Shown here piece after piece: positions 1 through 64,000 of a stretch of DNA of 64,000 bases (position 1 is its first letter; each line of letters starts with the position of its first letter). The translations under genes and the position numbers were made by a program. The notes below the pieces were generated by a model. It saw only the letters and a list, made by a program, of their open reading frames with translations. It was not told the origin of the DNA and made no database searches. The stretch is from Dromaius novaehollandiae (Eukaryota > Chordata > Aves > Casuariiformes > Dromaiidae), in contig NC_088110.1 in assembly GCF_036370855.1 (NCBI RefSeq), forward strand, positions 22,873,501 through 22,937,500, given 5' to 3'.

Positions 1-3000
1 GCACCTAGCGGCGCCTGACACCTAGCGGGGCTTAGTCACAACGAGTCACAGACCTCAAAGAGCAGCCGCCACTTCCCCATTTACACGAGCATCCACGTTT
101 AGAAAGAAAGGTTAGGGAAAAGTTACCCTTGCAGGAAGCATGTTCCTTGATTGTCCGAACTAAGACAGCCACACTCTGCAATCGTCCATGCAATGCAAAG
201 TGGGCCCAGTCTGCAGGGTACAGAATTATATACCTTTCTTCAAAAGAGAAAGGCAGATTTTTCCAAGGTGACTACTGTCTGGGATGCCTCAGGTTAGAAC
301 ATACAGCCAGCAACAACCACAGTTTCCAGAGAAAGGACAGCTGGTGCTTTCTGAAAAATCAGCCCAGGAAGCATGATTATGAAACATTCACCTAACACTT
401 ATGTTTTAAAGCGTAGATATTAAAAGAGAACTTCACCAGTGTTTCCTTTCATCGCCATTAAGTTTAATTCTCACTCTAAGTGTCTGGGGTTCTTTTTTTG
501 CATTTGGTTTTGTTTTTACTCTTTTTGTTGTTAGACAATACTAGGTTATTTACCGTTTAGGAAACTAAACTTTAAGATAAATGTATTAGACAGACTTTCT
601 CTCTAGTTTTCAGACAGAAAAGGGATCCTGAATAGATTGAAAGGACTATAAAATTAATTTAAAATAAAAATTAACAGCAGAACACTGTGGAAAACATCAC
701 ATAACGTTCCCGAAAATCTTGCTTCTGAATAAACTTAAAATTGATCTGCTGCCTGTTACGTGAACATATTTCTAGTTCACTTACAGTTAGTCAAATTGTA
801 CCAGCACTGGGAAAAAGGCTTAACATTTTAATTCCTTTATATTACACTTTGCATGTTCTGCTTTTCTCTGAACTCAGCAGCTGTCACGATGGTGGCCATT
901 TGGATGTGAACACCTATCACAAGCAATCTGAAAACCCTTTTCTCAGCCTGCTAGCTTAACATTGTAATTTAATTATTTTTCAAAATAAGATTTACCAATA
1001 TTTTATTTGTTACCTCATCTCACACTATCTCCTAGGCAAAACATTCACAGGACTCTAGAAGTAGAACCCCTCGGTACCTGCAGTATTCACGGGATTGTCC
1101 CAGCAGGTTCTGCTGCCTCAGAACCCAGCGGGCAGGACTGGAAGGAGAACATAAGCACGCACCAGGTATTTCCAGATGAACGCTCAAACTTAATTGCAGA
1201 GTTGTCTGAACAGTCATTTATCAATGCATTTACTTCAGCAGTGCTCTAGACTCTTAAGCTCTTATCTTAATGCAAACAAATTCACTGTTTAATGACTGGC
1301 ATCTTATTCCTGATTTTACATCTAGCTCACAGAATCTTCCATCAACTTCTACATGAATGGGACCAAATTGCCCTCTTCTGCCTGCATCCAATTCTGCCAA
1401 AAGGAAATTTCCTAACAGACTGGTACCAAGAATTGCCAGACTTCAGCCTCAGTTTTGACACCATTTTCATATGAAAATCACCAGCTCAAGAATCAGCTGA
1501 GTAATAACAGCCACTGAACAGTCGTATTTAAAGTTAAGTGCATGTTTGACTCTTGCAAATTAATCAGAGTTAATTCTGCAACTGTTTCTCCATTTGTGTT
1601 ACTGAGAAAATACCTACTTTGCAGTCATGGTGTTAGGGTGTCTTCATATAGTGCTTTATATCTTCAAAGCACTTCACAAATGCTAAGTATTATTATCAGT
1701 TCTGACCATGAACATTAACTCTCTTCAGGTCCCCAAGTTATTCTGCAGAATCTTTGAAGACGATTTGATTATACAATCAGTTCTCCATATGCTAATACTC
1801 AGGCACTTTAAGTTTGTCACATCAAAAAGAAAGACAGAAAGAACTATTTGTCAGAAAGACAAATAATTACCAATATCAGAAGTAAATTGGCCATTTGTTA
1901 GAAGTAATGTGTATGTTCTTAACCATTTATCGGGAGAGCTCCCTTGATCAAAATAAGACAGCCTACTGGAACCAAATAAGCTGGTTCTTTAGCAAACACC
2001 TTAGCTATATTAATACAAGAACTTATAAGCTTTTCTCCTGGGTAAAGTGGAAGTGTCAGCAGCTTCTGGAAGCCTTAAACAGTAATAGTAAAGGTGGCCT
2101 CAGCCTCAGCCTGTGCCTTCTTCATGCTGAACCAGCTTGCCTACCACAAATGGTACTAAATAGTGCAGTTTGGAAGGCCTTATACAAAAGAATTGTGTAC
2201 CACTATTTTTATGGGGGAATTCTCTAACCAGGAATATATTCTACCTTTCCATCAAAAGAAGCAGAAACCTGTTGGAACAAATTCAGCTTAGCATACCATA
2301 ACTGCATGACATCTAGACCTTAAGTGTGGCTAGCAGTGAGACAGAGTAGCAGAATTTATTTCACCTGTAGCCAGTTTTTATTGGTAAAAGTAATTTCTTA
2401 TTTTATTCAAATCTTTTTAGGGCTATTTGATAAGACTCTTGTAGCCATAAGAACAATAAAAGAACTGCAGACCCACTAAATGCGAAACTCAAGTGTACGT
2501 TACACCACACATTATAATTGGTCCTGATAAAACTAAGCGCACTACTATACAAAAAAGAGCTCATCTGACAGTTTCTTTAGGTTGAGTTTAATGACAAGTA
2601 TCAAATGAAGTTATTTAGCAAAGAGCCTCAAAATCTGCAGTCCTATTTTGGCCAGCACGTTGCATCCAGCTGAACACAACAAGCGATGGGATATCCTGTC
2701 GTCAGTAGTGCTGCAACACAGAGGCCGTTGTTCGTTCGTTCCAATTACAATACAGTTCAGCAGAGTCTTTCAGAGCTTTTAAGTATCACAGAGTGTTTGA
2801 CATCTGATTAGACTCTACTCATAATGAACTGGTTCATTTTGAGGGAGGAACTATGCTATTTTCTTGACAGAAAAGCTACTTTTCAACTTGGAGAGCTTAA
2901 TTACACAATGAGATACAGACACAGGTTTCTCTGTGCTTCTTTATTGAGTTTCTGCACGCTAATTTAACATTTTAAACATACAGCAGCTAGAAGTTTCCTT

Positions 3001-6000
3001 ACATCAAGTAAAAACTCAGAAAAAGGTCTGTTTCCTAGCAGAACAAAAGGGCATTCCCCATTATATATGCGGCCCATAAAGACAATTATTTCAGCAAATT
3101 ATGATTAGGCAGATAATATACATTAAAATATGCAATAGAATAACTGCCAAGAAACTGAGATACACAATGAAAAATAACAAAGATACGTCAAGAATCACAA
3201 GTTAAGCCTCTCAAAATTAAAGCATTCAAATCTGAAAGCAAATACCATTGACTATGAAGCTGAGCAGAATAAGGGACCTTTCCTCACGAACAAGCCATGT
3301 AGAATTCTAGTACTCTAATGCCCAGTAGATTTTGGGGATCAAAGCAATCTCCATTTCTATAGCTTTCAAAGCCAAAAGGATACACTCCTGTCAGACTTGA
3401 GGTAAAAAATACCAATGCAAGCCATTTACAACAGAAGACAGCAAAAGACAGGTCAGGTATATATGGTGAATACCTGAAACGCACTGGTGTGAAAGAATAT
3501 GCAAGAATATGGACCAAATAGTCAGTGTCAAATAAAGTCATTCCAGCTATAAAGGCATCGAGAATGAAATTTCTGTCAGAGCAATATTTAATAGGAAGAC
3601 TCCTGTCTTGGAAATTTCTGTTACTGAAAGCAAGCTGGACCAACATGGATGCAGCTTTCCCCTCCAAAACCTTCTACTCTCGCATCAGCTAACCCCCCCT
3701 CAGAGCAAATCCCACCACAACCTTCAGCCCATAGTACTTACTGCCACAGGAATGCCTCCCGGTAGAGTATTAAGTGACAAAAGTCATTACGATGCAAGTG
3801 CAAATACAACTGTGTGCTTTGACCTTCCCATATTATACCATCTAAAAGAAGAGTCGAAAGAACCCTGTGCAGACATCTGCAAATAGGGCTTAGGTCAGTT
3901 GTGCAAAATCATTACAAATATTAGCTAAAGTCCAACAACCAAAGTCATAGGTTTTGTCCCCCACCATGAAAAAGGCTGGAAAATATGACAAAAGAATTAC
4001 GCCCCACCACCTATTTTATGCACACTTTACACATTATGCATATGCATGTAGAACTATTTTCCTTGAAGTTAACTTTTGCAATACCAACGCAGACACTGTA
4101 ACATAAAAGTAAAAATAAACTTTCTACTCATTTCCCGTCTGCTAATTTCAACATATGACAATCTGTCCTGCAACTGAGATACGGTCTACCTGAACCAGAG
4201 ATGCTAGAACACTAATATGTGAATGCAACAGCGACCCAGATAGGAGCAAAATAACTGTAACAGAAAACCCTTGTAAAGCTTATTTTCTTAGCAAAGTAGA
4301 GTTAAAAGTTTAAGGCTGACCCTGTTTTGAGATATTTGAAATTCATTGCTGAAAACTTATTAATTTTGTGTCTGTATATTTAGATGTGATTTTATATAAA
4401 TATATATACACAGAAAATATAGCTTATTAACTGTACACCTGGATAATACAGCTGTTCTCTAGTAAAACTTCCATGACAGTACTTTAACAAAATAATTAAA
4501 TTTGTATGAGAATTTTACATCTCAATTAGATCACTGGAGACAAAATATTCAACACCATTGTGACTGCTGCATGGTAGTGAGCATGCTGAAAGACTTACAC
4601 AATTAGGGAAAAAATTTTCTTCAGTAGAACAACTCTAATCAATGGGAATTCAGTTGGATACAAGTATGTTACAGCATTATGAAACACCTGAAGATTAAAC
4701 ATTTATACTACAGTAGCTCCCTAAGAACAAATGTGTATTTTGCATTTGCATATGCCAAGAAAGCTTTATCAACTAGTGAAACAAGCTTAGCGAATCAGAG
4801 GGGCACAAAAACTTTATGAAAATTACCAAGGCAACTAAAATACTTTGAGCTGTAGTATGAAGTTTATTTAAAGACCCTTTCCACTTATGATGGGGAGGGT
4901 TTGCTTGTTTTTAAGACCTTAAACTAATAACCACAAGAAAAAAGTGCCTTACATGAAGGGATTCTATACTAATTTAGAGATGCTGGCTTAACTTGCAGCT
5001 TTGAGCATGTTAAAAGTTCACGTGTATTTATAGCTGGTAATTCAAACTGAGCCAAATTAAGCCAGGTTGTTCCCTCCTTACTCCACATGGTTTTTCCCCA
5101 CTAATAAAGCAAACACATGGCTCCTCACGGACATCACAGAGACCATGTCACAGCTTACTTCTCCGTACCCACCTGAAATTTTATAATGCAGTAGTTTCAA
5201 ATATTTTGGTTGATGCAGGCTACCTATAGCTGACTTAATGTTGCCTTTGCATTTAAAAGTACAAGTGACTCAGCAGCATTAAGATGACTTTCCATCACAT
5301 TTTTTCCTAACTGCTAATAACGAGTAGGAAAAAATCTCAAAGGTATACGAGATACCTGCAAAGCACCCAGTTTTGAATTGTTGCCATCTTTATACAGGGT
5401 CCTTCTCAGAAAATGGTTTGTAAGAACAGTACTGAAAAAAAAACTTCCAGCCTAACAATGACTCTAGGTCAAGTACGCTCAAGCAGAAAGTAAGGAATGC
5501 TCTTCCTATTGCCAGGCCTGTAAATCTCCCTTCCAGAATTATTTTGGAATCTGTCATTCTCTAGCAAAACAACCGCTGATGTGGTTTTGCAGACTAGTAC
5601 TACTATGATACCCTTAGTTACACTTTGCAGGCCCAGGAAGGCTTGATTATGTCCTCAGTGACAACTGTGTAATCCAAGGATTTCAGACACTAGTGGAAAT
5701 GCAAGTGAAACATAGCAAATATCTGTTTGGTGAGGCCAGAGACGTACATGGTGTAGTTCAACAAAGCAGCAACGGCTTGGGAGAAGTAAATAATCTGAAG
5801 TTACATATTGCAGTGTTAAGCATACTGCACAGTAAAGCAGAACAGGGAGAGAAGAAAGATGATCTGACATTTACTGTTTAGCGTAGAATCCCTCTTAAGT
5901 GGGCACATTTCAAATCGCCAAGGCAGAAAGGCACAACTGCTGCAACACAGCAACAGCCTGAGGTAGAGTTACAAAGGAAGCAGCGGCAGAAACTGGGCAC

Positions 6001-7289
6001 TTCAAGCAGCTAAACAGAAACATTGCAAAGTTAAATGTCATAAAGTGCTTTTAAACTGAACACTTGAAATTAAGAACAAAACAGAAACAAAAAAACAGTA
6101 GCAATCCCAAAGTTCTGAATTTAGCATTGACAAGCTAGCGTCCTGGCATCTCTTGTGCTGAATGACACCAGCAACCGGTGACTTTGATTACTGGCAGAAG
6201 TAGCCCAATTAACATCTGTCCCCCAAAAAGATACTTAAATACAATCAGTCAAGATCATGTCATCAGTTTACAGACAGACCTAGTCCTCATCAGAAAATCT
6301 GATCATGTGTTTTGTACATGAATTTAATGCACAGTCACACTGTTAAATACAATAAAGCACATAAATGCAGTGAGAAACATGCTCTAGAGAAAATCATGGC
6401 TAGTAGTATGCTTCAGAGGTAGATAAAGCTTGTGCCAACTGGACCATAACTCTAGGATAAGGCTCTACAACTGCCAACTTAAAGGGTAGTTTTGTCTGGT
6501 CCCCAAATAAGATTCCACCACCACTTAACTTCATTTCCTTAAGGTTCTGTAGCAGAGTCTGGTCCCCAGTTGTCATTAAGCTAGGCAACTCTCTTAAGAA
6601 AAGCACAGCTTTAGGCACAGTGTTCAAAAGAGTACACTGGTGCTCTAAGAGCTGCCGAAAAATCTTTTGAGTACCTGAATGCTGCATTTTGTCCACATTC
6701 TCCTAGCACTAGATTAGGTTTCAGAAATCCACTCCCCCTGTGCCCCATTAGCATGGTCAGGTGGGGCTCAGCTAATTTTGTTTTCCTCTGATGTGATTAT
6801 TTCCTGGGATCACCTGGAGATGTTTGTCAGATTTGTTGCTCTTGCACAGTCTTGAGATACTGGCAGTTCTTTTCTCCTGCTCTCTTCTCCTGGCACACTA
6901 TTAATGTTGGTGGCTTCTATTTTCTCTGTTAAAAGGTTCTAAATTTGTTATTGGGTTTTGGAAAATGTCTTCTGGCTTGTCGTACAGATATAGTGGACAT
7001 TCTGTGGTTCCATCCATACCAAATAGTGACCATGCAGCAAATGTGATGGAAAAGCTCTAGATTCCACAAATCAAATTTTTCATTCTCCTCTTGTCATCCT
7101 AAGCACCAAGGATTGAGTGCTTTCTTCTTTTAAAGAAAAAAAAGGAATTAGATAAAAAGTCTTTTTCTAAATAACAAGACGATAGCTCTCCTCCCAAACC
7201 ACTGAAACAATTCTACAGTGCACCAGATCAGTATTAATAGACTCTTGACTTCTTCACACTTCCTGCTTGTTTTCGGTCAGAATTATTAA
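1..7289. other. Downstream flank of CA5A, no supported gene
   Basis: AT-rich DNA. The longest open frames are 3284-3667 and 6400-6696, both minus strand. Neither has a recognisable domain, and both are within the length expected by chance in 64 kb on two strands. The first ~110 bases hold several CpGs. By synteny the SLC7A5 promoter lies to the left. One possible SINE remnant near 1640-1710 is listed separately. Confidence 0.5.
1640..1712 (+). repeat. Possible ancient MIR/CORE-like SINE remnant
   Basis: The segment contains AAAGCACTTCACAAATGCTA followed by AGTATTATTATCAG. This layout (a 'caaagcrctttacaaa' block, then a TATTATTATC run) is typical of ancient amniote MIR/CORE-type repeats. It is short and diverged, and the recognition is from memory of the family pattern, not alignment. 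Confidence 0.35.
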
Positions 7290-7612
7290 TTTATTCAAGT
7301 CTCTGAGAGAGTGTTTGAAGAGACATGTAACAATTCAGGCAAAAGACAGGGAATAAGATCTCCTCCCCTTATTTTTCCTTTAACCTTCAGAATAGTTCCT
7401 GACACACACTAACATTTATTGAACTCTGTTTTAAAGTGAGTAAAGTTACTAAGAGTTAATATTCGCTCCTTCTCAATGGCACTTAGTAGAACTGAAAATG
7501 GCTGGCTGTGAAATTGTATGGCATATACACGCTGCAAAAAAGGAGAAATAATGATAAAGAGATGTCAGTTATATCCAGGTATTGCAACCTGGACTGACAT
7601 TTCATGGGCCAT
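7290..7612 (-). other. CA5A: CA5A 3' UTR with candidate poly(A) signals
   Basis: AATAAA occurs on the minus strand at 7420-7415 and again at 7295-7290, roughly 190 and 320 bases after the stop codon. Either could set the 3' end. Which one is used, or whether a longer UTR exists, cannot be decided without RNA data. Confidence 0.4.
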
Positions 7613-7792
7613 CTATGGCCCGATCTGCTGAGCATGGTCCTTGGACTGTGCTTCAACATTCAAGAGATGCATGTTTTGGAAAGATGAACGGACGGTTCGA
7701 TTCATTAATGGCTGAAGAGGGCGAAAGTTGTCTACCATTCTCTTTTCTTCTTCACCATCTGAAGTAAAGAGCAGCATCCGAAATGCCTCCAG
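7613..7792 (-). CDS. CA5A: CA5A terminal coding exon and stop
   Basis: Encodes the last 59 residues, beginning LEAFRMLLF and containing [19 protein letters not shown], the conserved C-terminal core of the family. TAG occupies 7615-7613. The acceptor is CATTCTCAG. About 18 divergent residues follow the conserved core, so the tail differs in sequence but not much in length from human CA5A. Confidence 0.94.
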
Positions 7793-10700
7793 CTGAGAAT
7801 GAGAAATGGCCAATTTTGTGACTTCACTAACAGGAGAATTATTGGAGTAAATGACCAAACACAATCATTCATGCTTAGAAACTATCAGATATACTACTAC
7901 ATTCACATTCTGAGAAATCTTAGCATGAACTTCTGGCATTTCTTCTCCACCTGCTGATAAAGATTATGCCACCATCCATATCAGTGCAGAAGATGAGCTG
8001 TCAATCATCTGCCATCTTTAGGCAAATTAGATCTTGAATGTGTCAGTTCGGAGAAAGAACTGATTCCCATTCAAACACTGGAACATATGCCATCTTTAAA
8101 TAAATCTCTCTGAACTTCTTAATTTACATCCTTCCTGAAGTTCTGTTGGCATACGCTGGCACCCAGAAAAGAGGGAATCTCAACAAGCAACTATCTAGGT
8201 AGTTGTGTAGCTGTTGCTTTCAAAGGTTTATAACTGAGGATTTAAAAAAAAAAAAAAAAGAAAGAAAGAAAAAAACGTGCAGCAGATCAGATTTTTAACA
8301 TTCACAAGAGCATTACAATATTCTGTAAACAATAAGCCTTTCTATGCCATAAGAGAATGAAAGTGAAGAAGAGCCAAGAGAAAAAGAGAAAGTTTGATTT
8401 GAAAAGAAAAATTATACAGTACGCATTCAGCTCTCTTCCTTGTTCTCCTACAATTTTCTATTCTTCCAGTCCTGTTTCTTTACGTAAACCAAAACAATAA
8501 GATCACGTACATGACTATTCTTCAGGGTAAATGTTAGCTTGGCGCTTGACTACAGATGGACGCTAGCTCCATGCAGAAGCCTTATTTAAAAAAACAAAAA
8601 CAACAACAGTATTTCACCTCACATCATTAGACTTGTACTTTATTATTAACTAAAGCCTCAAAAAACAGACATTGCACAGATGACTCTCCTTCAGTGTTTC
8701 ATCAAGCATGAAAAATTGGACCATAGTACGTTTTCCCTTGATGTGCAACGGTCTCCAGTGTTTATTCTATGCTGTAATGCTTCAATTTTTATCACTCCTT
8801 TGAATACACAAAAAATCCTGAAAGAACACCCCAAAAAATGTGGTTGTAGTACAGTTCCAATCTGCCCTCCTTCTGACCATTTCCTACTTGTCCTTACACC
8901 TCTTACATACGAAGGAATAACATCATATTGGACAAAAGGAAGTACTAAAATTAACAGCAGTAGAGGGTTCACGGTGACAAGTTAGGGCTAGCGTCAGAAA
9001 AGACCACTGACCAAAAACTTCTCTGCCTGGGCTGAATTCTGGAACATTAACACTTGCAGAAACCTTTGTCTGTCCTTTTTAAATGGAAATCAAAAAGGAA
9101 AATTCAAGGACAGTACAGCCAACTACAGTGTAAACACAACTACAAAAGCAAAGGAGAAAACCTAATGGGGTTCACTCTACCCTTGGCTATCGGAAAGGTA
9201 CGTGAAGGTCTTGGAGCCTCTCTCCCTTCTGCACCTTCAGAGCTGGCCCCAAGGGAAGAAGAGAGCATTGGTCCTTGCAGTTTCTGCAAGATTCCTGAGC
9301 AAATGCATGCAGCTATCAGGAATACACACAAAAAGTCAGCAGAACAGAATTTCACAAAACCTACCCTTTCTTCTCCCTCTTTACTAAAAAGGGCTGGATC
9401 CTGTTAGGGAGAGCAAAAACATGCAGTGTTCTAACAATGTTAGAAGTTTTCAAGGTGCAGTTTCCAGCACAAGACACTGACAGAGATCAAGATGAAACTA
9501 TTTGGGGAGCTAGAGAAGCATCTCATACTGCTTACCGCAGAGGTCTCTATATTAGCTATTGTAAAGGTCAGTGTACTTCCCCAAACAAACACTAGGTGTG
9601 AAGCAGCTGCCTATTACTGTTTTCACAGAAAGTTGCCGGTCCTGGTTACAACTTCTGTGCATCTTCACTTCCCTTCTCCAGAAGCAGGCAGTCAAACAGG
9701 TATGGTATAAAATGAAATGTTTGCACAAAATTTACCTGATTTTCATCAACCTCTATTGGTTTCTTCTTAATAATCCATGTGACTGATTCTGTAAGCGGGG
9801 GAGTAGTCAAAGAGCCCGCGTAGGTCCAATAGTCAGGGCACGAAGGCATCAAACAGGAGGGGTCAAAGACATCAAACTCAATAACCGTGTCCTAAAGACA
9901 AGAAAAAGAATTTATTTTTTCAAATTGTAATTTGAGGAAAAAAATCACAGAAGATTTAAAAAGATCTTAACAATGAGATTAAATATGGAACATTATGTAT
10001 GCATATGCAAAATTAACTGTTGTGAACATTAACAATAAGCTACATAAAAATAACTTAAAACCCCATAAAGTTGTTATAAAATTGTTAAACTGTGTTTAAC
10101 TCTGTGCTCAGAGGCAGCCAGTGAATAGATTAAATTTAAAGTATTCCATTGTCCCCACAAACCATTAGGAACTCAATGAAGAAAAGTGTGCGAAGGACTA
10201 ATAGACTGTGTCTCTGTGAGAGTTAGAAGCAAACTGGGGGGGGGGGGGAAAAGGCTGAATGGTGGAGCAAGTTCAGGTAGTTCTGACATGTGTACTCAAA
10301 AGATCTCAAATGATAGTGCTTTTATTTTTAGCCAAACGATTTTAGGCAGCAGGGAGAGGGAAGACAACTAAAATTTTATTCAAGTCACATCAGGTATTCA
10401 TGTCTCCAGAACTTGCACTCCCACAGCTGAGATACCAATCAGCGTGTAAAAGCTTTGGAGCCCTTTATTTCCTACACAACCATTTTATACCAAGGGTGTT
10501 TCCAGGATATATTGGGGGTGCAGGAAAGGAATATCTTGTTTTCCCTTAGATAGTCTTTATTGGTTCCCCACAGAGAATGAGAAGTATTACAGTGAAAGTT
10601 TTTTCAAAAATAGAGGGTTGAACAAGAGACATCCAATGGAAGCTTTCACCCAACATGTGAGAAGAAGGTGCAAGAACATCAGAGCAGGCATTATTTTCCC

Positions 10701-13700
10701 ATTCCTCCTTCCTCAAGCCAGGATGATGTTCCTTAGGGTTTGGTGCTTAAGTCCGTGATAGTGCTGGCAAGGCATCAAGGGTGTTCAAAAGTTTCAAACC
10801 AAGTGCTGACAGAGTTGCTGGGCAACTGACACTCTTTAGAAATCAGGCCCCTGCCAGGGCAGCTCACATGCAGTTTTATAAGCCTAACGTTAGATACTTT
10901 ATTTTTGAAAGACCTCGACCTTAGTTTAATTCAAATTCAGATGCTATAAAACATTACGTATTCTCATAATGGATGTATATTTACAGATTTCTGTAGGTCT
11001 TCTCTGGCAGTGAACAGACTTGTTTGGCTTTTATCTGGAAGTTTTCACTATATTTCCATAAATATTTGTTTTGTTTGGATAAAAGTAATTCTCACTGTGC
11101 TAAAGGCACAGTGACTTCAAATGGACACACAAGCCAGCAAACTTCTAGGTGTGTCTTCTGGTACTTTCAAAAGGAACCAGCACCTGGAGGAGTGTGAGTG
11201 ATTTCTGAGCTCTATCAGAGGCACAGTGCTCCCTCTCCTGGCAGAAGGCAGAAAATTCAGAATTCAACTATGAAGAAACAGTTGCATTTCCTTAGCAGAA
11301 AGTCTAGTGTTTAAAAACAAGCAACAATAATCTCCTCCTTCCAAAAGGAAAGATTAGAGTCTTAATTCCACAAGAAATAAAGCAACGCTTTCCACAGCAT
11401 AGTAAGTTGCTTTCAGAAAGCAAAATGCAAAAGTCAATCCAGCGGCATCTGCTTTCATGAAAGCAGAAGGGCCGGCTTCAGCAACGGCATTACTAAACAT
11501 GTCTCATGCCCTTCTACAGAAACACAGTCTCAAGAGCATCATTTCTTAAACCAAGGAGTTTGGAAAGCTTAAAGTATACAATCTCCTCCTCAAAAATTAA
11601 CATTTTTGTCCTCAACTATAATCTAACAATTCTCCCTACACATCAGCCAGGCCCCCAGTCTATAATTAGCAACAGCCGTGAAAAGAAAATGTTCATTAGT
11701 GTTTTGCTATTCTAAAAGTCTTGTTTAGGGTGAATGACAGCGCTAGATATGCTGAGCAATAACCAGTGGACATTTAAAAATAATTACCTTGTGTTTAACT
11801 GCTGGCAAGGCATCTACCAGCGTCTGCAGTCCTTCATGATGTTCTCCTAGCTACAGGACACAGATAGGAGATGTTAAGTATCTACCTTATTCAGTGGTTT
11901 TGATGTGGAAAAAAATCTTAGAAGTATTTTGGACTATATCTGTTTTACCAATAATGACACTAGAAAGGCATCATTGCAGCTTTTATATAAAGTAAAATTA
12001 CCTTTAAAAATACTCCAATAACAGCCAAGCCGTTACCTTCCATTACAGCTTCTTCAAAAGTTGGGTACACAACAGCATTCCAGTGTACTAAATGCAGCTG
12101 AAATATAAATGAACGAGAAATCAACACATGCACAGAGCAGAGCAATGATATCAGGAAACTTGACCTATTTTGATCTTTGCTACATTCAGTCCTTGGCAAT
12201 TTGAGAAATGCTAAAGTGAGCTACCTCAGAAATCAGAGGCCACAAAAGCAAGGACAAAAATGTTATTGGAAGATAATGGTCCTTCCACCCACCCGTTTTT
12301 TTAAAGCAGTAGCCCAAGAACCATTTCACACTAATGAAAGGCATTTTGTTTGTGGGAAACGAACTACAGGAATGCTAATTAAAGGCACAAAAATAGTTTA
12401 GTGTAATTGGAACTGAGGAAAACTTCCATCTATCGTAACAGAAAGAACAGAATATGCTACTCTGCTAAGGAACTTTCTCCTGAACATAACACAAGCTTCC
12501 TTTGTGCCGTTACATGCCCAACACAAATATTCTCATGACAGGTTTTGTGCACTAAACAGAAAACCAGCACCAGTCCCAAAACTTAGTCATACAGTTTTGC
12601 TGTTAATAAACATCTTGCCAAGGAAATAGGCATCATTATGAAATCATTAAAAGGAGATAATCATCTTCTAAAAAATAAGCAATAATCATTTTTCAAATTC
12701 ATCATTTTTGGCAAATAATTATGTTTATACCTGTTATACCTTCCTCTCTGAGCAACTTGACCTGTATTTTTCCCTTTGGGCCCATCTTCTTTATTAACTC
12801 TCTTTCTGCCTCAGTACTTGTCTACTCACAAAAATTTTGCTACTTTAACATTTACATGCGAGGTAGAAACAGAAAATAAAACAATCACAATGACCATTAT
12901 ATTAGCATAGAAGCCTGCTGTAGATTATTCCAGTTATCAAAGTTTTTTTGTGCATTTCTTACAGTTATTACAACAAACTTTCTGACATTAACCAGGACTT
13001 CGGGCTTAGATACACAGGGAAGTTATCGTATATAAGGTGAGCAGGGTCAGGCTTCTCCAGTTACAGGTAGGAGTATGAGAATTAAATAATCTTCTATTTT
13101 TGCTTTAAATATTCATGTTAATGAAAACAGAATTTAGTATGTGTTTTATTACTCTGCAAGTGTTTGGTAATAGGAGACAAGGTCCTTTTAAGGCAGTAGG
13201 GACTGCAGGTGCACTAAACACAGTAGCTAAGATACAGTGCATCCACCGTACTCCCAGGAAAATAGGTCCTACACCTCTTATGAACACTTAGCTTACTGCA
13301 TCTCAGAGGTAAAGCAGTTACAAATCTTTTTAACGGAGATCTGAGCTTGTGCATTTTCCCTCAGCATTTGCTGTCTGTCTGATGAGCACCACATCAGCTA
13401 AGATCTGGAAGCTCCTTAAGGTAGGGAAAATAACTGCCTGTCTCAACCCTCTGTTTGCTTTCTCTCACCCTTTCCCTTTTAAAGCAGCAGTTGTGCCATT
13501 TCATCCGGACAGGCCTGGAATACCAATGATATTTTGCTGCCTGCCTTAGGCTCATCCAGCAGCTGCCACCGTGAGAATTCAGGGAAGAGAAAACCAATGA
13601 AATTTTCAGTCATGTGGCTAATGTTCAATTTAAGACTAACTTCTCCAGAAAATACAGTGGCTATGAACTTACTAATAAAAAGGTAGAAGAGCTGTGGCAC

Positions 13701-16700
13701 TTAGCAGGTCTGATTCTTAGTAAGCTGCAGTTCAAGTCAAACAAATTCTGTACTTTCTAGCAAGCATTACAGTTACAGACAGCCTGAAACACAGTGTCCA
13801 GCCCATGCAAGCATCTGCACTGTTCAGCATTTTCCCCTCATACCTCTGCTGGGTAAGCTTTACTGTCAACCGTGTGCTCTGAACCCCACTCGTTTATGGC
13901 TCCCCAGTGGAAGTGGAACTGCTTTAGCCTGTATTGGTTTTCCAAGGGACCTCCCATGATTGCTAAAAAACAAAAGACACATACATTAATGAACATGGTT
14001 TTGAACTGTGCAGAATAGCAACACAGTAAGATCCCCCTTCAACTTAACTTGTCCAAGAAAAATCAGCTGGAGCAACTGTCTTACTGCAACAGTCCCCTAT
14101 CCGTCAGGTACTTTTACAACTCACTTGGTTATGACAAAATTGTTCAAGGCAAAAATAGCACTATTTTCCCTGAAGTCTAATTTCACTATACCAAATTGGA
14201 GACAATAAACTTAGTCTCCTTATCCGTTTTCCCCAAAGGGAATACAACTTTTCCCAATTCACATGGAGTTTGGCAGAATCATGGTGACAACACAAATTCT
14301 ACATTCTTCTCCTGGAACAGGGATTTGAGAATTGTCTTACCACAGAAAACACGTACAATGACAAAGACAAAGCAATGGATACATCTATTAAATAACATCC
14401 CAGTGAAGCCTCGATATCTATGAGAAATATTGATGTTTCTTCAGTGACAATACAAGTCTTTAATATCCAAGTTTTTACTGATTCTGCCAGTAGAATCAGT
14501 ACATTGTGTCAAACATTCAAATCTTTTTTGAAAATGTACAGAAGTCCAAAAGTACTAATCTGCAAGAACCATTACTTACTGTGACACAGCTTTCAGACTA
14601 CATAACCAATGTTAAAAGATCTCCAATGTACCTAGAAAAATGGTGATATTGTGCCTATTGTAAAATGTTCAGTCTACGCACCACGCAGCATCCAAAAATA
14701 CAATCTGTCCGTGGGCAAAATTCCAAGTTGCTGGAAGCTCTAATGCACTATTTATCCATAAGCATGGGTAAATATTCCTTAGGTTTTGCTCTCCTGTTTT
14801 CAAAAGGCCTCTCATCATTTTGTAAATAATGTGAATGAAACCATCCATGCCTGGTTTTCTGTGTACTGCTGGTTTTAACTCATTTCCTCCTGACTGAACC
14901 AGGAGTACTGTACAAAGTCTTCTTGCTAGCCACTACATCACAGCATCTGCTCAGTTACAGATTGTAATTACTTTCAAAGGGCTAAGAAATCTGTAGCTGT
15001 TGAGACTGATTTGCTGATTTTACTTAACTGTACCTCATGCTTAAATTTTCCAGCAAAACACTGTACAAAGCACATAATCCCAACACTACTTCCAAAAATA
15101 AGTTAATCACTTTGATGCTAAGGAGAAAACAATGAGAGGTATTAGGAGCTTTTTTTTCCCCCCTTTCTTTTTTTGGAATGCCAGCAGATTTGAAATTCTA
15201 AGTTTGTTCCAGCAGGCCTGCTTCTGATGAAAGAGTAAGATAAAACAAGCTATACAGATTGGCATTTAATTAATTTCAACCACTGCTGCTCAGCTCTTGG
15301 CATAAATGCAAAAGTGTCAGTCATAAAATCCTGACAGACAAAGATAATTTGGGGGGGATGAGATGAAGATGGGGACCATACTGCCAAGTCTTATAAAGTC
15401 AGAATTAAGGTTTCTGTGCTCTTAATATCGTCCATTCCTGACTATGCAAAAATGCAAACCCACAAGTGACTACACTCGTGAATAATCGCGTTCATTTGAA
15501 CATTTGCTCGTGAGTGGTTAAGCACAGGCACACATACATATAAAATCAGGTTCTTACAGTGGACACTAAAAAAAGACATGAAATAAACACGAACTTACAG
15601 TCCCTCTCCAGGCATTTTTGCATTCTACTTCCTCTCAACTGTTTAAGTGTTGGCAATTTCAAAGCAAAAGGGAATTTTAAAGAGACTCTAATGAGGAGCG
15701 AGCGAAAGAATCACATCGGTTCTTTACTCTAGCCCTAGCTGCATTTCAGGCTCATTTCCCTGAAGCAGAGGGCACTCGCACACACAGACAGGCCCGTGTA
15801 CATACCTTCCCCAACCCTCTTCCTTCTTCATCCTCCTGCTCTGTTCATAAGCAAACACCCAACAGGAGCACTACCTTCACCTTCTGTCCAAGTCTTGTTT
15901 TGCCTCATCTTGGGAGTCCTGCACGCTATCCTGGATACACGCTTCATTTTGTGTTTTTCATCTTCTGCTTCAACTTTGTTGCCTCTTTTTGTTTGTTTAT
16001 TCATTCATAAGCTTTTCTTCTCTGGATTTCTATTACGGTTAGACAGAAGCTGGCAGAAAGAAAAACCAGAAATAGCAACAGTAGAGAGAAAAGTGGAGGA
16101 GGGAGGCAGGCACTTGGAAACCTGGCAGTTTATACAGCAACACCCCGTGATTTGCTGCTTCTCTGTCTGTCATTTTGGAGTTCTGTCACCGATCATTTAA
16201 TACCATTCTCCACTAGCTGTCATCACTACCCTGTTTTTCATCTTTCACTCTCCATTGACTTGAATTCATCCGAGGAAGATGATGATGATAAAAAGGCGAC
16301 CGTCCAGAAGGCGGCAACAAGAATGCTCGTGCCTAAAGATTTGTCAGGTGTTCAGTCTGCAGGATGAAGCAGCTGAGCTCTGTCAGAGCTGTGATTTGTT
16401 CTGAATAGCCAGCCTCTGAAAGGCCAGCACACCCTCTAATTGACCGTCCTGATGATCCCAGGTTTGCCTCTACATCACAGATACGGCCCCTGTGTATTTA
16501 AATGCTGCGTATTTCTTAAGCTGTTGCATGCACCCCACCTCTACTACATCAATTCTTGCAGCAAAAAATGACTTTGTTATCCATGGAACTGCAAACCACT
16601 ACACTTTTCAGGAACGCATCCTCAAATGATAGCGGGGTATGGCTGTATAAAGTAAAAGGGTATTAAAAGCAGAACAGGTCTAAAGACAGAAAGTTAAAAT

Positions 16701-19479
16701 CACTAATGAGCTTGTTAGTAAGTCTGTCTCCTCCAACACCACCTCATGAACACAGCTGCATTTTGTATTGTGAAAATAAAAGGGCACTACCTCCTGGTTC
16801 TTTATTACGTATTATAGCCCCATATTGTAGCCCCAAAATGAACAATTACCACAATACTCCCTAGCTGGAAACTAGTATACTGGGGGAACAGCTATAAACA
16901 ATAAAGATAAAAAACCTCATACGACACCCTGAAAACTCCATGCATTATACCACTGTCATCTTAGCTGTACTGTTTTTCCTCAGCCTGTTTCCAAACATCA
17001 ACCAAAAATACTGGTATCAAGGAGACAAAACATTTGTTTCACATGCCAAACACTTCCCAAGAACATTATGAAATCCCATAAGTTCTAGTATCTCTCATGG
17101 TAAGCAGACAGTCATTTTAAACAGATATGACCCTAACCAGACACATTCAAACTCATCCAGGGTCCCTCAACTTTTCCCTCCAAGGCAAGCTGAGTAGTTG
17201 GCATGAATCAGATGCTACTCAATGTTCCTGGTCAGTCGCTACCAGTTCACCCAGCTTTAATAAATAACCTCTTTATACATAATGGCAATACATTTTGCTA
17301 AACTCAACTTTAAAAGGAACAATGGAAAGGAAATCTTGAATTTGGTAGCAGTATCTTGATTTGAAAATCACTTGAATTTATAGAACATTTCAAAAAACAC
17401 AGCTGCTTCAGTCAGAGTAGTTAGTCGCAACAAATTGTTGAAATACATAACTGGGTTTTGCACATATGGACTTTTGTTTATACTGAAGCAACAGAAACAC
17501 ATACACCTGTTCCCTATGGTAGCAGCTCAGTATTACTTAAATCTCTGAAAGCTTGAGATAAGTATGTATGCTTTTCCACTGAGGAGTTCATTCTGCCACT
17601 GATTATTTATAACGCATTAAAAACATCTGTTAACATTTCAAAAGAGGTGAGTGGCAGATTATTAATGTTTAATGACGGAATCATATTTAAAGTTAAGCAG
17701 CTATACATATACACATTATACATACTACTGAAGATTGACTCGTGCAGACAAAGCTGTGATTTTATAAAGAGATAATCAAAAGGCAGGCCATTAACACTTG
17801 TTCGATAAGAATAAATGTCACCCTCCAGTGGAGGATTTATACACAATATCCCTGGTAATAACAATATAGTAAAAGTGAGTGCATAGACTTCTGCATTACA
17901 ATTCGCAAAGTTGTACGTTTCTGTTTAGCAAAAATATTCTTCTGCTGTGTATCTGTTTTCAACTTCTGTTTTGTTATTGATCTTGAGATTTTACTACACA
18001 CAAGGTTTGCTACTGAAGCATGAATCATACATTAGTTAGATCTTTCTGAGTTTTGCTTACTTGATCTATCAGTAGAGTCATCAAACTCAACCAGGAATGA
18101 ATACCCGTTGTTCCAGATGTGCAGACACGTGGCTGGGTCATAGCTGATTTTCAGGGGCTTCAGAAAGGGGTCATAAATGCTGTCTCTCCACTGGATATTG
18201 ATAGGAGACTGCCGTGTGCCTCCAGGAATGGAGAGCGGACTCTGCCAAAGTGGATGTACTAGAAGAAAAAGAAAAGAGTCAGGCTCTAATGCATGATGCA
18301 GAACTTAAAACTACTTTTTGGCAAGAAAAGGTCCTCTGGGATATTGGCTTTGAAGGCTAACTCAAGTCAGCTGATGCACCAGAAATTAAAGGAAATAATA
18401 CATTCCAGTTGTGCGACTCAGAGCTGCACAGGGAAGTGTAATCATTTTGTTCACAGCTCTGTTGATACCCTTCTGCATTAGCAAAACACTTCAAGGAAAT
18501 TCTGCCCCCTTGTCTGAAAACTTTCCTATTGCTATTGCTGATGGATTTTAACATGGCTTTTGTTTTACCGCTTTGCCATACCACTTCAGCTTTCTTTATG
18601 CACCAGTACCATCAATTGATGTCAGAACACAGCAGACACAGGATAATTCCTACTCTGGAGCAAAAATATTCTCTTTAAGGTGCCACAGTCTTTTGCCCAC
18701 ATGACTCTGTGTTTAGGGGTTACACCACTGCTAAGGGCACAGTTCTTCCGAGGCCCCCAAAGCAACACTGACCAAGACCACTTTGTGGGGTCGGGATCTG
18801 GAGCCAATCCCGGGTCTCCAGGCCTGCGAGAAAACCCTAGATGATCAGCTTCAAGGGCAGCTTGGGCATCCCAGACTTGCAGGACCGGGGCGGAGGCAGG
18901 AATATAGTTTCCACAGAGGTGTGCTCAGCTTAAAAATGGAACCGAGACCTGCGTGAGAAGCACTTATTTATCTGTGGCTTCCCGACAGCGGCAGCCCACA
19001 GACGACGGGTTTTGCGGCTTGCCTGTCCTGAGCGTAAAATACAGAGGCTTTGACGCACCGTGTGATGGGCTGCTCTCGCAGACAGAGCTGGCTCAAATCG
19101 GCCGCTTGTTTTTCACGAGGGAAAAGACCACTAGACAGCGTAAGGGCCGCTGAACGGAGCCACCTCCCCCCAGGCTTCCCCGGCCAAGGGCAAACTTCAG
19201 GCTCGAGGTGGCGCCGCCGCCGCCGCTCCCCGAGCGGCCACCGGGGACGCGCGGGCGGCGGGCGCTGCCCAGCGCTCGGGCATCTCCGCCCGGCGCCCCG
19301 GGGGGACGTGGCAGCAGGACGGGGACAGCGGGGCGGGGGGTCCGCGCCCTCGGGGGCCGGCGGGACTCACGGGCGTCTCGCAGGCGGTAGGAGCAGCAGG
19401 CACCCAGGCTGCACCGGCGCGTCCCCCGCGGCGAGGCGGCGGCCGCCGCCAAGGCCCGGCGCAGCAGCGGCAGCAGCAT
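7613..19479 (-). CDS. CA5A: CA5A, mitochondrial carbonic anhydrase V (7 coding exons, complete)
   Basis: Alpha-class zinc carbonic anhydrase that interconverts CO2 and bicarbonate in the mitochondrial matrix, feeding pyruvate carboxylase and carbamoyl phosphate synthetase. Joined coding exons (minus strand): 19479-19371, 18258-18061, 13962-13844, 12097-12002, 11850-11788, 9891-9736, 7792-7613. Lengths are 109+198+119+96+63+156+180 = 921 nt, i.e. 306 codons plus TAG; the human protein is 305 aa. All junctions are GT-AG and the frame is unbroken. Visible family signatures: [12 protein letters not shown], zinc ligands in QFHFHWG and SEHTVD, the structural Glu before LHLVHWN, and substrate-pocket SLTTPPLTE. 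The position equivalent to CA II His64 is Tyr (NNGYSF), as in CA V. CA5B is the main alternative; the neighbouring BANP and the human gene order favour CA5A. Confidence 0.95.
7793..9735 (-). other. CA5A intron 6
   Basis: Intron with GT-AG ends. It contains an A-rich stretch at 8244-8280 (a 16-base A run followed by A/G repeats). Open frames at 8680-8985 and 9054-9407 have no recognisable similarity and lengths expected by chance. Nothing else is supported. Confidence 0.6.
9736..9891 (-). CDS. CA5A: CA5A coding exon 6 (substrate pocket)
   Basis: A 156-nt exon of canonical family length. It encodes [20 protein letters not shown], including the Thr199-Thr200 pair (CA II numbering) that orients the zinc-bound hydroxide. 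It ends DENQ at donor CAG|GTAAAT. The acceptor is CTTTAG. Confidence 0.96.
9892..11787 (-). other. CA5A intron 5
   Basis: Intron with GT-AG ends. It contains a 13-base G run at 10236-10248, which is length-unstable and could pair into G-rich structure. The segment around 10380-10800 is slightly less AT-rich but I could not assign it to a repeat family. I see no gene. Confidence 0.6.
10236..10248. repeat. Poly-G tract, 13 bases
   Basis: Homopolymer within CA5A intron 5, 3' part. No function is evident. Confidence 0.9.
11788..11850 (-). CDS. CA5A: CA5A coding exon 5
   Basis: A 63-nt, phase-0 exon encoding [20 protein letters not shown] followed by Lys. It matches the 63-nt helix-coding exon of mammalian carbonic anhydrases. 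The acceptor is CTGTAG and the donor AAG|GTAATT. Confidence 0.92.
12002..12097 (-). CDS. CA5A: CA5A coding exon 4
   Basis: A 96-nt, phase-0 exon beginning LHLVHWN and ending [11 protein letters not shown], a hallmark beta-strand pair of the alpha-CA fold. The acceptor is TATTTCAG and the donor AAAG|GTAATT. The following intron is only about 150 bases (11851-12001). Confidence 0.95.
12098..13843 (-). other. CA5A intron 3
   Basis: AT-rich intron with GT-AG ends. I recognise no gene, RNA gene or repeat in it. Confidence 0.6.
13844..13962 (-). CDS. CA5A: CA5A coding exon 3 (zinc ligands)
   Basis: This 119-nt exon has the family's usual length. The acceptor is TTTTTTAG and the donor GAG|GTATGA. 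It encodes [18 protein letters not shown] and SEHTVD, which supply all three zinc-binding histidines (CA II numbering 94, 96 and 119). It ends with the Glu that precedes LHLVHWN. Confidence 0.96.
13963..18060 (-). other. CA5A intron 2
   Basis: The largest CA5A intron (~4.1 kb). An open frame on the plus strand at 15796-16200 is 134 codons but low-complexity hydrophobic in places and unrecognised, so I treat it as chance. I see no repeat family. Confidence 0.55.
18061..18258 (-). CDS. CA5A: CA5A coding exon 2
   Basis: This 198-nt exon has the length conserved in alpha carbonic anhydrases. The acceptor is TTCTAG and the donor A|GTAAGC. It encodes the start of the mature enzyme ([17 protein letters not shown]) and ends in the strand carrying [12 protein letters not shown]. 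Tyr replaces the CA II proton-shuttle His64, which is the CA V signature. Confidence 0.95.
18259..19370 (-). other. CA5A intron 1
   Basis: Runs from the CpG island into AT-rich DNA. The donor-proximal ~350 bases are still CpG-enriched and may hold promoter-proximal regulatory sequence. I identified no specific element. Confidence 0.55.
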
Positions 19480-19690
19480 CGCGGAGGAAGCCGCCGAGCC
19501 CCGGGCGCCGCCGCCGCCCCGCCCGGCCCCTTCCGGCACGGCCCCGCCGCCGCCCCGGCCCCAGGGGCGCCGGCTCTGCCTCCTGGCGGGGCGAGGGAGG
19601 GAGGGAGGCTCCCGCGGGCGGGGGCGCGCCCGTCCCCTCAGCCGGGCTCATCCGCGGCGTGACTCACCCCCAAAACACGCGTTTCCTCAA
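19130..19690 (-). promoter_or_regulatory. CA5A: CA5A promoter CpG island
   Basis: Very GC-rich, CpG-dense block surrounding CA5A exon 1, in sharp contrast to the AT-rich flanks. Just upstream of the start codon (minus-strand sense) are a GC box complement CCCCGCCC at 19517-19524 and an ETS-type CCGGAAGG (complement at 19529-19536). No TATA box is obvious. This is consistent with a broad, constitutive TATA-less promoter. The transcription start is not resolvable from sequence; CpGs thin out beyond 19690. Confidence 0.7.
19371..19479 (-). CDS. CA5A: CA5A coding exon 1 (mitochondrial presequence)
   Basis: Encodes residues 1-36 plus one base. The N-terminus [19 protein letters not shown] is rich in Ala, Leu and Arg with no acidic residue before the C-terminal end of the exon, as expected of a matrix-targeting presequence. 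The ATG has G at -3. The frame stays open upstream but I found no earlier in-frame ATG in the roughly 60 bases preceding it, so 19479 is chosen as the start. The donor is GCCC|GTGAGT. The exon lies inside a CpG island. Confidence 0.88.
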
Positions 19691-22600
19691 GAGTCCTCGC
19701 TCACGCATGTGTGAGGGATTAACGTTTCTTCTCGTCTAGCTCGTTTTGCTTGATTACGAGGCTTCAGTTTCTCCCAGGGGAAGGGTGATCGCTGGCCTGC
19801 AGGGATGCAGGTGGCCCTGGCACCGCCGGGATGCTGCCCCGAAGGCAGGCGCAGAGATGTCAGTGTTTGGGCCACTCTACCTGTCCACGCCTGTCCCACA
19901 GGCACGAGGTCTAGCACCGTGATGGGTCCACCCAAGGGATCATGAGAGGAGCCAACGGGGCAGACACTGCTCAGAGCAGGCCTAGATTAAACTGGGGTTA
20001 AACCCCTGATTACTCCATGCACCTCTTCTACGTTACAGCTACCCATGGGGAACACAAAGCAAAAATGGGAAGTCAGTAGAAAACCGCTGGTGATTGCAAA
20101 GGCACAGAGATGAAGTAATGTCCTAATTTCTGATGAGTCCATTGGGCAGCCAGGAAGAGAACACCGAGCCTCAATGCCTCTCCTTAATCTTATCACCTGC
20201 TTTGAATCGTATTTCCTGATTACTTTCTCAAAATCCTTCTTTTGCTGACCTGCACTTACCTTTTTGGGATCTTCACTCGTGTTAGTCAGTCAGTGCTTTT
20301 GAATTTTCATGAGAGATCTAACATAGCATCGAGAAAGTTTTGCTGAAGCGGAGAAAAAAATAGACACTCAAATTGTACCAACCAAGAAGTATGTAACAGT
20401 GTTTGCTCTAGTTTACAACATTTTGTAAGAAGTTTCCGTTGTATTCACAGTATAACGTTTATAGAGCACTCTGAGCTGAGTAACGGGTTGAAAATCTAGG
20501 GAGTGATTTGCTTTGAGTGACTACCTGCTCAGAAAATAGGTCATTGGGTGATGTGCAATGGCAAACAGCATGTGATCATTTGCAAGGGTCAGGATTTGTT
20601 TAACCTGAATTAAGTCACATTTTACTTTTTAGATTTTTTTAAGATATGCCTTCTGTTAAGTGTATGTATATATAGTAGCATTTGATTGTAAACATAATTC
20701 TTGGTTTGACTCTCATGATGTTTTTCAGTATGGACAACCTTGCTATCCTCAATGCATAATTTCCTACACCTTAAAAAGAAGAGAAATACTTGATGAAGTT
20801 GAAAACACCTGCTGCCCTTATAGGTCTTTATTCAGTCAGGCTTAATCACAGTTTAATAGAGTACTGATGGTGGTTGAGCAACAGTAGTCAGCACAGGTCA
20901 GATGTTTCTGTTGCTGAAGCTAGTTACAAATAACAAGTAGGTCCTTGTCAGGAAGACAACCCATATGAGCTTCATTCTTAACTACAGCAGGGAGCACTTG
21001 ACAGAGCTTCTGGAGCCCCAGATTTTTTTGGTATTGAGCATAAACAGGAGAGAGAGAGGTTTTTCCTCATATCTGCTAATGGAATAAGGAATAATGGAAG
21101 AAGGAATTCCCATTCCTTCACGTTCCATTCTTCTGTGACATTGTCCTCTAAATACAATTGACAATCTCGTGCCCCTTGAGGTCAGGACAACCAAATTAAT
21201 ATATGTATCCCCTACATCACAGTATAAATGCTTATGTTGCAGCATAACTTTGCTTCTATACAAATATCACTCTATTGGGCATGTTAAAAGCGATCTAAAA
21301 ATAAAGCTCAGAATTTGCCCAACCTGCTTTGCACTGTGGCATTAAGATGACCAAACTTTGCAAGTTTTTTTTAGGGATTTCATCATCAAGGTTTTGGAAA
21401 CTTGGAAGTTTATTATGGAGCTAAGGTGAAGGGAATGAGTCCATTGTTTGTGTGTTGGGCAATATAACCAAAGCAAAGATCTTGCTGCATAGGCTTGCAG
21501 GAATGATGGGCTGTTTAGCTGCAGAAGTAAAGGGAAATAACTTTGACTCACAACACACTGGTTTCCCTCCTGAGTCATTCACAGGATCTGCATCCGGTTT
21601 ACATTCACACACTGTTTCTTACTGAGCATAAATTTTAGTAAAACCTGAGCATTTAATTAAAAACTAAAACTCTTCTTCACTAGGGGTTTAAAGAAAACCC
21701 TTCAACGTATGAGCTGAATGGCAGTGAGATTTTTTTTTTTAATTGCAAACAGAAAGACAAAAGATAGGTGCAAAAGGAGACATAATGCCTTGGTCCCAGC
21801 AGTCTGCCAGTGTAGCCAGAATCTTCTCTTCTGGACCACTCCAGAAACAGAATTTCTTCTTGGTCAGTTCCCAGTCGCAAGCAATGGTGTTTTATGTAAG
21901 AGATGTGTGGTGCTCATGCAGCAAGCTAGAGAGGACAACAGCAGCCAGAATTACAGTGTCTCTGCCGTTGCCATACTTTGCCAAATTGTTATGTTTCTGG
22001 ACCATCTGGGAGGTTTCAGCTATGCCCTCTCTTGTTCCGAAACAGAGAATGCTTTCTGCATATGGAGACCACCACCAAAAATCTTCTGGCAGCTGGCCCA
22101 CTGGATATGTTGTCAAGTGATACAGGATGTATGTGGAAAGAGAAACCAAAAGCTCACCCACAAGGCCTGATTTTATATGTGCAAATTAAAGAAAGGTGAG
22201 AATTAAGATAGCTTGCAATTTGCACACTCCACTCTATGCCTGCCCCATTTACGATCTGCACGTTGAGGAAGGGTCTAGTGTATTATTTACTGTGCTGTTA
22301 TGGGCACATCTATGGTACTGACAGAAGAGTCATAGTAAATACGGCAATGTAAGAAGCGGGTCTGAGATGTGTCACCCCTGGAAGGGATCTGCTGCAAACA
22401 GAACTAATGTGTGCTCTTTTTGCCTTTCACCCAGTCAAAGTGATGCTCCATTTATGTTCACAGTGTTTATTTGGGGGTATCTTACATTTGCACTGTGTTT
22501 TTTTCCTCTTTCCCACTTGAGGTAGATAGATTTGGAATGTATGGATAGCTCCATACTTTGAATTGTTTTCTGTAATTAGTGGCAGCTGTAGATGCCTTAC

Positions 22601-23439
22601 CAAGTCCAGTTGGAATAATTGTTAAAAAGTTCACTTAGCATTGAAATAACCATCAAAAGCTTTGGAGGGGGCTGTCAAAGTCCAGAAAAAATGCAGACAG
22701 TGTTTGTTACTGGATTATTATAATTTATAATACGATTTTCAAGAAAACATTTTGAAGGCCACAGTTCTATGGTAAAAATCCAAAATAAATTTAATTAAAT
22801 CAAGGGATTTACTCCCAATTTACACTACTGTAAACTTGATAGAAAGAGAAAAAGCATTTTTCGATGGTTTATCAGAATCTGGCTTTGGCAAAGGAAAAAC
22901 AGCTTACAATTGTTTGAAAATCTCTTAAGTATAATAGGGCAAAGAGAGTTGTCACACATACGATGTAAAATTAGAGGAAAGAATATAAAAATTAATTCAG
23001 GTAATTGTCAAGTAAAAATGAGTGGTAGGATGACTCAGCTTCAGTGGATTTCAGTCTTTATGATTTTAATCTTCTGAAAAGAAAAGACTTATTCAATAAA
23101 GCAGTTGATTTGTTTATACAAGGACTCTCAAACATGCTTCACCCTGCTCTGAAATAAAACAGGGAGGACAGGATGGTGGGAAGTCAAACAGCTGGGAAAC
23201 CCCACCCACTTGACGGAAATATGTTTTTGTCCTAAACTGAGCAGGAATGCTTTCCATAGCAACACATTCTGAATTGGGAAAAATAAAAATAAACATATTA
23301 TTGAAACTAAATGAAGAACCATGTAAACTTTAAGAGACTGTGGCTCTGCTTCAACCACTTGGACTGAATATTACAGAGGAAATCCAAGATAGGTTGATTT
23401 CTTTGAGGCTCACACAGTATGAATCAAGATTTTGGAGGA

Positions 23440-23750
23440 TGATAACAGCAATGGTTGGCTACAGTCCATCATGACAAGGTGCTGAAAGTTTTGCTGAATT
23501 GATGTTAGATTTGGACTGTGATGCAGGCCCATTTATTGATATAAACAGTCCAATGCTTTTTATCAAACGGATGTAACTGACAGAGTACTCTAAGCTCAAC
23601 AGGAAAGCAGCAGCCGATTGTGAAATGCTGAGCTCTTCCCTGCTTCCAGAATGTTTGGCTGAGATAGGAGCCTGGATGAGAAGGCAGTGGCTGAGGCTAA
23701 ATCCAGATAAGGAGGAGGTAATTCCAGTTGGCCGGGTAAAGCAAACAGGG
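23440..23750 (+). mobile_element. Degenerate non-LTR retrotransposon reverse-transcriptase fragment
   Basis: A plus-strand frame reads WMRRQWLRLNPDKEEV at 23673-23720. This matches the reverse-transcriptase motif of CR1/L2-type LINEs in which a 'Trp-Met ... Leu-x-Leu-Asn-x-x-Lys-Thr-Glu-Val' block follows the catalytic domain. The frame continues weakly on both sides but is broken upstream. The element is ancient and truncated, so its left boundary is approximate. L2 and CR1/L3 cannot be separated by eye. Confidence 0.55.
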
Positions 23751-26700
23751 GCTTTATCTTTTCTGTATAAACACATTTACTAAAATTATGCATGCAGGCT
23801 TAGTAACCCAGCATGGAAAGGGCTTAGAAGATATCACATGGACAATTTGTGTACAGTTACTGCAATTGTATGTGCAGTCCTGGAGATGGCACACCTGGAT
23901 TACGTGTCATTTCTGTACTTACACAATTCTTAAAAAACAAAACAAAAAACCCTGGAAAGAGTCTGTTTTTCTTGTAATTTCCTTTCAAAGGATAGGAAAA
24001 AATTAAGCCCTTCAAGTCTGCTCTGGCAATAATTACTAGGGTGAAGGTATATTCCAAAGCCTTAGAGCCCACAGGGAGAGCGCCTCCAGCAGCTCGCTCT
24101 CTGTCACATTAAAAAGTGCCCAGCAGCACTACCTCCACGTACTGTTACAAGGCACAGCAGCGCTTAGTACAGGTATCCACTGTGGTACTCCATGTTACTA
24201 GGAGTTTTTTCATATATCCCATCCCTCTCAGCAATGCTTCTACTATTCTTTCCCAGGGAAATGCAGAATACTTTTGTCCCTGTTGGGACACGGGAGCATC
24301 TGGGAAAGGCACTAGGAAATGCCAGCCTTTGAGCAGTTTAATCTGCATCCTCATAGCAAATGGCTGAGTTAACAGCGGAGTAAAAGCATCACCACCCAGG
24401 TTGGTGAGAGGCTTTTTACGCAAGTGGGAAGGAAGACAGGGAGAGGATAAGAGATGATGCTTGAGAAAATGGTGAAGTTAACTCTGCATTGAAGGCTTCA
24501 GAGTATGACCCATTTCTTTGATCAAGTCTTTGTCCCCGAAGGGGCTGTTTGTACCATCTACGCTGAATAGCTGAAAATAATTTAATGTGCTTTTTGCTTT
24601 GAATACGTGTTATTCACAGGGTCTAGCCACCAGACAGAGGAACCCACAGGCTGGTTTAGTCAGATCTAGCATCTATTCACTGACAGCAGAAACTAACCAT
24701 TCCAAAGATAGTGTTTTCCTGACTCGGTTTGTTTTGGCATTTCCTGCATGAATGTCATGGAGGAGAGAATGATTTAAGTAATAAATAGCATCTGTCTTAA
24801 ATAGAAGAGAGGAATGTAAGTAAAAACATTTAGACTTGCAATTGTAGTTAATTTAATTGGCAGTGGTCTTGTGATGGAATGGCCTTGTATGATCTCTTCC
24901 AGGAAAGTTTAATTGTTAGTGTGAAATGAGTTTTAGTTTCTCACTGCAGTTCCTAATGCACAAATGTCCTCAACAAGAAAAGATAGCATCATTTGGCCCT
25001 TTCTTTGGGAATGGTGATAATCAGATGTCAGATAATCCTGAAATAATGAGAGTTTCTCAATCACATGTTGAAATCTAGAGATCTCAACTCTTCCCCGGTT
25101 TGCCTTCTTACTCCATTGAGCTATTTCAAATGATTTTCCTAGAGCAATTTCTTCACTGATAACACAAAAATTTAACATTTAATTGTAGTATGTTCCATTT
25201 TGCATTTCTAAAGTTTTCATTTCTATAGGCCATAAAGTTTTCTGGTATATTAATACTAAATGAGTAGAATTAAAATCCATGTATAGGGACACTGTGCTGC
25301 TGATTCATGGGTTTCATCACTTTTTTAATGAAAGAAAGTTGATTTATATTGTCTGTGCAAGTTCTGAACTCGGGAGTCATTGGACTTAAAATGAACATTC
25401 GCTCATGATCTTAGTTTCTGTTATTATTTCTTCAAATACAAAAACAGAGAAAGAATAATGACAACTTTTTTACCACTATTACAGTGCCTCTGTTGTCTCT
25501 GGATTTCCCCTCTAAAGCAGTAAATCATGTCACCACACTTGAGCAGTATTGTATGAGCCCAAGCCTTGGTTTTACTGGCACAAGTGTTGGTTTAGCTGTT
25601 GAATCTCTGACACTGAAAACATTTGCTGATGAATTACAGTCTATATAAAATACAGACATTGCTTGTGACTATTAGAATGTGAAATGAGGTATTAAATAAT
25701 GCATTTCTTGCTTTGCTTGATTTTTGTGATTAGATAGCTACCTCTTCTACTATCAGATTTAAGAAATCAAGCCAAGATAAGTAAATTGCTAGATGGGATC
25801 AGCATATGCCTACTGCACAGTAAGGGCTCTAAGTGAAGAAGCACAGTAATTAGGTTCAGCTCAAGTCTAGTAAGAAGGAACTCACAAGAAAGTAACCCCA
25901 AGTCCTCAATCAGCCAAGTAAAGGGAGGCCATCTGACCAAGCAAATCATTCGGATAATTATAGTATTGGTTGCTCAGATATGGATGTTGTGTTAAATAAA
26001 CTTATGCCTTGACAGATGGACTGTAGTCTGATCTCTTGAGGCTGAAAGAGTCCTATTGGAACCCTAAGTGAGGGAGCAATTCAGACTTTGTGCTTTGAGC
26101 ACAATTAGTGTGCCTCAGGATAACAGTTAGGAGCCTAAATTCCCTGTATAATCAGAGAGCAGTAGATACCAGCTGGAGTGTAATTGAGCATGTAAGCTAG
26201 AGCCTCCCAGAGAGAGGGTGCTGGACTGCTGGTTTCAGCTGTGTTAGTAGACTCACCCAGTCCCAGTTTTGAAAAAATAAGGTCTTGCTTCTAGGATCTA
26301 ATTTAATGCCTATGGAGTAGCTATCGTCACATATGTGAAATCCAAAATAAGATGTAAGGTTTGGTTTGGATATACAATAAACATGTATTCATTTTGGTAT
26401 CTGGTTTTAGTTTATTTTGCAAATGGAAATCTCTCACAATATGTTCTCTCGTATACACACGTCTGTGTGAGGGGGTGTACACACAGTTGCACAGGCTTCT
26501 AAACAGCCTGCGTACATTTAATCTGAATTTGTTAGAAATGCTGCTGTTTTATAAGGTTGAATCATTCTGTTTCTGTAAGCAACACTGTAGTGCTTTTCTT
26601 TGAATAGATGAACAATGCCTTCTTTTTTTCTTATTTTAATGGGGGAAAAATCAAGTTTCTGAGCATGCTTGCAGAGGAAATAAAGCTGGTAGGGAAGGAA

Positions 26701-29529
26701 GTAAAAGTTTGAGAGACTTCCAAGCTGTATTAAGAAACCTCTATGCAGGTCAGAAAAGGGAAAAAATACAGTCATGGATACATGTGACTCATTTAAACTT
26801 TGTGTTAAGAATATGTTAACAGCTCTTTCTTGTGGATGTTCCACTAGTAACAAAATCTAATGCTAATCTTGCTTCTAAAAAAAACCTGGGCATCTCTTAC
26901 CAATTTAAAAGGCACATTTTTAAAATTAAGGTGAAAGTGTTGTAGTAAAAAGACATGCCACTTGATTAATTAGACATTCTGTCCGCTGTAAGGAAATTAA
27001 GTGTAGCTTTATTCAGTAAAGGCTGTTTTCAGAATACAACAAAGCAACCTCACATTTTCTATTCTGAGTAGCAAAAAAGAAAGTTTAGAGTGAGAAAAAT
27101 TCTGATGATTGTTTCAAATGTTATTTATATCTTTATAAAAACTGCTCTGGATTATTTCTGATGTGCTGAATGACAGGGAAGCTTGCATGCTATATAATAG
27201 ATAAAGCATCCACATCTAGAAATAAATACAGTGTGATGCAGCACTGCACTTGGCAGCTTATCTACTGATTTATTAAGAAGCTAGTCACCCAGTGGCAGAA
27301 AGATTATTTTGGTGTCATCTCCCAAAATGCACTTATGAGTGTAGAGCTATTAAACACTGATAAAATTGTTGAATATTTCTTCTAGCTTTCAATATCAACA
27401 AAGCCGTGTACTAATCTCCATTATGCTTTATGTCTGCTGCATAAAATTAACTGTTCATGTATGCATCACTTATGCAAATATAAATATAAAAAGAAAATCA
27501 CATCTCAGTATTCAAGGAGATATATGGCTGTCCTTTGAGAAGAGTTAGTAAGATAAATTTACAGAGTGAAAAAATATTTTGGACAAAAGGCATTTTCTAA
27601 ATGTAAGAAATTACTCTTTACCATTGCTCCAGCTGACATTATCTCCACACAAGTCAGTAGACATGCAATCTCTGGCTTGCCTCACCACAAATCATATTTG
27701 TGGATAAGTTAATCAGTATTTTAAATAACTAAATCTTTGACATATTCCCAAAGTATTTTACATTTCAGTAAGTGGTTTATTGTAGATTTCCTGTACACCA
27801 CATTTGGAGGGTTTTATGGTTTGTACTTCTGTTAGGCCTGATTTTCAAAATTAAACATTGCAGTGTCTAATCAAATTCAGTCACTCAGAATCAATTTGCC
27901 CTAAATGTGCTTTGAATTGCAGTTAAAAATGCAGTTTTTATTGAAACCAGTCAAAGCCTTGCATGACAAAATTAAAAATTAATTGTTCTATAGTCTGTTT
28001 CTTCATTATAGTTACAATTTAGAAGCACAAGCAGACCAGTAACACTGGCACTGCAGAAATATTGAAGAATTATGTTTTAATGCTACACATGTAGCGAGCT
28101 CATGCGATTCAATACGGCATTTCTATCTCTAGTGTCTCTCATTCTATTTCAGTCACATTCCGAAATTCCCTTTTTTGATTTTAGCTGACAAATAAGAAAG
28201 AAGTGGGAATAACACTTAACTATACTTGTTTTTGTACCTTTTTGCATCTCACTTATACAGGTATCAGTACTGTTTTAATAAAATGAAATACACTTACGTG
28301 CATCATTCCTGTTTTTGCGAGTGCAGGTGGCCAGACTGCAGAGTCGTGCTGGCACTGCTGATGGACTCCAGATACTTTTCAGCTGCTTGTTTAAGTGTGC
28401 CAGGGTAATCGTCTTCACACTATTCATTACTATCATCTTGGCACTTGAGATCTTCAGTTAGTCAAACAACCAGAGGAGCTTTCCAGAGCCTGGCAACCTA
28501 TCAGCACAAAGTAGAGGAAAAAATGCTCTGAATATACAGCTTCAGGATAACCAAGGGATCTCCAGACCTACTTACAACAAAATTTTGAGTGCATAGGGCA
28601 TGGCTGGAAGGGGCAAGCTAACCAAGTTAATTTTCAACTTTGTGCCTGGACTGGCTTTTTCATTGGCTCTACATTTTGTTGGAGGCAGGGCTAGTTGATG
28701 ATTATTCTACATGTGCTTTCCAGGCCTTTTTTCATTTGGCTCCAAGTACACCAAAGGGTTGGAAAAACCACGCTTTTGTATGCAAGGACAGGTTTCTTAT
28801 CTTGTCTTCATGCATACATTCTTTGAATTTGAATACTTGGGTGATAGCTAACAATTGGGATTGTTAACAGTTGCAGTTCTCAGGATTAGTGGCTGCTCAA
28901 ACTGAGGAAGTCACAGAAATCTAGCAGATACAGAAAAGTTGCCCAGGAGAACAGGAAGGGGAGCAGCCTTCTGCAGGCCAGTACTTTAGCGCGGAATGTC
29001 ACGTGAAATGGTATTGTTGCAATCTCAAGGTAAAGAATTTGTTCTTCTGAAATATAAAATGTTCCATAAGAAGGATAGTTTCATAGCAACTAGAAACAGG
29101 GAATGACATAAAGACCCCTCATTACCCCTTCACTCACTTTAGCACAAACATCACTTTGACCCAGGTGAAGTGTTTCTTCATCAGTGAAGAGCAGGTTGAG
29201 AATTTTTCGTGTCCTATGTTTCTTCAGTATGAGAGCATGAAAATGTTATTCTCCTATTTCCATACCTTCCCAATAACTTGCTTATCTTATGTGATATATT
29301 TGTATATAAAGCCCTTTCTTTCACTTTCTTTTCGGCATGTTTATATTGCCACATTGCTCTTCCTATGACAGCTGTAACCTCCATAAGTGATACAAATACA
29401 ATTAGCTTCTCAGTTAGAGCTGTGTTTTTTCAGGCCAAACACAGAAACACAGGCAAGCAATTCATTCCCAAAAGACTTTTCCTAGTGTTACAGAGCACTT
29501 ATAATCTGGCCAGAGAGCAATGAGGATGG

Positions 29530-29940
29530 ATGATGATAGAAAAGGACGCCTGGGCATGTCAGGGAGCAGCAAGGGCCAGCTGCTCCCAAAGTGCCGGGGA
29601 ACAGGGAACCGAGGGTGACCCCAGCATAGGCAGTCCCTCACCAACAGGGGACAGTCCTGCAGGGGCTGAGCACAGCAGTCAGGTGCTGGCAACTGGGTCC
29701 ATCAGCAGTCCCAAACAAGGAAGCAAACCAGGTCCAAGGTCCCACCAGAAAATCCAGGCAGGAGCAAAAGGAAACATGGACAAGCTGCAACATGGATCCA
29801 AAGTCCATCCAGGAGATAGGGCCAAGGACAAGCCTGAAGACAGGTACACTGACAGACCTTAGGGCCCATGGGCAGGGTGTGGGTGGATGTACCAGGTGAG
29901 GCTGGACAGGGCCATTAAAGCCTATTAGTGACCTCAGAGC
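29530..29940. repeat. GC-rich repeat-like block, unclassified
   Basis: An abrupt island of GC-rich, A/G-biased sequence with recurring 'ccaaggtcc' and 'atccaggcagg / atccaaagtccatccagg' variants, suggesting decayed short tandem units or an interspersed repeat. A 110-codon open frame (29530-29862) rich in Gly, Ser, Pro and Lys runs through it with no recognisable domain, and is probably a by-product of composition. Confidence 0.35.
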
Positions 29941-31269
29941 CCTGACAGCACAAGAGTTTTATGGACCCTTTAATAATTTTCATGTAAGTGTTTGGAAAAT
30001 TCACATGATTATTTTCCTCTGTTAAGTACATAGGAGAGCAAAAATCGGGCAGTCACATATTACGAAAACTACAGAATCTATCAACCACAGAACAAGCAAA
30101 AATGAAAATACTATTAACATTCTGCCATTAAAAATTATTGCCTTCTTAATCCATAAAATTGCATGTGACACATTTTTAAGAGTTTTAATGTTGTTTCATT
30201 TTAATTAACTTTAAAAAATGCCAGTGTTTTGAGTTAGGAACTCATTTACTTGCTGATATTTTCATTAAACACATGCATATCTGACATCTCTTATCGCAGG
30301 GTGTATGATGAGTGCAAGGCTCAGGCACTGGGAATCCTCTTTGGTATCCTACTGTGGCAGGCTTATCTATGCTATTTACTATTCCAAAACAATTTAGGAG
30401 CTTTCTTAATGCTTATCATTTATTACCTCTGCAGCCTACTTCAGAGTGTCTAAGTGCAAGCCATCATCAGCTAGGGATTCTGCTTACAGAGGAACTATAA
30501 ACTCAGACTTCTATTGCTGCTCATAATTGTGGATACTTATGTATCTGGAGTGTCACCGTGTACAGTGGAAATCCACTTCCTTTGTCTTCACAGAAACTAG
30601 AGAGGTAAAATCCAGAAATTTCTTGCTGTCCCTATCCATTTGACTTTTGCTGTAAGTGCCTCCAGACTGGACAGAGAGAATCAATATTTGTTTTCTTTCT
30701 GGTGTTCGCTAGAGGATTGCCAATATGTACATTGTGGTTAACTTCAAATGAATTCTGTTAGTTACAGGGAGAAAATGACCTCACTGATCTATGTCATGGT
30801 TCTGCAATTGCCTTCTCAGTTTCAGGGAAAGAGTGTGCCAGTGGTAGGTACCTTGGGGAAGTGACTGCAGCATGTGCAGTCATGGTTGGACTAGTTGACT
30901 GGACGGATGTCTGCAGCTGAAGGGAAGAATATTCCTATCCTAATATTGTCTTATTTGCAACATTGGCAAGTCAAACCCAACAATCCAGAGAAAAGGTAGT
31001 CTTACAGATTTACTGTAATTAGGGAGATACAATTGAAGTGATTTCATAACTAACATTTCCCTCACCTAGTTATTGTTGTATAACAGTGACAGGATGATCA
31101 GTCAGGCAGCAGGAAGCTGCCTGGGCTAGCACTGCTGCTGAAGAATACATGTGAAATCTCTACGGAGTGGCTAAAAATATCACTTAGGGCAGCTTCACTG
31201 AGCAGTCAGGTCATTACTGTGTAGGCTTTAACACCTGTATTCTATATGGATTGGCACACACTTCCCATA

Positions 31270-31800
31270 AGTTACATGTTACTTCAGGCTAAAGGAAGCT
31301 CTTCTGTCATGTCCAAAATTTGCTAAAGCACTTGCTAATGCAGCTGATCTCTTTAGTCCCCTAGCGATCTCTGCTCCCTCCAATTTGTCAGTTTCTCTGT
31401 TGTACTGTTGGGCAAACCACAGGATATAGTATTCCAGATGTGTCCTTACAAGCGCTGTGTAGGGGGGAAGAGTGACTTCCCCTGACCTGCTGGCCATGCT
31501 CTTGCTAATGTAGCCCAGAATGTGGTTAACCTTTGTCACTGCAGGGCTGCACTGCTGATGCACGTTCCACTTGTCCACCAGGATCTGTAGGGCTCTTCTC
31601 CAGAGCTTTTCTCCCTAGGCAGTCAGGCCACTACCGATGCATGGGGTTATACCATGCCAAGTGCAGGACTTTGCATTTGTCTGTGTCACACTTCACGAGG
31701 CTCCAGGTGACCTCGCTTGTCCGGACAGCTGTGAATGGCAGCCCCACCTTGCAGCATATCAGCAAAGCTGGTGTTATATGCAAACCTGCTGAGGAGACAG
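31270..31800 (-). mobile_element. CR1 LINE fragment, 3' part of ORF2
   Basis: Minus-strand translation gives DTDKCKVLHL (31687-31655) and then EVTLPPYTALVRTHLEY within an open frame ending near 31279. These are the hallmark C-terminal reverse-transcriptase segments of CR1, the dominant LINE family of birds and reptiles. The two segments are separated by frameshifts and stops. The usual following motif (a Leu-Glu-x-x-Gln-Arg-Arg-Ala type block) is decayed. No intact 5' end or octamer-like 3' terminus is visible, so this is a dead, 5'-truncated copy. Confidence 0.8.
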
Positions 31801-33346
31801 TCTGTCATTCTGGTCACTGATGAAGTTTTATATCTAGTTCATTTTACCTCTCACACCTGAAGTAACTGGGTTACACTGCAAATAATTTTGAACATGTGTC
31901 TAGATGAATGCAGGTCCAGGACTAAAAGATTGCCAAATTCTGCTTAGACTAACTAATAGCATTAATGGTATGTTGATGCTAATAACATTTTGTATCTAGA
32001 TTTGCTAAAAAAAAAAAAAGAACTATATGAAGGTGAGGACTGCACGTGGAATGAAAAGGCAGTTCTCAGGCAATCCAGTTTAAAGAAAAGGATAAAATCC
32101 ATTATAGTCATTAGCTGTGATGAGCTCCACTTCAGGCTTTTGATAATCTCAGTGAATTAAAAAGGATTGAAAATGATAATGGTACCTCACCGAGTAAATA
32201 TGGGCTGTGGCAAGCCTGAACTAAGCTGGGCAAGCTAACAAATATTGGGCAAAGATACCAGCTGTGTATCAGAGGCAAAGGGCCAGCAGAAGCAGTGGTG
32301 AGTGTGATCCTGGGAAGATCACAGCAGGGCAAAGTGCAAACGCAGAACTTGTTGGAATGGCAGATTTCTGAGAAGGGGAATAGCCTCCTGTCATTTTCCC
32401 CCCCGTGTATACAGGGAAGTGGAACAGTACGTAAATAAATAAGAGAACACTGAGATCATGCCTGACCCTTCTCACCTTATTTCTCAGTCTAGCAAAAATT
32501 ACCTTACCAGACCCCGAACGCTGACCAGCCACGTAGGCCAAATACGTAACAATGTTTTTCTTTCTGCTGAGGAAATTCAAGGCTGCCTTCCAGCCTCATT
32601 CATACAAATCAGGAGTATCTTCACTGAAGTAAGTGGAGTTTACTCAGCAAAAAACAGAAGTGAGATCCATGGGAAAGAAAATTATTCCTACAGAGTTCCT
32701 GTGGCAAATACTCTGGAGTTACTCCCTGATCACATCTGTTCTCTTCATGCCTTTGTTTCTATGTTCACATGATCAGCAGTGAGTATAATTATGAATGCCT
32801 GTCACTGTTTAAACAAATGCTTTGTTTGGCAACCTTTGTTTTCCTGCTGCTGATGCAGCTGCAAAATTGTGTGCACAGTGTGTTAATTTTTTACCTTTGA
32901 TGCTATGGTAAGTTTTTTTCCTAACAACAAAAAGGAGGAAACCAATGAATGAGATACCAATCTCTTGTGATCCATACAAAACATATGAAAGCAGCAACTT
33001 CCTTGGGAAACGATAGTAAATGAATGCTGATACAAAGGTAAAATAAGCTAGATATTTCCTGGGACCAAATTATTCTTCATAACATGATAGCGAAAAGTTA
33101 CCACATACATAAAATGAGAGAGAGAAATACTTAAAAGTGAGGATGAAAAAGGAGAGAAAGTAAAACAAATAAAATATCGTTATCCAATATGGGACAACAA
33201 ACCAACAGAGCAACAGGATGCATTTCCTTCTATAAAATTAAAAAATAAAATTGATATATTAGCACTCTGAAGTTCCTATTCATTTTTCTAAGGGGGTGGG
33301 AAAACAAGAATAGATTTGACCCTAAGCACACAGGTGCTTGAACAAG

Positions 33347-33428
33347 TTACCATGGGTTAAGCCAGAATATATCTTAGAGTGTATCAGCCTTGGTGCTTGC
33401 TCATGTGCAGTCTCTTACCCCATGGTAA
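33347..33428. repeat. Inverted repeat, 15-base arms with one mismatch
   Basis: The left arm TTACCATGGGTTAAG (33347-33361) is the reverse complement of the right arm CTTACCCCATGGTAA (33414-33428) at 14 of 15 positions. A 52-base spacer separates them. It could fold into a long-loop hairpin or be a remnant of a small inverted-repeat transposon. No target-site duplication is obvious. Confidence 0.6.
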
Positions 33429-35719
33429 AGTGAAGAGCTCATTTAACAGAGGGGGACCTACACTGAATTTCCTGACATTCATTGCACAGATATTCAGGTA
33501 AGCACATTCCTGAAAGCTCATAGAGCTTAGGAGTTTTTGTGGAGCAAAGAAAACACTTAATTATCCTGGGTAAATTGTTCATGTGCCGGTACCCTAAACT
33601 TAAGACTAAGAGCCAAATTTGGCCCTTGTGATTTAAGCACAGAGGAGGTCTCCATTGTTAGGTTGTGAACAGAGGAAGATCCCCTTTATTCTAGCAGTAT
33701 TCCCAGTCATACTTTCTGCTATGTGAAGAGTATGTCATACCTGGCTGCGCGACTCTCAGGGGGAACAATGGACAAGCTGTAATAGCAGTCAGGAGGTAAT
33801 GTCTTCATGATTATTGGTGAAGGGAACTCCCCCTGCTTGTAAGAAATGGCAGAAAAATATCTAAAATACTATCTCTGGAAAAGAGGGGATAAGCTCTTAC
33901 AAGACATAAGTAAATTGTACATTCCTGACCACTGCAATGATCAGAACAGATTGAGTAACCAGCAGGAGGTAGTGCCTTACCCTCTCTTAAATTGCTGTGT
34001 TTTTTATTACGTTGCTATTGGGTCCTGCCAGTATGTCCTGGAGTTACTGTGACTGCTGAAGGTGAATATTACAACTGGTTTATGACAGTTTTCTGTTTTG
34101 TGTTGTTTTACCTGAGATGTGATTTGCTAGCTATACCGAGAGGATCGGAAGCTCACAGCCTCAGCAGGACATGAGCTAATAATCTCTGGGAGGGAATCTA
34201 CTGATGAGAAAGCAGGGCAGCGGATTTGGATTATGATGGCAAAGGCTTTTACCAGCAACCTTCCATGGCAGATAGTGACGCACGTTGCATCGGTGTTTTT
34301 CTAGTTGGGATCTGGCAATTGCTTGAGTGCAAGCACAAATTGTTTCCCAAACGTGTTACAAGGCAAATCCATGCAGCAAAGCGTGAAATAACCCTGTGCA
34401 AAAAGTCACTTTTTAAGCAGTTTAACCTGTGAACTTGCTAATCTGCTTGTGAAGGAAGAGAACACAATAAATTAATCTATGGACTCAGCTGAACAGTTAC
34501 AAATCTGGAAGCAGAGGCAAGGGTTTTCCTAAAGTGCTGGTTGTTAATTCCCAGCTTCGTGACAACTCTTTAATACTAAAAGCACCAGTTTGAGAAGTTA
34601 CTACTAGCAGTTTCCGAAACAGGCAGTGTGCATGTGCCACTGTCAACATACATTTCCCTGCGTGAAACATGAGACCCCTTAAGCACCCCTCTTTGACCCG
34701 CTCCATAACTTCCAGGCAGATCAGCCAATTGCTGGTTCCCTGGGGACTGAAACGCTCTGGAAACTGGAGCTGCTGTGACACGTGCGGTTTAATTTCATGC
34801 ACTGGACACCTTGGGTTTGAACACGATGGAGGCACAGCACCTGAGAAGAGCATTACAAGCCACTAGCCCAACAGCTACGGCATCGGCTGCCTGCTGTTTA
34901 GCCACAGGCCTGTAGGTGTTGGGATAGGCAGTTACCTCCGAACGAGAATGGATTTAGTCACATACCATGACAGTGCAGGGCTGAACCACACTTCGCGTTC
35001 GAGGAACATTTTTTATGCAGAAGTCCGAAAGTCACCATTGGCCGAGCTGAGGCTGAAAAATGTAGGCCGATGACGCTCTCGTTTGGGCGACAACGTGGTA
35101 TATGAGGATATAGTGCAATAATCTTAAGCGTTTGTTTTCTTTCAGACAAACACTTCTTATCAGCGTCTCTCAGAGCCACTTGCAATTTTCCTCCACGCTC
35201 TCTTTTCATGCTTTTGCATATTGTTGTCATTCCCAGAAGGTTTCCAGAAGGTTTTCCACCTTCACCCAGTCATTCTGTTCTCACACCAAATGCAGGAATA
35301 AAGCAATAGAAAAAGCAGTCTGGTAAGCTAATTTAGCCAATTCCCACTTGCTGCCTGTTTTTCAGCTGTGTACTGAGCGCAGTGACATTTCTCTCCTTAA
35401 TATGACAGCTCACATTCGGATCATCTCATTTCAGTGATGCAAGTGCTCAGGGTCCCTTTGAGGAGGGAGAAATTAAATAGAAGGACTTGAGGAAGGAGTA
35501 GGAAGGACTTGAGACAGGAGCAGGAAAAAGCAATGTGCCAGCCAGAGCGAGAAGGGGTTGCTGAGCCTGCCCTCCGGCTTGTCCCTCATGGCTGTCAGGG
35601 CTGGGTTTGCACCTTAGGAGGGCGAAGCAGGACGAAGGGGGGAGAAAGAGAGAGGTGCGTGTTGAGGGACAGGTGGGCAGTTAGCGTGGCTGTGCGCGTC
35701 TGCTGCGTGTGTGGCGCGG

Positions 35720-35739
35720 ACTACAACTCCCGGCATGCA
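35720..35739 (+). promoter_or_regulatory. ZNF143/THAP11-type element 1
   Basis: ACTACAACTCCCGGCATGC matches the vertebrate promoter element ACTACAAYTCCCAGMATGC with one difference (G for A within the CCCAG core). ZNF143, with THAP11/HCFC1, binds this element near start sites of housekeeping genes. It is about 240 bases upstream of the BANP element. Confidence 0.75.
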
Positions 35740-35756
35740 CAGCCCCAGGCGCGTGT

Positions 35757-35775
35757 ACTACAGGTCCCGGCCTGC
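35757..35775 (+). promoter_or_regulatory. ZNF143/THAP11-type element 2 (degenerate)
   Basis: ACTACAGGTCCCGGCCTGC has the ACTACA and TCCCGGC blocks of the ZNF143 element but several mismatches. It lies in the same orientation as element 1, starting 37 bases later. It may be a decayed or low-affinity copy. Confidence 0.5.
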
Positions 35776-35808
35776 TCGGCGAGGGCGGGGGCGAAGGGCC
35801 GGCGCGCT

Positions 35809-35827
35809 GCCCTCTGGGAGTTGTAGT
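35809..35827 (-). promoter_or_regulatory. ZNF143/THAP11-type element 3 (reverse orientation)
   Basis: On the minus strand this reads ACTACAACTCCCAGAGGGC. The first 14 bases match the consensus exactly and the 3' part diverges, a form common in promoters. It faces opposite to elements 1 and 2. Confidence 0.7.
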
Positions 35828-35877
35828 CTGGGCCGGCGGCGCGGCGGTGAAGGGCGGCCGCGCGGCCGCGTGCCCCC

Positions 35878-35889
35878 TGCGCGTGCGCG
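35878..35889 (+). promoter_or_regulatory. Candidate NRF1 site
   Basis: TGCGCGTGCGCG differs from the NRF1 palindrome TGCGCATGCGCA at only two positions, one central and one terminal. It sits between the ZNF143 elements and the BANP element. A second GCGCCTGCGCGC lies near 35932-35943. In a CpG island such matches occur fairly often by chance. Confidence 0.45.
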
Positions 35890-35944
35890 GGCGCTCGGGG
35901 CGGGCGGGGGCCGAGCGGGAGCAGCGCGGCGGCGCCTGCGCGCT

Positions 35945-36027
35945 GCGGAGAGGGAGATCTCTCGCGAGGAAGGACGCCATTATCGCAGCCGCTCGACAAA
36001 CACCACGAGAATTCGGCACCACACACG
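35945..36027 (+). other. BANP: BANP exon 1, noncoding (5' end approximate)
   Basis: A candidate donor CACACG|GTAACC follows position 36027, immediately downstream of the core promoter elements. The exon has no ATG-initiated frame joining the BANP coding sequence, so it would be 5' UTR spliced to the exon beginning at 51982. The 5' boundary is a guess from promoter element positions. Other first exons or donors in the island are possible. Confidence 0.45.
35960..35969 (+). promoter_or_regulatory. BANP-binding element (TCTCGCGAGR) in the BANP promoter
   Basis: TCTCGCGAGG matches the 10-base palindrome TCTCGCGAGA at nine positions, with the 8-base core CTCGCGAG intact (35961-35968). This CGCG element is established as the site bound by BANP at CpG-island promoters when unmethylated. 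It lies about 60 bases before the inferred exon 1 donor, so at or just beside the transcription start. Autoregulation is inferred. Confidence 0.75.
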
Positions 36028-39000
36028 GTAACCGCGGCGCCCCGCGGCCGGACGGCTGGGGCTGAGCTCCCGGGGGGCCTCACGCCGCGCTTACGGCCGC
36101 GGCCCTCGCAGCCTCCCCGCTCCTCACAGCGCCGGCCGAGCCCCCGCCGCCGCGAGGCGGCGGCCGCGGGGAGGGGCCGAGGCGGGGGGGCCGCGGGCCC
36201 CCGCCCCCTCCGCCGGGCGGGGCGGGGGGGGCGGCCGGGGACTCGCCTCCTCCCGCCGCGGGACGCCGCCGCCGGGCCCTGCTCCTCGTCGCCTCGCTCC
36301 CCGCCTGCCTTCTCGGGCCTCCCCTTCCCCGCTGGGGCGCCTCGGTCCTGGCCCCCCCTGGCGCCCCCGCGTCGCGGGGGGGGGGGGCGGCCCGGGGCAG
36401 GCGGCGGCGGCGGGGGGCTCGGCCCCTCCGCGGCAGCGCCGCCGGGCAGCGTGCCCCCTCTGCCCCGTCCCCGCGGGGCTCGTGTTTCCTCTCCCTGAAG
36501 GACGGGGCAGCTCTGAGCCTTCTCTCCCCGCGCTGGCGCACACGCGGCGCCGCGGGCGCGGGGTATCGCAGCGCACCCTCCTCCCCTGTCGCGATAGACG
36601 GTGAATAAGCGGTGACAGCGGCGCTGCCTCTTCCCCCTCGCCGCGCCGAGGGGCCTGCTGGCGCGGAGAGGCGCCGTCCTGGGCCGGGGCCCTCACGTCC
36701 GTGCCTGGGGTGCCATGTTCTAGTCTCCTCATGTTGGTGACCTGGCCGCACGCTCCTCACTACCTCTCTCCCCTTTTTTCTTACCTGTCTTTTGAGTGGT
36801 GCGTTCTTTTAAGTGTTTTTTTCTTTTTCTTTTTTTTACTCCTTGTTGAGTGGGAAGTTGTGCGCTTAACCAAATATAGTAGTTTTATCCTGCTGTGGGA
36901 CATATAGTTTATGTACCAGTTTATTTTTAGTACTCTCAAGAGAATAAATTTTTTTTTTTTTTTAAAGGAAACAAGCTTGGAGCGATGTTATCAACCAAGT
37001 GATGGTTTCAGTTAAAGCAACTTTTGGATTGTTGTGAAATGATAGTTTGTAGGTATTTTTGCTATTTTTTTTTTAAGTTCCTTTCTATATGAGGTTATCT
37101 TAAATTTAGTACCCTACTCGTGTCAGTCTTTCAAGCGGTGAACATAAAACTTGTCTGTGGAATCTCGAATACTCAGGCAAAATCTGAAAAAAAATACTTG
37201 TCTTAAACATAAGTTTATTAAGTTCATTAATGGTGCCTCTTGTAACAATGGATTTATTCTGTTAGAAAGTATTAACGTATATGTAAAATATCCAAAGATA
37301 TCTAGCAGAATAACAAGTTGATTCTGAAACTGTATGAGCCCTACTGTGTACATTAAATGATAATCTTGGCATTAGTCCATTTTTCAATAATACATGAAAT
37401 GATGTTAGGAAGAAAGACTAGTTAATTTATTAAGAAGAGTAAAAGATTGAATTTGGACTTGGGAAATTGGCCATTTTCTCTGCTTCAGAGGATGAGAGTA
37501 TCTTGTAACTTTTTTTCTTTGTTTCATAATTCATCATCTGATTTATAACAACTGCAACTGGCTTTAATGTCTTAATTATCCAACCATGTTTAAGTTGTGT
37601 GGTTACAGGGCAGATCTTACTCCTTTAAATGAGTCTTAAATTTTAATTGAGTAACAGTGTCAGAAGCACAGCAGTGACAGAGCGAGCAGTAAGGGTATGC
37701 AGTACTCAACAGTCAGGATTCCACCAGCACGTGTTCTGCTGAAGAAGTTTTACGAAGCCTTGTGTTTCTTGCACATGGTGCTGTTCGTGGCACAGTGCAA
37801 GATATATGTTTTATACTGTCTTGTTCTGATCAGATGGAGAAAGATGACCTATACATAGCTCCTTGTAACCAGAAGTGATACTTAAGGGTTTACCTTGATT
37901 CTGCAAAGAGTAGTGCTCTGGCATAGGGCTCAGACCCGTGTTAATCACACTAATATACTCACGTTTGCAAGGATTTTAGGTCGTCTCTGCTCTTTATCTT
38001 GAGCTTTTTCCTAAACTTCTTAAGCTGATTTGCAGTTTGTGCAGGAAGAATATGCATCTCTGTTTCTTCAGAATTTACATGTCCTCATATCTTTCACTGA
38101 AGAATGGCTTGAATTGAAATTCCTGTGATGATCTTTAGAAAGTAATTGAAGGCTCATTCATTTTAAGAGGAAGAGATGGGCATTTATCTTTGTGTACAGA
38201 ATCTGTTTATGTGAATTGAACAGAACAGCAAAAGAGCTACTTGTAGTAGGAGATGATGCAAATCTAATGATTAGAACTAGAACAACAAAATGTCTATGTA
38301 TCCTAAACTTCTCCAATAAAATTACTTTAATGGATTTGATTTCCTTTAGTTTGGAACTTGATATTTAGTTGTTAAGTATTGAAGTAATTTAATTTGTTTT
38401 CTGTTTTTTTACATTTTCATTAAAAAGCTAAACGTATTCTTTTTTTCAAGTAAAAATAATAAAATGTCTTTAAAAGTTATGTCAAACACTTGTTTCATTG
38501 CAGTTTTAGGATTTTAAAGTTCCTGTTACGTGCTCAGTTTAGCCTACCATATATCAGACTGCATGTTGAGGACATAAAAAAAAGTGCACAAAAAAGATTA
38601 ACTTCTTAAAATCCTTTGCATTTGGAAACTTAAATAAAGTAATTTTCAGAGATGTCATCTGTTGGGCAAAATTATTTTATCATGGTTCATATTTATAAAA
38701 TCTTAACATAGACCACTTAAGTGAAAAATACATTAAGTTCAAATTTTCCTCTGGAAATTGGAGTATCATTATCTTGTGATGAAAAAAGAATGCATTTCTT
38801 CTATCCATTATGTGAACTGGTAGAAAGTATAAAGAAAAACAGCCCCTTTTTCCGTTCTCCACATACACACAAAGGCATCTGTTCCATGTATTTGCTTATC
38901 TGTCTCTAGCTTGCTATCAATATGTATATTCTACAAGTTTAAAGCTGGAATTACCTTATTTTTCCCCTGGGGGTTGGGGAGAGGAATGGTAAAACAGGAC

Positions 39001-42000
39001 CAGACTGTAATAAGAATTTCAGAATGTGAAGAACTACTTGATCCGTCTTTTTCTACTTATGTGATGCTCTTCAGTTTATCTTCATAAATATTCTTGGTAA
39101 GAATTTAAAAATTACTAGTATTATCCTTGTGTTTTAAAACAGTGCTAATGCATTTTGAAAGCTTGAATGTTTCCTTTTTCTAAGTACTTGTAGGAAGTAA
39201 ATCTATTGGAATGCTTTTGAGTGAGCAGATTACTTGTTTCATCATATACTTTTATATTGGCCACCATGCTTTTTGATGTTAGGAGCCTGTAACAGCATGT
39301 TTTTTCCCTGAATTGCTAGATCAGAAAATTCTTCTAGCGTATAAAAGATTAAGAGTGCGCACACTAGAAAATTAAAAAATGCTGTTACTCCCTTTTGTTC
39401 TCAAAGATTCTGTCTGAGGTAAGCCAAATAGATAAGAATAAAGCATTTTTCACCAATTTCCCTTGAACTTGAAACAGATGTAAACATATCCAAATCAAGT
39501 ATCTACAGATCTCTGTGAAATCTTCATTTCAGAGTCAAGGCAAGCCTGTATATTATTGGTACAAGTACTGATGCTCGTCATAATACATACTGGTCTTAAG
39601 GTGTCTGGTATAGCTTAGGCTGAACAAGCTTTCCAGAGCAAAGCCTCTAAATGCTATAGCAAAATAACTTTACTCCAAGGAGAAATTTAAACTTTGTAAT
39701 AATGCAGACTTCTAGTTTAAATATTTCTGCCAGTGAAAAATATGAACTAAACAGGGTGTCTTACAGATACTGAATGAGGTCAAGTTCGGGGATATGTCTT
39801 ATTCCCACAACCTGCTACAGTCTGTTTTCTGTCTCTGTAGAAGAGTTTTAATATGGTGAATGAATACGAGGGAGGAAAAACAGGTTTTCAGATTGTGTTC
39901 TGCTACACAGACCTGGCAAAGGGTATATTGTGGGTGAAAGCCCCATGACACACACGTGATGTCTTGGAGTACTGAGCCGAGGAGTAGTTTTGGACGTAGA
40001 ATAGTTTAGCCAGATGAAAGTGGCTCCCCAGCAGTGCTGTCCCATTGTAAAATAGCATGGGACAAAATGTTTGCCTCAGCAGTCTCTTCTGGCTTGATTT
40101 TCACTGATGTGGATTTTTATCTAGTGATTCTGATTCTAGCATAGCATGTTGTCAGTAATACTGTGTCGTCACAGCATGGGAGCTGTACTTTTATTTCCTG
40201 TAAGATGTATATAGCTCAAGGGCAGAGCTCTGCTATCCAAGATAGGGGGCTTAGTGGTTCTTGCTTTTATGTAGATGGTCACAGGTGGTTTTTGCATTGT
40301 GCCCTCTTCCAGAAAAATACAAAAGCCTTTTTGTGCACTAAGTTTCTGAATGGCATTAAGTAGAGGATGTTCTAATTCTTTATGCTTGAAAAATATGGAT
40401 GCTAATGAACTTGGATAGAGCTGTGTCACAGAAGAGCTAGTATAGTTTGGTCAGAGATGCACGTACTTATTTCTGACCATTGCTGTGAGCTGAGTTTGAA
40501 ATGTACTGTGAACTTAGTGATGTCATGAAGTATTTAGAACAAATAATATTCTCTAACCTAAATTTGATGTTTCTGAAAATGAGTAATTTCCTAGTTTTTT
40601 TAGGAATTATAAAGTCCAGCTCTTTCTGCCATAATTTAGGGATCTAATTTTTTGTCACTTCCCAGTGCTCTTCCTTTAGAAATCATGAAATTGTGTTGCA
40701 TATTACATTATTTTCCACATCTTTGGGACTTCCAAATAGAACAAAAGGAGGTACTTACGAACGCTGCCTCCCCACCAAATTTCTCTTAATGTATGTTTGC
40801 TGAATTGAGTGAGCTATTAAAATGCGTCATACACTTTTTAGCAACATATTTATGAGAAATCACTTTGTTTGCACTAAATTGCAGTTTTTCTTGGTCTGTG
40901 AAGCAAAGTAACACTCAGTTTTGCAGAATTAGTAATACAAGGTGTGAAGTTAGGGTTTCTAATTCAGTAGTTAAATCTTGTGGGCACAAGTCTTATTCAT
41001 GTCACTTTCTTCTACGTAGTACGGTTGCTAGCTTATTCTTCATTCAGCCTTTCCTCTAGGTCTCTTTTTAAACCTGGAATCAATGCTGGTGGAAGGACTG
41101 AAGAATCATGGGCTCTTCTGGTAATGTAACTGTTGGCACACACCTCACTGAGGCAAGAATTGATACTAAGCCTTCATGCGGGTTCCAGGACAGTCAGCAA
41201 GCCTTGGAGCAAATTGCTGTGCTTTTTTCCACCGAGGCAAAGGTCTCCCCCACCAGAAGCTGCATGGTTTTGGGGCCTCTCAAAGAAGCAATCTGCAGCG
41301 AGAATTTCACCTGTACTTGAACACTTGTTTTTTCTTTGGTAAACATTTCTTACTGAATAGTTGCCTTGAGTGTTTGCCATTTCAGTGGTCATTTAAAGCA
41401 TAACATACAATTTGTGATGCTATTAAGCTGCTTAAATTATTTTTTAGGAGGGGAAAAAAAATACTTTGTGATACTGAAATTGGACAGTGTAATAGGAACC
41501 TGGGATTTCAGATGCAGAAACTGAAAACTGCACTAATTTCCTTAAAATCTGTTTGTTTTTCTGCTTTTGACCTTGACTGCATGCTTTCAGTCTTGCAAAA
41601 GGGAAATCAACTTAAAATAACACCATTTGCATATGTTTTCAAAATCTGTTAAACAGTTGCAGGGTAGCATAAATAAAATTAGGATATTGAGGGCTGTTTT
41701 AAAGCAGGAGGGAAACTTCTGGGATGTCTGCTTAATACTGAAGAAGTTCATGAAGCTGCCTTATAGACACTACAAATGCTTTTATCAGGAATAAATCATA
41801 TTGTAGGTGGTAAATATTCAGAAGTTGTCATTTGTTCAGCAAGTTTTAGCAAGTATAATATAGTTATAATATTCAAAATCTTTTCCACTTTCTTTCTCTT
41901 GATAGCATCTGACAGTTTTATTTTTAGTTGCAACCCTTTAATTTTGCCATTTTATTCACACATTCCAAAGGGACTCAAATACTAAGTTAACACACTTTGT

Positions 42001-43772
42001 GTTGATGTGTTTCTTATAAGCTCCTTGCTATTTCTAAGTAAATAATAAAAAATAAATTAATTTAAGGTTTTGATTTGAGCCTGAGAGTGTTTTTTGATTC
42101 TTAAATAACACAAAAAGGAATTTTAAATTTCGATGACCATAGGTCTACCTGAGTCTTGTCTTGTAAATATTTAAATATTTCCATGTTAAAAAAGGCCCAA
42201 CTGTGCCTTCTCATGGCTATTTGCTGAACACACAGTAATTGCCTTTTTTATTAGGATTTTGCTTTGTAAGGCTCTTAATGGATTTTAAAAGTTGTGTTTC
42301 TGGCCATTTTTTATGCTGTTACTGACTACCATTTGACTGCTACTTTTACTAAAAATATTTATAAACCTGTGTGCTACTGTTGCAGTTGTGGAGTCGGGTG
42401 CAACCCTGTCTCCTCTCTGGTCTCTGGGGTGCATTCCTTCCAGGTCTAAGCCTTAGGAACTGCCAGAATGACGTTTCACTGCTCTGTCCTGGCATCGGAA
42501 AGAAATTTGAATTTCAAACTAGCAAATAGCACGCAGATATATTTTTACCCAGATTATTATACCTAGTGTATTTTACTCTGTCATCTTTTGGTGGGTCAGG
42601 CAAGATTAGCTTCTTCAGACACCTGAACGGATTCCTGTTTGCTGGGCTGATTTGCCTTCAGCCCCAAACCATGGTGGTTATCTGCACTGGATGAATATCT
42701 TTATTTTAACCCTGTTTTGATGGTGTTTCTTCTCCTTTGTACTTGCTGTACTTCTGTGACTGCTGCTCTAGGGATAGTCCTGTAGGTTCAATTATCAGGA
42801 ATCAAATCAAAACCCTCCGAGTCACAGGTTCGGGGCTTTCCCTTCACGGTCTGTAAATGTCAAATAATAGCTGGTATCTGGATCTGTTACTCTTCCTGTA
42901 CGTATTCCTTAAAAAATTCCATTTGAGTTGAACCAGTAGTTACACAGAAAATATCTAAAATGCCAGGCCATCACACAGTATTATTAATTAGAAAACAGCT
43001 ATAAATGTATTGTGTACTGGCGTAATGAACTTTTTAGCTTTTTGGATCCCAGTTATTATGGGAAATTACACTTGAAAATCCTCAAAGTGATTTCAGTTTA
43101 TGGCATTGAGATTTCAAAAGTTTTTTGATACGAATATAATTTTTTCAAAAAATGAAGTAATGGAACTTAAAGCTGATAGAAATTGTAACTCCAAAGCTGC
43201 CTCCTCTCGTGCAAGTTTAGGGTCAAAGATTTAGGGATAAACCTTGTTCCAGCCCCCACGCTGTTGCTGGAGAAAGTGTGATCCCTTAACCCTTCTTGCA
43301 GTAACCCATGTTCATGAACATAATGCAGATCCCTCTGCTGCGAAGGAGACTGGTCAGAAAAAGACTGTGTGTGTATGTTTGTAATACAAATGTTTGTACC
43401 GTTTGTACTCTTCATCCAAGGGGCTAGAAGAGAACAGGTTTTCTCGGTCAGCTTCTCGGTTACCTCTGCAGATCCTTTGCAGATCTTTTGAATAGCAGTG
43501 GTAAAGCTCATTTGCTTTGCTGCTTTGCCCTGCTGCTTGTGAAAATTGCAATGTGGTGCAAGAACTGTGGGTGATCTGTGCTGAACTGGTACTAGATTGA
43601 TTTCATAACTGATGATATTTCAGCTGCAGGTGGTTTTCTGGAATATTGCCTTTCCAAAGAGGGTTCCTGTCTCTTCCCCACCTCTGCTTCTCAGTAAAGG
43701 CCCTATGAAATGTTTAAAAATTAGTGTTGTTTCCCCTCTGGGCTTGCTCTGCAGGAAGCCAGACAGATACTG

Positions 43773-43786
43773 CCCCCCCCCCCCCC
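43773..43786. repeat. Poly-C tract, 14 bases
   Basis: Homopolymer in BANP intron 1, prone to sequencing length error and G-quadruplex formation on the opposite strand. Confidence 0.9.
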
Positions 43787-45869
43787 TTCCCAGATGGAAA
43801 AATTGAATCCTGGGTAGTGTGTGCAGTGTTACCTGGGTGGGCCAGTAGCACAACTGATACTAGACCTTTTGTTCCTGAAGTCTATAAGCTACCGTACCTA
43901 CTTTTGCTTTATATTTAACTGGTCCTGTTTCCCCGGTATAGTGCTGCTGACTGTCATATTCCTTTTTGGAATGTGGCTAGCTGTACTGGCAGATGGACTG
44001 TCACTTAGCAGTCCCCAGTGATCTTGCCTACTTGTCTTAGTCTAAAGCATCACATTTTAAAGTTCTTTGAGCTCTGCTGTGGAAGACAGGAAACAAAGCA
44101 TTCAGAATTTGAAGATCTAAGTGTAATGTTTGGTCTGCTGTATAACCTGCTGACATTGCAGTGTTAAACTTTAAGCAAAGTTCTGCTCTCTTTCTCATTT
44201 GCCTGATGTTCTGATTAGGCAAGAGCTTCTTGCTGGTGGACAATATGACAATACATTAGCATACCGATACAATTTTGTTCCGTTCATTTTTTGTGTTCCT
44301 TCACTAGAAAGCAAGCTGGTATTGTTTTTGATTTTATCAGGAATGTAATTTTGCTGGGATTATATGAAAGCACTCCAGAACACTACATTTACAAGACTGA
44401 ATTTCTGTCTTCCTGAGGACAGTTTCTGGTGTAGAAAGGTCCAAGGGTGCAGCCAACCATCTGTGTAAGGATGTAGGCACAGAGAGTTAGATACGGTGTT
44501 TTCAGGTATGCTATGAACCTGCCTTGTGGAGCTGCCTTCGTTAATCAGAGGACAGTCCACAAACATGCAAGTCATGTTGATAACCTCACCAAAATACATC
44601 CCATTGCCAACATCTACAGGCTGTTTTGAAGCTTACTGAGGCACAGAGGAAAAATACTTGTATCGGTGTTATAGTTCATGTAAAGAACTAAGATCTGTCT
44701 CAGATAATTCTGGTTGTGCTAGGCAGTGGTTTGAAATTCCCAAAGTTAGTATGAATAACGAAATATCACAGAAACACAGATGAAGAAATTGGTTACTAGT
44801 AACTGATATTCTTTGATAGTTGTATTTCTCATCTACGTTCATATTCTGCTTTCTAGTCCAGGAAAATGAGCATGTGGGTAGCCGTATGTATACATGCACG
44901 GGTGCAGGATGTGGTGTGCAGGCTGGAGAGACTGCAGCAAAGACTAAAATAGTTTCCAATTTCAAATACAGGCACAGTCATCTAAAGTTAAAAGGACATC
45001 TGCACTAGCAATTGCAAAGAGCTCCAGACATGGGTTGAAGTTCTTTGAGAATGGGAGAGACTTTTCATTTAAATAATATGCAACTAATTCTGGAAGTCTG
45101 TTCTTTGAATTTAAGTACTTGAAACTTTTTTTTGGAGCTGTTATCAATAAAGATTCTCCACCTAGTGGATGAAAACAATAAAACAACATGGCTGCATCTG
45201 CTTATGTATACTGCATTTACTATTTGGTCAGTTCTTGTTTGGTATTTGCTGGTTTTCAGTCGCACAAGTTGTGCCTGAAGTTAATGACTTGTATCCTGTG
45301 TAATTTTACAATGATGCAGAAAATTAACCTCTGCTTTAGAGCACTTTATGTATACCCCAGTCCCTATGAGTAGTCTCATTAAGTTCAGCAGGATTATATG
45401 CCTGTAAAATTAATTTTACAGAATTTGTTTGCAAGTATATGGCCTAAGCACACACAAGTGTACTTGTAATAGGTGTTAACATATCTTTCCTAGCTCATTT
45501 GGGCATAACTATATGCAAGATGTGGCAGTATGGGTGTTTGCACATGGCAGCAACAAGAGTGTTTATTCAAGGGCCAGAGAGTGTGTGTACCGGAGTTGCT
45601 GGTGTGTGCTGCCGCACACCCCTTGCTGTTGTTCCTTTTGCTAGAAGGTGTTAAGCTGGTATGAGTGCACTGGAAAGTGTGACAGTTGTGTTTTTGTTCA
45701 TTTGTTGTACATGTGTTAGGATTGTAGCCAAAGGTAGTGTATTAGAATAGTTAGTTAAAAAAACAAACATAGCAACCAACCAGCCAAGTAAAACTTTGCC
45801 TTGTACCAGGTGGAATGCAAAAAAAGGGAAATAATTCTAGAAGTATGAATGAAACTATAGATATATAAT

Positions 45870-45897
45870 AAAGCTCATATATAATTATATGAGCTTT
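45870..45897. repeat. Perfect hairpin palindrome (12-bp stem, 4-base loop)
   Basis: AAAGCTCATATA and TATATGAGCTTT flank TAAT, forming a perfect 12-bp stem. It sits in an AT-rich context containing further TATA repeats. It could be a cruciform-prone site or the tip of a decayed inverted-repeat element. Confidence 0.8.
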
Positions 45898-46839
45898 CAT
45901 AGCAATATCTGAGAATTTCTGAATTGGTTTTTGTTTTTAAAACGTAATAAACTGCCTCCTTGCAAGATTTTTTACTCCAAAGAAATTTTCAATATTCTTT
46001 ATTCTGTTTCCTCTTTTTTTTCTGTTGCTATCTGTATTTTACACCTTTGTACTGGAGTCCATCAGCATAGCATCTCTGTTAGCCTATTTATTTTATATAT
46101 CTATCTCCAGGATGCTGTGGCCAGTGTCCTTGCTTTCACGGGTATGGAACGTTTCTGTACTGTTTCGGGAGGACAGGCTTTTTTCTGATCTTTGGCTGAA
46201 CCAGATGCCAGTATGTTACAGTGATTTTTTTTTTGTTTTGTTTTTGGGGTTTTTTTCCGTTCATAAACTGAAATGCTTATGGTCTGGTTTCATTGTGAAA
46301 TGAACTTAAAACACAGTGTTTTTATTTCCATTTTGAGGGGGAATGAGAATAAGGATAAAAGCTAAACAGATGCCAAGAATTTTTTCCTTTTTAGGTTTTA
46401 ACAGTAATAAAGAAGTGCAAAACAGATTTTTTTTTCATTGAAAATAGTTTTCAATTTCATATTCTGACAAACTGTGGATTCAGTGTATTGCAGCATAAAG
46501 GAGGCTGGTAGCTCTTGTATTTACAGTGTATTTAACCCTGCATGGTATTAAATTGTTGCTTTTTATTTTATGTTCATGTGTTACCGTGTATTAGCATATG
46601 CAGTGATGTGTTTTGTGGGGGAATTGTTCATTAGTGTAGGAAGGTCTTGTTCCAGCTGCTTAGAGAAAGAGGCAGGCTTTGGGATTAAAGAAATTTTCTA
46701 AGTCATTGAGCAAGACTTCAGAGTGCTGTTAGTACAGAACCTGTGAATACCTGTGAATAACTAAATATATCAAAGTATCTGAACTTTTCCCAGTTCTTTA
46801 CTTGGGCCTACTCATAGAGATTGTTTTTGTGAAGGCGCT

Positions 46840-47170
46840 GCAGACTTGGCAGTGCAGGAAACCTGTTGCCAAGTGAGCTGGGGCTTCAACCTGGCGTGGT
46901 GGTGGTCCTTCACTGGCCTCTCCCGCGAAAAACTTCATTTTGTACTTGGAGCACCTTTGTGCTTGTTGGGCATAATTTGCTTCCAAAGTGGATTAAACTG
47001 AATTGCACAAAGGCATTCTTGCTGTGGATTATGCTTCTCAGTACGGAGACTGAAAGCTCAGTGGTCCTTGTGGGCTGTTTCGCTGTATAGACGAGTACTC
47101 GGGAAAGTTGAACTGACCTAACTAAAGCAGTCGGGTTAACGAGCATTGAGTCCTCCATGGAACCTCACTT
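46840..47170. repeat. Suspected ancient interspersed repeat
   Basis: The stretch has more CpG than its surroundings. Phrases such as GTGGATTAAACTGAATTGCA and GTTGAACTGACCTAACTAAA resemble ancient amniote repeats I recall only loosely. No terminal repeats were found. The family assignment is left open. Confidence 0.3.
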
Positions 47171-50100
47171 CCAGAGCGAAGGTGATCTTTATACTATAAT
47201 CGCTTTACAGCATAAGGTCATTTTACTTCTGAATGAAGTTGTCCTCACAAAGGATTAATTCCCCTATATGCATATGTAAAACACATACTTATCATTAGGT
47301 TTGCCTTTGTAGCCTAGCTGTTTTTGCTATTTTGGAAAACTTCTATAAGTGTCAGCAAATCCTAGCTCTTTGCAAGAAAAGGACCTTTGTTTGTAGCGTT
47401 CAGGGTAGATATTAGACTCAGAAAAAGGGGATGATTGGCTAATAGTGGGTGTATAAAGAAGAATATATACTTTTTAACAAAAATCACATTTGAAAAGTGT
47501 ACTTAATTATTCATTTAAGGGAAAAATGCAATGAAGAAAAGGGAAAACATTAAAAGCTTTTGGAGTAGGGCAAGGTAAAATAGAATATTTCATTTTTTCC
47601 ACACAGAAGAAAACTTTTGTCATAGTACAAATTGAAGTATGTTAGACATTTTTTCCTTTATAGATAGCACTAAGAAATATTAGCCAGGGGAGTGATTAGC
47701 TGCTCAAATAGGAGAAGCTCAAGTAAACACTTTAAATGGTGTAGAGCTTTGAAAAATGTTTTAGAAATATTGTTTTCCTCACCAATTAGTATGAGAGAAA
47801 ATATTTTTTTGTGTGTTTGTATATGTTAACAAGGCATCGGACCTTCTTGGTTATACACTTCGATATGGTGCCCTATGATTTTTAAAAACCCATCAGATAT
47901 TTCAGTATCTGGGGTTTGTTTACATGGGCATACTCAGAAGAGATCATCTGGATTGTTTTAAAATAGATTATTTAAATTGCATTAAACTTGTGTGTGGAAA
48001 TTAATTTAGAATTCAGGTGGCCTTAATTTAATTTTGTTAATTGCTTACAAATGTTAGTTTACTTAATTAGACAAGGGGTACTTTAATTGTATGTTAAGTG
48101 TATCGGCTCTAAGAGAGAGCACTGACAGATGTATTTAGTGCACTTTATCTAATCTGCTTTAAATTCTGTATCTTTAGCTGTCTCTAAGTTTTTCTGAGTG
48201 TTGTAGTACTACAGCCTCATCTCAGCAGGTGGTTGTAGGAATGCTCTAGACTGTTTAGCTGCCCTTTTGGGCTTTTTTTTCTGATTAAGAAAAAACAAGA
48301 ATAATGAGAAGTCTTTGTCTTTAATTTAAACTCATGCTACATAAATAGAAATATTTTTAGTTTTTGATGGGTGATGAAATAAGCTGTATTAATTGCTGGA
48401 AGATTTACTTCCAAGTCTGCTATTCCTCCTTGATGATGATTGTCTCTTGGAAGCTTAGGACCATTTTCTCAAACTTTGGAAAAGTATTTTGCCTTTGGGA
48501 GTTAAGAAAGCAGCTAGTGCAGTACGTTTGCTCTGTGTGATTATTTCCATTATTCACTGTGATTAAAATTTGTCTTTTTAGTAGCATTTTAATTTATGCT
48601 GCTCTCTAAAATGGAGATGGACTCCTGATGGGCATGTTAGGCAAGGCTTTCCAGAGCAGGGTTTGGCGTAGGTCGGGGAACCGGTGGGCAGTGGAAGAGC
48701 TGCTCTGGGCCCTGGCGTCCTGGGTGCCGTCAGAGCTGGGCAGACTCCCCGACCCAAGAGGCAGGAGGTGTTAGAAACGTTTGAAGTGAAGGAGGCTTGA
48801 AGGGACACGGGGTTGAAGTGGGAATGGAGGTGGGTGGAAATCCCCGTGGAACAGAGCCACATCTTAATCTGTTTTTCAGTCTCTCTTTTGGATAAGAGTT
48901 GAAGGAATGTCATCCAACCATTTAAAAAAACCAAAAAAACCACTGCAGGAGAAGTGATGAGTGCAATACTGATCCACTTAAATAGCTCAGCAGGAGCCAG
49001 TTCGAGCCTGGCTGGCCAAAGCCTCCTGTAGTGTATGTATTATTGAGATATTTTCTGTTGTCTGGTGCGTGCTCACTTCCCATACCCCTCCCAGATAATG
49101 GCAAGTTGACTGTAAAATATTGCTCTGTTGATCCAACGGGCAAACGCTGGCTAGGGAAGAAGAGTGGGCACCTTTCATATATGGAAGTTGGCTATCCCTG
49201 TTGTAGTTTATCCTTGGCTTTCTGTCCATAGTTTTTTTTCTTACAGCTTAATATTTGTGCCAGGTACTATTTTAGCATTGACTTCTTAATGCCAATGTGA
49301 ATATATATATATATTTAATTTAGAATTAATGGGGAGTAGGTTTTCAGCCAGAAGAAAGAAGGGCAAAAAAGAAAAAGGCTGGGAACATGTGGCAAATTTC
49401 AGAAAAGGAAGTGTTTGCCCTGAGGAAATGTTGGTAAATACTTCATTGAACACAATATGAGGAAAATATGTTGCAGAAGTTGTTATTCTGAATTTGTTGA
49501 CTGAGGCTTTTCAGAGGTGATAAACTAATATAATTCTAACTTCAGTCCTGTTACCATTTATAGGACTTTTACCCTTGGTTCTGAAAGCAAGGTTGGGCTA
49601 CTGCAAGGGTTTTCTACCATGAAATTCTGAATTTGGAGGAATATTTCATTTAAGTTGTAATAGCCATTATAGTTGAAGTACCCAGTGTAGCTCATTTGGG
49701 CATTTTTCTTAATCCACACATTTAGCATTAATAGCAAGTATGTTTGTTTCCCCTGTGTTTCGATGCAAGAGCTCACCGAGTCTGGTGACAGCAGACGTAT
49801 ATTTTGTTCTGCTTATTGAGAATGTGTTCTGCCCTGAGCTTGGCTCATTGCCTGGGAGCAGCGTGTGACTTACTGAAATTGTAATAAAATTTGTTTAAAT
49901 GAAAATAAATACCAATGTTTTGGAGACATATTGCTGCGTATGTGTAATAGCTGTTCTGCCAGTCATAGCTTGGCCCTTGTTTAAAGATTCTCTGTGACAG
50001 AATATCTGAGGGTTTCTTTTTCTGATCTACAGTTGAATACCTTCAGGCTATGATCCAAGACGTTCGAGGTGGAGACATAGATCTGAAGTGGGAAACTATT

Positions 50101-50544
50101 TTTCATTTGTGTTGAAGAAAACCTTAATTCATTTCAATAACTTGTTACAATAAATGAATTTTGGAAGGCTAAGTATGTGAATCAGGCAAAGTATTAAAGA
50201 GAGCTTAAATACATTACAAATCCCTTGGAAGTGATTTATGACATACTGGCGTGTTTGGCTATAATTGGTTAAAATGCAACAAGTGAAGTACGAGTGAAGT
50301 CTAGCATTGTGTAAATGGACAAAGTTTTAAAAGTCAAGCTTTGTTCTGGTTTGTTCCTTTTTAGTCTTTGAGGTGGAGGATGTCTCCCTTCAAGTTGAGG
50401 GCAGGGTTCTCTAATAATACTTGCAGTATGTGACATTATGAAACAGTAACTCTAGCACAGCTGTTTTATTATGTTATGACTGGCTGGTTACCAGGATTTC
50501 TCAGAAATGGCAAATATGATTTGCCAAAATGGCATCTGTATGCA

Positions 50545-50922
50545 CTAATGTATTGCCAGTTTTCTCAGGCGTGCTGCCACAGTCTGCATAGTCCCAACGG
50601 TTTTCACCATGATCGGCGTTGCGAATGACTCGGTATTGGCAGCGCTTTTATTTGGAGTAAACAGTTGTGATGCTGTGCGGTGTCCTCCCCTGGGGGGGGT
50701 GACGAGATGGGCTTCCACCGCGCGTGGCTCCTGCCGCAGCCGGTCCCGGCGTTCTTTGGTGTGCTCTATCGCATGCTGAAAAATTTGTGCTCCACCTGTC
50801 TGGTTTGATGGTTTTCCTGCGTTCAAGTGGAAGGAGGAAAGAGGAAAATCTTTACGCATAGTTGGATTTGATTCAGTGTCAATGTTAAGGGATGAATTAC
50901 CATTTCCATTGGTAAACCTCAA
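50545..50922 (-). other. CpG-dense antisense open frame in BANP intron 1, unrecognised
   Basis: A 125-codon open stretch on the minus strand. Its upstream codon is TTG, and the first in-frame ATG is at 50859-50857, giving 104 codons. The product would be basic and hydrophilic, with Thr-Pro motifs (VTPPR, LFTPNK, FATPIM) and a charged helical segment (HTKERRDRLRQE). I do not recognise it. About 18 CpGs fall in ~230 bases (50570-50800), far above the surrounding intron. It could be a processed gene copy, a decayed exon or a small regulatory CpG island. No poly(A) tract or splice context proves expression. Confidence 0.3.
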
Positions 50923-51981
50923 ATTCTCTCTTTAATATTTTTTTGCTTCAGGTTTTAAAAAAAACAACTGATCTTTGCCATTCGTTGTCCATCCTTCTGT
51001 AAACCGTGGGAAAGCACAGCTGTGGATGGTACCTGTGATTGTGATTGAGTTTCCCAGGCTGAAGGCTCCTCTTAATGCACTACCAGACAGCCTTGGCGGA
51101 GATTTCCGAAGGAGCAGGCTGAGAAGTATTTGGCTTTGAGATCAGCACCGTGTTCTGAAAATAGGTTCATCAGAATTGGGCTGTAGAAAAAACAGGCAGG
51201 TTCAATAGCCAAGAAAAAACTACTAAATTTTCATCCAAATCTAGCTGTAATTAGCTGCAGAAATGGTCCCTGGTCTCACAGAATGGTTATGAAGATTTTA
51301 GAGGCTTGTTAAAATTCATATGCGGAAGGATCTTGTGTTCATATGCATCTGTACAGATTGCAGTACTTGCAAAGCCAATGTGGTTTGGGAGCTTTGTATG
51401 CTATTGCAATGTCAAGCCTAAATACTGAAGTGTGATCACTTCCAAGAGCTAAGTAATTTGTAAATTAAAAGCCTGCAATTTAGGAATGGTCTTGCATACT
51501 TTTAAATCTTAAAATCAATTTAATTTTTTTTTATGCTGATGAGGTGCCAAGTGTCTGAAGCTAAATGCTTTCTTTATCCATTGGGAAAATGCAGAAAAGT
51601 TGAGCAAGGAAAGTTGCACTCTTGTCTTAGTCCTAATATAGAACGATCACTCAGAGGGTGATGCAGGTAGTTCAATCCTTGCCTCTTTGGAGCCAGTAAC
51701 AAATACAGTAGCAGGTAATACCACTGTATGTTCACTTCTGCTAGGAATTAGATTGCAATTCACTGTAACTCTCACAAAGATAATTTCCTAGAATCTTGTT
51801 TAGATGGTCACAACTCTTGGATGCTACCAGTTCATCTTGGATTTGAATCAGTAACCAACATATTCAATGTTGTTCTGTCTGTCACTGCCAGTACCTTTTA
51901 TAGAAGAAGAATCAAAAATAAATGCAATATTGATTTATCAACTATACCTTTATTAACATTCTTCTTGGTGCTGTTTTTCAG

Positions 51982-52121
51982 GATTGAATGACTTGTAAAT
52001 TTACTTATTTGGGTGCCTTCAGTGGTGTTTGACTGGATATTGTGGTTCTGAATGATGTCAGAACAGGATTTGGCAGATGTCGTTCAGATTGCTGTTGAAG
52101 ACTTGAATCCAGATAACCCAG
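51982..52121 (+). CDS. BANP: BANP exon 2 (start exon; coding from 52052)
   Basis: The acceptor is CTGTTTTTCAG and the donor CCAG|GTACAG. Coding begins at ATG ATG (52052-52057), giving MMSEQDLADVVQIAVEDLNP, then DNP and one base. This matches the N-terminus of vertebrate BANP. TGA at 52049-52051 is in frame and directly abuts the start, so no N-terminal extension is possible. A short upstream ORF lies in the same exon. Confidence 0.93.
51988..52032 (+). promoter_or_regulatory. Upstream ORF in the BANP 5' UTR (14 codons)
   Basis: ATG at 51988-51990 opens a 14-codon frame closed by TGA at 52030-52032, 19 bases before the BANP start. Its ATG has T at -3 (ATTGAATGA), a weak context, so leaky scanning is expected. 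It could still dampen BANP translation. Its effect is inferred. Confidence 0.6.
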
Positions 52122-55100
52122 GTACAGTAGAGATGGTAGTGGTGACATAAGAAAGAGCACTCATAGTATGGCCCATTAAAATGGGGGAAATCACTGCTAT
52201 GCTTTTTGTAGAAATGTAAAGCGGTGCTGCAAAATTTTTCTTGTCCAAGATGGACTCATTCAGGCTATATACCAAATTTCAATAACTTTACTTGTATATC
52301 TTCAATATTCTTTAAATCAGTTTTTCTTGTTTTCTTTAAAAGTCTTTATGCTGTCTGTTTTTGTGCAGAACTAGACCAGTTCCAAAAATCTATATTGAAA
52401 TATGGTCTCTAGCAAGCTTTTGGTTTTGTTCAGATTAAGTATCTGTTTTAGACTTCCCTTCAAATAAGAACTGACACCCATCTATTATGAATCTTTGTTT
52501 ATGAGGAAAAAATGTTCTACCAGTAAAATTATTAAAATTCCTTGTATGTATAATGAAATGACAGTAAAATTGAAAATTGCTTCTGAAGGAAAATATTGTG
52601 GTTTCCCTTACTTAAGCATTGATGTACTGAAGGAAAATGTCCATGTTAAAATCAGCTATAGACTTTGATCCTACGCTGTCATGTATATGCGAATAAGCAT
52701 TGGCTGAAAAACAGTAGCTACAGAGTATTGAAAATAAAAAAAATATATCAATTTTTTTTTATTCTGATGCAGAACAAAAAGCAGTTCTTTCAGAAATGTT
52801 CCCAAAGAGATGGAGGAGAAACTGAGACCCATCTCTCTCAGTCTAGCCAGTAACTTGGTGGTCAGGGCTATCACCTGTGATATGGTCAACCCCAAACAAG
52901 TCTGTCTTTGCTTGATTTGATAAAGGATTTGGAAAACCTGGTCAGGTTTCAGCTGTGAGGCTGTTTCAGGGTTCTACCTCTTGATTTTACCAGCAAGGCC
53001 TTTAATTTCTAATTTCAGTTCATTTTTGTTACTGTTTCTTCAAAATGTTTACCTTTAGATGAAAGGCTGTTACATCCTATAGGTCTGGATACCCAAGTGT
53101 TTATTTTGGAAAATTGCAGGGTTTTGTTCATCTATGCTGGCAGAAAATTACCCGTTCCTAAGCTGAGTGGAGTGTGGGTGAAATCCTGTATTTTTACAGA
53201 ATTTTACTAGTACTATTTATGGTTTTGCATAGGCGTGAGGCTTCAGTGTGGGAGAGGAGAGCTGCCTCAAGTTTACAGAGGGAAGGAAAGGAAAAGGGAG
53301 GCTGTCAAAGCAGAACAGCTGATGTGGCAACTCTGCTACCTCATGATAATTTCCTAGTAAATAAATCCAAACCAGTGCTTGAGTTTTACATCTTCAGTGC
53401 GGTCTTACATTTGGGTAAACGTGTTTTGAGAAGTGAATTGTCATATCATTAAGAAAAACACAAGTAAGCATAAATGAATGCATACAATAAGTTAACTAGA
53501 CTCCCTTTTAAGTGTCTATTTACTGTATTTTTGAGTCTTGCCCTCTTTTGTTGTAGGCTATGACCATGCTTTTTTTTTATTTGCAGTTGTGCTGGAAAAT
53601 CATGAAGTGACAGATGAAGATGTAGAGCCTGCTCTGAAACGTCAGCGTATAGAAATTAACTGCCAGGATCCGTCTATTAAGGTTATGATAATTCCTTTTT
53701 CTGTTTTTATTCATAATGCCAATTCAATTATCTTTATTTGGGGAAAAATATTAAAAGCAAATGATGTTTAAAAAAAAACCCCAAACAAATGAAGTTTAAA
53801 CACAATACTGGGATTATTCTTACCTCTCTTGTGAACGTTTGTGTGATCATTTTTCTGGATAAACTTTTAAATCCTGATGATTTAATCTTCCAGTGCAAAA
53901 TCAGTAGCCAAACTTTTGTATGCAATATAAAATTTCATTCAAAATTAATTCCTGTGGCTCAAATGTCACTATTCCTACATCTTTTTTTGGGAAAGTGAAT
54001 AAACTTGACCTGAAAGATGAACTTGATCTTATATCTGTTTTACAATATGCAGTTACTTCAGCATGTTTTAAGCTATTATTTTAAACTAATAACATTCTCT
54101 TTGTAATTCAGCTGCACTTAGTTCAGGCTCAGTAGCTCAGGCTTTTCTGTGCTTGCAAAACTTACTGCTGCCACTAGTGTTTTTTAGTAATGTTTTTGTC
54201 TTGCAGCATAAACATATGAGTAGTATTTTACTGCCATGCACATTTAGTAGTATGTAATTCTGCATTCTTGGAATTGTCACAAAAACGGAAGCTCTGTATT
54301 AAGAGAGTGCTGGGGCAGCAGCATTGTAAAACAGCTTCATGGGTGTAAATTGTAGCTGTAGCCACAAGATGGCATGGTTGCTGTTTGCAGGGGAGAATGT
54401 GTGTCTAACATCAACCTTTACTGGTCTGTTTTTCTCCCAGAAAAACCCAATTAGAATATACTTATTTTTAAAATAGAATTGCTTAGGAAAACAGATTTTA
54501 TTTATTTACTTTTCTTGATTTGCTGTTCAGAAGGAAACTAGAGTGAGTGTTATTTATTGTATCTGAAATTATTTGTGTTGCTATTTCTACTGTAATCATC
54601 TGAATTTATCTGTTTGAGCATGAAAATATCTTATTTAACTTTATCCAACAGGATGCTTTCATGGATTTATAATCCTTTTGTTTTTAAATATATCAAATGA
54701 AGGTTTTGGCATGCCATTTTAAATTGTTTTGTGGTGTATAAAATCATACTAACAAAGTGCTCAGGTGACAATGTGTTTGGCTTGGATGCTTTTGGCTTCT
54801 ACATAAAGGACTGGAAGAATCTGAGAATGCTAAAATGCTCCAGGATGTCATCAGCTTTATACACAGATGAATTTTGTTACTAGGCACCTTGCTAGTACCT
54901 TTAGAATTGTTCTCCAGTCACATTTATCTGCGGCTTGCTTATGTGTATGTTGCTGGAGATAAATGCAAAGTCTTTAAAAACAGTTTCTTTTGCGCTCTCC
55001 CCTTTCTAGTCATTCCTGTATTCCATTAACCAGACAATATGCCTGCGGTTGGATAGCATTGAGGCAAAGTTGCTGGCACTAGAGGCTACCTGTAAGTCCT

Positions 55101-55209
55101 TGGAGGAGAAGCTGGACCTTGTCATGAACAAACAGCATAGCCCTATCCAAGTCCCCATGGTGGCAGGTTCTCCTCTTGGCGCTACCCAGACGTGCAATAA
55201 AGTACGATG
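52052..55209 (+). CDS. BANP: BANP, BEN-domain nuclear protein / SMAR1 (5' part of CDS, codons 1-121)
   Basis: BANP is a nuclear DNA-binding protein that recognises unmethylated TCTCGCGAGA at CpG-island promoters, opens chromatin and activates essential genes. It is also described as the matrix-associated regulator SMAR1. Joined coding exons in the window: 52052-52121, 53587-53681 and 55010-55209, total 365 nt. The N-terminal acidic segment, a KRQR basic patch and the coiled coil (about residues 66-98) are visible. The DNA-binding BEN domain is encoded further right, outside the window. The gene is therefore incomplete here through truncation of the window, not damage. Confidence 0.94.
52122..53586 (+). 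other. BANP intron 2
   Basis: AT-rich intron with GT-AG ends. It contains a poly-T/A-rich patch near 52735-52765 but no recognisable gene or repeat family. Confidence 0.6.
53587..53681 (+). CDS. BANP: BANP coding exon 3
   Basis: A 95-nt exon after a strong acceptor (a T run ending TTGCAG). It encodes VVLENHEVTDEDVEPALKRQ and then RIEINCQDPSIK, a close match to BANP. The basic KRQR patch may contribute to nuclear localisation. The donor AAG|GTTATG is weak at +3 to +5. The exon ends in phase 0 at codon 55. Confidence 0.93.
53682..55009 (+). other. BANP intron 3
   Basis: AT-rich intron with GT-AG ends. No gene, RNA gene or repeat was recognised. Confidence 0.6.
55010..55209 (+). CDS. BANP: BANP coding exon 4 (coiled coil)
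   Basis: A 200-nt exon, acceptor CCTTTCTAG and donor GATG|GTAAGA, encoding codons 56-121 plus two bases. SFLYSINQTICLRLDSIEAK begins a heptad-like helix continuing through LEATCKSLEEKLDLV, the BANP coiled coil, probably used for dimerisation. NKQHSPIQVPMVAGSPLGAT follows. It matches BANP almost residue for residue. The next exon should begin with the third base of the Cys codon and is beyond the window. Confidence 0.95.
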
Positions 55210-55639
55210 GTAAGAAAAGAACAGATTACTCATCAGTGTGCTTTTTAAAATAACCCGAGTCCATTTCTCTGGCATCATCAAGCTCTGCAGCATTCTGTAT
55301 AGCTGTCAGGAGCTTCATATGCTGTTCAAGAATGTAAAATTAATTTATCTTTAAGGTAAGCGTTGTGCCAGTTTCATGATGTTACTGCTAGTTAGAATGA
55401 GACTAAACACGTCAGACTGGTCCATGCTTGCAACTATTTCCACACTCTGTTTTGACTTAAACCAGACTGATTCATCCTTCCTTTGGAAAAGTCGCATTAA
55501 CTATTTTAGACAGGTTTTTTTGGACTTGCTTTGCTTTTATTTATGTGGCTGTTTGAGTTAATGATTTTATAACTGCATTTCTTCATGCCTCTAGTTATTT
55601 CTCATTTTAGTTTTATGAAAAAATATAATTGAGTTTTAG

Positions 55640-56180
55640 TTTTATGTGCTTGTTTTCTGTAATCTCTCAGCGAAATGATATCTCTGTTTTTCTGGATTAG
55701 ATGTTGGAGATGGAAAAGATCTATTAAATAATCTAATCCACTCGATGCAAATGCAGATTTGGCCTGGAATGCCTTCATGTATGTGTTGTCTAATATGGCT
55801 TTAAATATCTTAACTCTCGATGTATCTATCATTTTACCATGTAGATTATTCCAGCCCAAGGAGTACATTTTTCAAGAGGGTTTTTTTGTCTAGTAACATT
55901 TCACTCAATTCATATGTTTATTAACCTTTTCCTAGGTATACTTCTCTAAATAATTCGTTTTTATTCTCCATTATGACTATGTAATCTTCACATACAGGTC
56001 GCGTGTGTCATACCATTCTAGTCAAGATATGCTGACTTAATTCATCTTTTGTCAGTCAGTTTCTCCAGCTTCTGATCTTTTTCATCATTCTCTCTGGACT
56101 TTAATGCCTGAATGTTATTCTGAATATATTTCTGATATGTTGTACTCAGTACACTATCCAAGGGGTGCTAGAGCTATATA
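55640..56180 (-). mobile_element. Ancient CR1/L3-like LINE 3' end
   Basis: On the minus strand the order of segments follows the 3' end of CR1/L3-type ORF2. First is a region resembling the 'phenylalanine-tryptophan ... leucine-glutamate-lysine' stretch after the reverse transcriptase (56150-56040). Next, GWNNLHGKMID (near 55858-55826) and IFKAIL correspond to the C-terminal 'NxLP..VV...S...FK..LD' block. Many stops and frameshifts show great age. It starts about 430 bases after BANP exon 4. Confidence 0.55.
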
Positions 56181-57178
56181 GAAAAAACTATTTATTTCCT
56201 TGCTTTGTGCTGTAGGGCACATCCATGGGAGGTAAGAAAATGAAAACAAACCGCAAACATTGCCTTTTTCTATTAGACCACTGTTTGCTTACTGTCATGT
56301 GTATTTTCCTGTTAGTATTGCCACTTTTATAATAGGTATTTTAAGATACAAAATGTATCTCAAGTTTATAATTTCATTTTATTATGGTATCTTTCAGTTC
56401 ATGCAGTTATGAAAGATGATGGAATATGATCTTACTACCGTAAAAAATTCAAAGTTGAAGATTTTACAGTGAGAAGGGTCCAGTGGGCTCATGTAGCTGC
56501 ATCTGTTGCACAATGCAAACTCTGTCACCCCACTATTGTTCATTGAGTGTGATTACTTCTAATTAATATAATCTAATTTTTAGAAAGATACCTAATCTGT
56601 ATTTAAAAATCTGAAATGAACACAACCCAGTGTGTGGTGTTCTCTTTTAAAAGTTCAGATGTCCTTTTCATTGTTTAAATTTGAGTAGTGTCTGCTGCTT
56701 TTGCTTTAACAGTCACCAATCAGGTTAGGAACAGTTGATGCGTCCTCCTACTTTTACAAAACAAATTTCCTTTTTTTAGATGTCCAAATGCAATGTTTAG
56801 ACTCCAGTCTTCCTTTATTGGCCTTTGTTCTTGTGCTGGTGATGATCATCCTGATCAAATAATATAATATGATGAATTAAAGCAGTGAATACTTTCCTCT
56901 TTTAATAAATTTTACTATTTTGAGTTTCTTACGGGATTTGTGTCAGACCTGAGATTGAGGGTTTGGTTTTTTTCCGGTGGCCATCAGAAATATGTGTCTT
57001 AATGGTGAGCTTGGTTTAATACTTTGTTTTAGGTGTACAGTCTTATGATGATTGCTTCTCAGACAGTCTGAGCATAATTTAGGTAGAAGTCTTGAAGACT
57101 TCAGGTTCTCTGCCCCATTTATTTGTGTTATTATAAAGTTATATGTTATCAAATGCATCTTGCTAATGAATCATTGAG

Positions 57179-57198
57179 TTTTTTTTTTTTTTTTTTCC
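57179..57198. repeat. Poly-T tract, 20 bases
   Basis: Uninterrupted homopolymer. It has no adjacent element that I can identify. Confidence 0.9.
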
Positions 57199-60100
57199 AA
57201 TCTGTGGCTTGAGTGACTCAAAATAAAAGTTGCATATTTCCAGATGGTATGTGTGTTTAACTTACAGATCCTTTTGGCATTAATAATACTTCAATTTCAC
57301 AGTGATAGAATGTATCATTAAATTCCCTGTCTCTCTACCATAAAAACCTTTTTCAGTTGTTGATTACTTCCAATTAAAAACCTACCTTGAGTGCTCTATT
57401 GTATCAACCCTCTGTTTGTGTTCTTTCCTCCTCCCCTTAAATCCCAGTTGTCTGTGGAGAGCTGCCAGCTTGAGGTAGTATTTTGGATAGTAATCATATT
57501 CTGTACCCGAATGAGATTCTTCAGCCCCCTTCTCCTCCTCCTGCCACTACAACAGTGCCAGCCTCACTGCTCTTAACAAAAACACTGTAGTTAGCAAAGG
57601 CATGTCAACCAGATGTGCTACATTGTCAGCAAAGCATACTTGCATTCTTTTTTCAGTAAATACCCAAATATTTTTGATCTTCTCCCTTCCACACTACTGT
57701 GAATTTTGTTTACTTTTTTTTTTGTAATTTAGTTACTTGCGTTAATTTGATACAGATTTAACATAATCAGAACTCATGTTACAGCACTGCACATGGTAAA
57801 GTATACAAGTTACAAATTTGCGCAGGTCAGTTTGATTGTTCTGGTGCTTTTTTAAAAAAATGACTTCCCTAGGACAGTTTCAAATGTACCTAGGCATCAC
57901 ATGATGAGCACGAGGAAACCTGGACACGGGAGCCTTTTCCTGTGTCATCTTGTGGTGGAATTGTATAGTTACAGCGTGCCAGGTGAACTCACAGCTAGGC
58001 ATTACGGCCTGCCATGAGTGTGACGTGGAACTTTCTGCCGCGTATAGCATCGTACGCTGGCTGTTTCTAAGATGGAGTGGTAAAGCATAATCTGTCCACA
58101 GAATTGCATTGTGGAGGCAGGAGTCTCCCTTTGGTAATAATTGTCAGATTTAAATTCAATGTTAAATTATTTTCTAGTAAATTTAACATGTTGATTTATT
58201 GGGATAACACAGTTTTTTGTGCGCCAAACTGTTGTTTCCAAGTTTTAAAAATTCCAATTAGGGAAATGAAGCAGAAGTTTCAAGGAGACTTGCAATAAAT
58301 CAGGGACTACCCTATGTTATTAGCTCCCAGGACAGAAATGCACTGCATTTCAGAGTCTCATTCAGCTTTCTGTCTCATTATTAAACACACAAGAAATGAG
58401 TGGAAATCTTCCAACATCCTTTTCTGTGTGTGTGAAGGTTTGCTGATGTTTCTTGGAAAAGTACAAAGTGTTGAATTTAAGTTACTTAACTACAGTACTG
58501 CCTACTGCTCTTGATATTTTGAATGAGTGTATCTTCATGAAAGCTGGCTTGTGTCCTCCGAATTCTTCTGTTCCTGTTGTTGACTCTGATCTGCTGTTAT
58601 GGTACTTCATCATACAGCAACGAATTGCATTGCAGATATGGAAGCAAATAAAGGGCTTGTGGTCCTGTGTAATGAGTAATTTGTATAAAGAGTTGGGACA
58701 CTGAGGAAAAATACGCTAACTTTTAGATCTCCATGTAAGAAGTTTAAGCTACAGCAAAAACTAACAGGAGAAAGCTTCTGAAAGAAAGTCTTCCGGAAAT
58801 TGAGAGATGTGAACTGGTTGGGGGAAAAATGGTAGGCAGTAAACAAGATTGAGAGACTTGTAGCGGTTGTATTTCAGTAAGTTGTTCCATAAATAGCAGT
58901 ACTAAAGAAGCCTGGTTTCCTATAGGCTTTTGTCCTGTGTTCTCCACCTTTTCACTGGATGAGCCCCACGTTCCCTGTATGGTCTATGACACCTCCCCAC
59001 TGCAGTATTTTGAAATCTTTCATGTTATTCCCATGGTCTCCTGCCCTGTCTCCCATTCCTTCCTGATGTTGCCTAAACACCAGACTGTACAACTAGTGCC
59101 GTTTTGTCCCAGATGACCTTTTTTTGGATATCCAGCTAATCGAGACATATTATGGATAGTTACTAATCCAAGGTAGGCATGTGCTACTGCTACAGCTAGC
59201 TGTTGTGGGATAACAGGTGAGGACTTGCTGACTTTCTGTTAGTGGGGTGTTGAATTTGAGTTTGGCTTAACCCCGGCCTCAGATTTTATGGACGCTAAAA
59301 GGCATTTAGTATCTTTCAGGCCTCTTTCTTTTTGTCAGATTTGGTTGTAATAGCTCAGCAGTTCCCAAAATTATTAGTTGGGCTTGGAGAAATGGCATAA
59401 TTGTTAGGAGTCTCATTTTCTTTGGAAACAAAACTAAAAAAGAATTTTAGAAAATGTTTCCTCAATGTTCAGCGGCTGTTGCTCAAAAATATGTGGTTGT
59501 CGGGATTATTTACAAAGCCATAGTGTTAATACACAGGGGGTTTTGTTTCTTTTATTTGGAGGAAAGAGTGTCGGAGGGTTTCAAAACTGGTAGGATGGAA
59601 GGAAGGAGGACCTCAGTTTGCAGAGTTGTGTTGAACTCTGGAGCTTTAAAATAGCCAAGAACAGTAGCATAAAATTGAGTAAATTACTAATGGGAGTATG
59701 TGTATTGTTCCAGTGTTCTGAGCCTTCTCTGGCTTTGTTCAGTATTAGTCCTGCTTTTCTGTCCAGGATGTGATTGTCTCTCTTCCTCTGCCTTCAACAT
59801 TTCCTGGCAATATGACTATTAAAAAAAAAATCTCTTACTTTTTTTCTTTATGAGGTGCTATGCTGGTCAAAAATTCCGGTAGCTGCTGAAAAGTTTCTTG
59901 GATAGCATAACTAGTTCAGCAGCTGATGGCCTGTCAGTATGGCAGCCTCAAAGGCTAAGTTTGAAATTTAGGATGTGCCCAGGTGATAAGATTTATAAAT
60001 TGAGAAACCTACTGTATGACAGTGCAACTAAAATCACATCTATCCACTTTTTAAAGAATATATTTCCTCTGAAAGACAGCAGTTCAGAAATAGTGTTACT

Positions 60101-61988
60101 GTCTTCAAATGTGTTTCCATTAACCATTTTTTAACTGGCTAAGCCCAAGTGTAAATGGTTCAGGTAGATTGCTTCAGATGTTCTGGCTTCACCTAACTCT
60201 CCTTTATTTGTTTTTCTAGATATTTTCTGTAAATGTTAAATTGTATAAATCGACTGTCTGTCTTTAAGGATATTATTTTGAAAATTTTTGTCGGGGGTAA
60301 TTGTAATTGGTGGAAAACAGCTTTTGAAATGTATTAATTCTAGAGAGGATTTAAACTTAATTGGTATTTTCTTCAAACTTAATCATAAAAATGTTACTGA
60401 AGAAATACAGAAATTTGTATGTCAGTGGAGTTTTTCTTTAGTTAAGATATTTTTCTTTGAACCTTTGTTATGGTAAAATTGAAATACTGACCTCATACAT
60501 CTGATTTTTTACCATATGCATTTGGGGCTAACTGATCAAGTATGCTGATCGTTAAGTATAGAGAGACAATTTCATATATTTTTGCCTTTAAGGGGAACTA
60601 GAGAGTTAAATGGAATGGCAAATTAAATGGCAAACTAAATGGTGTTCTTGAACAGGACTTGCTCATGTTGGTGGGCCAGAGATTAGCTTATTAGAATGGA
60701 GCTGCTGCAGATAACCTTGCCTGCAGTCAGTTTATGGTGTTGGTAGGTTCATTCAGCTTGTTTTAGAAAACAGCATTTGTCATTTTTGTTTTAAGACACA
60801 AGCTTTTTTAGATACAAAATAAGGCTGGACACAGTTTTACTACCAGATGAGATGTACAAACTTGCTTTATTTTTGTCAGTGTAGATTGTTAATATGTTCT
60901 ATCGTTAACGTTAATTAATAGCGTGTGCTAAGTGTTGATCAGTGGGTTTGTTCTTCTGCTTTGTCTGCAGTATGCCAGTTGGCAAGCTTTTTGGCTACAG
61001 ATTTGTCAAGTTCAAGATGTGTATATCTAGTGTGTGACTGTTTGTTTACAAGTTGTTTTTTGTTCAAGTAATACAGAACTTAAAAGGGAGATGATTTTAA
61101 ATGAAGTTGTAAAACAGTGGGGGGAAAAAAAAGAATTATAGGATAGCTGTTCTGGATTTAGCTAAACTGTTGCTGCCCCTGCATAGAGTGCTTTAGGGAG
61201 AAGAAAAAAAAGTAAGTATATATGAAAACATTTGCAAGAAACCTAATCAAGGTATTGGTATAAAAAACAAATTATACCTAGAATCTTAAGGAAAGGTAAT
61301 TACATTTTTTTTTCTGTGAATTACAAACCCCTTAACCAACCTATTTTCATCTTATCAGGTGTTGAATAGCTTTTTCATTTTTGTTGCACTTTTATCATAA
61401 GGACTTTTATTGATTATAATAAACTATCCTAACATGCTAATCCAGGCTTTTAAAAACAAATGTAATTCTTTGGTTCTTATCACTAAGTAGTGGTTTTTGA
61501 GTCTCTGGGGTATATAGTTAACCTCTTTCCCACATTTACAGCAGTTAATACTATAATTCATTAGGTGATGTAAACCACTCTCCAAGTTTAGTTTATGGTT
61601 GTTTTTTTCTTCTTTCCTTCTTTAATGGTAAATTAACATTATAAATGTTCTGGAATGTTAATATCTCTAACTGAAGTTAACAGCTAACTGTCTCTTTCTG
61701 GAAATATACCATTTTCAAGCCTGAAAAACCTCAATTTGCAGTAAGAAATTATTACTATTTGCTATTATTATTTACTATTATTATTATTTACATTGCCAGT
61801 ATTGCAAAAGATGTATGGTATGTGTTTTATTGTACAGCTTATTTTCAAGTTGCAGGTATGTTACTCTGCCTGCTGTGAGCCTGATATCATGCCCTGAGAT
61901 TAGGCCTAAAAAATATTTCTCTGGAAGCAGACTCAGCCCTCAAGAAACCTCAACAGCCAGCTTTGCAAAAGATGTAAAATGAAGCCAT

Positions 61989-61989
<1 letters not shown>

Positions 61990-62027
<38 letters not shown>
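61990..62027. repeat. Poly-T tract, 38 bases
   Basis: The longest homopolymer in the window. On the minus strand it would be a 38-base A tail, but no AATAAA lies just upstream of it and no retrocopy is recognisable beside it. The length is likely polymorphic and error-prone in sequencing. Confidence 0.9.
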
Positions 62028-62031
<4 letters not shown>

Positions 62032-62837
62032 TTACAGATTATGTCTTGAAAATACAGTCAGCAAATTGAGGTGATTAACAGAGCATATTATAAGGATTTT
62101 ATCTGCAAAAGTTTGGGGCTCTTCAGGTTTTCATGTCACTTACTTTTAACGTTCCCTGGCGCTTTCACTTCTCGGTCAATGGTACTATGTGCAAATGAAA
62201 CTTGTTTTAAATTAACAGTTAAGGCTTCATATCTGTAGCTGTACAGTATGTAGCTACATATCTGTAGAGTTCTGTTTATAATTAATGGGATTGTTTCACG
62301 AAGAAGAGGTCCTGCGTGGAGGATGATTGTGCTGCCCTCATGTGAACAGCTCTCACTCGTGCAAGTGCATCCTGTTTATGGCTGCGTGTGGAAAGGGTTG
62401 AAGGAAGACGGCACAACTGTTTGTGGTCTGTGTTCACCTAGTTCATTTCAGGTATGCTCACAATTAGGGAACAAAATCAGTATTAGCAAAATATGAAGAT
62501 CATCATCATCAGTTAGAAAATTTCACAACTTTAGAGGTTCTTTCCCCTTTTTGGGTAACTTTTTAAATTTTGTTTAGTATGTTAAGTTCTTTTAAAGCAA
62601 AAGGGTATCTTTCAGTGCATATAAATATAAGCAGAATAATTTTGATATTTAAAAAGTATTTTTCAGTAAAGTGGAAGCTCTACTAAGAGATTCAGGACTT
62701 GAACTGTGGCTCATAATTGTATCGGTTGGTCCAAAATGCTATTACTTTTCATGCCTTTTGAGGTTTCTGTTTTCAGTTCTCCTACCTCCCCTTGGTTTGT
62801 CTTTTGCTGCAATACAGATGATAGAGGAGTTTCTCTC

Positions 62838-62872
62838 ACATATGCACACATGCATGTGTACACACACACACG

Positions 62873-62934
<62 letters not shown>
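62838..62934. repeat. (CA)n microsatellite with CGCGCG interruption
   Basis: A compound purine-pyrimidine alternating tract: CA-rich imperfect repeats, a central CGCGCGC (62878-62884) and about 24 uninterrupted CA units to 62932. Alternating CA/CG is the classic Z-DNA-forming sequence. It is likely length-polymorphic. The overlapping His/Thr and Cys/Val open frames are artefacts of the repeat. Confidence 0.95.
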
Positions 62935-62936
<2 letters not shown>

Positions 62937-64000
62937 TGCCAGTTAAGCATGTGAAGTGTGATTGGTACAGTTCTGTTAAATGAAGGGAGCTAGCTGCTGC
63001 CACCTTACAATGCCAACAAGTGTTCATCAGTATTTTATTCTAGAAGAATTGTTGCAGCTTGAGTGGATGGACGAAAACCCAAATAACTTATTGAGGTATA
63101 GTAATGCTTTTCGAATGTTTATCTGAAAAATATGGTTGGTTCTTGCATTAAACCAATTCAATTTTTGATGCTGAACTAATCAGATAATAGAATTCTGTAA
63201 TTAGACTTCAACCCCTCTTTCTTGGCATCTTTTCCAGAGCTGCATAGTGTTGGCTTCTTTTGGCTTTTGATATGAACAAAATACTTCATATCTTTGATTC
63301 ACTGAAAAATACTGTAATGCTTTCCAAAGTCTCCTAATTTGTCACGAGGACTTGTCAGGCTCAAAATTTTGACGTTGATTCTTCTACTGGACGGGTTGTA
63401 AGAGTACTGATTTCTGTCTTTTTATCTTACCTGTTTGAACGTGCATTTCATGTAAATGTTCATGGGACAAGTCATTATCATTCATTTTACTTAAGAGCAA
63501 TACATCTTTGTATTGAAAATATTTTATGAACTGGCCTGACTGATTCTTACCATTATTCACTGCGTCCTATTACATCTACAGTAGCAATGCTGCGAACAAG
63601 GATAACAATTTTTCTTTTGGTATTTGTGCTAGTTTCTTAAATATTTTGAAATTAAGTTTGTCTGTTATGCTTAAATTTGAGTTTCTGTTGTAGACTCAGC
63701 AAATGTTCCAAATTTCACGTTTCAGTGGTTTGTGCAGATTGTACATTCAGTCCCGTATATCTGTTGGGAGTTAAAATTCATACAGGTCTAAGGAGCAATG
63801 GCATCTTGGACTTGAGAAGTTTGTGTAGCGGTGTTCTCTCTGGAATTTTGCATTCCATTATTGTTGCACTAAGATATTGAGGAGCCAAGTGTTTAGTAAT
63901 TTGTTGTCAGGATTTCATAAATCCAGAAACAAATTATAACTTTTGTATAGCAAGGCCAGTTACAGAATTAAAATAACAATCTAATATGAACATTTCATCT

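Follow-up and report, generated by a model that had tools for sequence, protein, structure and literature searches.

The stretch of DNA analysed here (the window) covers 64 kb of the emu genome (Dromaius novaehollandiae, C13:22873501-22937500) and contains the 5' part of a gene that the first-pass annotation had named BANP. Coding stretches at ~52052, ~53586 and ~55031 match the human BANP sequence. Beyond the window, on its downstream side, a BEN-domain exon (L005:8664-8906) has matches to PDB chains entitled 'Protein BANP' (E 1.5e-49) as well as to the Pfam family BEN, and this evidence is independent of the human BANP sequence. Together, the three exon matches and the PDB and Pfam matches bear out the identity of the gene. 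The exon with the ATG lies 16 kb from the CpG island at the 5' end. The coding exons within the window are:

52052..52121, + strand: first coding stretch of BANP (MMSEQDLADVVQIAVEDLNPDNP), with the donor CAG/GTACAG (match to human BANP)
53587..53681, + strand: BANP coding exon (VVLENHEVTDEDVEPALKRQRIEINCQDPSIK; match to human BANP)
~55034..55209 (ends approximate), + strand: BANP coding exon with a coiled-coil-like stretch (match to human BANP)

Searched against the PDB, the coiled-coil exon gave six weak matches, all of them to designed coils, and the three Pfam matches of the joined N-terminal BANP exons were all under the curated cut-offs. A second genome match (L002) was dropped as a match of CpG-island composition; this locus resembles an ARPC5-type first exon.

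Upstream of BANP and divergent to it, a carbonic anhydrase gene occupies window positions 9646-19400 on the minus strand, with Pfam Carb_anhydrase matches in 3/3 exon-sized frames. We take this gene to be CA5A, which adjoins BANP in human too. The stretch with the CpG island of the carbonic anhydrase gene (19000-19800) contains no CGCG-type element.

The BANP promoter

The promoter setting claimed for the element holds, as it lies in a CpG island at the BANP 5' end. The CpG observed/expected ratio is 0.85-1.18 and the G+C content 0.72-0.84 in the four bins of 250 bp between 35751 and 36750, and a ratio of this size suggests that the island is hypomethylated in the germline. The features around the presumed start are:

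35500..36720 (limits approximate, ~1.2 kb), unstranded: CpG island with the BANP 5' end, from composition
35720..35731, + strand: ZNF143/SBS-type site ACTACAACTCCC (pattern scan)
35757..35768, + strand: ZNF143/SBS-type site ACTACAGGTCCC (pattern scan)
35816..35827, - strand: ZNF143/SBS-type site ACTACAACTCCC (pattern scan)
35878..35888, + strand: NRF1-like site TGCGCGTGCGC (motif match)
35975..35983, + strand: YY1-like site CGCCATTAT, starting six bases after the CGCG-type element (motif match)
35970..36027, + strand: stretch of a putative non-coding exon 1 that ends at the donor candidate ACG/GTAACC

The three ACTACAnnTCCC sites fall within 108 bp (0.11 expected per window; three in 0/100 shuffles) and are the only ones in 304 kb around the window. 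We take ACTACAnnTCCC to be the ZNF143/SBS word. GC-box (Sp1-like) words are also present in the island, and ZNF143-, NRF1-, GC-box and YY1-type words typically occur together in housekeeping promoters with CpG islands. Judged by sequence, the three ZNF143-type sites are a stronger predicted promoter signal than the BANP word. For SBS sites, a presence in promoters numbering in the thousands is stated in a text in which the letters ACTACA do not appear (PMC11687419).

The end of exon 1 can be placed in two ways. At the donor ACG/GTAACC, the last exon base is 36027, which leaves 58 bases from the element to the exon end and agrees with the ~60 bases to the likely donor that had been proposed. 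This donor is not unique, as the rival ACG/GTGAAT, with 36600 as its last exon base, scores 6.4 against 4.7 on the same matrix, and an alternative exon 1 end at 36600 is possible. Within window positions 36587-36600, the string TGTCGCGATA ends 4 bases before the exon end at 36600 of this top-scoring donor. Another string, GAATTCGGCAC at 36009-36019, matches the first bases of a widely used cDNA-library adaptor; this is probably a coincidence, but it might mislead an annotation of exon 1 from cDNA. Exact scans with words from exon 1 gave 0 matches in viral contigs and in the genome contigs searched, sets without other vertebrates. The text matches to these words, in the portions of papers covered, concerned E. 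coli assays and DNA polymerase eta and were rejected as unrelated. Rfam returned 0 matches at gathering scores, a result that is uninformative for this promoter.

The CGCG-type element

The CGCG element TCTCGCGAGA is reportedly the BANP motif, an assignment said to go back to Grand in 2021. A window scan confirmed the proposed 9-of-10 match to this palindrome, with its core intact, in the BANP promoter, and also located a second, more degenerate element:

35960..35969, + strand: TCTCGCGAGG, AGG-flank variant of the BANP/CGCG element TCTCGCGAGA, 1 mismatch, CTCGCGAG core intact (pattern scan and shuffles)
36587..36596, - strand: second CGCG element TATCGCGACA, more degenerate, fitting TMTCGCGANR (pattern match to the consensus)

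The word TCTCGCGAGG is shown by the analysis, as are BANP itself, its CpG island and the motif words nearby. It contains two facing CTCG half-sites, which form the CTCGCGAG core. The second element is its nearest relative, 627 bp downstream, and fits TMTCGCGANR, which we take to be the consensus of the element. No perfect TCTCGCGAGA partner lies near the BANP-promoter copy in the window scan with up to one mismatch.

Written as TCT-CGCG-AGG, TCTCGCGAGG differs by one change from the TCT/AGA flanks and falls within the single-nucleotide variation described for the element (PMC6192621). In a bidirectional reporter, CCT, AGG or ATG flanks lowered activity, and ATA or TAT flanks were about equal to the consensus (PMC6192621). 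As the opposite strand of TCT-CGCG-AGG reads CCT-CGCG-AGA, the window copy corresponds to a variant of reduced activity. Imperfect palindromes can still drive transcription, with lower efficiency for AGG (PMC6192621).

The position of the element can be compared with known start sites. Zebrafish targets carry the motif 20-70 nt upstream of their starts (PMC9363121), and the starts most used in a reporter were 28 and 51 nt from the element. With 58 nt from the element to the exon end at 36027, these distances leave an exon 1 of ~39 nt or shorter, so either the start is closer to the element or another donor (36600) is in use. YY1 sites favour positions downstream of starts (PMC11269187), and the YY1-like CGCCATTAT at 35975-35983 would suit a start closer to the element.

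Chance expectation

No word in the 64-kb window other than TCTCGCGAGG comes within one mismatch of TCTCGCGAGA (0.25 expected; at least one in 22/100 shuffles), and the CTCGCGAG core occurs once (0.06 expected; present in 6/100 shuffles). For a local expectation, 5000 dinucleotide shuffles were made of each of two regions, the 1.2-kb island and the 200-bp proximal region (35860-36060). A match of at least 9/10 with the core arose in 115/5000 island and 29/5000 proximal shuffles, the bare core in 459/5000 and 114/5000, and the exact word or its complement in 47/5000 and 7/5000, respectively. Markov estimates for matches of at least 9/10 with the core were of the same order (0.024-0.032 expected in the island and 0.005-0.020 in the proximal region). 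Whether the element exceeds chance depends on the region considered.

The word may be a CpG-rich 10-mer without function in a CGCG-dense island, as the BANP island holds 32 CGCG in 1.2 kb. We regard this as a serious possibility, close behind the reading as a weak element set out below. It is favoured by the 115 island shuffles with a match of at least 9/10, and opposed by the rarity of the exact word or its complement in the 200-bp proximal shuffles (7/5000) and by the closeness of the element to the probable start. Two TMTCGCGANR matches per island were seen in just 4/10000 shuffles, which also argues against chance, in a test that was picked post hoc. A looser element rule (1 change per flank) gave at least one match in 2470/10000 island shuffles and at least two in 475/10000, and was rejected as evidence.

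The neighbouring islands bear on the same question. By our own criteria, the 304 kb of contig sequence that surround the window contain 26 CpG islands (39.2 kb), two of which hold the exact TCTCGCGAGG and a third the bare core. The second exact copy (L026:8119-8128) is in an island 38 kb away, 1 of the 25 other islands, and favours chance at BANP. It follows the start codon of a gene that reads MSGNAVKKRSSAASSASS... by ~0.7 kb and lies past the apparent exon 1 donor, and so apparently in the first intron. We take this gene to be SLC7A5. The two copies share the same 10-mer and a CpG-island setting, but the SLC7A5-like copy sits inside the gene and away from its start, unlike that of BANP, and so the identical word also occurs in an island away from a promoter start.

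Genome-wide word counts

Words were counted across the whole emu genome (1.468 Gb), each set against its own kind, as palindromes and non-palindromes are not directly comparable. The perfect TCTCGCGAGA has 274 sites against 123 for its flank-exchanged form AGACGCGTCT, the negative control of the published reporter (PMC6192621), and is thus enriched 2.2-fold over the flank-swapped control in this genome. The AGG word TCTCGCGAGG has 277 sites. Its flank-exchanged form AGGCGCGTCT has 203, including tandem arrays on C6 and C7, and CTTCGCGAGG, which has the letters of TCTCGCGAGG and keeps the TCGCGA centre with one half-site broken, has 307. The AGG variant is therefore not clearly enriched over its letter-matched controls. 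As its count is at or near theirs, most genomic copies of the AGG word are probably due to chance, and this again favours chance for the copy at BANP.

Words read backward were all more frequent than the words themselves, with 1382 sites for the reverse of TCTCGCGAGG, 704 for that of AGGCGCGTCT, 1318 for that of AGACGCGTCT, 858 for that of TCTCGCGAGA and 1257 for that of CTTCGCGAGG. Taken at face value, these controls would mean no enrichment, even for the perfect TCTCGCGAGA. They were set aside because reversal turns CGCG into GCGC, which alters the number or setting of CpGs.

Some AGG copies are probably real. Among the matches listed for the C1-C3 range, 3/49 AGG copies have a perfect copy at a distance of 23-43 bp, compared with 0/30 for the control words. 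About 0.1 would be expected even if every one were in an island, with islands assumed to take up 2% of the range. These three copies are good candidates for functional weak partners of the perfect element:

C1:153133960: AGG copy 23-43 bp from a perfect TCTCGCGAGA (proximity scan, among the matches listed)
C2:119480662: AGG copy 23-43 bp from a perfect TCTCGCGAGA (proximity scan, among the matches listed)
C3:80446006: AGG copy 23-43 bp from a perfect TCTCGCGAGA (proximity scan, among the matches listed)

Two samples of 20 sites describe the surroundings of the words and are descriptive only. Among the AGG sites (every fifth of 100 listed out of 277), 12 are in CpG-rich DNA and 1 has another element within 200 bp; among the perfect sites (20 from 50 listed out of 274), the numbers are 16 and 4. 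ZNF143-type sites within 200 bp were seen for 2/20 sampled AGG sites (L028 and L034) and 0/20 perfect sites, which is too few to judge.

Possible recognition by BANP

BANP had been described in the first-pass annotation as a methylation-sensitive activator that acts through the CGCG element. Three papers agree (PMC9363121, PMC11472053, PMC9729108), although the BEN domain alone is reported to be methylation-insensitive (PMC10206803). In the complex, Ser313 makes contact with T4 and Arg316 with the second CGCG guanine, and C3 is reached through water (PMC10206803); further contacts are at G8 and T9' (PMC11472053). Mapped by us onto the oligonucleotides, the contacted bases fall in CTCG, which is intact in both half-sites of TCTCGCGAGG. 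The base pair altered in TCTCGCGAGG is named in these passages solely for a backbone contact, at T11' (PMC11472053), which suggests that the altered base is not one read by BANP. A protein-binding array preferred TCXCG, with the outer T included, and one half-site of TCTCGCGAGG is without this T. It is a fair expectation from these contacts that the affinity of BANP for TCTCGCGAGG would be reduced yet non-zero.

The element could also be read chiefly by other proteins, namely ZBTB33/Kaiso when it is methylated, DYRK1A or TCF7/TCF7L2, which have all been named as users of TCTCGCGAGA (PMC10813206). We consider this very improbable, as BANP loss closes motif sites in zebrafish (PMC9363121) and, in mouse ES cells, lowers synthesis across the group of 455 ChIP-defined targets (PMC10272207). 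These targets were set against 10,641 non-targets and make up ~4% of the analysed genes (PMC10272207), so the status of BANP target is neither rare nor the rule.

Does BANP regulate its own gene?

That BANP switches on its own gene is possible but unproven. True autoregulation would require BANP binding at its own promoter that is firm enough to determine the BANP level, whether through a positive loop holding the island open and free of methylation or through dose sensing. In its favour are the element and where it is placed. In homozygous zebrafish banp rw337 mutants the banp mRNA is undetectable (PMC9363121), as would also be expected from a loss of self-activation. However, rw337 is a splice mutation that yields a premature stop, and the authors suggest mRNA decay (PMC9363121). 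As a loss of self-activation would look the same as mRNA decay, the missing rw337 mRNA is uninformative on autoregulation. The same study lists 31 motif-bearing down-regulated genes (PMC9363121). The weak variant, its presence as a lone copy and the several other activator-type sites argue against autoregulation, and nowhere in the literature searched, as far as its texts were covered, was BANP said to bind its own promoter or to regulate it. Autoregulation in this sense appears unlikely. Likewise unlikely is a methylation-gated positive loop, in which BANP would hold its own island open via a deliberately weak element. If such a loop were true, expression would hinge on BANP dose and island methylation, and the gene would be shut off heritably if BANP were lost or methylation gained. 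Chromatin opening by BANP has been reported for several hundred promoters. Were the BANP promoter itself among these targets, BANP dose would be self-set and methylation-gated, which would give a simple account of targets that are kept or lost together.

A proposed weak element in a multi-factor promoter

Our preferred reading, held tentatively and with a probability of roughly 45%, is that TCTCGCGAGG is a weak BANP element, acting as one of several inputs to a CpG-island promoter of the ordinary multi-factor type. Such a promoter would drive BANP, with one weakened CGCG copy near the start. Full-length BANP is an oligomer and could, with both CpGs unmethylated, occupy the two CTCG half-sites with one BEN domain apiece. 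The outcome would be a modest positive input beside the ZNF143-type, NRF1-like, Sp1-like and YY1-like sites, and at most a weak positive loop, not a switch, would be expected. The BANP occupancy of TCTCGCGAGG, its sign and its size are what we infer here.

This weak-element reading is favoured because the copy lies in the island before the donor candidate, where matches of at least 9/10 with the core arose in just 29/5000 proximal shuffles, because the CTCG contacts are intact and imperfect palindromes are still active, and because the perfect word is in excess (274 vs 123). The CpG-rich setting of 16/20 sampled perfect sites and the 3/49 AGG copies near perfect ones, among the matches listed, point the same way. 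It is made less likely by the AGG counts (277 vs 203/307), the SLC7A5 intron copy, the absence of a perfect partner nearby, the missing outer T of TCXCG and the exon 1 of ~39 nt or less that the known start distances would imply for the donor at 36027. Of the original identification as a BANP element, the gene, the setting and the core have stood; the weak AGG spelling, the genome-wide counts and the SLC7A5 copy tell against it. The general lesson is that near-matches in CpG islands should be judged by their exact flanks and against letter-matched control words.

Comparison with known systems

The promoter of the same gene in human, where SMAR1 = BANP, has been studied with respect to p53 (PMC1924604) and TOPORS (PMC8978522). 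The p53 study assayed DNA directly upstream of the ATG (PMC1924604), whereas in emu the ATG exon is 16 kb from the island; the TOPORS study assayed DNA 713 bp upstream of a start (PMC8978522). A BANP site does not figure in the passages of these two papers covered here.

The closest parallel is the known BANP/CGCG element TCTCGCGAGA itself (PMC6192621, PMC9363121). The emu copy shares with it the CGCG core, TCT on one side, a CpG island and a location near the 5' end of a gene. It differs from the known element in that AGG, a flank reported to be less active, replaces AGA on one side, and in that it is a lone copy.
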